This document shows positions 1 through 64,000 of a DNA stretch of 64,000 bases, piece after piece. Numbering within the stretch: position 1 is the first letter of the stretch; each line of letters starts with the position of its first letter. A model generated the notes under the pieces. That model was not told where the DNA came from. It ran no database searches and was given only the letters and a program-made list of their open reading frames with translations. The DNA comes from Nitrospira sp. (GTDB lineage Bacteria > Nitrospirota > Nitrospiria > Nitrospirales > Nitrospiraceae), in contig JAHBWO010000001.1 of NCBI GenBank assembly GCA_019636945.1, positions 1 to 64,000 of the forward strand, read 5' to 3'. The position numbers and the translations under genes are program-made.

Positions 1-3000
1 CTCCCGCTGCATACAGAAAATGCCCTTAAGCAACAGGCCTTCCCCATGATCGGGTGATGCTGCCAGAAGGATTGTGAGATGTTCCTCAGCACCAGACAGA
101 TTGTGCTGTTCGAGAAACATACGGATCAATTCAAGTCGCTTGGCCGGCTCATCGACCAAGGCCACATATCGTGCGAGAAACTGTGCCCGATAGACTGGCT
201 CTTGCAGCCGCTCAGCCACCGTCGCACCCCAGGCCAGGACAAATCGGTCGTTCGGCCACTCATCAACCAGGGCCAATTCTCGCCGGACAGATGGCCAGTC
301 TTGTTTCAGTGCCGCCGTTTGTGTCGCCGCAACATGTGCCCATGACGCACGTTCTTTGATATCTCCCATCAAGTGAATATCTCCGCCGAGCTTCCCATTG
401 CGGTAAATACGGTTCAGCTTGTAGCCGTCGACATGGAACTGCCGGTCTTCGTCTCCTGCCCACCATTGCCCCCCCCATCGGTTCAAGAAATGAGCCGCGT
501 TTGCGGCTTCGTGGACCTTTCGCCCGGGCGTTTGGCTCTCAAGGTGCACCACGACGCTCCTTGGTTGATACACAACTTGATACCCGCGTTCTCGTACTTT
601 CAAACACAGATCCGCATCTTCCAGTCCATTGAGATAGCCCTCATCAAATTTGCCGACCTCCTCGAACAGCGAGCGTCTGATGAGCAGACAGGCGGCTGTG
701 ACAATTTGAAACTCACGCCGTTGGTTGACGGCTGGATGCTCTCCGGCAAACGACTTGTAGATATGGTAGGGCAACAAATACTGACAGTCCCGTACGACAC
801 CGGCATGTTGAATGGTCCCGTCGGGATAGAGCAGCTTGCTGCCGACGATCCCGACCGCTGCATCGCCCTCTGCCTCCACCACAAGCGCATTGAGCCAGCC
901 AGGCTTGGGGACGGTGTCGTTGTTCAGAAAGACCAGATACTTCCCTTTTGCAAGAGCCGCACCCTGGTTGCAGGCTTTGGCGAACCCGACATTCTCGGCA
1001 TTCGTGATAATGCGCACGTCACCGCCCAACTGCGCGAGAAATTCCGCTGTTCCGTCCGTTGAACCGTTATCGACCACGATTAATTCATAGTCCGGCAATC
1101 CATCAAGTGCAGCCAAAGCCGTCAAGCAATCCCGGGTCAGTTCTGCCCGGTTACACACCGGCATGACGATCGAGCAGACACGGGTTTGCTCGCTCCGTAC
1201 ATGTCTCAGTTCCTCGAGACGCTGCTGCTGCGCCCTCAGTACTCCGTTGATCCGTTCCGCATGAGGTCGATACTTACGGTAGATGATCTCAGTTGTGCGC
1301 CAGTAGGTCTCCTGCGTCGCACTGGTCATGGAGGAGCCATCGGTACGCCAGCTGAACTCGGCGGTGGTGCATGGCATGTGTTTGAACGGAAATACCGTCG
1401 CCATGCGAATCCACAGGTCCCAATCCTCATGCGCGTACAGCGATTCGTCGAACCGACCAACTTGTTCAAGACAATCCCTCTGGTGCATCATGCACAGGAC
1501 GGGGAAATAGTTGGAGACCAACAAATGTGCCGCATTGAAGTCGTACGAATACGGTACGTCCCGACCTATTTCAATGTGACGATTGTCTACCACCTGTTCG
1601 TGGACCCGCCAGGCATCGGTATATGCGACCTTGTATTCCCCCTGGTCCAAAACGGACACCAGCGTTTCCAAATGGTTCGGCAAATATCGGTCGTCGTCGT
1701 CGAGATACGCAATGTAGGTACCGGATGCCGCCGTCAATCCGGTATTGCGCGAGGCGGCGAGGCCACGATTGCGATCATGCTGAATGTACATGATGCGCCC
1801 GTCATTGAGCGCCGCCACGGTCGCGCCAACATCGGTCCCTCCATCGTTGACCACCACGATTTCAAAGTCCTGACATGTCTGTCGGAGAACGCTTTGGAGG
1901 GCCTCTGTCAAACGGTCAGGCCGATTGTACGTCGGGAGAATGACCGAGACTTTCGGCCGGCGCCTGAAGGTAGCCGGTTGCTTACACCCCACTCGCTGAC
2001 AAGCCCAGACCTGGTAGATCGGCAACAGCTGCATAGATGCGAACTCGGCCGGAGTCGGTGCCGGCACATACCGCAGCCCAGGCACTTCGACATACACCCG
2101 TTCCAAACCAAGCTCGGCAAATCCTTGTCGGCGAAATAGCTTCCGTAGGTCTCCTTCCGTCACCCAGTCTTCTACCGGCTGATTCGGCGGTGCAATGGTT
2201 TTCCACTGCTCCCACATTTCACCGCGCGGTGTAGTCAGGACCACATATCCTTCCGATGTCAACAGCGCAGCGAGCTGGGCCAGAAAGAGATCTTTCTCTC
2301 CGTGAGGAACATGTTCAAGCACTTCCGAGCATACGACGACGTCGTAGGGGGCAAAGTCCGGACGGGCTAAGACCTGGTCAGCCGTGCCAGCTTCAAACCG
2401 CAGGTGGGGGAACAATCGCCGCGCATGCGCCACTACCTCGCTCACCGGTTCAACCCCTTCGCAGCTTCCGTACATAGATACGAGATTCGTGAGCCACCCG
2501 CGTCCACACCCGACATCCAGGATACGCAATACCTTATTGGGATTGTGCTGACGAACCCGTCGAAGGATGCATTCCAGGAACGACGCGATTTTGCTCCAAC
2601 GTGCGGCCTCGTCGGCATTCGGATAGGGAGTCGACCAGATCGGTGCGTTGACAAAGAGATTCACATAAAAACGATCGGAATCCATCGATCCCTCCGATGT
2701 GGTGTGAGGAGGCCGCGTTACGGCCGATGCAATCGCTGTGTGACTCGCGTCCTCGCTGGCGGTAAGGTCCCGCAGCGCTCTATGCCTGCGTAAGTTCCGC
2801 ATACCCTGCTTCACTCCATCGGGTGTCACAAACGATGCGGTGAGCTGCCCGGTTGTCAGTAGCTCGAGCCAACCTCGGAGCACATGTGACCAATCATAGG
2901 AGGCCGCCCAATGCGCTCGACCGAGCTCACCCAATTGCCGCCGCAGGTCCCCATCCTCCTTCAGGCGCATAATGACTTCGTGGAAACTGCTGAGCGTGGC

Positions 3001-5985
3001 AACCAGCCCACCTGCCTGTTCGTGAACCGTCCCGCAGCCGGGTGTGGCCAGCCATGGAAGGCCGCAGCTCATTGCTTCCAACACGACTAAGGGCGATGCT
3101 TCGCTGTGGGATGCCAGGACCAAGACATCGGCGGCCCGCATCGCGGCGGCAGTCCCTTCGGCATCAAGTCCTGGAACATAGAGCACGTCCGGCCTTCCGG
3201 CCAACGCCATCTGAACCTGACTGACATATTCTGCATCTTCAGTTGGTCTGCCGATCATCACCAACTGAGCATCTGATGGCAGCCTGTTCAACTCGTTTAG
3301 CAAACCCAGATGGTTCTTCACCGGATACAAGTTCGCCACGTGTAAGAGGAGAAATCGGTCTCGGGGTATGCCATGATCCCGTCTAAAATCTCCACGAGGA
3401 GAGATTGAGTTGCTTCCATTCGGGATATACACGGAACGCATTCTCTCCTTGCGCAAGAAACGGGCATCGACACCATCTTCCGACAGTGCCACCACAGCCT
3501 GTGCCTGTTGCGCAAGCTGAAGGAACCTGGGATATACGAATTGATTGCGAACCAAGTCGTCGAGGATTTCCTCGTTCATCGTTGGTTGGATGAAGAGCCT
3601 GGTCTTGGCGGGTAGCGAGTCCATCAACGCACCGTAGAACAGCATGTTCAGCGGAGCCCCTAGTAACAGGCAGGCAGAGTACCGGCCGGTCTGTAACAAT
3701 TTCCTGACTTGGAGAATGCAAGTCGGCGTTCCATTGTCGACCTGATCGAAACGTGCCACCGTAATGATGCGGATGCCGCGATGCTCTTCTCGATCCCGTC
3801 CATCGACCGGATAGGTTGCAACGTCCACATGAGATCCATGCGCCAAGAGGCCAAGACCTAACTGTTCAGCAACCCGCTCAACCCCACCGATGGATGGCCA
3901 AAAGAACGGCGTCACGATTAAGACCGCGTTTTGTGGACCAGCGGCGCGGGACAGAGATGCCCCGACTGTTTCGGAGCATGAGGGTTCCAGAAGCGGTGTG
4001 CATGTCGTTTTCCACACTACCTGTTCAAGTGGAATGGGTTTGTTGCCGACGAGCTTGCCTGATACAGCCGGTTCATACGGCTGTGTGAAGGGCGCCATGG
4101 TGGTGAACAACCGCTTGAATACGTCCACTTCACGCAGATTGTACTGCGTGGCGTCCTTCTCACGGTCGCCGGCGTATGGGGCATGCACGATGCCGTGAAC
4201 TCCACCCAGCAACGCGAACAGTTGCAGGAGATCGCCGGTCTCGCGAAACCGCTCAGCCTTTTTACAAATATCGGCCGTTAGAACATTCCACTGCTGAATA
4301 TCTTTCTCATACATCGTCTTATAGCGACGGTAAATTGTTTCCAACGTATAGAACGTTCCATGACGTCCCTTTACGTCTGGATGCAGAATCCACTTGATGC
4401 CGTGGCGCTCCATCTGCTCAAGCAGATCCATCTCGCTGGCCTTACGGTCCCGGAAAGACAATCCTTTCAAGAGAGCCGTCCGGTAGATCTTGACCCCTTG
4501 GATATTGATTCCCCGATCTTCGTCATAGAGATGGAAACAGATCATGCCGACATCATCTGGAGCCTTCTGCATAGCTGCTTCCATCGAGGCAACCGCATCC
4601 GGTTGTAACACCATGTCTTCATCGACCTGGATAAAGAACTCTGTCGTGCAATCCGTGATCATCTTCTGCGCCGCCGCACTGAACGGGCTTACGTTGCGGA
4701 TGATATCCAGGCGAAACTCCGTCCCGCGCTGTGCTTCGAGCGCCGCCTTGCACGCCGGAAAGACTGGATCGTCCACCGTAAGGACGAAGACTGTTGTTCT
4801 CTGATCATGCTCCGCCGACTGAGGAATCGGGAGTACTTCCAATGAGTGTTGTATGCCGTAGTCCGGACGCACGCCTGATTCGATCCAACGCAGAGTATCT
4901 GCCAGCCGTCTTTCGCTCGTATGATAACGCCGCATCTTTCGTTGAGCGTTCACCGCAATGCGGTGGGCCAAGTCGCGATCGCGCAGTACCCTCTCAAGAC
5001 CGGCATGGAGCGATTCTGGATCATCCGGCGCAAAGCACAGAACCTCCTCGCCTTCGGCAAACAACGAGTTATTGAACGGATGATCCGGCACCTGATAGGT
5101 GAGCACAGGACGACCGGCGGCCATCCCCTCGTACACACGACCGCCATAGAACTTTGCCAAACTTGGCAAATTCACAATAGCGGCCCACTGCTGAAGCTGC
5201 GCCATCCACTCTCGAAATTCACCTTCGCGCACCTCCTGCAGCATGGTGACATAGTCTGTGATCTGGTGTGCCGGCATGGCCGCAGGGGAGGACCAGCGTC
5301 TGATTGCCGAAGCTTGCAGCTGGTCGAACCAGGTCTGATAACGAGTCGATGGCGCGCCGGACCCCACAAACGTCATGTGTGCCTGCAACCGTGCGTTTTC
5401 TACCCAGGCCCGTCGAGGGCCGTATGGATGGCCATGGAACACACCAGTTGAAAAGCGCGGCTCGGACGTACTCGGAACGATGAATCGTTCAGGCACCATC
5501 GTCGGCCACCATAACGACTGAACGCCAGCGCGCTGCGCCAAGGGTTCGACGTCCCGTTCGTCCGGTACCAGCACATGTGTGAAAACGCTGGCCTGCTCCG
5601 CTACTGTCTGCATTCTGCCACGAAGATGTCCCGCCCAGTCATAATCGGCTTCATCATACGTCAGCGACTCCATCACGATCCCAACACGGACCGGCGCCAG
5701 ACCGGAGATCCACTCAAGTATAGATACAGTCAAGGGCGCATGGACGAGCCAAACCCACACTTGGTCGAATCGTTGGCCGTCGACCGCAGCCCGACTTTGT
5801 TCGAGCCATCGATCCGGCGACAACGACGCATTTGCGAACAATGGTAACGCGGTGCAGGTCGCACCGGCGGCACGCAAACCTTCACCGACACCGAAACAGG
5901 CAGGATAAGTCCAAGCTCTCGCCTGAGCCCAGGTCGGAAACTCCAACTGCAGCAACAACACCTTTGGTGCGGTACGACGATTCAT
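1..5985 (-). CDS. Giant multidomain glycosyltransferase/methyltransferase (3' end outside window)
   Basis: An uninterrupted frame of 1995 codons starts at the ATG at 5985 and is still open at position 1. By visible motifs the order is: residues 1-385, a CgeB-like glycosyltransferase (GGRVYEGMAAGRPVL); about 395-640, a GT-A-like domain (QVDEDMVLQPDA); about 683-1060, a GT4 domain (IGGVERVAEQLG, then SPLVVLEAMSCGLP); about 1101-1330, a SAM methyltransferase (ILDVGCGRGW); about 1340-1590, GT2 (SVILPTYNRP, YLDDDDRYLP); about 1600-1860, GT2 (VVDNGSTDGT, FLNNDTVPKPGW); then TPR-like helices from about 1890. It probably assembles and methylates several residues of one surface or flagellar glycan in the cytoplasm. 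It is the last visible gene of the glycan operon, 21 bp after the upstream gene. Domain calls are by eye; acceptor and sugars are unknown. Confidence 0.85.
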   Translation of the reverse strand, partial: MNRRTAPKVLLLQLEFPTWAQARAWTYPACFGVGEGLRAAGATCTALPLFANASLSPDRWLEQSRAAVDGQRFDQVWVWLVHAPLTVSILEWISGLAPVRVGIVMESLTYDEADYDWAGHLRGRMQTVAEQASVFTHVLVPDERDVEPLAQRAGVQSLWWPTMVPERFIVPSTSEPRFSTGVFHGHPYGPRRAWVENARLQAHMTFVGSGAPSTRYQTWFDQLQASAIRRWSSPAAMPAHQITDYVTMLQEVREGEFREWMAQLQQWAAIVNLPSLAKFYGGRVYEGMAAGRPVLTYQVPDHPFNNSLFAEGEEVLCFAPDDPESLHAGLERVLRDRDLAHRIAVNAQRKMRRYHTSERRLADTLRWIESGVRPDYGIQHSLEVLPIPQSAEHDQRTTVFVLTVDDPVFPACKAALEAQRGTEFRLDIIRNVSPFSAAAQKMITDCTTEFFIQVDEDMVLQPDAVASMEAAMQKAPDDVGMICFHLYDEDRGINIQGVKIYRTALLKGLSFRDRKASEMDLLEQMERHGIKWILHPDVKGRHGTFYTLETIYRRYKTMYEKDIQQWNVLTADICKKAERFRETGDLLQLFALLGGVHGIVHAPYAGDREKDATQYNLREVDVFKRLFTTMAPFTQPYEPAVSGKLVGNKPIPLEQVVWKTTCTPLLEPSCSETVGASLSRAAGPQNAVLIVTPFFWPSIGGVERVAEQLGLGLLAHGSHVDVATYPVDGRDREEHRGIRIITVARFDQVDNGTPTCILQVRKLLQTGRYSACLLLGAPLNMLFYGALMDSLPAKTRLFIQPTMNEEILDDLVRNQFVYPRFLQLAQQAQAVVALSEDGVDARFLRKERMRSVYIPNGSNSISPRGDFRRDHGIPRDRFLLLHVANLYPVKNHLGLLNELNRLPSDAQLVMIGRPTEDAEYVSQVQMALAGRPDVLYVPGLDAEGTAAAMRAADVLVLASHSEASPLVVLEAMSCGLPWLATPGCGTVHEQAGGLVATLSSFHEVIMRLKEDGDLRRQLGELGRAHWAASYDWSHVLRGWLELLTTGQLTASFVTPDGVKQGMRNLRRHRALRDLTASEDASHTAIASAVTRPPHTTSEGSMDSDRFYVNLFVNAPIWSTPYPNADEAARWSKIASFLECILRRVRQHNPNKVLRILDVGCGRGWLTNLVSMYGSCEGVEPVSEVVAHARRLFPHLRFEAGTADQVLARPDFAPYDVVVCSEVLEHVPHGEKDLFLAQLAALLTSEGYVVLTTPRGEMWEQWKTIAPPNQPVEDWVTEGDLRKLFRRQGFAELGLERVYVEVPGLRYVPAPTPAEFASMQLLPIYQVWACQRVGCKQPATFRRRPKVSVILPTYNRPDRLTEALQSVLRQTCQDFEIVVVNDGGTDVGATVAALNDGRIMYIQHDRNRGLAASRNTGLTAASGTYIAYLDDDDRYLPNHLETLVSVLDQGEYKVAYTDAWRVHEQVVDNRHIEIGRDVPYSYDFNAAHLLVSNYFPVLCMMHQRDCLEQVGRFDESLYAHEDWDLWIRMATVFPFKHMPCTTAEFSWRTDGSSMTSATQETYWRTTEIIYRKYRPHAERINGVLRAQQQRLEELRHVRSEQTRVCSIVMPVCNRAELTRDCLTALAALDGLPDYELIVVDNGSTDGTAEFLAQLGGDVRIITNAENVGFAKACNQGAALAKGKYLVFLNNDTVPKPGWLNALVVEAEGDAAVGIVGSKLLYPDGTIQHAGVVRDCQYLLPYHIYKSFAGEHPAVNQRREFQIVTAACLLIRRSLFEEVGKFDEGYLNGLEDADLCLKVRERGYQVVYQPRSVVVHLESQTPGRKVHEAANAAHFLNRWGGQWWAGDEDRQFHVDGYKLNRIYRNGKLGGDIHLMGDIKERASWAHVAATQTAALKQDWPSVRRELALVDEWPNDRFVLAWGATVAERLQEPVYRAQFLARYVALVDEPAKRLELIRMFLEQHNLSGAEEHLTILLAASPDHGEGLLLKGIFCMQRE

Positions 5986-6006
5986 CCGCGTTAGTCCTGC
6001 CTGCGC

Positions 6007-7623
6007 TCAGCCGTTCGGCCTGGCTGGCGATCCATAGTGGCCGGCTGGAGCGACAAGGTCCCTCTCCGGAGATTCGATCTGTAAGAGGTCCGGTGAACTG
6101 GTCATCGGTGCCTGATCAGCCATCATCGCCACCGGCATATCCTGAACACTCCCGAAACCACCATCACCGAGACTGACCAATTGCTCACTCTGCCGTTGAC
6201 CGGACGGCGCGAACAGCTTCTTCGACAGAAGCCGTGCGACTCGTATCAACATAAGCGATCCCCCGATCGCACCATGCTTTTGGAGCATAGGAATCCAGCG
6301 CCAGGGGGCGCTGTAGATGCTGACGAAACCTTCGTTTTGCAGATCGATTAAATCTTGAGGTGTCAGATCGCCGACGGCCGTGACGGCGGACCCATAGCGT
6401 CGATACTCTGAAAAGTCCTTCGTCATCAACTTCACACCTTTATCCCCTTTTACCGCCAATTCGTGAAACTCTGTTCCTGGATACGGCACGGCAATGGCAA
6501 AGTTTGCCTGTTTGACTTCCCGCGCATTGCGTAGAAACCGCAGCGTCGCTCGAACCGTATCCCTCGTCTCGCCAGGCAGCCCGATCATCACGCTGTTCAA
6601 GGCTTCAACACCGTACTTATTACAGATACCATTGGCCCTGACGTAGTGCTCTAATGGCACCTGCTTCTTCATGGTTCGCCGGATCTCAGGATCTACCGTT
6701 TCCAACCCAAAGGACAATCGAATTAAGCCGCTCTGCACCAGACGCGCCATAACCTCGTCCTCAACGAGATTCGCCCGGGTGCTGCCTTCAAACGTGATCT
6801 TCAATCCTTCCTGGTCGATGAGGTCACAGATTTCCAGAATATGGTCCTTCCACAATGTCATCACGTCATCGACAATATAGAAATGTCTGGTCCCAAACCG
6901 CTCAACCACCTGCTTTATTTCATCGACCACCGAACGCGGTGACCGCACTCTCATTTGGGTTGTCTTCAAGGCCTCGGATGCACAGAAAATGCATTTCCAG
7001 GGGCAGCCTCGCATCGTCTGAATCGACGTGAACGGCAGTCGACCACGAAGTGTGCCTAGCTTGTACAACGGCATGTTCAGGCGATGTCTGGCGGGAGCCG
7101 GCAGTACATCCAGATTGGTAATATCCGCTGGCTGTCCCGTCGAAACTACCCGACCTTGATCTCGATAAATGATCCCGGCTACGGATGAGAGATCTTGCTT
7201 CTTCTCATACCGGCTGAGAAACTCCGGCCATGACTGTTCGGCTTCTCCAATAAACGCATAGTCAAATGCGGCAAGCAGCGCCTGTTCCTTCATGATGGTG
7301 ATGTGAGGACCACCCACGGCAATTGGAATGTGCGGGGCGATGCGTTTGATCCCTTCCGCAACTGCCTTACTGATATGGAAAAATGGACTTGTCGCAGTCA
7401 ATCCGATCATGTCTGGTTTGAGCGCCACCGCCCGTTGAGCCATGTCCTCTAGTGTGATCTGCTCGGCTTCACCGTCCATGATGGTCACCTCGTGACCATG
7501 CCGTTCGGAGATCGCAGCCAGCAGAGCCAGATTCAGCGGAGGCCAGGTCGAGTTCCGTCTCGCAAAATGACCAAACAGGCCGTAGGATCCTGTCCAGCTT
7601 GGATAGAGGAAAAGCACCTTCAT
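6007..7623 (-). CDS. B12-binding-domain radical SAM protein
   Basis: A 538-residue protein. Residues 1-140 resemble a cobalamin-binding Rossmann domain (VLFLYPSW, ISERHGHEVTIMDGEAEQ, AVGGPHIT). The radical SAM core follows, with the 4Fe-4S motif CxxxCxxC as Cys207, Cys211 and Cys214 in RGCPWKCIFCAS. Later blocks (SFGLETVD, VMIGLPGET) fit the family. Such enzymes methylate or rearrange unactivated carbons; the substrate here is unknown. A GGAGGT site lies 5 bases before the ATG. It sits between the ThDP enzyme and the giant glycosyltransferase in a tight operon, so a role in modifying the sugar or a linked lipid is reasonable but inferred. The C-terminal 80 residues are not recognised. Confidence 0.85.
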   Translation of the reverse strand: MKVLFLYPSWTGSYGLFGHFARRNSTWPPLNLALLAAISERHGHEVTIMDGEAEQITLEDMAQRAVALKPDMIGLTATSPFFHISKAVAEGIKRIAPHIPIAVGGPHITIMKEQALLAAFDYAFIGEAEQSWPEFLSRYEKKQDLSSVAGIIYRDQGRVVSTGQPADITNLDVLPAPARHRLNMPLYKLGTLRGRLPFTSIQTMRGCPWKCIFCASEALKTTQMRVRSPRSVVDEIKQVVERFGTRHFYIVDDVMTLWKDHILEICDLIDQEGLKITFEGSTRANLVEDEVMARLVQSGLIRLSFGLETVDPEIRRTMKKQVPLEHYVRANGICNKYGVEALNSVMIGLPGETRDTVRATLRFLRNAREVKQANFAIAVPYPGTEFHELAVKGDKGVKLMTKDFSEYRRYGSAVTAVGDLTPQDLIDLQNEGFVSIYSAPWRWIPMLQKHGAIGGSLMLIRVARLLSKKLFAPSGQRQSEQLVSLGDGGFGSVQDMPVAMMADQAPMTSSPDLLQIESPERDLVAPAGHYGSPARPNG

Positions 7624-7669
7624 CTCATACCTCCGATCCGTCCCGCTCGAATGATCACAAACTCCATCC

Positions 7670-9499
7670 TCACGGCTGCATCGACTTCACAACATCTGGA
7701 TACTCTGGACACATCCATCCTTCCACCGGCTCGACCACCATGTTGTCCCTGAACTCCTCGCGCGAGAGGTAGGGGTACATGTCTTCGATCGGCGTCTTCC
7801 ATCCGAAGATTCTCGGTTCGTAGGTATGGTACTCATCCATATCTATGTCACAGACCACCGGTCCGTCGTACTGCAGCACTTCATCGATCTTGGCGTCCAT
7901 CTCAGCATGGTTACCGATCGCCACTGTTTTGATGCCATACGCCTCTGCCAATTTAAGAAAGTCCGGCGGACGATACCCCTTCGGACCGCAAGCCTCAGCA
8001 CGCCCCTGGAAGTTGGTCTCCTGATACGCTTTGGTGATCCCGTAAATATGGTTGTTCAAAATGAACGTTTTGACCTTCACACCATAGTTGAGGAACGTCT
8101 GCAACTCTTGCAGGTTCATATTGAAACCGCCGTCACCGATCGTGCAGACCACCTGGCGGGTTGGATCCGCGAACCAGGCCCCCATGGCTCCGGCAAAGGA
8201 AAAACCCATCGGCGAATTACCATTGTTCGTCAGGTTGCGCTGTCCGTACTTGGTCTCGAATGCATGGTTGCTGACGACGATGTTGCCGCCGCAATCACCG
8301 ACCAGGACGTCGGTCGCACCCATCTTCTCGGACAGGCGGCGCATGAAGGCATAGGGGTGGACCTTTTCTTTCTGCTTGAAGAAGTCGGAGCGCACGGGAT
8401 CGTACTTCCGCTTCCATTCCATCACCCGTTCGGTCCAGCTCGCACGGTGAGGAATCGCTTTCGGATTCTTGTCCAGCGCGACCAGCAGCCGCCGCACGAA
8501 CGCCTTGGCGTCGCAGAGGATGTTGACGTCGAACGGCACTTGCTGGAACTTCCGCTGCACCATAGCCGGATCGATTTCGACCAAGTATTTTCTGGCCTGC
8601 CTGGCAAAACTCTGCACATTGCCTCCCGTGATGCGTCCGGAAATCCGGCTGCCGATCGAGATCAGGAGATCGCTGTTCTGAATGCCGAAGTTCCGCCCAG
8701 CACCTCCGTAAGTCCCGATACGCCCGCCATAGAACTCATAGTCGGACGTAATAACGTCCAACGCGTTCCAGGTCGGGAAGCAAGGAATCTTCAACCGACG
8801 TCCCAGCTCACGAACGTCGTCCTGCGCGTCAGCCAGCCGGACGCCCCCGCCTACGAGGATAACCGGCCGTTCCGCCCATCGGAGATCATCCAGCAACTTG
8901 TGGATCTGCCGGTCCACCACATCCAGGTCGTAGCCGGCGACGGCTGGCGGCTCGAACCCAACCAATTGCTTCACATCAATCTTGGCTTTTTGAATATCGA
9001 GCGGAATATCGAGTAAGACTGGCCCGGGGCGCCCGCTTTGGCAGAGCCACAACGCCTTTTCCACTTCGTAGCGGACGTCCTCCGCCTTCACGAGCATCTT
9101 GGCGTACTTCGTCACCGGCGCTGCCATTGCAACGATGTCCGTTTCTTGAAATCCGACCTGCCGAATCGAAGGATCAGGCCGCAGAAACCTCGAGTTGATC
9201 TGACCGGTCAAAAACACACAAGGAATCGAGTCATAGAAACAATTCCCCATCGATGTGAGAAGATTCATGCCACCTGGTCCGCTCGTCGCGATCGCCACAC
9301 CGGGAATGCCTTTGACCTTGGCATACCCTTCCGCGGCGAATCCGCCGGCCTGTTCGTGCATGACCGTCACATACTCCGTGGCTGCCGTCCTGGTGAACGC
9401 ATCGATCAAGTCGCCGTTGGCCGCGCCATAGACGACGAATATCTTGTCGATGCCTCGTTCTGCGAGCGTATTGATAATGTAGTCCGCCACTTTGATCAT
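7670..9499 (-). CDS. ThDP-dependent acetolactate-synthase-like enzyme
   Basis: A 609-residue ThDP enzyme with the three-domain acetohydroxyacid synthase plan. The ThDP-activating glutamate is Glu49 in MHEQAGGFAAEGYA. The cofactor motif GDGG is at 455-458, with the partner asparagines at 482-483 (LNNHIYG). A central Rossmann-like domain contains RPVILVGGGVRLA. The location is unusual for a branched-chain amino-acid enzyme: no regulatory small subunit and no ilvC are beside it, and it is flanked by two radical SAM genes inside a sugar-nucleotide operon. Homologues such as YerE add a two-carbon acetyl unit from pyruvate to a keto-sugar, which would suit the ColD-like dehydratase in the same operon. 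That use is inferred; a simple AHAS role or a phosphonopyruvate-decarboxylase-like role is possible. Confidence 0.85.
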   Translation of the reverse strand: MIKVADYIINTLAERGIDKIFVVYGAANGDLIDAFTRTAATEYVTVMHEQAGGFAAEGYAKVKGIPGVAIATSGPGGMNLLTSMGNCFYDSIPCVFLTGQINSRFLRPDPSIRQVGFQETDIVAMAAPVTKYAKMLVKAEDVRYEVEKALWLCQSGRPGPVLLDIPLDIQKAKIDVKQLVGFEPPAVAGYDLDVVDRQIHKLLDDLRWAERPVILVGGGVRLADAQDDVRELGRRLKIPCFPTWNALDVITSDYEFYGGRIGTYGGAGRNFGIQNSDLLISIGSRISGRITGGNVQSFARQARKYLVEIDPAMVQRKFQQVPFDVNILCDAKAFVRRLLVALDKNPKAIPHRASWTERVMEWKRKYDPVRSDFFKQKEKVHPYAFMRRLSEKMGATDVLVGDCGGNIVVSNHAFETKYGQRNLTNNGNSPMGFSFAGAMGAWFADPTRQVVCTIGDGGFNMNLQELQTFLNYGVKVKTFILNNHIYGITKAYQETNFQGRAEACGPKGYRPPDFLKLAEAYGIKTVAIGNHAEMDAKIDEVLQYDGPVVCDIDMDEYHTYEPRIFGWKTPIEDMYPYLSREEFRDNMVVEPVEGWMCPEYPDVVKSMQP

Positions 9500-9520
9500 A
9501 GGACTCCTTCGCGGCTTTGG

Positions 9521-11029
9521 TCAGACCGCCGGTATGGCCGTGGCGTCGTGATGACGCCGTTGGACGTGATGAGAACACATCTCCATGACATGATCAGCCA
9601 CATGCGGGCCAAAAGTCCGGTGCAGCAACCCGAGATACGACGGGTGCTGGAAATACTCCAGAAATGCTCGATCACGAAAATCCAATACGTCGGTGGCCGA
9701 CAACTGTTCAGTCGGTAGGGGCAGCGCCTCATAGGCATGCTGTGAATACCCGATCCACCCTGGTCCTCCTGAATCATCAGGCAGCGGCCACCCCTTGTCT
9801 CTTGCCAGGGCATATAAGGGTGATCCCGGATAGGCCATTGCACAGTAGAAATTGGCCCACTCCGTGTTCAGTTCGAGCGCCAAATCCAGTGTCGTCCGCA
9901 TGCTGGCCAGCGTGTCGTCAGGCAACCCAAAAATGTAATTGGCCGCGACATAAATACCATGCGACCGAATGCGCTCTACCGTTGCGACGATCTCCCGGTC
10001 TCCGAACCGCCCTTTCTCTACGCCGTCGCGGACATGTTGGCTGCCGGACTCGATACCCAGCCCCAGCCAGTTGAACCCAGCCGCCTTCAGTTTTTCGAGG
10101 ACCTGGTCTTGTACGGTATCCACACGAGCATAGGCCCAAATATTAAGGTGGTAGCCTCGCTCAATGATCCGGTCGCAAATACCCAGCACATGCCGCCGGT
10201 TCAACACAAACATCTCGTCCGGAATCTTGATGTTGGTGACGCCATAGTCTAGGACCAGCCGATCAATCAGACGAATGACATGATCGGGACTCCAGGTACG
10301 AAGCATCGGCGTGTCAAACGGCGCATTGATGCAACAAAACGAACATTTAAATGGGCATCCCAGGCTCGTTTGTAACGAAGCGTAGGGGCTGCGCGCCTCG
10401 AGACGGTCGAAGCAGTGCCAATTGTGGGCACGATAGCGACTCATCTCGAGCAACTCCCAGCCTTGCCCCGACAACTCCCGGTCCAGATCGGCAATCAGCG
10501 GCGCAGGTGGATTCGAGTGGATCTGACTCTGCTCCTGATACCACAAGCCCGGCACGTCCTTGAGCGATCCCACACCATCCCGCAGTAGTCGCAGAAGGCC
10601 CAGCACAGTGTACGGTCCTTCTCCCTGACACACGTAGGTATAGGGCTCTTCCAGCAGTGTTCGTCTGGGCAACGCCGACGGATGCGTCCCCATCACCAGC
10701 GTCGGAACATCTGACAAAGCCCGCAGCTCTTCGCAAACGCGCCGCCCAGCCGGCATGCATTGCGTTGAAGCAGAGGGTTGCTGTCCATAAATGACGAACA
10801 CCACCAAGCGGGGATCGGCCTGTGCAATGGCATGGGCGGTTTGCACATGGGTAAATCCTTTCGCCTCCGCATCTAGAATCCCGACGTCATACCCACGATC
10901 CCGAATGAAGGATGCCATCATTCCTGCCCATACAGGGGGCTCAATCGCAGCCAAATCGCGACTGAGACTCTGATAAACCTGCACACGGCTTGGTGGCGTC
11001 ACAAACAGGACATCACTACGCTGCGACAT
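9521..11029 (-). CDS. B12-binding-domain radical SAM protein (second)
   Basis: A 502-residue protein from the ATG at 11029, chosen because MSQRSDVLFVTPPS begins the cobalamin-binding fold and earlier ATGs lie within the upstream gene. The cobalamin-binding-like domain spans about 1-150 (MASFIRDRGYDVGILDAEA, VMGTHPSALP). The cluster motif CxxxCxxC is Cys225, Cys229 and Cys232 in LGCPFKCSFCC. Later motifs include LGLGIESGS and YIFGLPDDT. It overlaps the aminotransferase by 14 bp, which suggests translational coupling. It is only distantly similar to the other radical SAM protein here, so the two probably catalyse different steps. Substrate unknown. Confidence 0.85.
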   Translation of the reverse strand: MSQRSDVLFVTPPSRVQVYQSLSRDLAAIEPPVWAGMMASFIRDRGYDVGILDAEAKGFTHVQTAHAIAQADPRLVVFVIYGQQPSASTQCMPAGRRVCEELRALSDVPTLVMGTHPSALPRRTLLEEPYTYVCQGEGPYTVLGLLRLLRDGVGSLKDVPGLWYQEQSQIHSNPPAPLIADLDRELSGQGWELLEMSRYRAHNWHCFDRLEARSPYASLQTSLGCPFKCSFCCINAPFDTPMLRTWSPDHVIRLIDRLVLDYGVTNIKIPDEMFVLNRRHVLGICDRIIERGYHLNIWAYARVDTVQDQVLEKLKAAGFNWLGLGIESGSQHVRDGVEKGRFGDREIVATVERIRSHGIYVAANYIFGLPDDTLASMRTTLDLALELNTEWANFYCAMAYPGSPLYALARDKGWPLPDDSGGPGWIGYSQHAYEALPLPTEQLSATDVLDFRDRAFLEYFQHPSYLGLLHRTFGPHVADHVMEMCSHHVQRRHHDATAIPAV

Positions 11030-12218
11030 GCATGCCTCCAACATCATGGGCCAATGCCACGACACGTCGAACACCTTCCATGACATCCTGCTCTTGTCCG
11101 CAGGTGGCGATCCGGATAAAGGTGGAGCAGTCGGCGCCAAAACTTCGTCCCGGTGTCACCGCGGTATGTCGTTCTTCCAGCAGCTGTTTACAGAACGTCA
11201 TATCGTCCAGGCCCGTCCCACCGATATCGACAAACAAGTAGAAGCCTGATTCCGGCGAGGCCGTGCGCAAAATTCCCGAGCCGTTGACCGAAGCGGCACA
11301 CGTGCTTGCCACGCGGTTACAATGTGCCTTGACCTGCGCAACGTATTGATCGAGTATCGGAAGACCCGCAAGACATCCCAATTGCGTGAACGCCGGCAGA
11401 CAGGAGATTAGCGTGGATGATGAGAGTGCCAGCTTCTCTGCAACTGAAGGATGTGCGATCGCATAGCCGATACGGTATCCAGGAATCGAACACAGTTTCG
11501 AAAAAGATGACATCACGACCAACTGAGGCATGTCACATGAAGCTAAACTGAAGAATGGCCAGCTGAAAGACAACTCGCCGTAGGTTTCGTCGCTCAACAG
11601 CCAAATACTCTCCTGGTCACACCGTTGCGCCAGCAGTTCCAGCATTGCCCTGGTATAGACGGCACCTGTTGGATTGTTGGCGGAATTGACAATGATGGCT
11701 TTAGGAGATGCAGAGATGGCTGCTTCAATATGTGCCTCAGACAGATGAAACCCGTTGTCTTGCGCCAACGAAACTGATCTCACGTCAAGACCTATGTGCG
11801 CCGTCGCCGCCCAATACGATGGAAATGCCGGAGTGAAGAGCACAACTCTGTCGCCGGGATTGCACGTGAGGTCCAGAAACTGGCTGATCAGCAGGTTCGC
11901 CGGGCTGATCACGACATGACTGTCGTCGAGGATTCGTCCTGTTCTCAAAGCGTACCGAGCAGCCAGAGCGGTCCGTAATTCTCGAAGGCCTCCCATCGGG
12001 GTATACCCAAGTTGCCTCCCCCGGACGGCCTCCACGGTCGCCTCGATAATTTCAGTGGGAGGTGCCATACGCGGGTTGCCCAGCTCAAGGTGATAGACAT
12101 ATTGCCCGTCCAGCTCCAGGCTCTGGGCTCGATCCAACACCTTGAACATCTCCTGGCCGATGAGCCGATCTCCTCGAGAAGAAAACGGCAATGTCGTCAA
12201 TGCATGAGAATAGGTCAT
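11016..12218 (-). CDS. PLP-dependent class I/II aminotransferase
   Basis: A 400-residue fold-type I aminotransferase. The start at 12218 is chosen because an AGAGGA ribosome site lies about 6 bases upstream and the next residues match the family N-terminus. Visible motifs are NNPTG at 181-185, the cofactor aspartate region SDETYG near 209, and the Schiff-base lysine Lys241 in SSFSKLCSIPGYRIG. It would transfer an amino group between an amino acid and a 2-oxo acid or keto-sugar derivative. Aspartate-aminotransferase-like proteins usually act on amino acids, so it may supply or consume a side-chain precursor in this glycan pathway. Substrate is unknown. Confidence 0.85.
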   Translation of the reverse strand: MTYSHALTTLPFSSRGDRLIGQEMFKVLDRAQSLELDGQYVYHLELGNPRMAPPTEIIEATVEAVRGRQLGYTPMGGLRELRTALAARYALRTGRILDDSHVVISPANLLISQFLDLTCNPGDRVVLFTPAFPSYWAATAHIGLDVRSVSLAQDNGFHLSEAHIEAAISASPKAIIVNSANNPTGAVYTRAMLELLAQRCDQESIWLLSDETYGELSFSWPFFSLASCDMPQLVVMSSFSKLCSIPGYRIGYAIAHPSVAEKLALSSSTLISCLPAFTQLGCLAGLPILDQYVAQVKAHCNRVASTCAASVNGSGILRTASPESGFYLFVDIGGTGLDDMTFCKQLLEERHTAVTPGRSFGADCSTFIRIATCGQEQDVMEGVRRVVALAHDVGGMHVAA

Positions 12219-12270
12219 CGCAATCCTCTGCGGCTCACAAACTCTTCCATCCGCCAGTTTCTGACGGCGA

Positions 12271-13002
12271 TCATGACAGGACTCCTCCCCGCCACTCATG
12301 CCGAGAGCTTGCGAACTCTGCCAGCCGCTCCGGGGTGCCGATATCGTATAGCGCAACGGCGCTGACAAATCCGTACACGCCGCGAGGCAGCAACGCCGGG
12401 AGCACGTCCCTTTCAATGGATGAGAGGCGATGATCCGGAATCTCCTTCAGCACATCCCTCCTGAACACATACAGACCGGCATTGTGATATTGCGGCACCG
12501 TACCGGGTTGTTTCTCGGTGAACGCCGTGACTTGTGCGTGTGAATTGACCGTCACAAAACCAACGTCACTCCGTGCTCCTGCTGAGGCTAGTGCGATGGT
12601 TGCCCGTCCTTGCTTGGCAGCATGAAATTCGAGCAGCTGGTTCGGATCAATTTCGATCAACGAATCACCGTTGACAACCATGAAAGGATCGCTCTGGATC
12701 AGGGCGGCCGCATGCTTGACAGCGCCCGCCGTTCCCATCGGGAAAGGCTCATGCGAAATCACTACTTCATAGGGATGCCGTATACCGGCGTATCGCTGGG
12801 CGATATGCCCACCTAGGTATCCAGTACACAGAATAATACGTGTCATTCCGTGAACGACAAAGTGCTCAAGAATGAAATCGAGAAAAGGTCGGTCATGAAT
12901 TAGGGCCATTGCTTTCGGCCGGTCGCTCACCGCCGGACGCAGCCTTGTGCCAAGCCCACCACACAGAACGACGAGATCACAACCGCCGGCACCTATGGTC
13001 AT
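12271..13002 (-). CDS. hddC: Sugar-1-phosphate nucleotidyltransferase (HddC-like)
   Basis: A 243-residue nucleotidyltransferase with the signature LCGGLGTRLRP followed by RPKAM, and the metal-binding block VVNGDSLIE. The length and the adjacent heptose-type kinase point to GDP-D-glycero-alpha-D-manno-heptose synthesis (HddC), but the family also contains glucose- and mannose-1-phosphate enzymes, so the sugar is inferred from context. Its ATG overlaps the stop codon of the kinase gene by four bases (ATGA), consistent with coupled translation. Confidence 0.8.
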   Translation of the reverse strand: MTIGAGGCDLVVLCGGLGTRLRPAVSDRPKAMALIHDRPFLDFILEHFVVHGMTRIILCTGYLGGHIAQRYAGIRHPYEVVISHEPFPMGTAGAVKHAAALIQSDPFMVVNGDSLIEIDPNQLLEFHAAKQGRATIALASAGARSDVGFVTVNSHAQVTAFTEKQPGTVPQYHNAGLYVFRRDVLKEIPDHRLSSIERDVLPALLPRGVYGFVSAVALYDIGTPERLAEFASSRHEWRGGVLS

Positions 13003-14069
13003 GCCGCTTTCTCCAACGGGAATGCGTTCCGACCAGCGGCGGACGCCTGCTCATCCGTCCATCCAAAGTCCCGCACTATCGGTGTTTCCTGTTGATAGAA
13101 TACGATCTGGCTGCCAAGCCCTTCGAATCGGAAGGGAACCCGAAGAAGCCCAGGCAAGGCAGCATGGATTCTTTGATGCACCTCCGGTTTGGCGAAGAAC
13201 AGCATAAATCCACCACCCCCTGCACCAAGCAGTTTGCCGCCAAGCGCTCCCGCTCTCCTTGCTGCATCGTAGATGTCGTCGATCATCGGCGTGGTGATCT
13301 GGGACGTCAGACCTCGCTTGACCATCCAAGCCTCATGCAGCAACTCACCGAACTCACCGAGATCGCGATCTCCAACCATGATCGAGATACCCTCTTGAAC
13401 CATCTGTAACATGGCGAAGAGTTCGACACGCCGCTGCTTTGTTTTTTCAATTTGCTCCTTCGCGATTTCGGATGCCGTGCGTGAAAATCCTGTAAAATAG
13501 AGCAATAGATGATCCTGAAAATCGGTCAGTCTCTCCGGTTTCATCACGAGCGATGTGTATCCGATGTCACCGTTCGATGAAAAATTAACGCGGCACAACC
13601 CGCCGTGCGCCGCCAACACCTGATCCTGGCAGCCGACGGACTCCTGCAAGACGTTCTGTTCGATGTGAATCGCTGTCTGAGCCAATTCTGCTTTGCTCGG
13701 CATGGTGTGTTGCAAGGCGTACAAGGAATGCAATAGGCCGACGGTGAACGAAGAACTCGATCCCAATCCGGTGCGCGCAGGCAAATCACCATCGTGGTGA
13801 ATTTCAAGACCATCGGTTATGCCCATATGCTGGAGTACACCACGGACCGCAGGATGTTTGATCTCATTATTCGATTTGGCTTGCTCGATACGTGAGTAGG
13901 CAATGCGTGTCCTGTGTTCAAAGAACGGCGGCAGATACCGGCAGGAGATGTAACAATACTTGTCGATGGTCGTTGCCAACACAGCGCCCCCATGTTCCCG
14001 AAACCACACCGGATAGTCGGTGCCACCACCGAAAAATGAGATGCGGAAGGGTGTGCGGCTGATGATCAT
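12999..14069 (-). CDS. hddA: GHMP kinase, D-glycero-D-manno-heptose 7-phosphate kinase-like (HddA)
   Basis: A 356-residue GHMP kinase. Motif 1 is SRTPFRISFFGGGTDYP at the N-terminus. The ATP-binding motif 2 is PARTGLGSSSSFTVG, and motif 3 is KLLGAGGGGFMLFF near the C-terminus. The FFGGGTDYP start is characteristic of the HddA subgroup, which phosphorylates heptose 7-phosphate at C1 before nucleotidyl transfer. It lies directly upstream of, and overlaps, the HddC-like gene, so a GDP-heptose product is likely. No gmhA or gmhB homologue is visible in the window; these would have to be elsewhere. Confidence 0.85.
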   Translation of the reverse strand: MIISRTPFRISFFGGGTDYPVWFREHGGAVLATTIDKYCYISCRYLPPFFEHRTRIAYSRIEQAKSNNEIKHPAVRGVLQHMGITDGLEIHHDGDLPARTGLGSSSSFTVGLLHSLYALQHTMPSKAELAQTAIHIEQNVLQESVGCQDQVLAAHGGLCRVNFSSNGDIGYTSLVMKPERLTDFQDHLLLYFTGFSRTASEIAKEQIEKTKQRRVELFAMLQMVQEGISIMVGDRDLGEFGELLHEAWMVKRGLTSQITTPMIDDIYDAARRAGALGGKLLGAGGGGFMLFFAKPEVHQRIHAALPGLLRVPFRFEGLGSQIVFYQQETPIVRDFGWTDEQASAAGRNAFPLEKAA

Positions 14070-14102
14070 CGTACGACTCCCCTCTGTGCGATCGTGCTGG
14101 CC

Positions 14103-15050
14103 TTACACATTGCCGTATCCGGTTCCGCCGATGACGGTGTAGCACTTAGTCAGCTCCCGGATGCCACGTGCGAGCGACCAATCGGGTGTGAAGCCTGTGG
14201 CGAGTATCCGTTTGTTGGAGACGATGTAATCCCGCTTGTCCGGATCTTCCCCGATCGGGGCCTCCGAATAGACGAACTGCGGCACCTGCCGTTTGATTTC
14301 AGCGCACAGTTCCAACTTTGACAAGTTGGCATCGTCCAGCCCAACATTGTATGGGGAGTCCTTCATGGAGTCGAAATGCTCGATCGCATGGAGGAAAGCC
14401 TTGGTCACGTCTCGAACATGAATATAGTTGCGCTTACAGTGGCCTTCGAAGACTGTGACGGCTCGATCATGGACCGCCCGCCAGACAAAATCGTTCACGA
14501 GGAGGTCCATTCGCATCCGGGGCGAAGCACCGAAGACCGTCGCAAGCCGAAGCGTGATGGCATTGCCCCGATCGAGTACGACCCGTTCGGCTTTTACTTT
14601 GGTCTCACCGTAGAGACTAATGGGACGGAGCGGCGACTCTTCGGTGCAGGGAATTCCAGGTTGACCGATCCCATATCCACTGTTGGTGACAGGAAAGATG
14701 ATGCGCTGAGTCGGCGAAGAGAGCTTACACAGCATGTGAACCGCATCCAAATTAATCGAATAGGCACCGATTCGGTCCCGATTGCACAGCGGTGCACCCA
14801 CTAACGCCGCCAACGGAATGAGGATATCGCCGTCACGAATCACATCCGTCATGAGTCGTTCATCCCGACAATCACCGCGGATCACGCTAAACCTGTCGTC
14901 ACTGCAACAATCCAGGAGGCTATTCTGTCGGTACATGAAATTGTCGATGACCGTGACCCTATACCCGCGATTGAGTAAGTGGCGAGACAGCACGGATCCG
15001 ATGTAGCCTGCTCCGCCCGTGATCACGACATGTTCTTGCAATGTCATCAT
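14103..15050 (-). CDS. NAD-dependent sugar epimerase/dehydratase (SDR)
   Basis: A 315-residue extended SDR protein. The dinucleotide motif is VITGGAGYIGS and the catalytic YxxxK appears as YGETK. The pattern resembles UDP-glucose 4-epimerase and nucleotide-sugar 4,6-dehydratase relatives. Two adjacent ATGs (15050 and 15047) are possible starts. It follows the second SDR gene by 15 bp. The substrate is most likely a nucleotide-activated heptose or hexose made by this operon, but the sequence does not tell epimerisation from dehydration. Confidence 0.82.
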   Translation of the reverse strand: MMTLQEHVVITGGAGYIGSVLSRHLLNRGYRVTVIDNFMYRQNSLLDCCSDDRFSVIRGDCRDERLMTDVIRDGDILIPLAALVGAPLCNRDRIGAYSINLDAVHMLCKLSSPTQRIIFPVTNSGYGIGQPGIPCTEESPLRPISLYGETKVKAERVVLDRGNAITLRLATVFGASPRMRMDLLVNDFVWRAVHDRAVTVFEGHCKRNYIHVRDVTKAFLHAIEHFDSMKDSPYNVGLDDANLSKLELCAEIKRQVPQFVYSEAPIGEDPDKRDYIVSNKRILATGFTPDWSLARGIRELTKCYTVIGGTGYGNV

Positions 15051-15065
15051 GTTCCTGTTGACTCC

Positions 15066-16019
15066 TTACGAATGACCGCACAACGAGGACTCAAGATGAC
15101 GCTGGGATCGTCCGACCTGTCGGCTGAAAAACCATCGCACGGTCTCTGTGAGCCCATCAGTGAGACTGGTGAATCGGTTGCCTGGAAATCGTGCTTCGAA
15201 GGTAGTACTCCGCAAGCGCTTTACGAGCATCCCTTCCGGCTTGGTGGCGTCGAAGACAATAGGACCGTGATAGTCCATGACCTGGCCGATCGTACGGGCG
15301 AGGTGAGCGATCGAAATTCCTTCGTCCGGAGTCACAATGGTCGTACCTGATCCCCAGGCACCCGCTAGGGCTCCAAGAGCTAAACGCGCCACATCATCGA
15401 CGTACACAAATTGACGAACGGCCCGTCCAGTACCCCAGACCGTAAAGACAGCGCCGTTCGTCTGGGCGTCATGACAACGGCGGATCAGCGCGCCCACCAC
15501 ATGCCCCGATTCCAGGTCGAAAGAGTCATGCGGCCCGTACATGGTCACGGGTGTGAGGCTGTTCCACGCAAGTCCCGCCTCCGTGGCCGCGAGTCTGACC
15601 TGAAGGTCGAGCATGCGCTTCGCATAGGCGTAGCCGGCGTTTCCGTCATAGGGCGATGCACTCAGCAAGTCGGTTTCCGTGGTTTGGCGATCCGCATAAA
15701 AGGGAAACGCGCAACTGGATAACATCGTTGTGAGACGCGGGATGCGCAGCTGCCGTGCGGCCGACAAGACAGCCGTGTTGATCAGTATGTTCTCTTCGAG
15801 AAACCGCGCATTGTCGACGGCATTGGCTTTGACCCCTCCGACCACGCCGGCCAAATGCAAGATCTGGCCGGGCTGAATAGATTGCAACAGCCGCTCGGCG
15901 ACGCTTCGATCGCGAAGATCTCCGTCCCGCCTGGACAGGTAGACCGCATCAGGTCTCAGACGGCGCACGGCCTGCCCTAACAACCCCGATCCGCCGGTGA
16001 CAAGTAAGGGAGCTGTCAC
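15066..16019 (-). CDS. GDP-fucose-synthase-like SDR
   Basis: A 317-residue SDR with N-terminal LVTGGSGLLGQAV and active-site YAYAKRM. The segment LSSCAFPFYAD matches the SSC..P block of GDP-L-fucose synthases, which are bifunctional 3,5-epimerase/4-reductases acting on GDP-4-keto-6-deoxymannose. In heptose pathways such enzymes epimerise and reduce GDP-4-keto-6-deoxyheptose. It overlaps the upstream PLP enzyme gene by four bases. GDP-L-fucose or colitose synthase-like activity (ColC partners ColD) are both possible; the neighbouring ColD-like gene makes the latter attractive. Confidence 0.82.
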   Translation of the reverse strand: MTAPLLVTGGSGLLGQAVRRLRPDAVYLSRRDGDLRDRSVAERLLQSIQPGQILHLAGVVGGVKANAVDNARFLEENILINTAVLSAARQLRIPRLTTMLSSCAFPFYADRQTTETDLLSASPYDGNAGYAYAKRMLDLQVRLAATEAGLAWNSLTPVTMYGPHDSFDLESGHVVGALIRRCHDAQTNGAVFTVWGTGRAVRQFVYVDDVARLALGALAGAWGSGTTIVTPDEGISIAHLARTIGQVMDYHGPIVFDATKPEGMLVKRLRSTTFEARFPGNRFTSLTDGLTETVRWFFSRQVGRSQRHLESSLCGHS

Positions 16020-17212
16020 GCTGCCTCCAGAACGATAGTGGAAATCGTCGCAATGTCCTCTTCGCTCAGGCTTGGGTGATTCGGTAGAAAGAACCCACAG
16101 TGATGAATCCGATCGGCGACCGGGAAACTGGCTGCCCCATAGCGGTTCATCCAGAACGGATGCAGACCAAGATTGCCGGCTGAGAAAATGCGTGTCTCCA
16201 CACCACGGGCAGAGAGGGCTTGGACGATGCGCTGCCGTTGTTGACGAGACTCCGCCAAGAGTCCGACAGAAATGCTGGCTACTTCACTATCTGCCGGATG
16301 ACGTTGAACGTAGAAACTTCCACTCAAGCGAGCCAAATAGCGAGCATGGTTCTGCCGGCGCTGCTCCGTCATCCAATCCAGCTTTTCCAGTTGCCCGATC
16401 CCGATGAACGCGTTCAAGTCTGTCGACCGGAGGTTGAAGCCGGGCTCATAAAACACAAAGGGTGAATGAAAGTCATCGATACCGTATCGCGTTACAAGCG
16501 AGTGATGTGTCGCTCTGTCCAAGTCCTTGCTCCAGCCGTGGCTTCTGAGCATGAGCAGTAGATCTCTCATCTTGGGATCATCGGTAGAGACCATGCCGCC
16601 CTCGATCGTCGACATTTGATGGCCGAAGTAAAATGAGAAACTGCCCATATCACCAAATGAGCCGACTCTCCGCCCCTCGTAGGTCGCTCCGATTGCCGCA
16701 CACGCGTCTTCGAGAAGCACGAACTCATAGCGAGCCTTCAATGCCATCAGTTCCCGCATTTTGTGAGGGACACCAAGCACTTGGACGAGCATGACGGTCT
16801 GAGCGTGATGCTGTTTTAGCAGCGTTTCGAGATGATCTAAGTCGAGACCGAACGTCTCCGAATCGGCCTCACACATAATGGGCTCAAAACCGAATTGGAT
16901 CGCCGGCGCAATCGATGTGACCCAGCCCACGCTGGGAACGATCACTTTCTTGTTACGCAACCGCCCTGAGGCCAGGAGCGCGTAGTACATCAAGAGATTG
17001 GCGGACGACCCAGAGTTGCAGAATATGGAGTGCGAGGAATTCAACCAGTTTGACCAACGCGACTCAAAGTCGCACGTAACAGTCCCCTTCGTTAATCGTG
17101 GATAGGTACGAAGCCACTCGATCAGGCGATCAGTGTCGTGACGGTCGATTGTGTCGTACGCCAAACACCATCGAGGATTGAGCTCGTGTTGCGTCGTAGG
17201 TGGACCGTTCAT
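16016..17212 (-). CDS. DegT/StrS-family PLP protein with Lys replaced by His (ColD-like dehydratase)
   Basis: A 398-residue member of the DegT/DnrJ/EryC1/StrS family, first visible gene of the glycan operon. The substrate and PLP pocket blocks are present (CNSGSSANLL near 65, LLEDACAAIG near 166). The position that normally holds the PLP-binding lysine is His198 in SFYFGHQMSTIEGG. In this family a His there marks PMP-dependent sugar 3-dehydratases such as ColD and E1/RfbH, which remove the C3 hydroxyl instead of transaminating. I therefore expect a 3-deoxy sugar-nucleotide intermediate. No E1-type ferredoxin reductase partner is seen beside it, which favours the ColD mode. Activity is inferred from one residue. 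Confidence 0.85.
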   Translation of the reverse strand: MNGPPTTQHELNPRWCLAYDTIDRHDTDRLIEWLRTYPRLTKGTVTCDFESRWSNWLNSSHSIFCNSGSSANLLMYYALLASGRLRNKKVIVPSVGWVTSIAPAIQFGFEPIMCEADSETFGLDLDHLETLLKQHHAQTVMLVQVLGVPHKMRELMALKARYEFVLLEDACAAIGATYEGRRVGSFGDMGSFSFYFGHQMSTIEGGMVSTDDPKMRDLLLMLRSHGWSKDLDRATHHSLVTRYGIDDFHSPFVFYEPGFNLRSTDLNAFIGIGQLEKLDWMTEQRRQNHARYLARLSGSFYVQRHPADSEVASISVGLLAESRQQRQRIVQALSARGVETRIFSAGNLGLHPFWMNRYGAASFPVADRIHHCGFFLPNHPSLSEEDIATISTIVLEAA

Positions 17213-17391
17213 GATGCTCTCTTCCTTGAGATCAGATCTGCGCAGAAACGTACTTCAAGACACATGCCAGACAGATGGCTGGACTATGGCGTCTAGACGA
17301 GGGTTTTTTGATTTAGAAGACGAATAGGTCGGCAGTATTTGCCGGTCTGAAGGGAAAACAATTCCTTAGGAAGGCTGAAGGGTTTCTACTG
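17213..17391. other. Spacer between the PilZ gene and the glycan operon
   Basis: 179 bp with no convincing gene. A small inverted repeat (CGGCA-N5-TGCCG) lies near 17331-17345 downstream of the PilZ stop. A weak -24/-12-like match sits at 17255-17269 but lacks the -12 GC. The promoter of the glycan operon should lie here, but I cannot place it. Confidence 0.4.
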
Positions 17392-18114
17392 TCAAGACAA
17401 TGACAGCACCATCGTTTTCTGTGTCGCCCACTGCTCGATCGCACTCTTGACCGACCCTCCCCAACCTCGATACTCGATATATTCCATTTCGTTGAACCGA
17501 AACTCAATCCCAATCGTTTCACTACCATGTCGTACATCGACGTTTTTTACGACTCCTGTCAAATTGGTAATGTGTCCGAGTCCAGGAAGTTCGAACTCCA
17601 GACGAACTGCCGATCCTGACCGCAACCACGCCGGTCTTCGAACCAACGTCACACTGCAGCCTCCCCCGCTGAGATCTTTCAGTAAACCGCCAAAATAGCT
17701 GTTCCCAGGTAATACGGAAGAAGAACCGCTCGCCGTGTCCGCTTGCATCAAAAGAATCGGTTCGTTGGCGGAGGCTCTGAGATGCTTACGCAGGTGCATT
17801 TCCTCTACGTTCTTCGGGTAGGCCACGAAGAGTAACGGCACCGGCGAGGTAATCAGATCGCGAAACTCACTCCGGTACCCGACCAACTTGCCGTCATGAA
17901 GATAGCTCACGGTGCATGGAGTCCCGCTCTCAACCCGCTGGTCGTGACTCAGCGGGAGCGGCCATTCACAGACAAGCCACGCGTGATCTTTCCAGCCCAA
18001 CAGTGTGGAGCCATACATCACTTTCTGCCCATCAAGCGTCAAAGACAGTTTGATGGCCAAGCCCACTGATAAGAACGATGCTGGAGAGGGAGTCGCCTCG
18101 ACTAAGTCGTTCAT
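17392..18114 (-). CDS. PilZ-domain protein (YcgR-like)
   Basis: A 240-residue protein. The start at 18114 is chosen for the AGGAAGGAAC ribosome site just upstream. The N-terminal half resembles the YcgR accessory domain (KVMYGSTLLGWKDHAWLVCEWP). The C-terminal half has PilZ-like beta strands with LKDLSGGGCSVTL and VRLEFELPGLG. The canonical RxxxR of c-di-GMP binders is not clear. DLSGGGCS corresponds to the D/N-x-S-x-x-G motif. It probably links c-di-GMP level to flagellar motor function. It is divergent from the HD-GYP gene, and a sigma28-like motif at 18164-18191 would drive it with late flagellar genes. Confidence 0.75.
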   Translation of the reverse strand: MNDLVEATPSPASFLSVGLAIKLSLTLDGQKVMYGSTLLGWKDHAWLVCEWPLPLSHDQRVESGTPCTVSYLHDGKLVGYRSEFRDLITSPVPLLFVAYPKNVEEMHLRKHLRASANEPILLMQADTASGSSSVLPGNSYFGGLLKDLSGGGCSVTLVRRPAWLRSGSAVRLEFELPGLGHITNLTGVVKNVDVRHGSETIGIEFRFNEMEYIEYRGWGGSVKSAIEQWATQKTMVLSLS

Positions 18115-18163
18115 CCTGTTCCTTCCTCGTTGAGCAATCGTTACAAACACTCGCTGATGGGCT

Positions 18164-18191
18164 CTATCGGTCCAGCACAGACTTTTCTTGA
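18164..18191 (-). promoter_or_regulatory. Candidate sigma28 (FliA) promoter of the PilZ gene
   Basis: On the minus strand TCAAGAAA-N12-ACCGATAG resembles the FliA consensus TAAAGTTT-N11-GCCGATAA. The -10 is close to consensus, the -35 less so. It ends 50 bp before the PilZ start codon. Confidence 0.45.
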
Positions 18192-18262
18192 GCAACAAGG
18201 ATACGAGATGGAACATATTGATTCAGAATGAATTCCAACGCGCACCGTCTTGCACACACCGA

Positions 18263-18290
18263 TCAAGTTCACTGTTTCTTTCGCCGATAA
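18263..18290 (+). promoter_or_regulatory. Sigma28 (FliA) promoter of the HD-GYP/histidine kinase operon
   Basis: TCAAGTTC-N12-GCCGATAA: the -10 is a perfect FliA match and the -35 differs at few positions. The spacer is one base longer than the enteric norm. It lies 67 bp before the ATG at 18357, a normal leader length. Confidence 0.65.
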
Positions 18291-18356
18291 CGCACGCGAA
18301 CCAGCTGCAGGATAATAGTCCGTTCGACGACGTCTCCGACCTGGAGTCCACGATCT

Positions 18357-19646
18357 ATGGCTACAAAGCAGATTCCAATCGACCAGCTGATCCTCGGTAT
18401 GTATCTCGTTGGCATGGACGTTCCTTGGTATCGCACCCCCTTCCTGTCTCATAAATTTCCCATCAAAGACCTAGACACCATTCAACTCATGAAGCGTCAT
18501 GGAATCAGGATGGTGACGATCGACACCAGTAAAGGGCTTGATCTGCCATCGTGCCCCCCCCCGACCAACCCGGATACCCTCGAGCGCCACGCACAGCCGG
18601 AACCCCCTCCGCTTGACTCGGTCGCCTCTGTTGAACCAGCCCCGCCTGCGAACACGACCGCAGCCGGTGGAGTCGCGAGGCATGATGCCGGTCAGCCGCC
18701 CTCGGTCATCTATGCCCAAGCGCAGGAAGCGGTGGAGCGCATCTTCACTGATCTTGAACGTGGCATTCCTCCCTCACCCGAAGCCACCAAAGCGATCGTA
18801 TCGATCGTTCTGGAGCACGTACTCAGCGACCATGCTGCGATGGCCACTCAGCTCGCCATTCAAAAAATCAAGCAGTTTGATCGATCCCTGACGACCCATG
18901 CACTGGATACCTGCATCCTGTCGCTCATCGTGGCTCTTGAGAGCGGACTGGATCAACCGACACAGGAACTCGTTGGAATGGGGGCCTTGCTGCACGATAC
19001 GGGCTATGTGCGACTTCCTCGGAATCTCGTGCGCAAGCGAGATGAGTGCACCGGACAGGACAAGACTCTTCTGGAACAGCACTGCAAACTGGGAGTCGCC
19101 GTGCTCGCTGAACAACCGGGGATGCCTGAGGATGTCTTGCGCATCGTCAAGGAGCATCATGAGCGGAGCAATGGAAGCGGCTTTCCTGCCGCCCTCCAGC
19201 ACGACCAAACTTCGCAGCTCGCACAGATTGTCGGTATCGTCGACTATTACGACGGCATGGTGAGCCGACGTGGTACACGCCCCTCCATGATGCCTCATGA
19301 CGCCGTTCGACAACTGTTTCTGGCCGGAGAGCGAGGCCAATTCGAGAAAGCTCTCGTGGAACTGATGATTCGAAGCATCGGCGTCTACCCTGTGGGAAGT
19401 TTGGTCAGACTCAATACTGGAGAACAAGCGGTGGTCGTGGGAGTCAACCCGCATCAACGACTCAAACCACTCGTCAAAATCACGACCGACCCACAGGGAG
19501 GCTCCTACCCCACACCGATCGCGGTGGATCTCGCTGCACCATCTGCAGACCACACGGTACGTTCCGTCCTCCGTGTGCTCGATCCCACTCGTGAACGAGT
19601 CAACATCGGTATTCACCTGGATAATTCCGACTTGCGAGCCGCGTAA
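18357..19646 (+). CDS. DUF3391 plus HD-GYP-type domain protein
   Basis: A 429-residue protein. Residues 1-60 match the DUF3391 N-terminal domain (QLILGMYLVGMDVPW). A Pro/Ala-rich linker runs about 64-115, and the HD-GYP domain spans about 140-330. Metal-site residues are present: His181, the HD pair 213-214 (LLHDTGYV) and HH 267-268. The signature reads HHERSNGSGFP where active c-di-GMP phosphodiesterases have HHExxDGxGYP, so activity may be altered. The product presumably hydrolyses or senses c-di-GMP. Its TAA stop overlaps the ATG of the downstream kinase (TAATG), so the two are coupled. A sigma28 motif upstream ties it to the flagellar regulon. Confidence 0.85.
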   Translation: MATKQIPIDQLILGMYLVGMDVPWYRTPFLSHKFPIKDLDTIQLMKRHGIRMVTIDTSKGLDLPSCPPPTNPDTLERHAQPEPPPLDSVASVEPAPPANTTAAGGVARHDAGQPPSVIYAQAQEAVERIFTDLERGIPPSPEATKAIVSIVLEHVLSDHAAMATQLAIQKIKQFDRSLTTHALDTCILSLIVALESGLDQPTQELVGMGALLHDTGYVRLPRNLVRKRDECTGQDKTLLEQHCKLGVAVLAEQPGMPEDVLRIVKEHHERSNGSGFPAALQHDQTSQLAQIVGIVDYYDGMVSRRGTRPSMMPHDAVRQLFLAGERGQFEKALVELMIRSIGVYPVGSLVRLNTGEQAVVVGVNPHQRLKPLVKITTDPQGGSYPTPIAVDLAAPSADHTVRSVLRVLDPTRERVNIGIHLDNSDLRAA

Positions 19647-22567
19647 TGCCGCGATCCCAGAAAAAGCATGAACCATCCCGCCGTCGGGCGGCAATCGACT
19701 CGTGGCACATTCCCAACATTGCCGACCTACTTGAGGGCCTGCCGATCGGGGCCCTTCTCCTCAACCCGGACCTCACGATTCTCGCCGTCAACCGGGAAGC
19801 ACGCCGGTTCCTCGGACCACGATCACGGCTTCCGATGAAACAATCTTTTCCCGACTTCTGGTCGACGCTCACGTCGTCCGATGCCGACATGATCACGGCA
19901 CAACTGACCAGAGTCTTACGAAGCGGTCATCCAATTGCCTCGAGACAACAGCTCCATATGAAACGAACGGGCGCCCTCATTCCAGTCGAATGGACATGCA
20001 CCCCCAACATGGTCGGTGACGTCACGGTGCTGATGATCTGCGTCCGGGACTTGTCTCAAGAAATGGAGGTCAAACAGGAGCGCGACCGCCTCGCCGCCAT
20101 TGCGCATGAAAGTCCCTCACCCATGATCGAATTGGACCGACATGGCAGCCTCCTGTATGCCAACCCTGCCATGATCTCGTTGCTCTCTCGATTCGGCTAT
20201 AGCCTCGAAGGATTTCCCAGTGTGGCACCCACGCAGCTCATGACGATCATCCAGCGATGCCTGTCAACCGGCCAAATCCTGCACGGAGAAGACGTCCGGC
20301 TTCCCAAAGCCAGTTTTTCATGGACATTTTGTCCGGTCCTCCCTCACGGAGTCGTCCGTGGGTACGCAACGGATCTGACTACCGTCTACACGACACAACA
20401 GGCACTCCAGGAAACCGCCTCTCAACTTAGTGAGAGCAATCAACGCCTCGATCAGGCGCTTGAAAAGGCGACGGAGTCCGCACGCGTGAAGTCCGCATTC
20501 TTAGCCACGGTCAGTCATGAACTGCGTACACCCATGAACGGGGTGATCGGCATGACGAGCCTGCTCATGGAGACTCCGTTGACGCCTGAACAACACTCGT
20601 ACGCTGAGACCATTCGCCAGTGCGGCGAAGCCCTCTTGCAGTTGATCAATGACGTGCTGGAATGCAGCAAAATCGAAGCCGGGAAACTGGAGTTAGAGTG
20701 CCTGGAGTTCAATCTGAGAACCACGGTTGAACAGGTGCTCGCACAGTTTGCCGAGCGGGCAGAGACGAAAGGAATCGAACTTACAGGACTGGTACACGCG
20801 GCCGTTCCTACAGGGCTAAAAGGAGACCCGGGACGCCTCCGGCAGGTTCTCACCAATCTGGTTGCGAATGCCGTAAAATTTACGGACAAAGGTGATGTGG
20901 CGCTCCAAGCGTATCTTGAGGAAGACCTCACGGATACCGCAGTGATCAGATTCGAAGTCACTGACAGCGGAATCGGCATGAGTTCGGCGACACTCGACAA
21001 GCTCTTCCGCCCGTTCGTTCAAGCAGACAGCTCGACGACAAGAAAATACGGGGGGACCGGCCTGGGCCTCTCGATTTCAAAGCAGCTGGTGGAGTTGATG
21101 GGAGGTCAGATTGGTGTCCGGAGTATCGAAGGTCACGGAAGTACCTTTTGGTGTACGGCACGCTTTCAGAAACAAGCTGGCTCGCCCCGTGCCATTCTTC
21201 CATCCGGTGAGCTCGCAGGAAAACGGGTCCTGATTGTCGACGACAATGAATCGAACCGGATGATTCTCCACCATCTTGTTTCCGGATGGGGGATGGTCGA
21301 CGACCTGGCCGAAGACGCCGAATCCGCTTGGCACCGTATGACAGAGGCCAACCAGAGAGGAACGCCATACGATCTCGCCATTTTGGACGTCGTCATGCCT
21401 GGAAAGGACGGCTTACAGCTCGCGCGCGAGTTCAACAGTCATCCAGAGCAGTCTCACACACGCCTTGTGGTCATGACATCCATTCTCCAGCGCGGGCACG
21501 CTGAACAGGCCCGATCATCCGGTGCAATGGGCTACCTCCCCAAGCCTGTTCGTCACGACGAGCTACGAGAGTGTCTCAGAACCGTTCTTGGGATGCAGGA
21601 TGACCAAGAACGGATAACCGAGCAGAGCGGTTCGATTGTCCCACAGCTGGTCACGCGACATACCGTTGCCGAGAACGTTCAACATCAACATGTGCTGGTG
21701 GTAGAGGATAATATTGTCAACCAGAAGCTTGCCGTGCGGATGGTCGAGAAGCTTGGTTACCGACCGGATGTCGTCGATAACGGGCAGGAGGCCTTGGCAG
21801 CTTTGACCAAAGGGCGATATGCCGCCATCCTGATGGACTGTCAGATGCCCCTCATGGACGGCTTTGAGACGACCCGAATCATTCGTGAACGCGAGGCATC
21901 CGCCACGCTGTCGCATTTCGAGTTGCAGCTTTCAGAGTCTGGGCCGGACAAGGTAGGCGGCCAACAGGAACCCTACAGCCCGCCACCTGACACTCGCCGA
22001 CATATACCGATCATCGCCGTCACCGCCAATGCCATGCAGGGCGATCGTGAACGCTGCTTAGCCGCCGGCATGGACGACTACCTCTCGAAGCCGATCAAGC
22101 TCGACGAACTACGGGCCGCACTCGCGCGCTGGACACCCGCCCCACCTGAGAAGGTCCATCCGATCAAGCCGGTACTCCCTCCGGGCACAACCGATCCTGC
22201 CCGAGGCATTTTCGATCACGCACAGATGTATCAGAATATTGGGAGTGACACTGAGTTGTTTGGCCAACTCATCCGTCTCTTTTTGGATCGGTATCAAACG
22301 ATGCTGGCCGACATTCGAACGGCTCTGGCTGATGGCAATTCGTCGGCCGTCGAGCGATCAGCACACACCTTTAAAGGAACTGCAGGAAATCTCTGTGCTT
22401 CAGAGGTCGGATTGATCGCCAGTCGTCTCGAGGCAGTCGGCCGCCTTCAAGCGCTTCACGATGCGCCCCCTGTGTACGCACAACTTGAGATCGAAGTCGC
22501 GCGACTGGTCCAAGTACTGGAATCCTATCGCAATGGGTACCCTGCCCTCACGAAGGCTGCGGCCTAA
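19646..22567 (+). CDS. Soluble hybrid histidine kinase PAS-PAS-HisKA-HATPase-REC-REC-Hpt
   Basis: A 973-residue protein with no clear membrane segment. PAS-like domains span about 25-135 and 150-245, followed by a coiled coil to about 280. The phospho-acceptor His291 is in ATVSHELRTPMNGVIG. The ATPase domain (NLVANAVKFTDKG, GGTGLGLSISK) reaches about 515. Receiver 1 starts near 529 (VLIVDDNESNRM, LAILDVVMPGKDG) and receiver 2 near 682 (VLVVEDNIVNQK, ILMDCQMPLMDG). An Hpt domain near 865-960 has RSAHTFKGTAGNL. It forms a complete internal phosphorelay. It is translationally coupled to the HD-GYP gene, so the pair likely forms one signalling unit. The output partner is not apparent here; the REC-FliH fusion is one speculative candidate. 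Confidence 0.9.
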   Translation: MPRSQKKHEPSRRRAAIDSWHIPNIADLLEGLPIGALLLNPDLTILAVNREARRFLGPRSRLPMKQSFPDFWSTLTSSDADMITAQLTRVLRSGHPIASRQQLHMKRTGALIPVEWTCTPNMVGDVTVLMICVRDLSQEMEVKQERDRLAAIAHESPSPMIELDRHGSLLYANPAMISLLSRFGYSLEGFPSVAPTQLMTIIQRCLSTGQILHGEDVRLPKASFSWTFCPVLPHGVVRGYATDLTTVYTTQQALQETASQLSESNQRLDQALEKATESARVKSAFLATVSHELRTPMNGVIGMTSLLMETPLTPEQHSYAETIRQCGEALLQLINDVLECSKIEAGKLELECLEFNLRTTVEQVLAQFAERAETKGIELTGLVHAAVPTGLKGDPGRLRQVLTNLVANAVKFTDKGDVALQAYLEEDLTDTAVIRFEVTDSGIGMSSATLDKLFRPFVQADSSTTRKYGGTGLGLSISKQLVELMGGQIGVRSIEGHGSTFWCTARFQKQAGSPRAILPSGELAGKRVLIVDDNESNRMILHHLVSGWGMVDDLAEDAESAWHRMTEANQRGTPYDLAILDVVMPGKDGLQLAREFNSHPEQSHTRLVVMTSILQRGHAEQARSSGAMGYLPKPVRHDELRECLRTVLGMQDDQERITEQSGSIVPQLVTRHTVAENVQHQHVLVVEDNIVNQKLAVRMVEKLGYRPDVVDNGQEALAALTKGRYAAILMDCQMPLMDGFETTRIIREREASATLSHFELQLSESGPDKVGGQQEPYSPPPDTRRHIPIIAVTANAMQGDRERCLAAGMDDYLSKPIKLDELRAALARWTPAPPEKVHPIKPVLPPGTTDPARGIFDHAQMYQNIGSDTELFGQLIRLFLDRYQTMLADIRTALADGNSSAVERSAHTFKGTAGNLCASEVGLIASRLEAVGRLQALHDAPPVYAQLEIEVARLVQVLESYRNGYPALTKAAA

Positions 22568-22661
22568 TCCATGATATTGACGAGCACCGCTTCTGCAAGC
22601 ACCACGACACACCTACGATAATGTTCGTCGTTTGGTGCGTGGTTTCACGTTGCAAGTTCAA

Positions 22662-22711
22662 CGTTTCAAGCTGTGCACCAATCTCAAACCTGAAGCACAA
22701 AACTTGAAACG
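22662..22711. terminator. Inverted repeat between convergent genes
   Basis: CGTTTCAAGCTGTGC at 22662-22676 is imperfectly complementary to GCACAAAACTTGAAACG at 22695-22711, with an 18-base loop. It lies between the stop codons of the hybrid kinase (plus) and FliW (minus), so it could act as a shared terminator. It also looks like a degenerate relative of the intergenic repeats at 32515, 40928 and 48744. Confidence 0.4.
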
Positions 22712-22719
22712 TATACTTC

Positions 22720-23202
22720 TTAGGCAGGACACTTTGCGGCAGCCCGTGGCCCTATGGAGAGTGATGGTTGGGAGGACGATCCAGGGAACAGCGCAAACCG
22801 AGTAGGATATTCCTCAGAGAGTACCAGCTGTGTACCCAATCTCGTCTTGTGACTCATGACCAGCGGCCCCCGTAGATTTGCCGTAATGTGAGCTGGATCA
22901 TCGGAGGGAATCGTCAGGATCACGGCCAATGCCAGATCCTCATCTTTCCCGTGATTCATTTCGGCCACAATATCGGCTGGCACAGTGACATGATAGTCAG
23001 CATGGAATATGGCTGGATCAAGGATCACGAAGGCCAGCCCAGGTTCATCGATCGACTGGAGCCATTTAAACGGAGCCTCCGTGTCATGATCGAGAATGAC
23101 GTACCGTTGGGAATCCGGAAATCCCAACAAACCGGCTGGAAATCGGATAATGCTGTCGTCGGCAACATCAAATGACCCAAATCTGGTCGATCTGCACTTC
23201 AT
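22720..23202 (-). CDS. fliW: Flagellar assembly factor FliW
   Basis: A 160-residue protein. The start at 23202 is chosen for the AAGGATG site just upstream; a longer form would run into csrA. The FliW signature IRFPAGLLGFPDSQRYVIL is near the N-terminus and FAVILDP follows. FliW binds CsrA and relieves repression of flagellin mRNA, and binds flagellin itself, setting flagellin homeostasis. It sits directly after csrA, the usual csrA-fliW pair, at the end of the flgM-flgN-flgK-flgL run. Confidence 0.92.
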   Translation of the reverse strand: MKCRSTRFGSFDVADDSIIRFPAGLLGFPDSQRYVILDHDTEAPFKWLQSIDEPGLAFVILDPAIFHADYHVTVPADIVAEMNHGKDEDLALAVILTIPSDDPAHITANLRGPLVMSHKTRLGTQLVLSEEYPTRFALFPGSSSQPSLSIGPRAAAKCPA

Positions 23203-23212
23203 CTGGACATCC

Positions 23213-23458
23213 TTATGAGACCATTCCACGTTTTCCGGGAATCAGTCGACGAAACGCATCGAGAGGAACGGCTTGGGTTTTGGCCGCCAATCGATTCTCT
23301 TCCTGAATCCGTGTATAGACTTCTTCCCGATGAACTGCGACCGCCGAAGGAGCTTCAATCCCCAAACGAACTTGCCCGCTTTTCAGGCCAAGTACGACGA
23401 CTCTGATATCAGGGCCGATCGTGACACTTTCTCCGCATCGACGAGTCAGTACCAGCAT
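23213..23458 (-). CDS. csrA: Carbon storage regulator CsrA
   Basis: An 81-residue protein starting [15 protein letters not shown] with [19 protein letters not shown], the full CsrA core that binds GGA motifs in mRNA leaders. It is longer than the enteric 61-residue protein by a C-terminal tail, as in other FliW-containing phyla. It is followed 11 bp later by fliW, its antagonist. Confidence 0.95.
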
Positions 23459-23530
23459 ACCTGCCTTCCTTGGCCAAATAGTTCTGCAGCGTACTATCGG
23501 TCACGGCTCCCACAAACTTGAGCAGCCGTC

Positions 23531-25300
23531 CTAACGCAGGTACTTGAGGAGAGTATTGTCGAAGATCCGACCAAGCGTTGCCCCTGCGGCTTGAATCGCG
23601 TACTCTTGCAGCGTCAACTCCGAGATTGTGCGTGCCAGATCAATGTCCTCGAATGACGACAGCGTATTGGTGGCCAGCTCCTTGGCCTCGTCCAAGGCCA
23701 AGGACGTCGACTCCAAGCGGTTCGTCAGCGCACCAACGTCTCCCTGTGCGGCCCCGACTTGGCTGATCGCACGGTCCAGACTATCCAAGCTCTCAATGAT
23801 CCCCGCTTTGAAGTTTCCTCGAAGTGCAGCCAGAAGTTGTTGTACCGTATCAAAGAGGTTCACGTCGGAACCGCTGAAGACTTCATCCCCGCGCACCGTG
23901 GTGCCGACAATCTCCCCGTCAGCCACTTCAATCTGTTGGCTGCCTGCATCTCCAGCATAGCGGGTATGTGCGCTCACGTGAAACAGATCTCCTGCAGCCG
24001 GTGCAGACGTGCTGTGAGTGATTCGGAATTGGATTCCATCAAATGTAATCGGAGCACCCGCCGTATACGATTGGTTGGCGAGCACCGTTTGGGGAGCCAC
24101 GGCAAGAGTAAATCGATCGCCGGTGACGGGCCCGCTCCCCTGGGTGTTGGAAAGCACGACACGAACACCCTCGAATTCGATGGCGCCACCGGACACATAC
24201 ACATTGCCGGTTGAAAGCGTTGCACCCGTGGTGGTGTTTCGCACGGAATACTGAGATGCTGACGTAAACTGTATTTCGTACGTGTCGAGTGTAATCTGTT
24301 GCGGATCAACGATACCAGCATCGGAAACACCCACCCGTCCGGCATTGGCAGAGTGCGGCGTGACCGGGAGAGGAGTCGAAACATTGACGACATCGAACGT
24401 TGTTGCCCCAGTAAATCGAACAATGTAGTTGTCATAGGAGGTCGTACTTGGATTCAGGACTTGTCCCTGAGAAATCAAGCCTCCCCCACTGTTTGTCGAG
24501 GCCACGTGAGTCGCCACCGTCGTCGCAAATGTCGCCCCACCGTTCCCGGAACTCCCTCCGTTGAATCCAAGCAGCGTGCGGGCCGCCCCACCGAAGACAT
24601 CCACCGTTGAGCTTGCGCCCTCAGAATTGGACACAATGACAAGACGCGCATCCTCATACCGGACAGACACGCTCTTATCCGCAGCGGCTAACGTGGTATC
24701 GGCATTGATTCGGCTCTGTACTCGCGCAGCTAGTTCAGGACCGGTCAACGTCTCAGTGCCTCCGGTCAAATCAATCGTGCCGGAGGTCACCCCATCCACC
24801 GTCACCGTCAGCGTATCTGTCGCCGCATTCGTGAGCGTCACGGGCGTGGACAGCGTCAATCCCGCAGCAAAACCATGACGGCTTGTCCCGCCAAAAACCG
24901 CTTGATTCTCATCGTATTCGGCATTGCCTAGTTGAAGGAGGTGTTGGAGCAGCGCCTTGACTTCTTGCCCGCCAGCGGCTCGCTCCGCTGCGCCATTGGT
25001 ATCAGATGCATACTGAACTGCCAATTGTCTCACGCGTGAGAGGGTCGAAGTCGTGCCCTGCAACGCCGTATCGGCCAGATCCAGTCGGACAGTCGCCGAA
25101 GAAATATTTCGAAGATGCTGCTCCAGTCTCGCGAGTGTCGCTTTTTCTCCGACGATCCGATGGAATCGCCCAGGATCATCGGACGGCTGCAACACCTGCT
25201 TGCCGGTCGCAAGATGTTCCTGCAATTGCAGCGCTCGTGATCGAGACCGCTGATAACTGTTGACAAGGAATCCAAAGACCTGTTGTTCCGTCACGCGCAT
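23531..25300 (-). CDS. flgL: Hook-filament junction protein FlgL (HAP3)
   Basis: A 589-residue FlgL. The N-terminal D0/D1 helix (MRVTEQQVFGFLVNSYQRSR, then QPSDDPG) and C-terminal helix (FEDIDLARTISELTLQEYA) are flagellin-like. It is far longer than the roughly 320-residue enteric FlgL because of a large central beta-rich insert. One block near residue 160 (TLTVTVDGVTSGTIDL to SKSVSVRY-like strands) is shared with FlgK in this operon. It follows flgK by 15 bp. It forms the second junction ring at the hook tip, exported by the flagellar type III system with FlgN as the likely chaperone. Confidence 0.93.
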   Translation of the reverse strand: MRVTEQQVFGFLVNSYQRSRSRALQLQEHLATGKQVLQPSDDPGRFHRIVGEKATLARLEQHLRNISSATVRLDLADTALQGTTSTLSRVRQLAVQYASDTNGAAERAAGGQEVKALLQHLLQLGNAEYDENQAVFGGTSRHGFAAGLTLSTPVTLTNAATDTLTVTVDGVTSGTIDLTGGTETLTGPELAARVQSRINADTTLAAADKSVSVRYEDARLVIVSNSEGASSTVDVFGGAARTLLGFNGGSSGNGGATFATTVATHVASTNSGGGLISQGQVLNPSTTSYDNYIVRFTGATTFDVVNVSTPLPVTPHSANAGRVGVSDAGIVDPQQITLDTYEIQFTSASQYSVRNTTTGATLSTGNVYVSGGAIEFEGVRVVLSNTQGSGPVTGDRFTLAVAPQTVLANQSYTAGAPITFDGIQFRITHSTSAPAAGDLFHVSAHTRYAGDAGSQQIEVADGEIVGTTVRGDEVFSGSDVNLFDTVQQLLAALRGNFKAGIIESLDSLDRAISQVGAAQGDVGALTNRLESTSLALDEAKELATNTLSSFEDIDLARTISELTLQEYAIQAAGATLGRIFDNTLLKYLR

Positions 25301-25315
25301 GGCGCACTCCTTGGC

Positions 25316-27340
25316 TTATCGCTTGAGCGAAATCAAGGTCGACATCATTTCATCGGCTGCGACGATCATACGCGAAGCAGCTTCGAACGCTCGTTGAAAC
25401 TTAAGAAGATTGACTAGCTCTTCATCAAGTGAGACACCAGACACCTGGGAGTGAAAGTTTTGGAGCTGTTCTTGGCGGATTTCCTCTGTATCCAGTCGCT
25501 GTGTGGCAACCTGGGATGCGACTCCCAGATCTGCCGTCGTCTTACGATAGGAATCGAGGAGAGTTGCGTTATCGAGACTTGTGATGGTCCTCGATTGCAG
25601 GGCAACGAGGTTGAGGCCGTTCTGATTGTTCCCCGGCACACCCGCTCGTGTGGACGAGAGGGCAAGTTTCGAGGGATCGGACAGCGCAACAAGAATGTCT
25701 CTCGCCGCATTCTCTCGAGAGTTGAACGCCAAAACATCGTTGGCCGCCGGCACTCCTGATACCGTGACGGCAACACCGTCAACATGAAACGTCTGGGGAC
25801 CGCTGTAGGTGCCGGAAGCTGCGGTGGCCGTTCCCCCAGAGAGGCCGAGCCCCGCTCTTGCCGTCCCACCGGTGACGTCGACAGCGCTTGCACCGCCGGC
25901 TGAATTGGAGCGCAAGACGAACCGGTTCGTCGTACTGTCAAAATTTACCGTGACGCGTTGGCCCGCTGCCGTCAGCGTCGAATCCGCGTTGATTTTGTCC
26001 TGCAGCTCAGCCGCCAATGCGCTTCCGGATGTATAGGGAAGACCTGGGGATGCGGCTCCGTTGAGGGTAATGGTCCCTGACGTAGTCCCGTCGATCGACA
26101 CGACCAGCGTGTCATTGACCCCGGAGACAATGTTCAACGGAGCATCCACTGTCGGCGGAGTAATGGCTGTTCCGGTGTAATTCCCATGAATTCCAGCGCC
26201 CGTTGTCGCATCGACAATTGTATAGCTGGTTGTGCCGCTGAACCGAACTTCGTAATCATGAAATGTCAGGTAGCTCGGCGCCGTGATGACTCCGTTGCCG
26301 ATCGAGCTGGACCCAGTATTTGTCGCAGGCGCGTTTGTCGTGACCGACAATCCCGAGAAGAGATCATTCCCGGTGGAGCCATCCAGGCCATATCCCACGC
26401 GGTGGAGTTGGTTCACCTCATTGATCAACGATCCGGCCAGTGCATCGATACCCCGCTGAACCGACGGAATGGATTGGTCTCGAACATTGAGCAGTCCACG
26501 AAGACGTCCGGTTGAAATCAAGTCGCTAATGATCGCCGGTTGCGTTCCCCCGATATCGTAGCCGATTTCCAGAAGACCATCGTTGTCCGTCGATTCGACT
26601 CCGACCAAGTTGCGAGTCGTCTCCTGATCAACAAGCACAAGACCACGAGCGGTGAAGACCGAGATGGTGCCGTCTGAGCGGTCGAGTGTGAAAACTTCGA
26701 CTCTTGTCGCCAACTCATTGACGGCAAGATCTCGTTGATCGCGCAAGTCATTGGCATTCTGCCCGCTCACTTCAGCCGACTTTATTTGGGTATTGAACTG
26801 TGCAATCTTTGCGGTCAACGTATTGACCTCGTTAATCGTCACCCCGACCTGGACATCGATCGCTCGACGAGTTTCAACCAAGTCCGTATTGATCTGATGA
26901 AACGCTCCGGCCAAGGTTGCCGCTCTCCCCAACACCACCGAGCGTGAGGAGACCTGTGAAGGTGTGGTCGTCGCATCCTGCAACGACTTAAACAACTCGT
27001 TGAGCTTTCCCGAGAGCCCCTGACCTCGAGCGTCTCCGAAGAGGCTCTCCAGTCGATTTAACTCATCTCGGAGCACGGTGAATTGCCCAAGATCCTCATG
27101 AGACTCCATCACCTCGCGGTTCAGAAAGACATCCACGGCTCGCCGGATTTCGGCGATTCTGACACCCGTCCCGACTTGCCCTGGGCTTCCATCGGCCGGC
27201 CGTTCTTCGGTCAGGATGACTTGTTGTCTGGAGAAACCCGGAGTATTGACATTACCGATGTTGTGGCCCGTGACGGTGAGTCCCTGTTGTGCGGTAAACA
27301 GGGCCGTCTTGGCGATGTCCATTAATGCACTCAGTCCCAT
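25316..27340 (-). CDS. flgK: Hook-associated protein FlgK (HAP1)
   Basis: A 674-residue FlgK. The N-terminus has the rod/hook signature (GLTVTGHNIGNVNTPGFSRQ) and the C-terminus the conserved SLDEELVNLLKFQRAFEAASR. The middle carries several inserts, including a block around residues 405-510 with TLVVSIDGTTSGTITL that matches a block in FlgL. It is the first junction protein between hook and filament. It lies 6 bp after flgN, its expected export chaperone gene. Confidence 0.95.
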   Translation of the reverse strand: MGLSALMDIAKTALFTAQQGLTVTGHNIGNVNTPGFSRQQVILTEERPADGSPGQVGTGVRIAEIRRAVDVFLNREVMESHEDLGQFTVLRDELNRLESLFGDARGQGLSGKLNELFKSLQDATTTPSQVSSRSVVLGRAATLAGAFHQINTDLVETRRAIDVQVGVTINEVNTLTAKIAQFNTQIKSAEVSGQNANDLRDQRDLAVNELATRVEVFTLDRSDGTISVFTARGLVLVDQETTRNLVGVESTDNDGLLEIGYDIGGTQPAIISDLISTGRLRGLLNVRDQSIPSVQRGIDALAGSLINEVNQLHRVGYGLDGSTGNDLFSGLSVTTNAPATNTGSSSIGNGVITAPSYLTFHDYEVRFSGTTSYTIVDATTGAGIHGNYTGTAITPPTVDAPLNIVSGVNDTLVVSIDGTTSGTITLNGAASPGLPYTSGSALAAELQDKINADSTLTAAGQRVTVNFDSTTNRFVLRSNSAGGASAVDVTGGTARAGLGLSGGTATAASGTYSGPQTFHVDGVAVTVSGVPAANDVLAFNSRENAARDILVALSDPSKLALSSTRAGVPGNNQNGLNLVALQSRTITSLDNATLLDSYRKTTADLGVASQVATQRLDTEEIRQEQLQNFHSQVSGVSLDEELVNLLKFQRAFEAASRMIVAADEMMSTLISLKR

Positions 27341-27346
27341 TGATCG

Positions 27347-27874
27347 TCACCCCTGCCGCCTGATGACGGCTGCCGGCACATGGTGCTGCTGTCGGGAGCC
27401 CGACTCAGAATAGAGATCTCCTTCTGGCAATGCCTGCCGGTGCGCTTCCAGCGCTCGAACGAGAAACGACTGAACGCTATGGATCAGGACCTGATTGACG
27501 GCAATATCCTGTTTGACCGCCCGAACCTTTTCAGCCAGTCGCTCATACTGCTCCAGAATGACCCCAGCCTGTGGGCTTTGAACTCGGTGGAGTATGTCAA
27601 TCATCGTTCGATTGGCCAGCGGCACCTGATAGGTATGTGCGAGGTCGTCAAGCAGCAGATCGAGCTCGTCTTTCAGACGGTGAAGGGACTCCAGGATCGA
27701 GATCCTGGATTGGTTGATCGAAAGGAATTCGTCGAGTGCCATACGCTTGATGGCATCACGTTCCTGAACAATATTCTGCGCGAGGAGATCACAGTGAGCT
27801 GATTCACGAGCGAGGATAGAGGGTAACTGCTCGAGAGAGATTGAAGCATTCACGATCGGAACCTGCCCATCCAT
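27347..27874 (-). CDS. flgN: FlgN-like export chaperone
   Basis: A 175-residue, mostly alpha-helical protein in the position of FlgN, between flgM and flgK. A weakly conserved FlgN pattern is visible (LEQLPSILARESAHCDLLAQNIVQ, ILESLHRLKDELDLLLDDLA; quoted here in parts). FlgN keeps FlgK and FlgL unfolded for export. The start is uncertain: ATG at 27874 is given, but a TTG at 27886 is in frame with a closer GGA site. The call rests largely on synteny and helix pattern. Confidence 0.75.
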   Translation of the reverse strand: MDGQVPIVNASISLEQLPSILARESAHCDLLAQNIVQERDAIKRMALDEFLSINQSRISILESLHRLKDELDLLLDDLAHTYQVPLANRTMIDILHRVQSPQAGVILEQYERLAEKVRAVKQDIAVNQVLIHSVQSFLVRALEAHRQALPEGDLYSESGSRQQHHVPAAVIRRQG

Positions 27875-27930
27875 GGACCAGATCAAGGATCCGTTGCGCT
27901 GTCGACTCGACGGAGGTGGATTCTAACTGC

Positions 27931-28236
27931 TTACAGTACAGCGTCGGTCAGAACCTGTTTGATCAGAGCATCTCCAACTGCACGACCGCTGATATCGTAA
28001 GTGCCGCTATCAAGGGCCCGTTTGATGCGGTCGACATGTTCCGCCCGTACAGAATCCGGCTGATTGACCAACTCTCGAATTCGTTGCAGTTCCTTTGCTT
28101 GAGCCGAGATCTGAACCTCATCCGTACCAGCCTTAGGCTGAGCCGTTCGTTGTCGAGCTGCTGCGTTCTCAGCTTCATGCACTCCAAGCAACACTTTTGC
28201 AAGATGGTCAACTTTCCCATGACCTGAAATCTGCAT
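27931..28236 (-). CDS. flgM: Anti-sigma28 factor FlgM
   Basis: A 101-residue protein. The C-terminal half has the FlgM pattern: VQISAQAKELQRIRELV, then VDRIKRALDSGTYDISGRAV. FlgM binds FliA until the hook is complete and is then secreted. The start at 28236 has a GAAGGAGTAGG site. A sigma28 promoter lies about 73 bp upstream, giving the usual autoregulatory loop. The residual N-terminus is disordered-like, as expected for a secreted anti-sigma factor. Confidence 0.9.
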   Translation of the reverse strand: MQISGHGKVDHLAKVLLGVHEAENAAARQRTAQPKAGTDEVQISAQAKELQRIRELVNQPDSVRAEHVDRIKRALDSGTYDISGRAVGDALIKQVLTDAVL

Positions 28237-28308
28237 CGTCCTACTCCTTCCCCAACTCTCCCAACTCCTGTCCTGAACGATCGGTGCCCTTTATCCCTGT
28301 CGAGTGAC

Positions 28309-28335
28309 TTATCGGTCACCCACAGGAAAACTTGA
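28309..28335 (-). promoter_or_regulatory. Sigma28 (FliA) promoter of flgM operon
   Basis: Minus strand reads TCAAGTTT-N11-ACCGATAA, matching the FliA consensus at 14 of 16 positions with the standard spacer. It overlaps the last codons of flgJ; the TAA stop of flgJ is part of the -10. It is placed to transcribe flgM-flgN-flgK-flgL-csrA-fliW. Confidence 0.8.
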
Positions 28336-28716
28336 GCGTTCTGCGGGGGAGCCTGAAAAATACTTTTCCGCGTGCTCCTGAACCATCCGAGCAATACCGA
28401 TTCCTCCGGATTCTGCCGCTCGTCGTCCGATTTCCTCATCGTAAAATGAATGGAAATAGGCACCCTGCTTATTGGCAATTGCCCCCTGAGGAACGGTTTC
28501 TCTCATAACCTTCAGTAAATGCGAGACAAAATAGGACTCAAACTGCTTCCCTGCCTCGATAAGCTTCTGACGCTCCCTCACAACATCCTGTGGTATCAAT
28601 GGGTTATGATGGGATTTCAACCGATCTGGGGAGAGCAGTGCCCCAGGATCCACATATAATGGTGATGCCATCAACGCCCGACTCTTCTCCAGACCTATAT
28701 AGGTGACCCCATCCAT
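28309..28716 (-). CDS. flgJ: Rod-binding protein FlgJ (rod-scaffold domain only)
   Basis: A 135-residue protein with the FlgJ N-terminal domain: KQFESYFVSHLLKVMRETV and YFHSFYDEEIGRRAAESGG. The C-terminal muramidase domain of enteric FlgJ is absent, as in many phyla, so a separate lytic enzyme would be needed to open the peptidoglycan. The ATG at 28716 has GAGGG five bases upstream; a TTG at 28728 overlapping the flgI stop is an alternative. It acts as a rod cap in the periplasm. Confidence 0.88.
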   Translation of the reverse strand: MDGVTYIGLEKSRALMASPLYVDPGALLSPDRLKSHHNPLIPQDVVRERQKLIEAGKQFESYFVSHLLKVMRETVPQGAIANKQGAYFHSFYDEEIGRRAAESGGIGIARMVQEHAEKYFSGSPAERSSFPVGDR

Positions 28717-28724
28717 AGCAACCC

Positions 28725-29858
28725 TCAAATGATCTCCAGATTCGCCTGAAGGGCCCCGGCCGACTTGAGCGCCGAGAGAATCGCCACCAAATCTCGAGGC
28801 GTCACTCCTACGGCGTTGAGTGCCTGGACAACCTCTCCCAAGGTGACTGTTTCATCGACGACGATCAACCGGGACTCCTGCTCTTTGACCTCGGTCTGGA
28901 CATCGGGGGTGACCGTGGTTTGTCCTGCGGCATTCCCCACGAGCGGTGCCGCCGGCTGAGACACGTTCAATGTATTTTTGACCGAAATTGTAAGGTTCCC
29001 GTGAGAAATGGCACAGGTTGAAATCCGAACATGTTCTCCAAGGACGACCGTCCCCGTCCGCTCATTAACCACGACCTTCGCAATGGCATCGACAGACACA
29101 TCAAGCCCTTCAATCGACGCAATATATTCAACAACCCGCCCATGAAAAACCGGAGGAATTGTTGCCTTAATGGAGCCGGCGTTGACGGCTGACGCACTGC
29201 CTTTCCCAAAAGCATGCTCAATTGCCTCCGCCGTCCGAATCGCAGTGGTAAAGTCCGGCTGACGTAGGAGAACTGAGACGGTCTCCCACGAATCAATGTC
29301 GACGGGAAGTTCCTTTTCAATAATGGCTCCACTCGGCACCACACCCGCAGCCTGATGATTTTTGGCCACCGTCGCCCCGCCGGCCCCACCCGTGCCGCCA
29401 AGAAATCCTCCTATTGAGACGGGCCCTTGCGCCACGGCAAATACTTGCTGGTTCGCTGCCTTAAGAGGCGTGAGCAGGAGGGTACCACCCTGCAAACTCT
29501 TCGCGTTGGCCATTGAGGAGACCACCGCATCCAACGTCATGCCGGGCTTCGAGAATGGAGGAAGTTTTGCGGTGACCATCACCGACGCAATATTCCTCGT
29601 CAGAAGTTGAATGGGGTCAATGACGAGATGAACCCCCATCTTATTCAACATCGACATCATTGCTTGAATCGTAAACTGCCCACCGATCACACGATCGCCC
29701 GTGCTGTCTAACCCCACCACCAAGCCATAGCCGAGCAGTTGATTTTCACGCACCCCCTCAATCGCACCAATATCCTTGATCCTCACGGCATCGGCATTCA
29801 CAGGCCAGAGGGAGCCAGCGCTCAAGAAGCCAACCAAGACGAACCATCGTAACACCAT
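28725..29858 (-). CDS. flgI: Flagellar P-ring protein FlgI
   Basis: A 377-residue protein from the ATG at 29858, preceded by GGAGGG. It has a signal peptide (MVLRWFVLVGFLSAGSLW, cleaved near NADA) and then the FlgI core RIKDIGAIEGVRENQLLGYG, GTGDRVIGG-like and ending LVAILSALKSAGALQANLEI. FlgI polymerises in the periplasm around the rod as the P ring. The start lies a few bases after the stop of the 99-codon ORF upstream. Confidence 0.95.
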   Translation of the reverse strand: MVLRWFVLVGFLSAGSLWPVNADAVRIKDIGAIEGVRENQLLGYGLVVGLDSTGDRVIGGQFTIQAMMSMLNKMGVHLVIDPIQLLTRNIASVMVTAKLPPFSKPGMTLDAVVSSMANAKSLQGGTLLLTPLKAANQQVFAVAQGPVSIGGFLGGTGGAGGATVAKNHQAAGVVPSGAIIEKELPVDIDSWETVSVLLRQPDFTTAIRTAEAIEHAFGKGSASAVNAGSIKATIPPVFHGRVVEYIASIEGLDVSVDAIAKVVVNERTGTVVLGEHVRISTCAISHGNLTISVKNTLNVSQPAAPLVGNAAGQTTVTPDVQTEVKEQESRLIVVDETVTLGEVVQALNAVGVTPRDLVAILSALKSAGALQANLEII

Positions 29859-29862
29859 ACAA

Positions 29863-30162
29863 CTATTGCCCTCCGTCGAATGAGGCACGCTTCGTGATCG
29901 CGGGGTGCGGCTTCGGGCCAAAAATGACGCGCGACAGCCACCCTTGCTCTTGCACGACTTCGCTACACACGGCTCGTTGCTGTTGATCCGATAGTGACAC
30001 ACGACCTCGCCTGAGCGGAAGCGGAGGCATGGAGTCTGCCCTACGGACGACTCCACTTCTGACCATCAGTTGCAGCGATTGCACGTTCAACACTCGCCGC
30101 TTGGAGATTGTTCTTCGAGTGGGTGGACGTCTTAGTGGAGTCGGCATAGAGATACTTCTCAT
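29863..30162 (-). CDS. Small uncharacterised protein between flgH and flgI
   Basis: A 99-residue Arg/Pro-rich ORF that exactly fills the gap between flgH and flgI. Its ATG overlaps the flgH stop as TGATG, and its TAG stop lies just before the flgI start. Basic blocks (TPLRRPPTRRTISKRR) and a mid-segment LSDQQQRAVCSEVVQEQGW are visible. I do not recognise a family. No signal peptide is obvious. The tight coupling on both sides argues for a real gene, perhaps a chaperone-like partner of the L or P ring, but this is speculative. Confidence 0.55.
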   Translation of the reverse strand: MRSISMPTPLRRPPTRRTISKRRVLNVQSLQLMVRSGVVRRADSMPPLPLRRGRVSLSDQQQRAVCSEVVQEQGWLSRVIFGPKPHPAITKRASFDGGQ

Positions 30163-30881
30163 CAGAACGGATACACCCAGTCAAGAATTCGAACAAACCA
30201 CCCCGGACGTTGAACATCATCCAATACACCAAGACCCGAGTATTCGATTTTGGCATCTGCGATGGCACTCGACGCCACGGTATTCTTGGTATCCACGTCC
30301 ACACGACGGACGATCCCGCCGATAGTCATCAGCTGCTTTTCACTGTTGACGGTGACTTCACGCCGCCCCTCGATCCGAAGATCCCCATTGGAAAGCACCT
30401 CCGTGACGATCGCCGAGATGGTCCCTGTCAATGTGCCTTCACGATTCGTAGAACCTTTCCCGTCGAACTTGTTGTTGGCGCTCGCATTGATTCCGAATCC
30501 ACGCTTGGTTTCATCGCTGAATCGGATCCCTGGAAGCCCGATATACCCCATCCCGCTCCCGACCATCCCGTTCTTAATCGTCGAATCTCGTTGAACCGCC
30601 GTATCGGCGGACTTTGATCCTTTATGAACTTCGGAGACCTTCACGGTCAGAATATCCCCGATCCGCATGGCACGCATGTCTTCATAGAGATACGCACGTC
30701 CGTTTTCTTCCTGCCAGAGCGAGCCCAGCGTCTTCGGAGGAGGGATCAGCGGCAGAGTCACTTTGCTTGACGGGCTTGGGGGACTTGAACATCCGTGTAA
30801 GAACATCACGGTCATGATCCCGAGTCCCGCAATGGCAACGTTGGGCTGAATTCGATGACCAGATATCATAGAACTCACCAT
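30162..30881 (-). CDS. flgH: Flagellar L-ring lipoprotein FlgH
   Basis: A 239-residue protein with a lipoprotein signal ending FLHGC (Cys lipidated) and the FlgH core GSLWQEENGRAYLYEDMRA, RIGDILTVKVSE and GRREVTVNSEKQLMTIGGIV. FlgH forms the outer-membrane L ring, which shows a diderm envelope. AGGAG lies only three bases before the first ATG; an in-frame GTG at 30878 would give better spacing. It is followed by the 99-residue ORF. Confidence 0.94.
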   Translation of the reverse strand: MVSSMISGHRIQPNVAIAGLGIMTVMFLHGCSSPPSPSSKVTLPLIPPPKTLGSLWQEENGRAYLYEDMRAMRIGDILTVKVSEVHKGSKSADTAVQRDSTIKNGMVGSGMGYIGLPGIRFSDETKRGFGINASANNKFDGKGSTNREGTLTGTISAIVTEVLSNGDLRIEGRREVTVNSEKQLMTIGGIVRRVDVDTKNTVASSAIADAKIEYSGLGVLDDVQRPGWFVRILDWVYPF

Positions 30882-30887
30882 ACGCTC

Positions 30888-31688
30888 CTAGAAATCAACC
30901 TGTACCAAACTCGGGGCCACGACCTTCGCTCTCAACTCTCGGCCCGAATCAAGATTCGCCACCATAATGGTCTGTCCGACTTGGCCGCTTGATTTGGTGA
31001 TGCCATAGGTCTGAATCGACAGGCCTCCTCGACGCGCCTCAATCATGACTCGGTCACCCTTCTTCACGATGAGCGGGAGCTTCACAAATGTCTGACGCAA
31101 TGGCGTATCAGGCGGGAGTGGCCGTGCGGCGCTCTTGCCGATCACCTCATCGCGATCAGTCACGAACGGATGATTCCACTGGTGAATCCGAAGACGCGTG
31201 GTCTTGAGGTCTACGCCATCGATCACCTCCTCCGTCTTCAACAACCGTGTAGGAACGATGGCATCGATCATCGCCGACACATCCGCCAGCACCTGAATTG
31301 TTTTCCACGCTTTTCCGCTCACTGCAACCGAGACCGGGAAGATCCGTCTCCCAAGGCCCTCGTCCGAACTAGCTGATAATACTTGAAACTCGATGATTCC
31401 GGACGGCACAGAAATCGGCTCTGCCGGATCCAGCACTGCCACGGTGATCATCTTTACTTTTTGAGACCAGGCCTGCTCCAGATATCGACGAATCGCTCCC
31501 TGCAGCAGTTCGGCATTGAGCTCCTGCATGGCGGGTTTCTCACGCTCCTTCTCCACAGATCGCATCTCGTGTCCCGCCTTCACCAGTGTGACGGTGCGGG
31601 TGTCGACTCTGGTCCCGGCCGAGACCACAGAAGTCCCGCTCACCCACCCCATCCAGAGCGACATGAGCACAATCCCTATCCTCATCAT
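30888..31688 (-). CDS. flgA: P-ring chaperone FlgA
   Basis: A 266-residue protein with an N-terminal signal peptide (IGIVLMSLWMGWVSGTSVVSAG) and a C-terminal SAF-type domain: RPLPPDTPLRQTFVKLPLIV, KKGDRVMIEARRGGLSI and a terminal RELRAKVVAPSLVQVDF. FlgA assists FlgI polymerisation in the periplasm. The gene order flgF-flgG-flgA-flgH-flgI supports the call. Two ATGs in tandem are possible starts. Confidence 0.9.
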   Translation of the reverse strand: MMRIGIVLMSLWMGWVSGTSVVSAGTRVDTRTVTLVKAGHEMRSVEKEREKPAMQELNAELLQGAIRRYLEQAWSQKVKMITVAVLDPAEPISVPSGIIEFQVLSASSDEGLGRRIFPVSVAVSGKAWKTIQVLADVSAMIDAIVPTRLLKTEEVIDGVDLKTTRLRIHQWNHPFVTDRDEVIGKSAARPLPPDTPLRQTFVKLPLIVKKGDRVMIEARRGGLSIQTYGITKSSGQVGQTIMVANLDSGRELRAKVVAPSLVQVDF

Positions 31689-31696
31689 CCTACCCC

Positions 31697-32488
31697 TTAC
31701 CGGCGGAGATTATTGGCAATGGCCATCATCTCATCCGAAGCCTGAATAGTCTTTGAATTGATCTCATAACTCCGCTGGGCAATGATCATATTGACCATCT
31801 CCTCAGCGAGGTTGACGTTCGAGCTCTCCAGGAATCCTTGTTGAATCGTGCCAAACCCGGTGGTGAAACCGCCGGTGCCTTGTGTGGGAGGGCCCGATGC
31901 AAAACTATCGATGAACAGGTTGTTTCCCATCGCCACCAAACCCGAGGGATTGTCGAACCTGGTCAACTGAATCTGACCAACCTGTGAGGCTTGGGTCACA
32001 CCGGGAAGCAACACGGACACGGTACCATCCTGACCGATATCCACCTTGAGCGCACCGGATGGAATGGTAATGACCGGATTCAGAAGATCGCCGTCTCCGG
32101 TGACGAGGTTCCCGACGTTGTCTCGTTTGAATGAGCCGTTCCTGGTGTACATGATCGTGCCGTCCGGGCGGGACACTTGGAAAAACCCGTTGCCATCGAT
32201 GGCCAGATCCGTCTCATTGTTCGTTTGTCGCATATTCCCTTGCAGCCATTCTTTGGCCACAGTCGTTGGCCGAACCCCGGTGCCGACCTGAATCCCAACG
32301 GGGAACACTCCGACATTCGATGCGTTGGTGCCAGGGAGTCGCTGGATTTGATAGACCAGGTCCGCAAACTCCGCCCGGCTTCGTTTAAAGGAATTCGTAT
32401 TCACGTTGGCAAGGTTGTGCGCGATGGTGTCGACATTGATCTGCTGCGCCGTCATCCCCGTTGCTGCTGTCCACATGGCTCTGATCAT
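31697..32488 (-). CDS. flgG: Distal rod protein FlgG
   Basis: A 263-residue protein. MIRAMWTAATGMTAQQINVD and the rod motif NLANVNTNSFKRSRAEFADL are at the N-terminus. The C-terminus has LAEEMVNMIIAQRSYEINSK. These are the classical FlgG signatures. A GAGGAGGGG ribosome site precedes the ATG. It forms the distal rod, polymerising beyond FlgF. Confidence 0.96.
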   Translation of the reverse strand: MIRAMWTAATGMTAQQINVDTIAHNLANVNTNSFKRSRAEFADLVYQIQRLPGTNASNVGVFPVGIQVGTGVRPTTVAKEWLQGNMRQTNNETDLAIDGNGFFQVSRPDGTIMYTRNGSFKRDNVGNLVTGDGDLLNPVITIPSGALKVDIGQDGTVSVLLPGVTQASQVGQIQLTRFDNPSGLVAMGNNLFIDSFASGPPTQGTGGFTTGFGTIQQGFLESSNVNLAEEMVNMIIAQRSYEINSKTIQASDEMMAIANNLRR

Positions 32489-32514
32489 CTAACCCCTCCT
32501 CGTCTCTCGTCGTT

Positions 32515-32573
32515 CGTGAAGCGGATCTCGTTCCGACTTTGGACGCTTCACGCTTCACGAGATACGTCTCACG
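32515..32573. repeat. Dispersed palindromic intergenic repeat, copy A (flgF-flgG)
   Basis: CGTGAAGCGGATCTCGTTCC is followed after about nine bases by CGCTTCACGCTTCACG and GAGATACGTCTCACG. The arms are imperfectly complementary. The motif words GTGAAGCG, GAGATACG and CGCTTCACG also occur at 40928-40990 and 48744-48805, always between flagellar genes. Confidence 0.7.
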
Positions 32574-32576
32574 GTA

Positions 32577-33347
32577 CTACACCACTCGCCCAATGTCTTG
32601 AATCGCGACTTCAGCCATACGATCGAGCGTTTGAATGAGTTTTTGTGCTGACTCGTAACTCCGCATCCCCTCAATCATCTTCACCATTTCACCGATTGAA
32701 TTGACGTTCGACTCCTCGATGTGCCCGGCCAGAAGCTGCGGATTCTTGACCGGTTTGCCTTTATCGGATGCGAACAACCCTTCAGCAGACTTGACCGGCA
32801 TCTCCTCCTCGGGAAAATCCATGACCTTGATGGTTCCGACCGATTTATCATCCACTTTGATATCGCCTTGAGGAGTGATTTCCAACTTCCCGGCAGGAAT
32901 CTTGATTTCCCCTTTGGCGCCCATCACGGGATAGCCGAGGCTATTCACCAGCCTGCGCTGGTTGTCCAGTGACAACATGCCGTTCCTGGTGTATCGAACC
33001 CCTTGAGGGGTCTCCACTTCCAAAAACCCTCTTCCCTGAATCGCGAGATCCAGCGGATTGCCGGTGAGCCTGATACGACCCGCTTCGAACGTTGTCTTCA
33101 TCGTATGCGGCGCAACGAATGCACGTTCGGTCGCCCCAAATGGCCTGGCCACAATCTGCTGGGCCAATCCCGCACTCTGACCGATCGAAGGAATGACCGC
33201 CTGATACCTGGGGAAAATGGCTTTGAAGGCCTGCTCGTCCTGCTTGAAACCTGCCGTATTCACATTGGCCATATTATTGGCGAAAACTTGCATCCGCCGC
33301 TCATGAGCCAACGCACCGGAGAGGATGGGATAGATACCACGGTTCAT
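32577..33347 (-). CDS. flgF: Proximal/distal rod protein FlgF
   Basis: A 256-residue FlgF/FlgG-type rod protein. It starts MNRGIYPILSGALAHERRMQ with the rod motif NNMANVNTAGFKQDEQAFK, and ends NSIGEMVKMIEGMRSYESAQ. An AAGGAG site lies 8 bases upstream. It is the first gene of the flgF-flgG-flgA-flgH-flgI-flgJ set and has its own sigma54-type promoter 36 bp upstream. Confidence 0.93.
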   Translation of the reverse strand: MNRGIYPILSGALAHERRMQVFANNMANVNTAGFKQDEQAFKAIFPRYQAVIPSIGQSAGLAQQIVARPFGATERAFVAPHTMKTTFEAGRIRLTGNPLDLAIQGRGFLEVETPQGVRYTRNGMLSLDNQRRLVNSLGYPVMGAKGEIKIPAGKLEITPQGDIKVDDKSVGTIKVMDFPEEEMPVKSAEGLFASDKGKPVKNPQLLAGHIEESNVNSIGEMVKMIEGMRSYESAQKLIQTLDRMAEVAIQDIGRVV

Positions 33348-33382
33348 GTGAGCAACTCCTTATCGGTCCCGACACAAAGACA

Positions 33383-33397
33383 GCAACCCCTGTGCCA
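33383..33397 (-). promoter_or_regulatory. Sigma54 promoter of flgF operon
   Basis: Minus strand TGGCACAGGGGTTGC is a perfect TGGCAC-N5-TTGC -24/-12 element, 36 bp from the flgF ATG. Confidence 0.82.
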
Positions 33398-33621
33398 AGA
33401 TCCTCATCCTCCCTGTTCACGGTTTCTGCATTCAAAACCAATGAAATCTGAAGGGATCACAACAATCGTTGATGAAGAACATTGTGCTGCTGGATCAGGC
33501 AACCGTCCGGCCAGGAAAGATTCTACCCAGCAAGCGGCATATTTTTCCTGGAACGATACCCAAGCTCCTTCACCCGAACCGTAGGGCCGTCTCTTCCCTA
33601 AAATGATCAAACGCGATGGTC

Positions 33622-33646
33622 TGCACAGTCATGTTCATACTGTGCA
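33622..33646. terminator. Inverted repeat downstream of fliA
   Basis: TGCACAGT and ACTGTGCA form an 8-bp perfect stem around a 9-base loop. It lies about 190 bp after the fliA stop. No T-run follows, so it may be a terminator, an mRNA stabiliser or an operator. Confidence 0.35.
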
Positions 33647-33830
33647 TGATTGATGGCACGCCGGTGTGGGAGTAGCCGGAGTCTTCAAGGCCGACAGACA
33701 GACCATGAGGCCCATCTGGTCTACAAGAACGCAGTGATCAGAGATACTGGATGTAGAACATGACAGAGTGACAACGATGCCGTCACATATCTCGCTGGAA
33801 CCTTACTCCCGCGACGGCCGCTCACGACTC

Positions 33831-34580
33831 CTATGTGATCGCTTCGAGGGTGGCCTTGAGTCGGATGATGGCTTTCGTGTGAATTTGGCAGACTCGCGAT
33901 TCTGTCACTTTGAGGAGTTCTCCGATTTCTTTCATGGTGAGTTCTTCATAGTAATACAGCGTGAGGACAAGCCGTTCCTTTTCCGGCAACATCTGAATCG
34001 CGCCGGCAATGGATTCACGTTCGCGTTCATTCACCAATGAGGAGAGCGGATCAGGAGTATGGGTGTCGGCCAACATCTTCACCACTTTGTGCCCATCCGG
34101 CTCGTGGAGGCTCAGATCGTCCACACTGATCATAACCGCCCCTCTGGCACGTGTGATGAACTCATCCAGCTCATCCAGCGACATCTTCAACTCGGTTGCC
34201 ACCTCCTCATCATGCGGCGGGCGACCGAGGCGGCTCATGAGGAGGGTGTGGGTTTTTTGGAGCAAGGAAATTCGCTCATGAACCGATCGGGGAATCCAAT
34301 CCATCGCGCGGATCTCATCGAGCATGGCCCCTCGAATACGGAACTCTGCATAGGTCTTGAACTTGGCTTCCCTTGTGGGATCATACTTGGTCATCGCATC
34401 CATCAATCCGATGGTGCCGACCGAAATCAGATCTTCCGCATCCAGATAGGCCGGCAGCCGGAACGCCAACCGATGGGCCATGGCGCGAATGACATGGGCG
34501 AACTCTTTGATCAGTTGCTCACGTCTCGCCCCTTCTGCTGAGAACGCTTTCCGCTCGTGTGGTAATGCCGCCTTACTCAT
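33831..34580 (-). CDS. fliA: Flagellar sigma factor FliA (sigma28)
   Basis: A 249-residue sigma70-family factor of the FliA type. Region 2 is AYLDAEDLISVGTIGLMDA and KFKTYAEFRIRGAMLDEIRA. Region 3 includes WIPRSVHERI, and region 4 has LVLTLYYYEELTMKEIGELL with SRVCQIHTKAIIRLK. It directs late flagellar transcription and is inhibited by FlgM. It is the last gene of the long fliL-flhG operon, 20 bp after flhG, so its synthesis depends on sigma54-driven middle genes. Candidate target promoters are seen before flgM, the HD-GYP gene and the PilZ gene. Confidence 0.95.
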   Translation of the reverse strand: MSKAALPHERKAFSAEGARREQLIKEFAHVIRAMAHRLAFRLPAYLDAEDLISVGTIGLMDAMTKYDPTREAKFKTYAEFRIRGAMLDEIRAMDWIPRSVHERISLLQKTHTLLMSRLGRPPHDEEVATELKMSLDELDEFITRARGAVMISVDDLSLHEPDGHKVVKMLADTHTPDPLSSLVNERERESIAGAIQMLPEKERLVLTLYYYEELTMKEIGELLKVTESRVCQIHTKAIIRLKATLEAIT

Positions 34581-34599
34581 AATAGTTGCTAACCTTTTG

Positions 34600-35469
34600 C
34601 TAGTTGCCGACGTGCGTCGCCGACCGCTGCCACACCAACTGCATCGAGCTTTTGGGAAGTGCGGGTTTCGGCCATTGCACGATCTGCCTGGCTAACTTTT
34701 TAAATGCTTCGGACGCCGGTGCCTCAGGAAATAATTCCAGGACTGCCTTCTGCTGCATGACAGCCATCGGCACATAGTCGTCATACGGAATGGCTCCGAT
34801 CAATTCGAGAGCGACATGCAAAAAGCGATCCGCCGCGACATCGAGTTTCCCGAATACCTCGGATGCTTCTCGAGGACTCTTTGCTTGGTTCACGAGTATT
34901 TTGAAGCGACGTTCACGATATTGGCGAGCCAAGACCTTGATCAAGGCATAGGCATCTGTGAGCGATGTGGGTTCTGGAGACACCACGACCACGGTTTCAT
35001 CAGCCGAGGAGGCAAAAAATGTCACGCTTGGGGAAATACCTGCACCGGTATCGATCAACAGCACATCCATCCCACCGGAAAACTGTGCTAACTGCTCTTG
35101 GATGATGAGCTGTTGGGACTCCGTCAAACTTGTCAGCTGCGGGACCCCGGAACTTGCCGGTAGTACATGGATACCTGCCGGGCCTTTCAATACGATTTCC
35201 TCGAATGTATGGGTCCCGGCGAGCACATCTTCTATCGTGAGCCGTGGGACAAGGCCAAGCAGCACATCGAGATTGCCCAGACCGAGATCGGCATCCAGGA
35301 TCAGAACTCGTTTCCCAAGTTTGGTCAGAGCCATGCCCACATTGGCCACCACATTGGTTTTCCCCACACCACCTTTTCCGCTTGAGACGGCAATCACTTG
35401 GGGAAACGACTCACCTTCCCATCTGACAGGTTCCGACGCCGAGGCTGACGATTTGGATCTGAGCTGCAT
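34600..35469 (-). CDS. flhG: FlhG/FleN MinD-like ATPase
   Basis: A 289-residue protein from the ATG at 35469, preceded by GGAGGT; longer forms overlap flhF. The deviant Walker A motif is VSSGKGGVGKTNVVANVG, followed by LILDADLGLGNLDVLLGL and LLIDTGAGIS. FlhG sets flagellar number, often opposing FlhF, and in Pseudomonas-type systems binds the NtrC-type master regulator FleQ. That partner could be the NtrC-like protein at 61568, but this is inferred. Confidence 0.92.
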   Translation of the reverse strand: MQLRSKSSASASEPVRWEGESFPQVIAVSSGKGGVGKTNVVANVGMALTKLGKRVLILDADLGLGNLDVLLGLVPRLTIEDVLAGTHTFEEIVLKGPAGIHVLPASSGVPQLTSLTESQQLIIQEQLAQFSGGMDVLLIDTGAGISPSVTFFASSADETVVVVSPEPTSLTDAYALIKVLARQYRERRFKILVNQAKSPREASEVFGKLDVAADRFLHVALELIGAIPYDDYVPMAVMQQKAVLELFPEAPASEAFKKLARQIVQWPKPALPKSSMQLVWQRSATHVGN

Positions 35470-35488
35470 AGTGTGACCTCCAACCACG

Positions 35489-36835
35489 TTATCGGTGATA
35501 CGTTCCCGTTGCCGCCAACGCAACCTTCGCTCCCGCTGATCGATCCGACTGTCCGACATGATCATGCGCGCTCTCCGTGCTACCAGCCGTGAGCCTGGCG
35601 GCGAGAACCTCCGGAGACGCGACCTCAATATCCCCAGGGACTCGCCGTCCAATACTCCAGTACGACAGTGGAAGTCCGGTCGCATGTCCCACTTCAAAGA
35701 TCGTTCCAGAAGAGTCCGTTTCGTCGAGTTTGGTAAAGAACAAACGGAGATCCGGAAGTGCCCTCACGCAACCGGTCATTCGACAGGCTTCTTGTGCTCT
35801 GATGGCGGCCGGCAAGACCAGATGCGTCGTAATAGCATCGTGCTTCAACAAACGACAAAGATCCTGCGCCAAGGCCAGGTCCGCCGGGGCAATCCCCGGC
35901 ATATCCATCAGCACAAGGTCCACCTTCGCATGGCGACGCAGCCCGGCCTGCACCTGCCGAGCCGATAGCGCACAGGCAAAGGGGACTCCTATGATCTTGG
36001 CGTACCGTCGGAGCTGCTCCACTGCGGTCTCCCGATAGCTGTCAAACGTAATCAAGGCGACCGACTTCTGCTGCTCCAGGCGATAAAATGCGGCAAGCTT
36101 GGCGACCGCCGACGTCTTCCCCGCTCCACTCGGACCGATGAACAGTTCAATCGCAGGACGTGCCTGGCCATGATCCAACGGACCGGTGACCCGTACACGC
36201 CGGACAACTTCCTGATGGAGTGCGCGTCTCATCATCTGTTCGTCCGAAACATGCGCCAGTCGATCGGTTTTCAGTACCTCACCGAGTAGCAACTCGGTCG
36301 TGGACGGATGCATCCCCTGATCGCACAATGATTGACGGAGGGTTGAAAGAACCGACGACGATTGACCGGCCCGTGGCGTGCATGCGTCCGGCGAAAGCTC
36401 GCGCAACAACTGACTCAGTTCGTCGTACACCGCCCGTACCTGGCGGCGTCGATTCGGCGTCTTAGTCGATGTGGCAGACTTGCTCGACGGCTCCTGCTGA
36501 CTCTGCTTTCGTGGTTTCCTTTCATTGGTAGGTTCCAACATCCCTCGCAAGGTCTGTTGGAAGGTGTTCACCGGATGAAGAGCCGAAGGGCCGCCCCTTG
36601 ACGTTCGTACCGGAGGCACAGATTCTTGAACCGGTGTGCTCTCCCGGACGACCTGTGGACGCTCGTACTCGGCTGCCGCCATCACTTCCAACACGGTGTG
36701 ATTGAAGACTCGTAGCAGTCGCCCGCCTTCACGCACCTCTTTGGATGACAGGATAATGGCATCCGGCCCCAACTCCTCCTTGATGGCTCGGAGAGCATCC
36801 TGCATGGTGAGCGCGTGAAATGTCTTCACCTTCAT
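35489..36835 (-). CDS. flhF: Flagellar SRP-like GTPase FlhF
   Basis: A 448-residue FlhF. The N-terminal B domain begins MKVKTFHALTMQDALRAIKE, a disordered linker spans about 60-130, and the NG domain follows. G1 is IGPSGAGKTSAVAKL at 233-247 and G4 is TKLDETD at 368-374. The G3 motif, normally DTAG, reads DMPG at 311-314, which removes the catalytic-site Thr. FlhF marks the pole where the first basal body forms. It lies between flhA and flhG. Confidence 0.92.
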   Translation of the reverse strand: MKVKTFHALTMQDALRAIKEELGPDAIILSSKEVREGGRLLRVFNHTVLEVMAAAEYERPQVVRESTPVQESVPPVRTSRGGPSALHPVNTFQQTLRGMLEPTNERKPRKQSQQEPSSKSATSTKTPNRRRQVRAVYDELSQLLRELSPDACTPRAGQSSSVLSTLRQSLCDQGMHPSTTELLLGEVLKTDRLAHVSDEQMMRRALHQEVVRRVRVTGPLDHGQARPAIELFIGPSGAGKTSAVAKLAAFYRLEQQKSVALITFDSYRETAVEQLRRYAKIIGVPFACALSARQVQAGLRRHAKVDLVLMDMPGIAPADLALAQDLCRLLKHDAITTHLVLPAAIRAQEACRMTGCVRALPDLRLFFTKLDETDSSGTIFEVGHATGLPLSYWSIGRRVPGDIEVASPEVLAARLTAGSTESAHDHVGQSDRSAGAKVALAATGTYHR

Positions 36836-36843
36836 GGGCTATC

Positions 36844-38946
36844 CTAGGATGACTGTGCCAATTCGAAGTCGACTCGCACCGTATCAAGCGACTGGAGGCG
36901 AACAAATGAATCAACCTCGTTAAACCCCATCACCGGCACCGAATGAAGGATGCGATCGCTGTGGCGACGAAGATGCCGGCGAACGGCCTGTGAACAAATG
37001 ACGATCGGTTGTTGCCCACGAGCCGCAACCCGTTCAGCTGCCTGTTTAATTCCCGTCAGAAGCTTGTGCGACACAGTCGGATCAAGCTGTAAGGCAGCGC
37101 CGGGCGGAAGTGCCGCAACTTGATCGGCCAGCGACCGATCCAGCCGTGGATCCAACGTAATCACCTGGAGGCTGCCGTCCGATGCTTGATACTGTTTGGT
37201 GATCGTCCTCGCCAAGGCTTGCCGGGCATACTCCGTCAACAGTTCAGGATCTTTACTGTTCGAGGCTTGATCGGAAATAGCCTCCAGAATGGAGCGCAAG
37301 TCTCTGATCGGAATGCCCTCCTTGAGCAGGTTGCCGAGCACCCGAACCACCGTCCCCAACGGAACCATCGTCGGAATCAGCTCTTCCACCAGCTTGGGAT
37401 GAGATTTGCCAACCTCATCCAGAAGTGCCTGAACCTCCTGACGCCCCAACAATTCATGACCATACCGCTTCACGAGCTCTGAAAGATGGGTGGCGATGGC
37501 AGAACTCGCATCCACAACGGTATAACCGGCAATCTGAGCCTGTTCTCTCCCATCTTCCGGAATCCAGAGCGCCGGCAGTCCGAATGCAGGCTCCTTCGTT
37601 GCGATGCCCTGGACCACGCCCTTCTGCCCTGTCCCTGGATCGATCGCCAACAGGTGCCCAGGCAACACATCCGCTTTGGCAACCTCCACGCCCTTCAACA
37701 TGATGGCGTACTCATTCGGTCTCAGCTGTAAATTGTCACGAATGTGAATGGGCGGCACGACGAATCCCATCGTTTCTGCAAACTGCCGCCGGAGAGCTTT
37801 AATTCGGTCGAGCAACGCGGTGCCTTGTGTTCCTTCCACCAGACCGATCAACCCATAGCCCACTTGCACCTCCATCAAATCCAACGGAGTCACGCGGGTT
37901 GGCCCCTCATCAGCCTTTGGAGCCGTAGGGGTCTGGGTTGGAGTTGGAGCCGCTTCCCGGATTTCCTCCTGATGCAAGTGATAGGCCATCCACGCCACGG
38001 CGCTGCCCAACACCAGAAAGGCCAGATGCGGCAGGCCAGGGACTAGGCCGAGAGCGAGAAGAATCCCCGCTGCAATCCCGACCGGCTTGGGGGACATCAG
38101 CAGTTGCTTTGTCATCGCCCCACCCAAGTCCATATCCGAAGCGGCGCGCGTCACGACAATACCGGCTGCCGTCGAAACAATGAGGGCGGGGATCTGCGCG
38201 ACCAGTCCTTCACCGACGGTGAGCACCGTATAGGTTTGTGCCGCGAGTCCCGGACTCATCCCTTGCTGCAAGACACCGATGGCGAGGCCGCCGACGATAT
38301 TGACCAGGGTAATGATCACCGCCGCGATGGCGTCACCTCGAACAAACTTACTCGCTCCGTCCATCGACCCGTAGAAGTCTGCCTCTTCGGTGATTTCCCG
38401 TCTTCGTCGGCGCGCGTCGGCTTCATTGATCAAACCCGCATTCAGATCCGCGTCGATGCTCATCTGTTTTCCAGGCATCGCATCCAAGGTGAAGCGTGCC
38501 GCGACTTCGGCGACACGGCCTGCTCCTTTGGTGACCACCACAAAATTGATCACGACCAGAATCGTAAAGACCACGAGACCGACGGTGTAATTGCCGCCGA
38601 CAATGAAATTGCCAAATGCCCGGATGACCTCACCAGCCGCCCCGGCCCCTTCATTGCCATGCAAAAGGATGAGCCGTGTCGAGGCGATATTCAGCGACAG
38701 TCTGAACAACGTAATCATCAACAGAATCGATGGGAACACTGAGAACTCGATGGGGCGACGCACTTGCAGCCCGACCAAAAGAATGATGACGGAGAGGGTG
38801 ATATCGAAGCTGAGCAACAAGTCGAGGATGAACCGCGGCAACGGTAGGAGCATCACCATGAGAATGGCGACGACCCCCACGGACATGAGAATGTCCGGGT
38901 GTTTGACGAAGTGCGATGCGCTGGTTGGTTCCGTGACGGTTGCCAT
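36844..38946 (-). CDS. flhA: Flagellar export gate protein FlhA
   Basis: A 700-residue FlhA with about eight membrane helices in the first 330 residues and a cytoplasmic C-domain that docks chaperone-substrate complexes. The FHIPEP-family block is clear: VGLQVRRPIEFSVFPSILL, then GAGRVAEVAARFTLDAMPGK, and RRRREITEEADFYGSMDGAS. It forms the nonameric ring of the flagellar type III export gate. It is 23 bp downstream of flhB. Confidence 0.97.
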   Translation of the reverse strand: MATVTEPTSASHFVKHPDILMSVGVVAILMVMLLPLPRFILDLLLSFDITLSVIILLVGLQVRRPIEFSVFPSILLMITLFRLSLNIASTRLILLHGNEGAGAAGEVIRAFGNFIVGGNYTVGLVVFTILVVINFVVVTKGAGRVAEVAARFTLDAMPGKQMSIDADLNAGLINEADARRRRREITEEADFYGSMDGASKFVRGDAIAAVIITLVNIVGGLAIGVLQQGMSPGLAAQTYTVLTVGEGLVAQIPALIVSTAAGIVVTRAASDMDLGGAMTKQLLMSPKPVGIAAGILLALGLVPGLPHLAFLVLGSAVAWMAYHLHQEEIREAAPTPTQTPTAPKADEGPTRVTPLDLMEVQVGYGLIGLVEGTQGTALLDRIKALRRQFAETMGFVVPPIHIRDNLQLRPNEYAIMLKGVEVAKADVLPGHLLAIDPGTGQKGVVQGIATKEPAFGLPALWIPEDGREQAQIAGYTVVDASSAIATHLSELVKRYGHELLGRQEVQALLDEVGKSHPKLVEELIPTMVPLGTVVRVLGNLLKEGIPIRDLRSILEAISDQASNSKDPELLTEYARQALARTITKQYQASDGSLQVITLDPRLDRSLADQVAALPPGAALQLDPTVSHKLLTGIKQAAERVAARGQQPIVICSQAVRRHLRRHSDRILHSVPVMGFNEVDSFVRLQSLDTVRVDFELAQSS

Positions 38947-38969
38947 AATGGATACTGCCTACGGCCGAC

Positions 38970-40046
38970 TCACGCCGTGCCCCCTCGCGCCCGATACACA
39001 AAGGCCAGGATCTCCGCCACAGCGCGATACAGATCATTCGGAATTTCTTTCCCGATATCGACCAGCCTGAATAACGTCCTGGCGACGAACTTATTCTCCA
39101 CGACCGGCACGCTATGATGTCGTGCCAACTCCCTGATTCGTTCCGCAATCACACCGGCACCTTTCGCCACCACGACCGGAGCCGCCATTGTGGCGGTGTC
39201 ATACTTGAGTGCCACGGCCAAATGTGTGGGATTTGTAATCACAACATCGGCGGTTTTGACAGCCGCCAGCATGCGCCTCTTCACCAGCTCACGCTGGACA
39301 GTTCGTACACGACTCTTAATCAGAGGATCGCCTTCCGCCGCTTTATGTTCTTCTTTAATCTCCTCCTTCGACATACGGAGACTGCGTTCCCATTCATACC
39401 GCTGATAGGCATAGTCAAAGACAGCCAGCACCGCGATCGCTCCTGACACCGCCAGCCCGACCTTGAACGCAAGACTCCCCGCAAGCGGCAACACGCCGCT
39501 CAACTCAAACTGGATCAGCTCCGGAATCCGGAGCACATCATGACGCGTAACCCAAAGCCCGATTCCTGTAATGATGGCGATTTTGAGCAGCCCCTTGACG
39601 AGCTCCATGACGGAACGCAACGAGGCCAGGCGTGAGAACCCTTTGGCCGGACTGATTCGACTCCAATCGAGTTGAAAAGCATTCGTTCGCCACAACAAAC
39701 CGGTTTGGAGGAGAGTCGCCACACTTCCCAGCACAAGCACTCCCACCACGATCGGAAGACTCAAGACACCCACCGTCACACCGGTCTGAATAAGAATCGT
39801 GTAGACCTGCTCGATCGAGGTGTTTCGGTACCACTCGCCGGGAAACGAGAGTGTCAGCCCTTGGCGAGTCATCTCCGTCATTTTCAGAAGACCCACCGGC
39901 AACATAGCTCCCAACAAGCCGACGCCCCCTAAGAGCACCGCCGCCGTCGAGACATCCCGACTCACGGCGACCTGTCCTTGCTTGCGTGCCTCCTCCTTGC
40001 GTTTAGGAGTCGCCGGTTCTGTTTTATTTTCCCTGTCCTCAGCCAT
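38970..40046 (-). CDS. flhB: Flagellar export switch protein FlhB
   Basis: A 358-residue FlhB with four membrane segments. The autocleavage motif NPTH is intact (VVITNPTHLAVALKYD). Charged N-terminus AEDRENKTEPATPKRKEEAR is typical. FlhB switches export from rod/hook to filament substrates after FliK measures hook length. Start overlaps the fliR stop by 8 bp. Confidence 0.97.
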   Translation of the reverse strand: MAEDRENKTEPATPKRKEEARKQGQVAVSRDVSTAAVLLGGVGLLGAMLPVGLLKMTEMTRQGLTLSFPGEWYRNTSIEQVYTILIQTGVTVGVLSLPIVVGVLVLGSVATLLQTGLLWRTNAFQLDWSRISPAKGFSRLASLRSVMELVKGLLKIAIITGIGLWVTRHDVLRIPELIQFELSGVLPLAGSLAFKVGLAVSGAIAVLAVFDYAYQRYEWERSLRMSKEEIKEEHKAAEGDPLIKSRVRTVQRELVKRRMLAAVKTADVVITNPTHLAVALKYDTATMAAPVVVAKGAGVIAERIRELARHHSVPVVENKFVARTLFRLVDIGKEIPNDLYRAVAEILAFVYRARGGTA

Positions 40047-40827
40047 GTCCCAGTGCCTTCAAGAGTCCGAAGATCGTAAACTGCAATCGTTCGATTTCCC
40101 GAACGAAGAGTTCCACCGTAAAGGGCATTGAAATGCTGAGCACCGCCAATCCTCCGACAATCGTAATGGGGAAGCTCAACACGAATACATTGATTTGACT
40201 GACGGCCCGTCCAAGAATCGCGAGCAGAATGTTGATCATCAGAATGATCACCAGCACCGGAGCGGCGAGCTTGAGGCCCACCATGAACATGTGTTGAGAG
40301 AGACGCAGCACCTCATCTCCCGCTCCGGCCGGAAGAGCGGCCCCGAATGCCGGGATGGATTCGTAGCTGGACAAGATCGTGGCGACGATGAGCATGTGCG
40401 CGTTCAATGAGAGCAGAACAAGGGACGCAAGGAGCGTAAAGTACTGCGCCATAAGCGGTGTCTGGCGAGACGTGCTGGGATCAAGGAGCTGGACAACACC
40501 GAACCCCATTTGAACGCCGATCATTTCTCCCGCCACCTCAAATGCGCCAAAAAACAGCCGGACAGCCAAACCAATGGCCAGCCCGATCACCAGTTCGCTG
40601 AGTAGCCCGGCGGCCAACACCAGGGGATCGTAGGGCACGGGCGGAAGATGGATGAGCGGAGCCAACAGCACTCCCAACGCCAACACCAATGCTCCTTTCA
40701 CCTTCAACGGAACCGAGTGCCCGCTCAGCACCGGCAATGCGGCGAGAAGCCCTCCAATTCGAGAAATGAGGACCAGAAATGCTTGAAACTCTGGCAGGAG
40801 CACCTGAATGGTTTGGGTTAACGCCAT
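40039..40827 (-). CDS. fliR: Flagellar export gate protein FliR
   Basis: A 262-residue polytopic membrane protein with the FliR block FLVLISRIGGLLAALPVL and VAGEMIGVQMGFGVVQLLDP. It belongs to the FliPQR core that forms the export pore. The ATG has an AGGAAAG site. The end overlaps flhB. Confidence 0.95.
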   Translation of the reverse strand: MALTQTIQVLLPEFQAFLVLISRIGGLLAALPVLSGHSVPLKVKGALVLALGVLLAPLIHLPPVPYDPLVLAAGLLSELVIGLAIGLAVRLFFGAFEVAGEMIGVQMGFGVVQLLDPSTSRQTPLMAQYFTLLASLVLLSLNAHMLIVATILSSYESIPAFGAALPAGAGDEVLRLSQHMFMVGLKLAAPVLVIILMINILLAILGRAVSQINVFVLSFPITIVGGLAVLSISMPFTVELFVREIERLQFTIFGLLKALGHG

Positions 40828-40927
40828 CGTTCTTTCCTAACCTACATTCGTCATGACGGCTCATGACCCATCGACCAGCACAGGGTCCCAAGTCCTGTCG
40901 AGAGAATGGGGCCTCTCGACCACGCAC

Positions 40928-40990
40928 CTCGTGAAGCGTGAAGCGTGAAACGCTCGAATTCTGAAACGAGATACGCTTCACGTTTCACGT
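40928..40990. repeat. Dispersed palindromic intergenic repeat, copy B (fliR-fliQ)
   Basis: CTCGTGAAGCGTGAAGCG is followed by TGAAACGCTCGAATTC, GAAACGAGATACGCTTCACG and TTTCACG. The left arm is largely the reverse complement of the right arm, so the RNA would fold into a long hairpin. A second small palindrome (ACGACGAATATCGTCG) lies immediately downstream near 40990-41006. Confidence 0.75.
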
Positions 40991-41054
40991 ACGACGAATA
41001 TCGTCGCGACCGCGTATTGTCATTCGTAGCAACCACGTTCATGAATCCAACGAG

Positions 41055-41324
41055 CTAGCGCACGTAGTTCGGGATGTTCATCAGCAGATTCGCCATAAAC
41101 GTCGTCATGACGTTCAACATCCAGGGCAGAAACACCAAGAGCGCTCCAAAGAGTGCCAATACTTTGGGAACGAATGTCAGCGTGGCCTCGTTCAGCTGCG
41201 TCATGGCCTGGAACGCGCTGATGATCAGACCGACGAGCAGACTCAGTCCTAAGATCGGTGCCGACACAAGCAACGTGGTTTCCAACGCCTGCCGGCCCAA
41301 TTCCGTGACGATTTCAGGTGTCAT
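41055..41324 (-). CDS. fliQ: Flagellar export gate protein FliQ
   Basis: An 89-residue protein with two membrane helices, starting MTPEIVTELGRQALETTLLV and containing GLIISAFQAMTQLNEATLTF, the FliQ signature. The start at 41324 has a GAGGAGAG site. It belongs to the FliPQR pore. A repeat-bearing 230-bp gap, unusual in this operon, separates it from fliR. Confidence 0.95.
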   Translation of the reverse strand: MTPEIVTELGRQALETTLLVSAPILGLSLLVGLIISAFQAMTQLNEATLTFVPKVLALFGALLVFLPWMLNVMTTFMANLLMNIPNYVR

Positions 41325-41414
41325 CGACTGCTCTCCTCTGGCCCGTGTTCCGAGTCGTTGCCAGCCGAATCCCACACAACTCCCGTTGCCTCAGCCACTC
41401 GCACGATCATGGAA

Positions 41415-42182
41415 TCATTGAAAGCTGCGCACCATCGAGCCAACGACGAGATACCAGCCGTCGGCCAGCACGAATAGAATCAACTTGAACGGGAGGGAAA
41501 TGACGACCGGAGGCAGGAGCATCATACCCATCGACATCAAGATGCTCGCGACAACCATGTCGACGATCAGAAATGGAATGTAGATCAAGAACCCGATCTG
41601 AAAGGCGATCCGCAACTCACTCAGGATAAATGCGGGAATAATGGCATGGGTTGGAACATCTTCAACCCGATCGGGCTTGGGGATGTGACTCAGCTGAATG
41701 AACAACTCAAGATCCTTGTCCCGCACCTGTTTCAACATGAAGCCCCGAACCGGCTCAATCCCCTTCTTCCAGGCATCCTCGTAGGAGATCTGTTCGGCGA
41801 GCAACGGCTGCAGCGCGTTGTTGTATACAGACTGTCCGACCGGCGCCATAATGAACATCGTCAGGAAGAGGGCCAAGGACAACAACACTTGATTGGGAGG
41901 CACCGCTTGTGTACCGAGCGCCTGCCGTAGGAAGGCCAAGACAATAACGATCCTGGTAAACGACGTGACCATGATGAATAAGGCCGGTGCCAATGAGAGC
42001 ACCGTCAACAGGATCAGAATCTGGATGACGACGGCCATTTGCTTTGGGCCGCCGGCACCCAAATCGATACTGACAGACGGGCCGTTTGAGGCTGCCTCCG
42101 CTGCCGATGCCAGAAGCAACATCCCCGCCGCGACGACAATCGCCCAGCCAACGAGTCGTGAATGAACGCGGTCAGTGGCCAT
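41415..42182 (-). CDS. fliP: Flagellar export gate protein FliP
   Basis: A 255-residue protein from the ATG at 42182, which has AAGGA five bases upstream within fliO. It has a cleavable signal (VVAAGMLLLASAAEA) and the FliP block VMVTSFTRIVIVLAFLRQAL and MLLPPVVISLPFKLILFVLA. FliP is the pentameric core of the export pore. It overlaps fliO by about 11 bp. Confidence 0.95.
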   Translation of the reverse strand: MATDRVHSRLVGWAIVVAAGMLLLASAAEAASNGPSVSIDLGAGGPKQMAVVIQILILLTVLSLAPALFIMVTSFTRIVIVLAFLRQALGTQAVPPNQVLLSLALFLTMFIMAPVGQSVYNNALQPLLAEQISYEDAWKKGIEPVRGFMLKQVRDKDLELFIQLSHIPKPDRVEDVPTHAIIPAFILSELRIAFQIGFLIYIPFLIVDMVVASILMSMGMMLLPPVVISLPFKLILFVLADGWYLVVGSMVRSFQ

Positions 42183-42579
42183 GCTGTTCCTTGTCATGAT
42201 CAGCCCACCGGAGCGGTTGTCGTTGAAGCCATGCCGCCACATCGGCCTCTGGGGTAGATGTCACCCCGGAGGGAGGCGTCTGAGCCGGCATTCCGAGCAC
42301 TTCACGGAGATGTGCCGTATTGGTAATCCGTCCCAAGGGAACGAGATCGGTTGCCGTTGCACCCACGATCAGATACTCGCCGGCGACATCCACCAAACTA
42401 ATCGTCTTGCGCGGAGCAAGATACCCGCTCGCTAACACCTGAACCAGCGGCCGGCCACTGGAATTCCCCGCCCGTGGTCCCATCACCCGACGGGCCACGA
42501 ATGCCGCGATGCCGATACACACCAACACCACGGCAAGCGCCGAAACGGTTCTGATCAGGCTGTCCCATACGTCGATCAC
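42172..42579 (-). CDS. fliO: Flagellar protein FliO
   Basis: A 135-residue protein with one N-terminal membrane helix (ALAVVLVCIGIAAFVARRVM) and a FliO cytoplasmic segment (ASGYLAPRKTISLVDVAGEY). FliO aids FliP-FliR assembly. It fits the fliN-fliO-fliP order. Confidence 0.88.
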   Translation of the reverse strand: MIDVWDSLIRTVSALAVVLVCIGIAAFVARRVMGPRAGNSSGRPLVQVLASGYLAPRKTISLVDVAGEYLIVGATATDLVPLGRITNTAHLREVLGMPAQTPPSGVTSTPEADVAAWLQRQPLRWADHDKEQHGH

Positions 42580-42599
42580 GCGCTCTCCCTGTGACTGTC

Positions 42600-42968
42600 T
42601 TACCGAAGCTGCTGAACACGCTCGGCCGCACTGACCACGTCGGTCAACCGAATACCGAACTTTTCGTTCACCACGACGACCTCGCCGCGCGCAACGAGTT
42701 TGTTGTTCACCATTACCTCCATCGGTTCGCCTGCCAACTTATCCAGCTCAATGACAGACCCTTGCGCCAGCTGCAGAAGATCACGGATCGCCATTTTGGT
42801 GGATCCAACATACACCGCGACATTCATCGGAATATCCAGAATAAAATCGATATTCTTCGAGCTGCCGCCGGTTTCTGAATTCTGAACAGGCGGAAACGAT
42901 GCGAGCTGTGGAGACGTCCCTCCACCGGACTGGGAATCACGAGGTGTCGTGGATTCTGATTCGGCCAT
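42600..42968 (-). CDS. fliN: Motor switch protein FliN
   Basis: A 122-residue protein with the FliN/SpoA domain: ILDIPMNVAVYVGSTKMAI, LAQGSVIELDKLAGEPMEV and VAKGEVVVVNEKFGIRLTDV-like sequence (R in place of K). A short disordered N-terminus precedes it. FliN forms the C-ring rim with FliM and binds FliH for export targeting. Confidence 0.95.
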   Translation of the reverse strand: MAESESTTPRDSQSGGGTSPQLASFPPVQNSETGGSSKNIDFILDIPMNVAVYVGSTKMAIRDLLQLAQGSVIELDKLAGEPMEVMVNNKLVARGEVVVVNEKFGIRLTDVVSAAERVQQLR

Positions 42969-42993
42969 AGTTATTCGCGTCCTCCGGTCCCGC

Positions 42994-43968
42994 TTACGTC
43001 AACACTTTAGTCACGCGACATGCGTGATTGCCCTTGTAGACCCCGGGACTGCCCTGGAATTTATGGTACCCTTCGATAAAACAATCGAGTGGATCACCCG
43101 GTCGCTGATTCAGTAACACGACATCCCCGGGGGCGAAATTGAGCACATCCTTGACAGTCACCGTGGCGGTTCCCAGCCGAACCGCGAGCGGCAGCTGACA
43201 TTCCTGCAAGCGCTCCCGGAATCGTTGACTCCAGTCTCCGTTCTGATCGACTTGGTCGGAGACCAGGCCGGAATACAACTTTTCTTTGATCGGTTCGAGC
43301 ATGGCGTACGGATACACGATGTAGAGCTCACGGGCGGTTTCCCCCAGAACAACCTGCAACGTGACGACCATCACGATCTCGGAGGACGTCACCACCATCG
43401 CGAACTGCGGGTTACTTTCCGACCGCACATATTCCACCTTCACAGGCGCGACAGCGTGCCACGCTTTTTCGAGATCGACCAACGCCTGCAGCAGGAGTTT
43501 TTTGATCACGCGTAACTGCACCGGGGTAAAGTCCCGGCCTTCCGGTTTTACGTGAGTTTGCCCCTTGCCCCCAAAGAAGTAATCGATGATCAAGTAGACG
43601 AGAAAGGCATCCATCACATACAGCGCACTACCGCGCAGGGGGGACATATGAAACACATTCAGCGAAGAAGGCTGCGGGATTTTCTTGAGAAATTCACCGA
43701 ACTTGATCACTTGGGTCCCGACCACCACAAAATCAATGGCGTCATGAAACATATTGGTCCAGGCAACGGATTGCCGGCGGATAAACCGGTCATTGATCAT
43801 TTCCATCGTGGGCATTCGCCCGCGAATGATCCGCTCCTGATTGAAGAGGTCGTATTGCGCAACTCCCTTTGCAGCCGTTTCATTGTCTTTGGGAGCCGTG
43901 TCGACTTCTCCCGAGACCACTCCCTTTAAGAGTGCATCAATTTCGTCTTGTGACAGGATTTTTTCCAT
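42994..43968 (-). CDS. fliM: Motor switch protein FliM
   Basis: A 324-residue FliM. The N-terminal CheY-binding segment ILSQDEIDALLKGV is intact, so switching by phospho-CheY is expected. The middle CheC-like domain (FIRRQSVAWTNMFHDAI, MDAFLVYLIIDYFFGGKG) and C-terminal SpoA domain (NFAPGDVVLLNQRPGDPLDC) follow. It is in the order fliL-fliM-fliN. Confidence 0.96.
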   Translation of the reverse strand: MEKILSQDEIDALLKGVVSGEVDTAPKDNETAAKGVAQYDLFNQERIIRGRMPTMEMINDRFIRRQSVAWTNMFHDAIDFVVVGTQVIKFGEFLKKIPQPSSLNVFHMSPLRGSALYVMDAFLVYLIIDYFFGGKGQTHVKPEGRDFTPVQLRVIKKLLLQALVDLEKAWHAVAPVKVEYVRSESNPQFAMVVTSSEIVMVVTLQVVLGETARELYIVYPYAMLEPIKEKLYSGLVSDQVDQNGDWSQRFRERLQECQLPLAVRLGTATVTVKDVLNFAPGDVVLLNQRPGDPLDCFIEGYHKFQGSPGVYKGNHACRVTKVLT

Positions 43969-43979
43969 GCGGGCGATCG

Positions 43980-44531
43980 CTACTGAACGACGAAATCCGT
44001 GAAATATGCGGACCGCACTCCAGGCTTGGGAAGCAGCCCATTGATCCGTTGCGTAATCTCATCGCGCAATTGAAATTTCCCTTGAGTGGTTCTCACCGCA
44101 TTCACATCCTTGCTACTGAGCAATACAAGGACGGCGTCGCGGACCTGGGGAACCCGTGCGGACAGATCGGCGGAAACCGCCTCACTGTCGACCTCAAGCT
44201 TGACGGTCAGCTTCAAGTAACGCACGTCCGGCACGTCGGCGAGATTCACAATAAACGGATCCAGGTCGAACATGACTCCTGGGGAGGCAGTCTGTCCTGC
44301 TTTTCCACTCGCTCCGCCTTGCGCATCGGACTTCGCCACGGCCTCGGTCTTGTGTTCCTCGGCATGTTCTGCGTTTTTATCGGATCCGCCGAAGAACTTG
44401 ACGGCGACGACCGCTCCTCCCACACCGAACAGGAGGGCAATCACCGACACGATAATGAGCAACTTGATCGGGAATGCCGGAGCAAGAGCCGCTCCCGCGG
44501 TTTTGTCGTCCGTCTCGGCTGCATCTGCCAT
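43980..44531 (-). CDS. fliL: Stator-associated protein FliL
   Basis: A 183-residue protein with a single membrane segment (LLIIVSVIALLFGVGGAVVA) and a periplasmic domain with VMFDLDPFIVNLADVPDVRYLK split over two strands and the C-terminal PGVRSAYFTDFVVQ. AAGGAGGAG precedes the ATG. It is the first gene of the 12-gene fliL-fliA operon. FliL surrounds MotAB stators. Its leader contains a short tandem repeat and a hairpin. Confidence 0.9.
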   Translation of the reverse strand: MADAAETDDKTAGAALAPAFPIKLLIIVSVIALLFGVGGAVVAVKFFGGSDKNAEHAEEHKTEAVAKSDAQGGASGKAGQTASPGVMFDLDPFIVNLADVPDVRYLKLTVKLEVDSEAVSADLSARVPQVRDAVLVLLSSKDVNAVRTTQGKFQLRDEITQRINGLLPKPGVRSAYFTDFVVQ

Positions 44532-44542
44532 AGCTCCTCCTT

Positions 44543-44573
44543 GAAGGCCTCATCGAAGGCCTCATCGCCTTCG
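44543..44573. repeat. Short tandem repeat and hairpin in the fliL leader
   Basis: GAAGGCCTCATC occurs twice in tandem (44543-44554, 44555-44566). The second copy forms a 7-bp stem with GCCTTCG at 44567-44573. The first copy could pair with the same segment, so two alternative hairpins are possible just upstream of the fliL ribosome site. Confidence 0.6.
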
Positions 44574-44583
44574 TGAAGCAACT

Positions 44584-44598
44584 GCAATGCATATGCCA
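44584..44598 (-). promoter_or_regulatory. Sigma54 promoter of fliL operon
   Basis: Minus strand TGGCATATGCATTGC fits TGGCAY-N5-TTGC exactly. It lies 53 bp from the fliL ATG. Confidence 0.8.
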
Positions 44599-44765
44599 TT
44601 GAGCCGTTGGTGGCTGCCGATTACGGTTCCCCATAATAGATGTATTTGACAGGCGTTTTATCAGCGGGAGGCCTGATCGCCGACACCTTCCCCAGGTACC
44701 GTCAGGCAAGTCATTGACACCGTCAAGAAACTGACGTGGCGAGAAGAGATGAGGAAGGGAACCGT

Positions 44766-44823
44766 AGCCCCCGTAGGTCTGGGGGGCTTGGAACGCGGCC
44801 CGGGAAGAATGTTCCTCCCGGGC
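44766..44823 (-). terminator. Double hairpin downstream of flgE
   Basis: Two GC-rich stems follow the flgE stop: GCCCGGG/CCCGGGC (44798-44804 with 44817-44823) and AGCCCCC/GGGGGCT (44766-44772 with 44782-44788). They could terminate the fliK-flgD-flgE transcript. No U-run follows, so the mechanism is uncertain. Confidence 0.45.
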
Positions 44824-44837
44824 TACAACCGATGCAC

Positions 44838-46196
44838 TTATCGTTTCAAGTTCACCAACTCCTGAAGCACCTCATCCGAAGTTGTGATGACTCTCGAATT
44901 CGCCTGGAACCCTCGTTGGGCTGCAATCATCTCAATGAAACTTTCCCCCAGATCAACATTGGACAACTCAAGCGTGTTGGCAAGCACTCTCCCGAGGCCT
45001 GCAGATGTGGCTGCCCCGATCAACGGTTGTCCCGAAGTGCCGGATTCGGCAAATGTGTTTTTCCCGGTTCGCACAAGACCAAGCGGATCAGGGAATCGTG
45101 CCAACGCCAACTGGGCCAACGGCCGGACCTGCCCATTCGAGAATCGCCCATTGATCATTCCGTTGGTCTCCACGCTGAACGTCTGCAGGGCTCCGGCGCC
45201 GAATCCATTTTGAGATTGCTGAACGAGCCCTGAGGCGGCGCCGAACTGAGTGGTCAAATTCATGCCGGTTCCCCCGTCGGTCGTCACACTTGTGCCGAAA
45301 TTGAAGCTGATCGCCTGATCACCAGTCGCGCCGACAAAATCGATTTGCGATTGCCCGACAGTACTTCCGGCCGTGCCTCCAGCCGTGCCGCTATCATAGC
45401 TCGTCACGACACTCTCCGTGTCCAGTGCGCCTGAGGTGTTAAAGGTCAATGTCCCCGAGGCTAATCGCACCAGTCCGAGCGAGGTATTCACATTCGATGT
45501 ATGATAATTACCCGTGACGATTTCGTTCGTGCTGCCAACCACGTTGTACGTCCACGTATTCGCCGCCGTCTTCGTAAAATAACTCGTCAGGAGATGACTG
45601 TTGCCCACGGAATCATAGACGGTGATCGACGAGGAGAACTGAGACGTCCCGGCCGGATCCGCCAGAGAGAACGTACTGGCCGTCGATTGTGAATTGAGAT
45701 TGGCGCCGATATCGACGCTGCTGGTCGGATTTGGAGGAGCCGTGGTCGTCGGAAGCGTCACGCCACTGATGCTGGCTGTGATCAACCCACTGGTGTTGAC
45801 CTGGAAACCCTGGAGCAGAAATCCGCTTGGATCAACGATCTGGTTTTGCGAATTCAAATGAAACTGCCCCGCTCGAGAATAAAACGCCGCCCCGGCTGTG
45901 TCGCGAAGCACAAAAAATCCGTTGCCGTCTACGGCCAAATCCAATGCGTTGCTCGTGGTACTGAGTGACCCTTGACTGAAGTTCCCCTGCACTCCGTTGA
46001 GCGCGACCCCCAGACCGGTCTGAATCGCTCCACCCGCCCCTCCCAGTGAAGAACTGATCAGGTCGGCAAAGACAGAACGGCTGGATTTGAACCCCACCGT
46101 ACTCAGGTTCGCGATATTATTTCCCACGACCGATAGCGCATTGCCGTTTGCGTTCAGCCCGCTGACGCCCGTAAAAAGCGACGACAGAATTCCCAT
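44838..46196 (-). CDS. flgE: Flagellar hook protein FlgE
   Basis: A 452-residue hook protein. The N-terminus has LFTGVSGLNANGNALSVVGN and NIANLSTVGFKSSRSVFADL; the C-terminus LSNVDLGESFIEMIAAQRGF. The middle is Thr/Ser/Gly-rich, as expected for exposed hook domains. It follows flgD (its cap) by 20 bp. FlgE polymerises into the hook with length controlled by FliK. Confidence 0.96.
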   Translation of the reverse strand: MGILSSLFTGVSGLNANGNALSVVGNNIANLSTVGFKSSRSVFADLISSSLGGAGGAIQTGLGVALNGVQGNFSQGSLSTTSNALDLAVDGNGFFVLRDTAGAAFYSRAGQFHLNSQNQIVDPSGFLLQGFQVNTSGLITASISGVTLPTTTAPPNPTSSVDIGANLNSQSTASTFSLADPAGTSQFSSSITVYDSVGNSHLLTSYFTKTAANTWTYNVVGSTNEIVTGNYHTSNVNTSLGLVRLASGTLTFNTSGALDTESVVTSYDSGTAGGTAGSTVGQSQIDFVGATGDQAISFNFGTSVTTDGGTGMNLTTQFGAASGLVQQSQNGFGAGALQTFSVETNGMINGRFSNGQVRPLAQLALARFPDPLGLVRTGKNTFAESGTSGQPLIGAATSAGLGRVLANTLELSNVDLGESFIEMIAAQRGFQANSRVITTSDEVLQELVNLKR

Positions 46197-46216
46197 CGGT
46201 ACAATCCTCCTCTTTG

Positions 46217-46870
46217 TTATCGCAGCTCAACAATATCGGACGGATCAATCGATAAATCGCCGACCAGGAGCTTCGCCTGCCCTTGCTCCATGCGTACACC
46301 GGACACCGTGAGACTGGCACGCCCCTCCACGTTCACTGACTTTCCCTCCCTGTCTGCTGCGGAAATGACATACCGATACAGGCCCTTGGGCATCCGCACG
46401 CCATCCTGGTTCTTTCCATCCCACTCAGCAGCCTGCGGTCCGGCCAGCCGATCACGATGCTCCAGAGTTCGTATGACTTGTCCATCCGCATTCTGAATGC
46501 TGATGAGAACTTTCGCGGCATTCTTCTCCAGTGAATAGCCAAACGTGGCTGCTCCCTCTCCCAGCTGAATCAACGGGTGACCGATCGTCACCGTGCGGCC
46601 GATCATGGGAAGCAGTGTGAATTGCAAGGACGCCGTTTGCGCGTCGAGGCTCTGCTGCAGCAACTGCGCTTGTTTGGCGCTCTGTTCGAGCTGGCTGAAC
46701 TGCGCGAGCTGCGAGACAAATTCGGTATTGTCGGTAGGCTTCAGTGGATCTTGGTTCTTCAGCTGCGTGACCAGCAGTTTAAGAAAGTCATCCTGTCCCA
46801 GCGCTCGCGGCCCAGTTTTTTCCGGCGTGGACGTGGTCCCGGTTGTGCTCAGTCCTGCAACATCGATCAT
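46217..46870 (-). CDS. flgD: Hook cap protein FlgD
   Basis: A 217-residue protein with the FlgD N-terminal export block (DDFLKLLVTQLKNQDPLKPT and NTEFVSQLAQFSQLEQS) and a C-terminal Fn3/tudor-like domain (AEWDGKNQDGVRMPKGLYRY). It caps the growing hook. It sits between fliK and flgE. Confidence 0.95.
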   Translation of the reverse strand: MIDVAGLSTTGTTSTPEKTGPRALGQDDFLKLLVTQLKNQDPLKPTDNTEFVSQLAQFSQLEQSAKQAQLLQQSLDAQTASLQFTLLPMIGRTVTIGHPLIQLGEGAATFGYSLEKNAAKVLISIQNADGQVIRTLEHRDRLAGPQAAEWDGKNQDGVRMPKGLYRYVISAADREGKSVNVEGRASLTVSGVRMEQGQAKLLVGDLSIDPSDIVELR

Positions 46871-46888
46871 GTAAAATCTCCCTTAGTC

Positions 46889-48508
46889 TTACGCCACCAC
46901 GTTCAGCCGTCCCTGGAGTGGACGGTACCGTTCATCCGACCACCCGTGAGCCTGCTCTCTAGTGTCCCCCTGGGATCCTTGATGTCCGGACCGTCCCTGT
47001 TCATGAAACAATCCCTGTTGGAACGACCGCCCACCACTCTGGCGATCGATATCCACTCGAAACTGTCCCATGTCGAGTCCGTTCGCTTGAAGCGATGTTT
47101 GAAGTCTGTCCTGTCCGTTGATCAGGAACTGGCCAACCTCCACCCGATCCGTCGAGAAATGGGCGTGAACGGACTCATTCATCATGGCCACGCGGATGTT
47201 GACATGCCCCAACTCCGGTTGAGCCACCTCCAACACTACTGATCGTAAGAGTGAATGCGTCGGTGTCGGAGTCACGTCAGGCACGTGGGAGACTGGCTGC
47301 GCCAGCGGCACACTGACAGTTGGAGCAGGTCCCGTTGGTACGGAAATGGTCTGACTTTGCGCGACAGCCGCATACGGCTCCGATGTGCGGCCGTTCATGG
47401 ATGGAAGGTCAATAGCCATCCTCTGAAACAGCTTGGGCTCAGGATCGCCCTGCTGCCGACCATCATGTTCATGCCCTGACTGGCTGAACAGCTCTTTCTG
47501 ATCAACAATGAGCGACTGTCCATGAGGTGTGATCCCCTGAGTCCTTGGACCGGTTTCTCCCTGATCCTCCTGAGCAAGCACAAGGAGAGGCGGCTGATTG
47601 TCCGGTGAATGATGGACGACACCGGACTCGCCTCGATCAAGCGCAGCCACGTTGCGATCGAATTGATTCCCCAGCAATAGCTTCCCGTCATGGGTTTGGG
47701 CAAGCCGGGCAATATTGTGGTCGGAAGATGAAATGGTCCCACCGGATGATGAGGGTTGAATCACAGCGTGAGCTTGCGCAGAATCGGCTGCGTTCTCCGT
47801 GACGTCGTTCTCACCCACGGTGCCCCTCAGCTCCATGGACTGCGTGATGCGAGACTCTCCCTTCTGAGACAGTGATGAATGCTGAGCCTGTTCTGGCACG
47901 TCAGTCGGTAAGCTAATGGTTCCTTGCTCCGCTGAGCGGCGCTCGGCCGTCCGTACTGAAGCATCAGTCGCCACACGTGCTGCTGACGACTCTGCAGACG
48001 AACTCGGTTCGCGGCCGATTTCGCCTACGCCTTCGTGCGTCTCCTGTCCCTCGCTGAGCATCATCCGAGCTTCTGCCTGGGACAGGTTTGCCGATGCCAT
48101 CGACACAAACATCTGTCCTTCGGCTGCCGATCCTGAGTTACTCTGCGGCGATGCCGATTCGGATTCCTCCCGTAAACTGTCCATTGTCTGGCTTTGAGCG
48201 TCGTTTGACTGTTCACTATCTGAGGTACGAGCCTGCAGGGCCTCAGACCGTTCCGTTTGGGATGCCCCTGAATTGAGGCCTTTGGCCTGCTTGGGATCCG
48301 GTCGATCCTCGACCTTGTGGGATCCTCGAGGACTATCCGCTTCCTGCGTATTGCTCTTCTTCTCTTCACTACGGACCCCCTGCAATACAGACGAAAAGCT
48401 CTTCCGAACAGCAGGACCGCTGTAAGAAGCAGATCGAGCAGTCCGCACAGGCCCATCCGAGGTAGCGGTCGGTGCAGCGGAGAGCAGATCTGGCACAATG
48501 AACTCCAT
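46889..48508 (-). CDS. fliK: Hook-length control protein FliK
   Basis: A 539-residue protein from the ATG at 48508. The long N-terminal region (about 1-400) is Ser/Gln/Glu-rich and low-complexity, acting as the molecular ruler. The C-terminal Flg_hook domain (about 420-500: EVAQPELGHVNIRVAMMNES, SLQANGLDMGQFRVDID) interacts with FlhB to switch export specificity. A longer frame upstream crosses the promoter region and is not used. It has a sigma54-type promoter 38 bp upstream and leads the fliK-flgD-flgE operon. Confidence 0.88.
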   Translation of the reverse strand: MEFIVPDLLSAAPTATSDGPVRTARSASYSGPAVRKSFSSVLQGVRSEEKKSNTQEADSPRGSHKVEDRPDPKQAKGLNSGASQTERSEALQARTSDSEQSNDAQSQTMDSLREESESASPQSNSGSAAEGQMFVSMASANLSQAEARMMLSEGQETHEGVGEIGREPSSSAESSAARVATDASVRTAERRSAEQGTISLPTDVPEQAQHSSLSQKGESRITQSMELRGTVGENDVTENAADSAQAHAVIQPSSSGGTISSSDHNIARLAQTHDGKLLLGNQFDRNVAALDRGESGVVHHSPDNQPPLLVLAQEDQGETGPRTQGITPHGQSLIVDQKELFSQSGHEHDGRQQGDPEPKLFQRMAIDLPSMNGRTSEPYAAVAQSQTISVPTGPAPTVSVPLAQPVSHVPDVTPTPTHSLLRSVVLEVAQPELGHVNIRVAMMNESVHAHFSTDRVEVGQFLINGQDRLQTSLQANGLDMGQFRVDIDRQSGGRSFQQGLFHEQGRSGHQGSQGDTREQAHGWSDERYRPLQGRLNVVA

Positions 48509-48545
48509 GACTATCAGTCCTCGTGAGATTCCGGCAGGGTGAAAT

Positions 48546-48560
48546 ACAAGCCTCGTGCCA
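48546..48560 (-). promoter_or_regulatory. Sigma54-like promoter of fliK operon
   Basis: Minus strand TGGCACGAGGCTTGT has a perfect -24 box. The -12 box is TTGT instead of TTGC. It is 38 bp from the fliK ATG, matching the other flagellar sigma54 sites. Confidence 0.62.
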
Positions 48561-48743
48561 AGTTGACAGTTCATAAGGAACTGAAATATCGAGCAGTTGT
48601 GATTCAACTCCCGATCACATGGAGGGAAGGAGGAAAATATTTCTGGGTCGTAGGCAAAATGGATCGGAGTGGGAAAGAGCCCGCTCAGGGTCGACCCAGA
48701 GCGAAACCGAGGGGTTGAGGGACAATACCGCCTCAGCGAGTAA

Positions 48744-48805
48744 CTCGTGAAGCGTCGCACGTGAGGCGTGAAGCATCCGAATCCTGGAACGAAATACGCT
48801 TCACG
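48744..48805. repeat. Dispersed palindromic intergenic repeat, copy C (motE-like to fliK)
   Basis: CTCGTGAAGCGTCGCACG, GAGGCGTGAAGCATCCGAAT and CCTGGAACGAAATACGCTTC (then ACG) make up this copy. It shares arm words and centre layout with copy B at 40928-40990 but has several substitutions. It lies near the end of the motE-like gene. Confidence 0.72.
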
Positions 48806-48851
48806 GCGCTGTCTCGACAATCATTGGGGACGCGTTCAGGAAAACTTCAGG

Positions 48852-49607
48852 CTAGGGCGTTTGGACCAGCAACTGTTCGGTGAGTTTGGCAGCGCGATCT
48901 GCCTTCACTTGGGAGAGGATTGCTCCGGCAGTTTTGGACTTGACCATTCGCAGAATTTCAATCGCTTTTCGGTCCGGCATCCGCTCAAGACGTGCCGCGG
49001 CATCCTCCGACGGCATCGACTCAAAGATTTTTGCCAGCTGCGCCCGCTGATCCTGTGCTCCGCGATCTTTGTCCGCTTGAATCTTGGTCGATTGAGCCGC
49101 AGGGCGTTCCTCTTTGGCCCGTGCGCTCTGTATCCGCTTTTCCAACGCCTCGTTCTGCTCAAGGAGTTCCTCAACCTGGCTCCTCACGATCATGAGCCGT
49201 TCTTCATTCTGTCGAATGACTTCCTCTCGTCGATCCAGATCGCGCTTTCGTTGATCCAGCATCTCGAGTACTTCACGGGGCATCTCGATTGCCGGTCCCT
49301 GAGGCGCTGATCGGACTGCAGCCATCGTCCCATCCTTGGCTTCGGATTCGTGCGGTGGTCCCTCTGGCACGGAGGGTTGCCCTTCTTGCTTGGCAGAATT
49401 GTGCGGCGCCGAGACCTTGGGCTTGGGATCTGAAGAGGCCTGTCCCAACTGAACCATGACCCAAAACAGAATTGTCGAAACGACCAATCCCCCGACCATC
49501 GTCCAAAGCGATCCACGCCGATTCTGCCTCAGCCGCGGCGCGAGGCACGGCCACCGAGTAGCGAGGGTGAACGGAGACATCTTCATCGGCTTGATTGGCC
49601 GCTTCAT
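48852..49607 (-). CDS. MotE-like / MgtE_N-domain flagellar protein
   Basis: A 251-residue protein with an N-terminal membrane segment (WTMVGGLVVSTILFWVMVQL), a central coiled coil (about 110-170, REEVIRQNEERLMIVRSQVE) and a C-terminal MgtE-N-like helical domain (LAKIFESMPSEDAAARLERM, AIEILRMVKSKTAGAILSQV). This layout matches MotE, a periplasmic chaperone of the motility protein MotC/ PflA-type partners in other phyla, and FliG-like repeats. Its ATG overlaps the fliJ stop as ATGA, so it ends the flgB-led operon. Confidence 0.75.
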   Translation of the reverse strand: MKRPIKPMKMSPFTLATRWPCLAPRLRQNRRGSLWTMVGGLVVSTILFWVMVQLGQASSDPKPKVSAPHNSAKQEGQPSVPEGPPHESEAKDGTMAAVRSAPQGPAIEMPREVLEMLDQRKRDLDRREEVIRQNEERLMIVRSQVEELLEQNEALEKRIQSARAKEERPAAQSTKIQADKDRGAQDQRAQLAKIFESMPSEDAAARLERMPDRKAIEILRMVKSKTAGAILSQVKADRAAKLTEQLLVQTP

Positions 49608-50044
49608 GAATCGCCTCGATCTCGAATGGGGATCCGGCGACTTGCAGTCTCGTCTTCAGCCCATTGCTCCCGGCGGGCACTCACCGCCTGCAGGGCTGCC
49701 TGACGCTGGTCGACCACTTTCTCAAGAAGCTTACATTCCTGCCTGGCTTCAACAAGCCGTTCGTGAGTCTGCTGCCACAGACCGGTCGCATGATCGATTG
49801 AGGCACGGACTTGCCGCAGCGCAGACCGCTGGGCATCCATTTTCCCCTGCCATTGCAACAGATCCTCGATCGTCAGACCCTGCCCGGCCTGCTGAGCATA
49901 GAGCTCAGTATCCGCCTGAATCTGAACTTCCATGGTGCGATACTGTGCTTCACTGTGAGTAAGCACTTGTGTGATTTGCGACAATTCCATCATCAGTGAC
50001 TCGACGGTCTGTGCCCGCACCTTTCGTATCGAATCGATACTCAT
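49604..50044 (-). CDS. fliJ: Flagellar export protein FliJ
   Basis: A 146-residue, almost wholly coiled-coil protein (MELSQITQVLTHSEAQYRTM, RQECKLLEKVVDQRQAALQA) directly after fliI, overlapping its stop by four bases. FliJ sits in the centre of the FliI hexamer and links it to FlhA. Sequence conservation in FliJ is low, so the call leans on position, length and helix pattern. Confidence 0.88.
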   Translation of the reverse strand: MSIDSIRKVRAQTVESLMMELSQITQVLTHSEAQYRTMEVQIQADTELYAQQAGQGLTIEDLLQWQGKMDAQRSALRQVRASIDHATGLWQQTHERLVEARQECKLLEKVVDQRQAALQAVSARREQWAEDETASRRIPIRDRGDS

Positions 50045-51348
50045 GCCGATTGCCGCGCCAACGCCTCAAGTTCCTGCACCGATGATGCCAGGTTGGCAGG
50101 CTGATCGATCGCTTGTCGGAGATATCCGTTGATCGAATCCTGGGCTTGCACGGCTTTATCGAGTCCTACATTCATCCCGGCTTTGTACGCGCCTAACAGG
50201 ACGAGATCTTCGGACTGTTGATACCGGGCCATCAGTTCAAGCACCCGCCTGGCGGCATCATGATGCGCCTTCCCGACAATATCCCTCATGACACGGCTCG
50301 TGCTCTGGAGCAGATCAATGGCCGGGAAGTGATTGCGTGCGGCCAACGTACGTGACAACACAATATGACCATCCAAGATCGATCGAACGGTATCGGCAAT
50401 GGGATCACTCAGGTCATCGCCATCCACCAACACAGTATACAGACCTGTAATGGTTCCCGGTCCGGGCCCCGTTCCCACACGCTCCAAAAGTTTTGGCAGA
50501 AGCGCAAACACGGATGGCGTATAGCCTTTTGTTGTCGGCGGCTCTCCGATGGCCAGTCCGACCTCTCTCTGGCTATAGGCCAGTCGCGTGAGTGAATCCA
50601 TCAACAAGAGTACTTGCTGTCCTGCATCACGGAAGTATTCGGCGATCGTCGTGGCCACCAACGCGGCTCGTAGACGGATCAACGGGGCTTGGTCGGACGT
50701 TGCGACGACCACGACCGTTCGCGCAAGTGCATCGGCCCCCAGGTCACGCTCAAGAAACTCGTTGACCTCTCGCCCTCGTTCTCCGATGAGTGCAATGACA
50801 TTGACATCTGCCTTTGTGTAGCGGCTGATCATCCCTAATAGGACGCTCTTTCCAACTCCTGAACCTGAAAAAATCCCCATCTTTTGTCCACGGCCACAGG
50901 TCAAGAATCCGTTGATCGCACGAACACCGAGATCAAGGGGATCCTGAATGCGTGCCCGCTCAAGGGGATTCGGTGCGGCAGCATGGAGCGGATAGCGGTG
51001 ACTCGTCTTCGGCGTTCCTTTCCCGTCGATGGGGTCCCCGCATCCATCCAGAATCCTGCCCAATAAGCCAGGTCCGACCGCGAGGCTTGCCACCTGCCCG
51101 GTCATAGTGATGCGGCTGGCTGGTCCGATCCCACGCATGTCTCCAAGCGGCATCAACAACACACGGTCTCCACGAAATCCGACCACCTCCGCCATAATCG
51201 GCGCGGCACCCACCTCTCTTGTGATACGGCAGAGCTCACCAATGGTCGTCATTGGACCATAGCCTTCCACCACCATCCCCACGGCCTGGGCCACCCGTCC
51301 AGATACCTCAATAGGTTCGATGTGCTCAAGCAGATGACTAAGACTCAT
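50041..51348 (-). CDS. fliI: Flagellar export ATPase FliI
   Basis: A 435-residue FliI from the ATG at 51348. Walker A is GSGVGKSVLLG and the Walker B/arginine region DSLTRLAYSQREVGLAIGEP. It is related to the F1 beta subunit and energises unloading of substrates at the export gate with FliH and FliJ. Its first 36 codons and the region just upstream are the downstream copy of a 181-bp tandem duplication, so a near-identical N-terminus is encoded at 51529. Confidence 0.96.
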   Translation of the reverse strand: MSLSHLLEHIEPIEVSGRVAQAVGMVVEGYGPMTTIGELCRITREVGAAPIMAEVVGFRGDRVLLMPLGDMRGIGPASRITMTGQVASLAVGPGLLGRILDGCGDPIDGKGTPKTSHRYPLHAAAPNPLERARIQDPLDLGVRAINGFLTCGRGQKMGIFSGSGVGKSVLLGMISRYTKADVNVIALIGERGREVNEFLERDLGADALARTVVVVATSDQAPLIRLRAALVATTIAEYFRDAGQQVLLLMDSLTRLAYSQREVGLAIGEPPTTKGYTPSVFALLPKLLERVGTGPGPGTITGLYTVLVDGDDLSDPIADTVRSILDGHIVLSRTLAARNHFPAIDLLQSTSRVMRDIVGKAHHDAARRVLELMARYQQSEDLVLLGAYKAGMNVGLDKAVQAQDSINGYLRQAIDQPANLASSVQELEALARQSA

Positions 51349-51603
51349 GCCGCACCCCAAGCTGCACCACCTGCCCCAAACGAGCTGACTGCATCGCAAG
51401 AGACGCATCCGCCATCCATGGAATGGTCGTCATCGGGTCATAGTCGTTTACCACTCCCCCCACGGCCTGGGCCACCCGTCCGGATATCTCAATGGGTTCG
51501 ATGTGCTCAAGCAGATGACTAAGACTCATGCCGCACCCCAGGCTGCATCGCCTGCCCCAAGCGAGCCAACTGCGTCTCAAGGGAGGCATCCACCAATCGC
51601 GTA
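51242..51603. repeat. 181-bp tandem duplication at the fliH-fliI junction
   Basis: Unit 1 (51242-51422) and unit 2 (51423-51603) align with period 181. Both contain the FliI start (MSLSHLLEHIEPIE) and the FliH tail (ASLxxQxARLGQ to GVRHES). The copies differ at several positions, mostly without breaking the frames, so the event is not recent. Confidence 0.85.
51338..51529 (-). CDS. Chimeric mini-ORF made by the duplication (FliI N-terminus plus FliH C-terminus)
   Basis: A 63-residue frame. Residues 1-36 match the FliI N-terminus (MSLSHLLEHIEPIEISGRVA) and the last 24 match the FliH tail (ADASLAMQSARLGQ to GVRHES). It starts inside the end of fliH and stops inside the start of fliI, so the same overlap geometry occurs twice. 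It keeps an open frame despite divergence. It may be a translated relic or act only to couple translation of fliH and fliI. Function unknown. Confidence 0.55.
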   Translation of the reverse strand: MSLSHLLEHIEPIEISGRVAQAVGGVVNDYDPMTTIPWMADASLAMQSARLGQVVQLGVRHES

Positions 51604-52544
51604 TTGGTATGCAACAGGCAACTTCCCCGTGGAAGTGATGGGACCGCTTCAACGTTGATGACGAAGGGAGTGTCTCGTTGTCCTGCCAGTTCAGCCTTGG
51701 CCGCTTCCAAAACACCGGCATCCAATGGATGTGCTTGGATCACCACGTTCTCCGCGTCGCGGAGCGCATTGATCCCAGCCTTGGCCTGAACAACGATCTG
51801 CTCACGGCACGATTCGGCCGACTCATGAAGAATCTTGGAAGCCACTTGAAACGCCAATTCGATCACGTCCGCTTCCATCGTCTGCCGCACCGTTCCCCGC
51901 GCCATGTCAAACTGTCTGGCCGCGTTGGTCAGCACGGCCAAGGCCTGTCGGCGTTCATCCTCCGCGAGCCGTCGTCCTTCCGCCAACCCACGTTCATATT
52001 CCGCGGGCCCATCGGCTCCGCGAAACATCCCCCCCTCGTCGAACGTGTGAAAGGGCGCATCCTGTAGCCGGATCGCCCCGGACCGGACGGCTGCATGCTT
52101 CACCACCGCATGTTCCCCTCGCGCCAGATGAATCGCCAATAAACGCCGGACTGTGGCGATAACGGCCTCGGTCTGAAACGGTTTCAAGAAGAAATCGACA
52201 GCTCCAGCTTTCATCGCTCGCACAGCAAGCTCGATGGTCGCCGCCCCGGTCATCACCGCTCCGATGATCCGATTGTCGAGTTTCTGTACTTCTTCCAGGA
52301 CGGCGATGCCGTCGCCATCTGGCAACAACACGTCGACGATCAGCACCGTCGGGACAATCTGCCTGACCATCGCCAGGGCTTCCTGTCCCGAACCGGCAAC
52401 GCGGACATTGATGCGCTCGGACCTGAAGAGCTCCAGAAAGAGATTCCGAATGCTTTCTTCATCATCGACGACAAGGACCGATCCCTGGACTCTGGAAAGT
52501 CCCTGCCCGTGAGAAGACATCGACGGCATAGCCGCAGCCGCCAC
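51519..52544 (-). CDS. fliH: Receiver domain fused to FliH
   Basis: A 341-residue fusion. Residues 18-140 form a CheY-like receiver with all key residues: Asp27-Asp28 (VLVVDDEES), phospho-acceptor Asp71 (VLIVDVLLPDGDG), Thr99 (VMTGAA) and Lys121 (FFLKPF). Residues about 175-341 are FliH-like: EYERGLAEGRRLAEDERRQ, ELAFQVASKILHESAE and VDASLETQLARLG. FliH holds FliI and docks it on FliN. The start is a GTG overlapping the fliG stop (TAGTG), with GGAGAGGAG upstream. Position between fliG and fliI confirms the FliH half. A phosphorylation-controlled export stator is inferred. Confidence 0.9.
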   Translation of the reverse strand: MAAAAMPSMSSHGQGLSRVQGSVLVVDDEESIRNLFLELFRSERINVRVAGSGQEALAMVRQIVPTVLIVDVLLPDGDGIAVLEEVQKLDNRIIGAVMTGAATIELAVRAMKAGAVDFFLKPFQTEAVIATVRRLLAIHLARGEHAVVKHAAVRSGAIRLQDAPFHTFDEGGMFRGADGPAEYERGLAEGRRLAEDERRQALAVLTNAARQFDMARGTVRQTMEADVIELAFQVASKILHESAESCREQIVVQAKAGINALRDAENVVIQAHPLDAGVLEAAKAELAGQRDTPFVINVEAVPSLPRGSCLLHTNTRLVDASLETQLARLGQAMQPGVRHES

Positions 52545-53536
52545 TAGAGCATCTCCTCTCCGACACCGGCGATGACGATACGGCCTTCGTCCTCCAGCTT
52601 TCGGCAGACTTTGAGAATGTTTTGTTGCGCTTTTTCCACATCGGATACTTTGACTGGTCCCCTAGCTTCCATATCATCCTTCAGCATTTCCGCGGCACGA
52701 CTCGACATATTCTTGAAGAACTTTTCCTTCACTTCCGGATTGGCGCCGCGCAGCGCCACTGGCAAATCTTCCTTGCTGATTTCCTTCATGAGCTCCTGAA
52801 TTCCACGATCATCCACTTTCACCATATCGTCGAAGACAAACATCAGTGCCCGAATGTTGTCGGCGAGCGTTTGGCTTTTCTCCGTGATACGTGCCATGAT
52901 GCCGCCTTCATTCGTTTTATCCATTCGCATTAGAATGTTGGCGATCACCTCGGTGCCACCGACACTATGCGCACCGCCCCCTGTACCTGCCAACAATGTT
53001 TCTTGTAGCGTATCGCTCAGTTCCTCCAGCACATCCGGCTGCACCTCTTCCATGGTTGCTAGCCGAAGCGCTACATCCCCGCGCATGTCCTCCGGAAGCG
53101 AGGCCAGGACCTGGCCGGCCTGGTCACTCTCCAGATGCGCCAGGATGACGGCGACTGTTTGGGCATGTTCTATCTTCAGCATTTGCGTAAGCGTTTTCAC
53201 GTCGACCCACTTCAACGCTTCAATTCCAGGATAATTTTTCTGCGTCATGGACTCAATGATCCGCGCCGCCTTGTCTGCTCCCAGTGCTTTGGTCAGCACG
53301 GTTTTGATGAACTCTCGTCCTTGGAATTGCACGCCTCCCGCGGCGCTCGCCGCCTGAAAATCAGAAATGACCACTTCTTCATCCTCTCGGGAGATTTGAG
53401 CGGTTCCATTCATGAAGCTCCCCAGCTTCTTGATCTCCTTCGGATCCAGTTGCTTCATGACTTGGGCGGCCGCTTCTTCACCGATCGCCCGAAGCAAAAT
53501 CGCCGCTTTTTGTTCACCGGTCAGAGTATTTGCCAT
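52544..53536 (-). CDS. fliG: Motor switch protein FliG
   Basis: A 330-residue FliG. The N-terminal domain has QKAAILLRAIGEEAAAQVM, the middle EHAQTVAVILAHLESDQAGQ and the C-terminal torque domain includes MFVFDDMVKVDDRGIQELM with charged residues facing the stator. It attaches the C ring to FliF. It lies between fliF and fliH. Confidence 0.97.
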   Translation of the reverse strand: MANTLTGEQKAAILLRAIGEEAAAQVMKQLDPKEIKKLGSFMNGTAQISREDEEVVISDFQAASAAGGVQFQGREFIKTVLTKALGADKAARIIESMTQKNYPGIEALKWVDVKTLTQMLKIEHAQTVAVILAHLESDQAGQVLASLPEDMRGDVALRLATMEEVQPDVLEELSDTLQETLLAGTGGGAHSVGGTEVIANILMRMDKTNEGGIMARITEKSQTLADNIRALMFVFDDMVKVDDRGIQELMKEISKEDLPVALRGANPEVKEKFFKNMSSRAAEMLKDDMEARGPVKVSDVEKAQQNILKVCRKLEDEGRIVIAGVGEEML

Positions 53537-53545
53537 TGCCAGACT

Positions 53546-55117
53546 CTAGGTTGGACTTTTCAACCACTCTTTGACGACCACGGCCGTCGCATCAGGGTTT
53601 TTTTTGGCCATATCAATGATCTGCGCTCGATCCGGAGCACCCGGCAAGGTCGTTCCACCCCCATGGGTCGCACCAGAAAGCTCGGCCACAGACGCCTCTG
53701 CCTGTGCCTGTTCCATGTTTGTTCCCAACATGGCGAGCAACGGCCGCACGACAAACATGAGAATAACGGCAAAGAGAAGGATCCCCACTCCGTATCGAAG
53801 ATAGGGCATCCACGGTTTCAACCCTTCCGATGCCACTTCCGCCGTCCCCGCCTGCGGTTCCTCGGCCTCCGTCCCAAACTGCACGTTCACAACTTGCACC
53901 TGATCTTGTCGTTCGGCCGAGAACCCCATCGCCTTTTTCACGATGTCTTCGATCCGCTTGAGATCCTCTTCCGAGCGTGGAATATACTTTCGTGCCGCAG
54001 CGGGAGCCTCCCCCGTCTGGCCTTCGCCGGCCTTGGCGGCTTCATACACCCCGTCGACTAATACCGCGACGGACAGCTGCTTGATGGCACCGACAGGTTC
54101 CACAATTTTCGACACGGTGCGACTGATTTCATAATTGACCGTTTCGTTTTTCGTTTGACTGCTGTTCGAACTGCTTTGTGCCGGCTCAACATCCGTCCCA
54201 GGCGGGACGTTCGACTGAACGCCGGGCACGCCGCCTCCAACCCCGTTGCTCCCATTAGACTTCTCTTGGCCGCGCTGTTCGCTTCTCACCACCTGGCTAT
54301 TCGGATCATATCGTTCTTCCGTCGTTTCGACTTTCCTGAAGTCCACAACACTCGAGACACGAACAACGGCCTTATTGGGTCCGACGATTCGTTCCAACAT
54401 CGTTTGGATGCGCGTCTCGATGTCCTTTTCAATGCTGCGCTGATAATCAAGCTGTGTATTGGTCAGCCCGGCCGTCTCATCCGTCACCGTCGCCGACAAG
54501 AGACGTCCGTGTCCGTCCACTACGGTCACATCGCGGGATTGAAGCCCCTCCACACTGCTCGATACCAAATGGATGACCCCCTGCACCTGTGCCGGCGAGA
54601 GCTGCTGGCCGCCACGAAGCGTGACGATCACGGAGGCTCTCGCTTTCTCCTGCTCACTCGCGAACAGTCGTCGCTCCGGTATGGCCAGATGGACGCGGGC
54701 CCGTTCCACTTCCGGCATCTGCGCAATGGTTCGCGCCAATTCCCCCTGCAAGGCCCGACGGTAATTCAACTTCTGAACAAATTCGGACATCCCGATTGAG
54801 GTCTTGTCGAAAATCTCGAACCCGACTCCACCGCCGTGAGGAAGCCCTTGGGTCGCAAGTTGCAATCTCAGGTCGTGAACCTGGTCGCTGGGCACCAGTA
54901 CGGTTGAACCGCCTCCGGTCGTCTCGTACGGCACCTTGGTCTCCTTGAGCTTATCGATAATGGCGGCGGCGTCTTCGCTGCCAAGGTGGGTGAACAGCAC
55001 TTGCATATCAGGCTGTTGCGTCCACAAGGCGATGGCGATCAGACCGGCAATGGATCCCGCCAAGGCGACGAGGATGATCATCCGTTGATTGATGGAAAAC
55101 TTGGAGAACATGCCCAC
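53546..55117 (-). CDS. fliF: MS-ring protein FliF
   Basis: A 523-residue FliF with two membrane segments (MIILVALAGSIAGLIAIAL near the N-terminus, YGVGILLFAVILMFVVRPLL near 440) and the ring-building motifs VPYETTGGGSTVLVPSDQVH and NYRRALQGELARTIAQM. The C-terminal tail binds FliG. FliF is the housing of the export gate. Confidence 0.97.
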   Translation of the reverse strand: MGMFSKFSINQRMIILVALAGSIAGLIAIALWTQQPDMQVLFTHLGSEDAAAIIDKLKETKVPYETTGGGSTVLVPSDQVHDLRLQLATQGLPHGGGVGFEIFDKTSIGMSEFVQKLNYRRALQGELARTIAQMPEVERARVHLAIPERRLFASEQEKARASVIVTLRGGQQLSPAQVQGVIHLVSSSVEGLQSRDVTVVDGHGRLLSATVTDETAGLTNTQLDYQRSIEKDIETRIQTMLERIVGPNKAVVRVSSVVDFRKVETTEERYDPNSQVVRSEQRGQEKSNGSNGVGGGVPGVQSNVPPGTDVEPAQSSSNSSQTKNETVNYEISRTVSKIVEPVGAIKQLSVAVLVDGVYEAAKAGEGQTGEAPAAARKYIPRSEEDLKRIEDIVKKAMGFSAERQDQVQVVNVQFGTEAEEPQAGTAEVASEGLKPWMPYLRYGVGILLFAVILMFVVRPLLAMLGTNMEQAQAEASVAELSGATHGGGTTLPGAPDRAQIIDMAKKNPDATAVVVKEWLKSPT

Positions 55118-55144
55118 CCCTTACTCGTCAACCGAGACGACCGA

Positions 55145-55459
55145 TCAGATTTGCATCCGTTGAATTTCCTCGTAAGCGGTCACCAGCTTGTTCCTGACCT
55201 GCATCATCAATTGGAACGACACATCCGCTTGCTGCAGCGCAACCATGGTCCGATGAATGTCTTGCGTCTCGCCGGTCATGAGCGCATCGACCGCCCGACT
55301 CGCTTCCTTTTGCGCATCGTTGACATTGCCGATCGCCGACTTGAGCGAATCGAGGAATCCTGGTCCGCCTGCTTTTCCAGTCGTGCCCGTGGATCCAGTC
55401 GATGCCACATCGACAATAGGAGCGATGCCGGATGCCACACCAGTGATTGGCCCCATCAT
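55145..55459 (-). CDS. fliE: Basal-body protein FliE
   Basis: A 104-residue protein. The C-terminal half has the FliE pattern AQKEASRAVDALMTGETQDI, TMVALQQADVSFQLMMQVRN and KLVTAYEEIQRMQI. The N-terminal third is Gly/Thr-rich. The start ATG overlaps the flgC TAA stop (TAATG); a second ATG three bases later has better spacing to GGGAGG. FliE connects the MS ring to the rod. Confidence 0.93.
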   Translation of the reverse strand: MMGPITGVASGIAPIVDVASTGSTGTTGKAGGPGFLDSLKSAIGNVNDAQKEASRAVDALMTGETQDIHRTMVALQQADVSFQLMMQVRNKLVTAYEEIQRMQI

Positions 55460-55908
55460 TACCTCCCGATTTCCAGCGCCTTGTTCCACATCGTGCGTGT
55501 CGCATTGATCGCCTGCACGTTCGCTTCATACGCGCGCGACGCCCCGATCATATTCACCATTTCCTCCATCACATTGACGTTGGGAAGCCGGACGAATCCT
55601 TTTGGATCGGCATCCGGATGGTGTGGATCGTAGATGAGTTGCCCGGGCTTGGGATCTTCTTGCACCCGTGAAACAGAAACCCCTTCAAGAGCATGGGCCG
55701 ATGGGCCCACAGCCACCTGCCGAAACGATCGCTGAAATGCACTGGGAACCGCCGTCGATCGAAAGACCACGTCCCGCCGCTTATACGGACCGCCTGACGG
55801 CGTTTTCGTCGACTGCGCGTTGGCAAGATTGCTGGCAATGACGTTGAGTCGTCGCCGTTGGGCATCTAACCCGGACACCGAGACAGCCAGACTGTCGGAC
55901 ATCTCCAT
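55459..55908 (-). CDS. flgC: Proximal rod protein FlgC
   Basis: A 149-residue rod protein starting at 55908 after AGGAGG. SGLDAQRRRLNVIASNLANAQ is the rod N-terminal motif and VNVMEEMVNMIGASRAYEAN the C-terminal one. It is the second gene of the flgB operon. Confidence 0.95.
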   Translation of the reverse strand: MEMSDSLAVSVSGLDAQRRRLNVIASNLANAQSTKTPSGGPYKRRDVVFRSTAVPSAFQRSFRQVAVGPSAHALEGVSVSRVQEDPKPGQLIYDPHHPDADPKGFVRLPNVNVMEEMVNMIGASRAYEANVQAINATRTMWNKALEIGR

Positions 55909-55976
55909 AGGAAACCTCCTAGGTATCAAGAATGACTCGTCAACCGCCTCCCTGAGGTGGGAGGCTCAGCAATTCG

Positions 55977-56387
55977 TTAACGTCCCTCCCGTATGGCATT
56001 CAACAGCCCGTGAAACTTCTTCGAAAGGATGGTGGCGGCAGCGTTATACTGCATGACGTTTTCGGACAACTTCGCCATCTCCAATTCGAGATTGACCGAG
56101 TTGGCATCGAGCGGAATGTCGCCGGCCGGCACTTCATTGAGCTTTCCGGTCACGGCCTGCACTCCCTCCGCCCCCCTGAGCCCAAAATGCCGCGGCTGGG
56201 TCGCCGCCAGGACAATGGGGAGACGCCCCTTGTGTGCCGACTGCAGTTGATCCATGAACGTCAGCTCCGATGCACGATAGCCCGGCGTTTCTTCGTTGGC
56301 GAGATTGGAGGCGATGACCCGTTGCCGACCACTACGAAGGTCGAGCGTGCGCTCCAACAACCGCATTGTTCGATCGAAGATCGTCAT
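55977..56387 (-). CDS. flgB: Proximal rod protein FlgB
   Basis: A 136-residue rod protein from the ATG at 56387. It has RQRVIASNLANEETPGYRAS and ends with LELEMAKLSENVMQYNAAAT. It leads the flgB-flgC-fliE-fliF-fliG-fliH-fliI-fliJ operon. A sigma54-like promoter lies 39 bp upstream. Confidence 0.95.
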   Translation of the reverse strand: MTIFDRTMRLLERTLDLRSGRQRVIASNLANEETPGYRASELTFMDQLQSAHKGRLPIVLAATQPRHFGLRGAEGVQAVTGKLNEVPAGDIPLDANSVNLELEMAKLSENVMQYNAAATILSKKFHGLLNAIREGR

Positions 56388-56425
56388 ACTCCTAACTCCT
56401 TTCAGCGTGACATCCCCTCGTCCTT

Positions 56426-56440
56426 GCAACCTGGATGCCC
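56426..56440 (-). promoter_or_regulatory. Sigma54 promoter of flgB operon
   Basis: Minus strand GGGCATCCAGGTTGC: GG and GC dinucleotides are at the required 10-base separation and the -12 box TTGC is perfect. Only the first base of the -24 box departs from TGGCAT. Confidence 0.72.
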
Positions 56441-56571
56441 GTCTTCACATGCAAAGGTCACCCGCCGACGCAGTTCCAGGCTGCACGTCCTGGGTTCAGC
56501 CCTCCCGCCTCTTCAGCACTCAGTCACACACATGGATTGCCTGGAACAAATTTGCCCATCGGCAATTCTGG

Positions 56572-57987
56572 TTACCCTCCCGGCGAACTGGACGCCGAGT
56601 GTTCGCCCTCCCGATACTCCCGGAGTTTGTTGCGAAGCGTGCGAATGCTGATGCCCAACTCTTTCGCCGCATGCGTCCGATTGTCTTTCACACGGGCCAA
56701 GGTTTTGAAAATCAGCTCTCGCTCCATCTCCCACAGCGACCCATTGGCCGGTTGCGCTGCACGCACAAACGGGATGGTGACCTCCTCGCTCCGTTCAGGA
56801 GGACAATGTTCCGGCAAGATCGCGCCCTGGCCGGCCAACAACAACGCCCGTTCCATCACGTTCTCCAACTCACGCACATTTCCTTTCCAGGGCAGCCGTT
56901 GCAAATGTGCCAGAGCCCCGTCCGACACCACCGGGGGAGTTAGACCGTTTCTCATGGCCGATTGGTTCACAAAGTGGCGCGCGAGGATGGGAATATCGAC
57001 GATCCGCTCGCGTAACGGTGGCACCGTTACGGGAAAGACGTTTAATCGATAATAGAGATCTTCGCGAAAGCGGCCTTGCTCAACCTCCCGATAGAGCACA
57101 CGGTTCGTCGTGGCGATGACACGAATGTTGACGGGAACTGGGTCACGCCCGCCGATCCGATCGACCTCACGTTCCTGCAGGACGCGTAACAGTTTCGCCT
57201 GGAGGGCCAGATTCATTTCGCTGATTTCGTCCAAGAGGAGGGTGCCGGTGTGAGCCATCTCGAACTTCCCGACTTTCCGGATGACGGCACCGGTAAAGGC
57301 ACCCCGCTCATGACCGAAGAGTTCACTCTCCAATAATCCATCGGGAAGCGCGGCACAGTTCACCGCAATAAACGGTCGATGGGCCCGTGGACTTCGCAAG
57401 TGGATAAACCGGGCCAGCAACTCTTTGCCCGTTCCGCTTTCGCCATGAATCAGGACGGTGGCTTGACTGGAGGCCACGCCTTCTATCGTGCTCAGGAGTC
57501 TCACCATCCCCGGATCTTGGCTGAGCAGGGCTCGGTGTTCCACTTGATGAACCGGCTGACCCAGTGCAACCCCTTCCTCACGGCCTGCTTTGAGATTGGC
57601 AATCGCCCGTTCCAGCACATCCATGGAAAATGGCTTCAGCAGATATTCGCTGGCTCCCAGCTTCATGGCCTCAACGGCGGTTTCAACCGTCCCATAGGCC
57701 GTCATGAGGACAATCGCCGTCTGAGGGGCGCGGGCCTTCATCTCCTTGATCAGCTCGAGACCAGTGAGGCGCGGCATGCGCAAATCGGTCAAGACCAACC
57801 AAGGACGAAACTTTGTGATCCGCTCCAATGCCTCTGTCCCATCAACCGCTCCCTGTACGGCATAGCCGAGTCGCCTGATAGTTTCCATCAAGGCGATGCG
57901 CATCGACGGATCGTCGTCAACGACCAGAATCCGCTCCTGCTCCTCACCGGTTTCTGCCGTCGGGACTTGCTTCTCACGGTCACTCAT
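56572..57987 (-). CDS. FlrC/FleR-like sigma54 response regulator
   Basis: A 471-residue NtrC-type activator from the ATG at 57987, which overlaps the end of the kinase gene by 8 bp. The receiver has VVDDDPSMR, LTDLRMPRLTG, a Thr (LMTAYGT) and LLKPF. The AAA+ domain has Walker A GESGTGKE, the sigma54-contact loop GAFTGA and Walker B LLLDEISEM. A Fis-type helix-turn-helix ends the protein (THAAKELGISIRTLRNKLRE). It likely activates the flgB, fliK, fliL and flgF promoters. FleR/FlrC is the best analogy, not proven. Confidence 0.9.
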   Translation of the reverse strand: MSDREKQVPTAETGEEQERILVVDDDPSMRIALMETIRRLGYAVQGAVDGTEALERITKFRPWLVLTDLRMPRLTGLELIKEMKARAPQTAIVLMTAYGTVETAVEAMKLGASEYLLKPFSMDVLERAIANLKAGREEGVALGQPVHQVEHRALLSQDPGMVRLLSTIEGVASSQATVLIHGESGTGKELLARFIHLRSPRAHRPFIAVNCAALPDGLLESELFGHERGAFTGAVIRKVGKFEMAHTGTLLLDEISEMNLALQAKLLRVLQEREVDRIGGRDPVPVNIRVIATTNRVLYREVEQGRFREDLYYRLNVFPVTVPPLRERIVDIPILARHFVNQSAMRNGLTPPVVSDGALAHLQRLPWKGNVRELENVMERALLLAGQGAILPEHCPPERSEEVTIPFVRAAQPANGSLWEMERELIFKTLARVKDNRTHAAKELGISIRTLRNKLREYREGEHSASSSPGG

Positions 57988-59278
57988 AAGACGAATCCTC
58001 CATGAGGACGATCTCTCCCGCCGATCGCTCGGCGTCATTGACATCACAGTCTTCGCAACCGGGGCCGGTCTTGGCACTCACGTCTCCGGCTACCGAAGGA
58101 TGAGGGAGTATGATTGAACAGGCCGTGCCCTGCCCCACCGTGCTCTCGACGTCGATCCGTCCATGGTGGGCGTCCACAATGGAATGCACGATGGCGAGCC
58201 CCAGACCCGTGCCCTCGTCTTTCGTCGTAAAAAATGGATCGAACAGGCGCGACCGATGCGCCGGATCGATCCCCATACCGGAATCACGGACGGTCAGTCG
58301 TACTGCGGGAGACCCCAGCGTCTGAAGCGGTTCCTGGGAGAGACTGATTCCTAACTCGCCTCCGTTCGGCATCGCCTGTACGGCATTGACGACCAGGTTC
58401 ACAACGACCTGTTTCAACTGTCCATCGTGACACCACAACAATGGCACCTCCCGGCTGATGTCCATACGGATGTTCACGGGTACTTTGGCAATCGCATGAG
58501 CGGCCAACTCGATCGAGTCGCTGAGTAACGATTCCGTGTCGTGCCACGCGCGGGTCAAGTGCACCGGGCGCATATACAGCAGCAGATTCGCCAACAGACC
58601 ATCCATCAACCGAACGGCCTGCGAAATCTGCTGCGCGTACCGTTGCGTCGGTTCATGCGCGTCGAGGTCTCGTTGCAGCAGAGACGCAAAGAGTTCCACA
58701 CTGCCCAATGGATTGCGGATCTCATGCGCGATCCGACCGATCAACTCACCCATCGCGGCGAGCCGATCCTTTCGTTGCAATTGCTCTTCGAGTTGATAGA
58801 CCCGGGTGATGTCCTGAAGCAGCACAAGCTGCCCGGAATCATCACCGGAGTCGTTTCGAAGCGGGACCTGGCTGATGGACACCACGCTCTGTCCGATGCG
58901 TTGCGGGCGATCAGAGACGGTGAGGCCTCGCTCCGCCAAGACCTCCGGGATGCGATGATTTCGCAGTTCCACATCGCTCGCCCCAAGGAGCTGCTCCGCG
59001 GCGCGATTGCTGCGAGTGATGACCCCGCATTCGTCCACCACCACCACCCCCGTCGACAACGACTCAAGAATGCCATCCAAGCGCACGCGCATGGCTTCGT
59101 TATCGACAAGCTGTCGCCGAAGCGCATCGTTGCTCTGCGCAAGTTCGGCATCCATCTCCTCCACCCGTGCCGTGAGCGCACTGTAGGATTGCTGTAACGT
59201 ATGCGCGGCCTCGTCGAAACTCTGAAACGCCGCCTGCAAGAGGGCCCGTTCGTCCGGATTCGTCGCCAGGCTGGTCAT
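57980..59278 (-). CDS. FlrB/FleS-like PAS histidine kinase
   Basis: A 432-residue soluble kinase. A coiled-coil N-terminus (about 25-65), a PAS domain (about 66-165: ILESLSTGVVVVDECGVITR), HisKA with His185 (GRIAHEIRNPLGSVELF), and an ATPase domain (LVVNAVQAMPNGGELG, DEGTGLGLAIVHSIV) follow. No membrane helices, like FleS. It would phosphorylate the adjacent NtrC-type regulator. The pair is transcribed with an upstream TPR gene that overlaps by 4 bp. Confidence 0.9.
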   Translation of the reverse strand: MTSLATNPDERALLQAAFQSFDEAAHTLQQSYSALTARVEEMDAELAQSNDALRRQLVDNEAMRVRLDGILESLSTGVVVVDECGVITRSNRAAEQLLGASDVELRNHRIPEVLAERGLTVSDRPQRIGQSVVSISQVPLRNDSGDDSGQLVLLQDITRVYQLEEQLQRKDRLAAMGELIGRIAHEIRNPLGSVELFASLLQRDLDAHEPTQRYAQQISQAVRLMDGLLANLLLYMRPVHLTRAWHDTESLLSDSIELAAHAIAKVPVNIRMDISREVPLLWCHDGQLKQVVVNLVVNAVQAMPNGGELGISLSQEPLQTLGSPAVRLTVRDSGMGIDPAHRSRLFDPFFTTKDEGTGLGLAIVHSIVDAHHGRIDVESTVGQGTACSIILPHPSVAGDVSAKTGPGCEDCDVNDAERSAGEIVLMEDSSYE

Positions 59279-61449
59279 AGCCCCTCCGCTTTTCCTGTAT
59301 GCCGGACCGTCTGCGCGGCCCCCTTGAGCGAGGCCGAGAGCCGGTTGACCATCTCATCATCCGCGCGGCCGAGTTCCGCCAGCGCCACCGTGGCGCGATC
59401 GTATTGCTTCAGTGCAGTCCAGTGCTGTGCCATTTGCAAGCGAGCCCATTCAGCCTGGCGCACATTGGGTTTTTTCTCCAATACCGACTGATACGCTGCG
59501 ATCGCTCGTTCGTGCCGATTCAGCCGTGACAATGTGTCCGCGTAGGTCAACAGCGTATCGGAAGACGCGACCGCCCCGGCCTTGAGACCTTCTTCATACG
59601 CGAGCGCCGACTCTTCGAGCTTCTCCAACTCTCCCAACGTCTTGGCCAGCTCAAGGTACATCGCGGGACGCTCCCGATGACCGGGATGGCGCAGCAGCCA
59701 CGTGCGGCACAACTGGAGGAGACCCTGCATGTCTCGCTGCTGCCGCATAGTCTTCACCAGCAATAGCACGACTTCCCCTTCGTAGGCTCCAAGCGGAAAC
59801 TGAAAGCGATATCGCTCGAACACCTTCCGCGCCGCATCGGGGTCGCGCTGATCCAGATAGATTTTGCCAAGCCCGATCAAGGCCGGCTCGATCAACCCTG
59901 GCTCGGCGTGCGCCTTGATCACCTGCTGGTAAAGGCTGCTCCCTTCCGTCGAGAATCCCAGCCGACGATGCGCGTCAGCAATCTGCAGCAAGAGGGGCGA
60001 TCGCGCATACCGTTGTCTGGCCACAGTTCCATGCCGATGGAACAAACTGACCACCGTCAGGTCATCCTGCGAGGCGATAGCGGCTTCCATCCATGGAGTC
60101 AGCAGCGCAGTCAGGCGGTCTGCCGCTTTCGCCGCCCAGGGATCGGTCACCTGGGCCGTCTTCAGCGTGATCTCCCGGTAGAGTCCAATCGCCTGGTTCA
60201 TGTCATGACGCTGCTCTGCCGCTTTCGCCAGATAAAAGAGGGCCTCGCTCCCAGCTGGGTTTGCCGCTTCTCGCGCGGCAATGTCTTCCAACAGTGCTCG
60301 GTACGATGCGGCGTTCTGAAACGGAACTGGGACATCGTGCATCATGGCACTGACGGTCCGCCCCAGTGACTCGATGTCGCTGGTCTGCATCGTCTCCGTC
60401 TGCTGAGCCGCTAAGCGGAGCTTGGCCGTCGTGGCCGGCAGGCTATAAGGATAAAGTGCCGGCAGAAGGGCATAGACAAACTCTGCGAGTCGCTGGTTTG
60501 CGCCGGCCCTCAGGCTCTCGGCGAGCTGTAACAGCGCCGCGGGCGTATGCTCATAGCGGGGGTAGAGGTTATACAACAACAGCAGCAACTCCCTTGCGGA
60601 GGCGTCATGCTGGAGCCTGATTTCCGTCACGGCAAATCGGTGAATCGCAAGCGGATCTGCCTTGACCAAACGCGGCCACCGTCGATAGGCGAGGTCGAAG
60701 AGCGGTTGGGCGTCGGAATATCGCTGTTGCCGATACAAGGCATGGGCGAGCCCCAGTGTGGCACCTTGCAACAGCGGCTCGTGCTCCGTCCGCGTGCGCA
60801 CGTTTGAAAATGCATGCTCCGCCTCGCTCCACTTGCCCATCGCCATAAACGCATAACCCAGACCAAGCAACGATCGCGGACCATCGAAGTGACGGCTCTC
60901 GGCATGCGCCATCGCTTGCTCATAGAACACCTGGGCTTCTTGATACCATCCTTGTTCAAAGTAGAGATCACCCATCCGCCACTCTGCTCTCCGGGCATTG
61001 ACCGACTGCGGATGGTCTCGCACAAGTTTCTTGTACTCCTGGATTCCCGACGCGCGACCTTGGCCGGAGGAGTCCTCACGAAGAGCCAATTCAATAAGAA
61101 ATGCCTTGGCCGACGGAACAAGCGGGCTTTCAGGGTGGTCCGTGATAATCTTGACGAAGAATCGTTGAGCCTCCGCCCACGCTTGCTTCCTGTACGCAGA
61201 CTGCCCCTCCTGCCAAGCCAACCCATCGATCCCGGTCGACTGACCTTCCAGACGCGGGCCATCGTCCGGCAAGAGCAGAGCGAGTCGTTCAAGCGGCGCC
61301 TGACTTTTCACCGCGGCCGGCCGTCCACCGGCGGGCATACCGGGACTCTTCCCCGAGGGAAGCGCCTGTCCGATGACCAGCTGAGGCCCGGCCGCCCAGA
61401 TGACACTCAGGAGCATCACTCCGACATATGGAAGACGGCATAGATTCAC
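59275..61449 (-). CDS. Exported TPR-repeat protein
   Basis: A 724-residue protein with an N-terminal signal peptide (VGVMLLSVIWAAGPQLVIGQ) and many TPR-like repeats across the rest (for example AYRKQAWAEAQRFFVKIITD, ALYRQQRYSDAQPLFDLAYR, AYQSVLEKKPNVRQAEWARL). It is likely periplasmic or outer-membrane attached. Its last codons overlap the FlrB-like kinase gene, an unusual partner for a cytoplasmic kinase. It could sense envelope or rod assembly state, or have a Bam-like or polysaccharide role. No catalytic domain is seen. Confidence 0.78.
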   Translation of the reverse strand: MNLCRLPYVGVMLLSVIWAAGPQLVIGQALPSGKSPGMPAGGRPAAVKSQAPLERLALLLPDDGPRLEGQSTGIDGLAWQEGQSAYRKQAWAEAQRFFVKIITDHPESPLVPSAKAFLIELALREDSSGQGRASGIQEYKKLVRDHPQSVNARRAEWRMGDLYFEQGWYQEAQVFYEQAMAHAESRHFDGPRSLLGLGYAFMAMGKWSEAEHAFSNVRTRTEHEPLLQGATLGLAHALYRQQRYSDAQPLFDLAYRRWPRLVKADPLAIHRFAVTEIRLQHDASARELLLLLYNLYPRYEHTPAALLQLAESLRAGANQRLAEFVYALLPALYPYSLPATTAKLRLAAQQTETMQTSDIESLGRTVSAMMHDVPVPFQNAASYRALLEDIAAREAANPAGSEALFYLAKAAEQRHDMNQAIGLYREITLKTAQVTDPWAAKAADRLTALLTPWMEAAIASQDDLTVVSLFHRHGTVARQRYARSPLLLQIADAHRRLGFSTEGSSLYQQVIKAHAEPGLIEPALIGLGKIYLDQRDPDAARKVFERYRFQFPLGAYEGEVVLLLVKTMRQQRDMQGLLQLCRTWLLRHPGHRERPAMYLELAKTLGELEKLEESALAYEEGLKAGAVASSDTLLTYADTLSRLNRHERAIAAYQSVLEKKPNVRQAEWARLQMAQHWTALKQYDRATVALAELGRADDEMVNRLSASLKGAAQTVRHTGKAEGL

Positions 61450-61464
61450 AGCGGGAAGATATCA

Positions 61465-61479
61465 GCAAGGCTCATGCCC
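61465..61479 (-). promoter_or_regulatory. Sigma54-like motif upstream of the TPR-kinase-regulator operon
   Basis: Minus strand GGGCATGAGCCTTGC matches the flgB site's layout and has a perfect -12 box. It lies only 16 bp from the assigned ATG, so the transcript leader would be about 4 bases, or the true start is further in. Confidence 0.4.
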
Positions 61480-61567
61480 TTCGCCTCACTCAAAATCTTG
61501 AGGAAAATCAGGAGAATTATCGAGAGGAATTGAGAATCAGCCAGAATCGCGTCAGGACTGGCATCGA

Positions 61568-63025
61568 CTAGGTCGGAAGGTCGTCAATCTTTTGACTGGA
61601 TACGCGGGGCCAGAGCGGAAGCGTTTCCACATGGGAGCGTGGATCGACTCCCTTGCGTTTCAGCTTTTCAACCAACGTGGTTCGATTCAAGTGGAGCAAC
61701 TGCGCGGCTCTGGACGTAACCCCATTCGCTTTGCGCAACGCTTCCATGATGAGATGCTTTTCGTACTGTTCCACTTCTCTCGAGAGATTGATCCCATCGT
61801 CGTTGAACCGGATGAACTGTTCCTTGAATTCAGGCGTCATCGACCGGCGACCGAATTTTTGAGGCAAGTCCTCGACACCCAGCGTCCCCTGTTTTTTCAG
61901 GACAACCAATCGCTCGATCATGTTCTCCAGCTCGCGAATGTTACCGGGCCAATCGTACTCGATCAAGAACTGCAGCGCCTCAGTCGAAAAGCCCGACACA
62001 TCCGTATGTTTGCTCTGATTGAACCGGGCCAGGAAATGCTCAATGAGCAGCGGAATATCGCTTCGGCGTTCGCGAAGAGGAGGAATCAGGATGGGAATGA
62101 CGTTGAGCCGATAGAAAAGATCTTTCCGAAATCGCCGTTCCTCCACCTGCAACTCGAGATCCTGATTCGTCGCCGCGATAATGCGCACATCCACATGAAT
62201 CGTGCGATTGCCTCCGACTCGTTCAAACTCCCGCTCTTGCAACACCCGCAGGAGCTTGACCTGCAAGGGAAGGCTCATCTCGCCGATTTCATCAAGAAAG
62301 ATCGTCCCGCCGTTCGCCAATTCAAACCGACCCATCCGCGAATGAGTAGCGCCGGTGAACGCACCTTTTTCGTGTCCGAAGAGTTCCGACTCCAGCAGGT
62401 TTTCAGGAATGGCCCCGCAGTTGACCGGAACGAGCGGGCGGTCCCTTCGCAAACTGTTGAAGTGGAGCATCCGGGCAACCAACTCTTTGCCGGTCCCGCT
62501 TTCCCCTTGGATCATGACCGTGCTGTCGCTGTCGGCGACCTTTTGCACGAACTCCAACACCTGTTGCATTGGCTCACTGACTCCGACCAACTGCTCCAAT
62601 CGATACTGATCACGGACGGCTTTCCGCAGCAGGTGGTTTTCCTGTCGCAGCCGATAGAACTCCGCCGCCTTTCGCACCACGACCGCAACCGTCTCAAGAT
62701 CAAAGGGTTTGGTAATGAACTCAAAGGCCCCGGACTTCATGGCCCGAACCGCGGTTTCGATCGTCCCGAACCCGGTCATCATGATGGGAATGATTTTGGC
62801 ATCCTGCTTGGCCAAACGATCGATAATCTCCAGCCCATCGATATCGGGCAACTGCAAGTCCGTGATCACGATATGAACGACCGACTCCTTGGCAATGTGA
62901 ATGGCCGCGTTGCCGTCCTCGGCCATGGACACACCATAGCCTTCATGCAGAAGCACCTCCTGCAGAATTGCCCGGACGGCCGCATCATCATCGACAATTA
63001 ATACGTTGACTTGGTTCATACTCAT
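61568..63025 (-). CDS. NtrC-family sigma54 response regulator (second)
   Basis: A 485-residue activator: receiver 1-125 (LIVDDDAAVR, ITDLQLPDIDG, MMTGFGT, ITKPF), AAA+ 140-375 with GESGTGKE, GAFTGA and FLDEIGEM, and a Fis-type HTH near the C-terminus (VTSRAAQLLHLNRTTLVEKL). It has no adjacent kinase. It may be a flagellar master regulator or serve another regulon. The Walker A and sigma54-contact loops are intact, so it should be a working activator. Confidence 0.9.
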   Translation of the reverse strand: MSMNQVNVLIVDDDAAVRAILQEVLLHEGYGVSMAEDGNAAIHIAKESVVHIVITDLQLPDIDGLEIIDRLAKQDAKIIPIMMTGFGTIETAVRAMKSGAFEFITKPFDLETVAVVVRKAAEFYRLRQENHLLRKAVRDQYRLEQLVGVSEPMQQVLEFVQKVADSDSTVMIQGESGTGKELVARMLHFNSLRRDRPLVPVNCGAIPENLLESELFGHEKGAFTGATHSRMGRFELANGGTIFLDEIGEMSLPLQVKLLRVLQEREFERVGGNRTIHVDVRIIAATNQDLELQVEERRFRKDLFYRLNVIPILIPPLRERRSDIPLLIEHFLARFNQSKHTDVSGFSTEALQFLIEYDWPGNIRELENMIERLVVLKKQGTLGVEDLPQKFGRRSMTPEFKEQFIRFNDDGINLSREVEQYEKHLIMEALRKANGVTSRAAQLLHLNRTTLVEKLKRKGVDPRSHVETLPLWPRVSSQKIDDLPT

Positions 63026-63431
63026 AAAATGTGGAATACGAAATGCGTGGCGGGCTTAGAATAATGGCCCACGGCACTCTTTGCAAGCGATATCAATTAC
63101 TTTTACAAGGGTCGGTAAAACGGAAGTGGATCGAACATCCAGACATTCTACCCTCCGCCCATCCGACCAGAGGACGAATGCGCGGTCGTGATCCGGACCA
63201 GTGCTGCCGCAGGAACCCGCACTGAGAAGAAACCACATTTCCTCACCGCGCCATCGACGGAGATGGATGCATGTCCTTCACTCATGTCCTGTCGGTCCAT
63301 CCGGAAGGGGGAGTGCGTCATGCAGCGTCCTTGTGAACCAACGTTAATCGTTAAGATACCGAAGCCTGACCCTATTAATCTGACAATAGATTGTGCTGGG
63401 CTATATCTTATATGGTATAGTACGCTCGTCC
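63026..63431. other. Intergenic region between the NtrC-type gene and the toxin gene
   Basis: About 400 bp with only short, unsupported frames. Near 63381-63409 CTGACA and TATATC/TATCTT boxes about 16 bases apart could be a sigma70 promoter for the toxin-antitoxin pair. I see nothing else. Confidence 0.4.
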
Positions 63432-63713
63432 ATGTGGGAGTTCTACGAACACCGTCGAGCGAGCAGGAGCCTTGATCGCCTTCCGGTTGAGTTACTGAAA
63501 CGCTATGAGAAGTGGAAAGACATCGTGCAGATCTCAGGCCCGGCAGGCTTGCGTCTCATCAAGGAGTTCCACGATGAGCGGCTTCAAGGAGAATGGGAAG
63601 GACATCGATCATCACGACTGAATGTGCAGTATCGAGTGATCTACAAGGTTGAAGCCCAGCGCATCCTGGTAGTGGTCATGGACGTCACCGCGCACGATTA
63701 TCGGAGGCAATGA
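63432..63713 (+). CDS. higB: HigB/RelE-like toxin
   Basis: A 93-residue basic protein of the RelE/HigB superfamily: EKWKDIVQISGPAGLRLIKEF, FHDERLQGEWEGHRSSRLN and the strands VQYRVIYKVEAQRILVVVMD with a terminal VTAHDYRRQ. Such toxins cleave mRNA on the ribosome. The start at 63432 is tentative; a longer frame starts at 63393. Its stop overlaps the antitoxin ATG by four bases, toxin first, as in higBA loci. Confidence 0.85.
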   Translation: MWEFYEHRRASRSLDRLPVELLKRYEKWKDIVQISGPAGLRLIKEFHDERLQGEWEGHRSSRLNVQYRVIYKVEAQRILVVVMDVTAHDYRRQ

Positions 63714-63979
63714 TGAAAATGAAAGACGTTCGTCCGGCAAAAGTACGGACTGCGGTGTCGGTAGGAGGATCCGTTCGGATCGTTCGTGAACTCCAGGGGC
63801 TCACGCAGAGCGAACTGGCTCGCAGGACCAAAATTCCGCAGTCCACAATCTCAGCGATCGAAAACGACACCATCAATTTGGGCGTCGAACGGGCCAAAAC
63901 CCTGGCGCTGGTACTGCAATGCCATCCCGCCGTCCTGGTCTTTCCAGGCTGGGACGTGACCAAACAATCCGCTGCCTAA
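63710..63979 (+). CDS. higA: XRE-family HTH antitoxin (HigA-like)
   Basis: An 89-residue protein with a Cro/C1-type helix-turn-helix (RIVRELQGLTQSELARRTKI, PQSTISAIENDTINLGVERA). It follows the toxin gene with a 4-base overlap. It should neutralise the toxin and repress the operon. Two ATGs near the start are possible. Confidence 0.88.
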   Translation: MMKMKDVRPAKVRTAVSVGGSVRIVRELQGLTQSELARRTKIPQSTISAIENDTINLGVERAKTLALVLQCHPAVLVFPGWDVTKQSAA

Positions 63980-64000
63980 CCACTGACCCGCGATAGTCAG

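Follow-up and report, generated by a model that had tools for sequence, protein, structure and literature searches.

Which glycan would a bacterium build with a single polypeptide that stacks several glycosyltransferase (GT) domains, a methyltransferase and a TPR-like tail, and onto which acceptor would it be built? This question is raised by a giant gene at the start of the window, the 64,000-nucleotide stretch of DNA analyzed here, which opens contig C1 of a Nitrospira MAG comprising 267 contigs. We propose, with a probability of roughly 0.78, that its product is a soluble cytosolic enzyme for flagellin-glycan assembly, and that its N-terminal module (N-module) uses the sugar of an adjoining biosynthetic cassette and is exchanged alongside that cassette. 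The features concerned are collected in Table 1.

Table 1 Features of the giant gene and its surroundings in window coordinates, with residues numbered along the giant protein
Feature	Position	Strand	Evidence and remarks
Module 1, CgeB-type GT-B, residues 1-390	4816..5985	-	PF13524; E286 invariant in 21 long forms; exchangeable N-terminal module
Module 2, GT-A fold, residues 400-660	4006..4788	-	No Pfam family; DED motif 455-457; AF2 core
Module 3, GT4 (GT-B), residues 690-1075	2761..3918	-	Pfam; EX7E (E962, E970)
Module 4, class I SAM methyltransferase, residues 1096-1335	1981..2700	-	PF13489; DVGCGRG
Module 5, GT2, residues 1340-1592	1210..1968	-	PF00535; D1381, D1429/D1431, E1520-D1521 invariant
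Module 6, GT2, constant C-terminal anchor part, residues 1596-1850	436..1200	-	PF00535; D1639, D1690, E1789-D1790 invariant in long forms
Module 7, first part of TPR superhelix, residues 1851-1995	1..435	-	Remaining 145 residues on C115:1-435 (L128)
Nine-gene sugar cassette	6007..17212	-	Pfam and NCBIfam; upstream of the giant gene, same strand
Horizontally exchanged block: cassette and 5' part of the giant gene	5075..17290 (ends approximate)	-	Nucleotide identity to L097
Vertically inherited flank	17392..25300	- (PilZ/YcgR, FliW, FlgL); + (HD-GYP, hybrid histidine kinase)	Pfam; 96.4% nucleotide identity to L074

One chain of seven modules

The giant gene is a single open frame on the minus strand, beginning with an ATG at 5985 and continuing through 1995 stop-free codons until it leaves the window at position 1, which is also the contig edge. 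This bears out the original prediction of one frame of at least 1995 codons, and the proposed extension past position 1 proved feasible, as a profile search of the same genome located the missing 3' part at C115:1-435, which encodes the final 145 aa and a stop codon. Compared with the homologue L028, the C1/C115 junction shows neither gap nor overlap, and contig C115, 6005 b long, matches the region downstream of the giant gene in L028 at 93% identity. The full-length protein is 2140 aa (1995 + 145), and independent genomes encode homologues of 2151-2195 aa; among these genomes are the closed CP092081/G276, G022 and G080.

An assembly artefact or a decayed fusion might be suspected from the exit of the frame at the end of a contig, in a MAG of 267 contigs, and from two relatives, L017 and L048, that are split or truncated. 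Such an origin has virtually no likelihood, since full-length homologues are present in many genomes, closed Nitrospira chromosomes among them, the missing C-terminus was recovered from C115, and 17 of the 18 catalytic and cofactor positions checked are invariant across 21 long homologues. The remaining position, the acid of methyltransferase motif I, is D or E, with the motif-I glycines invariant. All six enzyme domains retain their catalytic residues, and neither of the failings that the original prediction had considered, separate ORFs joined by misassembly or catalytic residues absent from most domains, was found. Of the two broken relatives, L048 (G010:C19) and L017 (G020:C226), one is truncated inside the TPR tail with the remainder in another frame, and one consists of three ORFs, which may reflect sequencing error or real decay.

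Along the chain, the modules are ordered CgeB-type GT-B, GT-A, GT4, SAM methyltransferase, GT2, GT2 and TPR superhelix. Pfam matches comprised PF13524 (CgeB-type GT-B), PF00534, PF13692 and PF13439 (GT4), PF13489 (methyltransferase) and two copies of PF00535 (GT2), in agreement with the domain list first proposed. Residues 391-690, described in that list as GT-A-like, gave no Pfam match even at E 0.1, and this assignment was instead supported by fold: an AlphaFold2 (AF2) model from 12 homologues contains a GT-A core with an invariant DED motif. The core aligns with the GT2-type structure 6p61 at a VIA-align Z of 11.1 and matches many other GT-A enzymes; the GT-A claim is confined to this core, the confidence of the whole model being modest (pLDDT 57). 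Across the 246 genomes of the phylum searched, the GT-A module was detected solely in Nitrospiraceae. The prediction of multiple GTs in one chain stood, its count of at least four being replaced by five (Pfam, plus fold for GT-A).

At the C-terminal end, an AF2 model of the GT2-TPR region of L028 (19 homologues, pLDDT mostly >90) consists of a GT-A domain and, after it, an extended TPR-like superhelix; the best matches were GT2 enzymes, including chondroitin polymerase, for the former, and an 8-repeat consensus TPR and the OGT TPR 1w3b for the latter, as expected from the TPR-like tail predicted earlier. In this model, the chain ends ~264 residues after the point where the helical repeats begin. 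No membrane helix was predicted in the giant protein, in which no 19-residue window is sufficiently hydrophobic. Among the NCBIfam equivalog matches listed for it, all were under cut-off; the Maf domain PF01973 was absent from it by Pfam, with none in genome G000; and an Rfam search of the window returned no match.

Flagellar setting across the genus

The giant gene sits between flgL/fliW and fliC. On the upstream side, FlgK also lies beside FlgL, and the flagellin-like gene at 23531-25300 was rejected as the target flagellin, being FlgL (589 aa) adjoining FlgK. The DUF3391/HD-GYP gene and the hybrid histidine kinase gene (18357-22567) separate FliW from PilZ in most relatives compared and are encoded on the opposite strand. 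FliC was not found in this MAG; its gene is probably located past the end of contig C115. In L028, the giant gene is followed by genes for a GT9, a CgeB-type GT, a second GT9, a 176-aa protein, FliC (275 aa), FlaG, FliD and FliS, the GTs and FliC being assigned by Pfam and the last three named by reading of the gene listing. In 56 of 62 genomes, the giant gene and FliC share a contig, with FliC 6.0-7.3 kb downstream; FlgL and FliW lie on the other side, and the proximity to a flagellar locus given in the original prediction is supported. This adjacency to fliC, and the pairing of GT genes with sugar-biosynthesis genes that vary between relatives, characterize flagellin glycosylation islands.

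Of 79 genomes of the genus, 66 carry the C-terminal anchor (GT2-TPR) of the giant and 69 carry flagellin-family genes, and the giant is absent from nine of the ten flagellin-less genomes, a co-occurrence with a Fisher p=3e-8 when kinship is ignored. Genome G073 carries the giant with flagellin undetected (83% complete, fragmented), the draft genomes G066 and G067 carry flagellin without the giant, and the sole flagellin-family gene of the giant-less G051 is FlgL-like. The giant is also absent from G094, a flagellated genome of 99% completeness and the sole one with a Maf-family gene over cut-off. The syntenic position in G094, with the order kinase, HD-GYP, PilZ and cassette, contains genes for NeuB, a 2-epimerase, DegT and further sugar functions, as well as for a TPR-bearing Maf of 881 aa and for FliC, so that a known flagellin-glycosylation system stands in for the giant. 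Throughout this locus, L136 (G094:C20:92000-111999), the entire glycosylation segment is swapped for nonulosonate genes, the TPR-bearing Maf and a flagellin that is different and longer.

These distributions bear on whether the giant might assemble, on a lipid carrier, the repeat of an O-antigen, capsule or exopolysaccharide, its flagellar location being incidental. Multi-module GTs with methyltransferases are known from such pathways (WsaE, PMC2943079; Klebsiella O4/O7, PMC11231755). However, the presence of the giant tracks flagellin at a conserved site, a Maf occupies that site in G094, the chain carries a TPR tail, and no Wzx, Wzy, ligase or ABC transporter was found among the island genes examined, all of which makes a lipid-linked product quite improbable and favors flagellin glycosylation.

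A mosaic gene and its sugar cassette

The cassette encodes a DegT protein, an Fcl-like protein, an epimerase, an HddA-like kinase, an HddC-like nucleotidyltransferase, an aminotransferase, a B12-radical SAM protein, a TPP enzyme and another B12-radical SAM protein; among the NCBIfam matches listed for it, all were under cut-off. The combination of HddA/HddC-like, Fcl-like, DegT and acetolactate-synthase-like TPP enzymes with two B12-radical-SAM genes suggests a branched or C-methylated amino sugar as the product. The occurrence of an acetolactate-synthase-like TPP enzyme (7670-9499) in a sugar operon is an observation in itself; it falls under every NCBIfam cut-off among the matches listed and is possibly the carboligase for a branched sugar.

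The giant gene is an intragenic mosaic, with recombination ending inside the gene. The exchanged block of ~12 kb comprises the nine sugar genes and the first ~220-390 codons of the giant gene, and is ~98% identical to that of another species. Relative to L097 (G043), nucleotide identity is mostly 97-100% from window position ~17290 to ~5325, declines gradually across positions 5325-4825, from 95.6% to 79%, and is <50% deeper in the giant gene; outside the block, the flanks and the rest of the giant gene are 47-85% identical, with 78-90% given for the PilZ side. The nine cassette genes are 96-100% identical to those of L097 at the amino acid level. Over the tree columns, Module 1 is 93% identical to L097, compared with 43-44% to the close vertical relatives L074/L075. 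L074 (G006) shares the upstream flank at 96.4% nucleotide identity, ending at window position ~17450, and the giant gene from codon ~687 onward at 85.6%; its cassette differs, with one radical-SAM gene. The first-domain tree rejects grouping of the window with L074/L075 (dlnL 405, AU p=2e-6), and the MT+GT2a backbone tree rejects grouping of the window with L097 (dlnL 214, AU p=7e-5), these p-values being descriptive because the groupings were picked after the identities had been seen. A foreign origin judged by composition was rejected, as G+C is uniform (55.6-58.0%), which points to exchange with genomes of similar composition.

Across 42 loci, with the N-module taken as the first 380 residues, the N-module correlated with the cassette both given the anchor (partial Mantel r=0.72, p=0.0002) and given PilZ (r=0.73). 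For the anchor, the correlation with the cassette was 0.06 given the N-module (p=0.08) and weak given PilZ alone (r=0.20, p=0.0002), and that with PilZ given the cassette was 0.37. Within the 19 CgeB-type loci alone, the link with the cassette was 0.42 for the N-module (p=0.0002) versus -0.09 for the anchor (p=0.85).

Domain counts drop towards the N-terminus, from GT2b (60/60, a constancy that is partly ascertainment because the loci were collected via the C-terminal anchor) through GT2a (44), MT (38) and CgeB (31) to GT-A and GT4 (21 each). Short forms lack modules 2 and 3, whose presence changes 4-5 times on the trees, both where the full cassette is present and where it is not. The domain order of the giant, for which the original prediction suggested a search, is seen in relatives but is not genus-wide: the GT-A and GT4 pair undergoes gain or loss and the N-module is swapped with the upstream sugar operon, which indicates an assembly enzyme that is modular and recombines, not one of fixed composition. 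Three loci (L053, L057 and L060) encode 1040-aa short forms that begin with the methyltransferase ~270 b after PilZ, without cassette or CgeB module. Two others (L087:14547-19850 in oriented coordinates, and L135:4935-10352) have an extra N-terminal stretch of 330-350 residues ahead of the CgeB domain, and this stretch occurs where the cassette is without the last B12-radical-SAM gene.

Because the N-module adjoins the cassette, linkage could mimic their association, the first domain being swapped through adjacency and not through use of the sugar; this explanation competes with the cassette part of our proposal and leaves flagellin glycosylation untouched. Linkage decay along the gene would yield the same gradient, the ends of the exchanged block vary between comparisons, and modules 2 and 3 likewise come and go, with the full cassette or without it. 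Nevertheless, hitchhiking seems rather unlikely to us: the class of the N-terminal module matches the class of the cassette across very different cassettes (13 N-terminal clusters at the threshold used), the association persists within the CgeB class alone, and the N tree requires 7 changes of cassette type, versus 11 for the backbone tree. We infer chiefly that the N-module is the transferase for the sugar of the cassette.

Proposed assembly and known systems

In the proposed mechanism, the C-terminal TPR superhelix would dock the acceptor, for which FliC, with its gene 6-7 kb downstream, is the likeliest candidate; docking is suggested because the TPR of FlmG binds flagellins and the GT-TPR protein GmaR modifies flagellin. 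The GT2 next to the TPR would act at or near the protein-proximal end of the glycan, and the other GT2, the methyltransferase, and the GT4, GT-A and CgeB-type GT-B modules would add and methylate outer sugars ahead of FliC export, possibly with channelling along the chain. The proximal role of the C-terminal GT2 and the outer-sugar role of the N-module are assigned because the former is constant and the latter varies. The N-module would take its unusual nucleotide sugar from the upstream cassette, and the two GT9 proteins and the CgeB-type GT encoded between the giant gene and fliC may add further sugars. Recombination with an endpoint within the gene exchanges cassette and N-module between Nitrospira species, the descent of the C-terminal anchor being mostly vertical. 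A wider generalization is held tentatively, at somewhat less than even odds: N-terminal GT modules may be cartridges that move with a donor-sugar pathway and are docked on a constant GT2-TPR, the module order from C to N mirroring the sugar order from proximal to distal on flagellin.

Co-exchange of the first domain and the neighboring sugar genes would let bacteria restyle the flagellar coat as a unit. If this is true, evolutionary exchange would by itself suffice to assign donor specificity to an individual domain of a giant enzyme, and cassette-module pairs would be ready-made parts for testing step order in multi-domain glycosyltransferases. Nitrite-oxidising Nitrospira would gain a defined, variable flagellar surface, which phages or grazers might recognise.

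Other large GT proteins include Pseudomonas FgtA/Fgt1, Burkholderia FtgA and Myxococcus RfbC. The kinds of system to which the giant can be compared are known, namely flagellin glycosylation islands with horizontal exchange, MT-GT-GT chains, modular polymerases and TPR-GT flagellin enzymes. In mostly non-subscription literature, where absence is weak evidence, no report was found of a flagellin enzyme that unites five GT domains with a methyltransferase, of a GT domain and its sugar cassette being exchanged together via an intragenic breakpoint, or of anything relevant on Nitrospira flagellin glycosylation or mosaic or multidomain flagellin GTs.

The flagellin glycosylation islands of Enterobacteriaceae are variable, horizontally acquired sets of sugar and GT genes beside fliC, including some GT-methyltransferase fusions; they differ in having one to three GTs each, and the description consulted mentions neither a multi-GT chain nor co-exchange of a GT domain with a cassette (PMC4875605). 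Modular polymerases with multi-module GTs and methyltransferases are represented by Klebsiella O4/O7 (PMC11231755). WsaE of the Geobacillus stearothermophilus S-layer glycan combines a methyltransferase and two rhamnosyltransferases in one chain (PMC2943079). By architecture alone, it resembles modules 4-6 of the giant (MT-GT2-GT2), with the methyltransferase first and two GTs following in one soluble polypeptide. However, WsaE as described has three domains compared with seven, and its substrate is a lipid-linked S-layer glycan that is exported by an ABC system. The island genes examined around the giant include no transporter. Caulobacter FlmG (596 aa), a flagellin pseudaminyl transferase, joins a flagellin-binding TPR region to an OGT-type GT-B (PMC7591256); it shares with the giant a TPR fused to a GT, a cytosolic location and, presumably, a flagellin acceptor, but its TPR is N-terminal with one OGT/GT-B GT, whereas the giant has a GT2 followed by a C-terminal TPR, plus five more modules. 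Listeria GmaR (637 aa), a GT-TPR-antirepressor protein responsible for flagellin O-GlcNAc (PMC9638930), has a single GT and an antirepressor domain, and in it, as in the giant, whose acceptor is likewise presumed to be flagellin, the GT is directly followed by the TPR.
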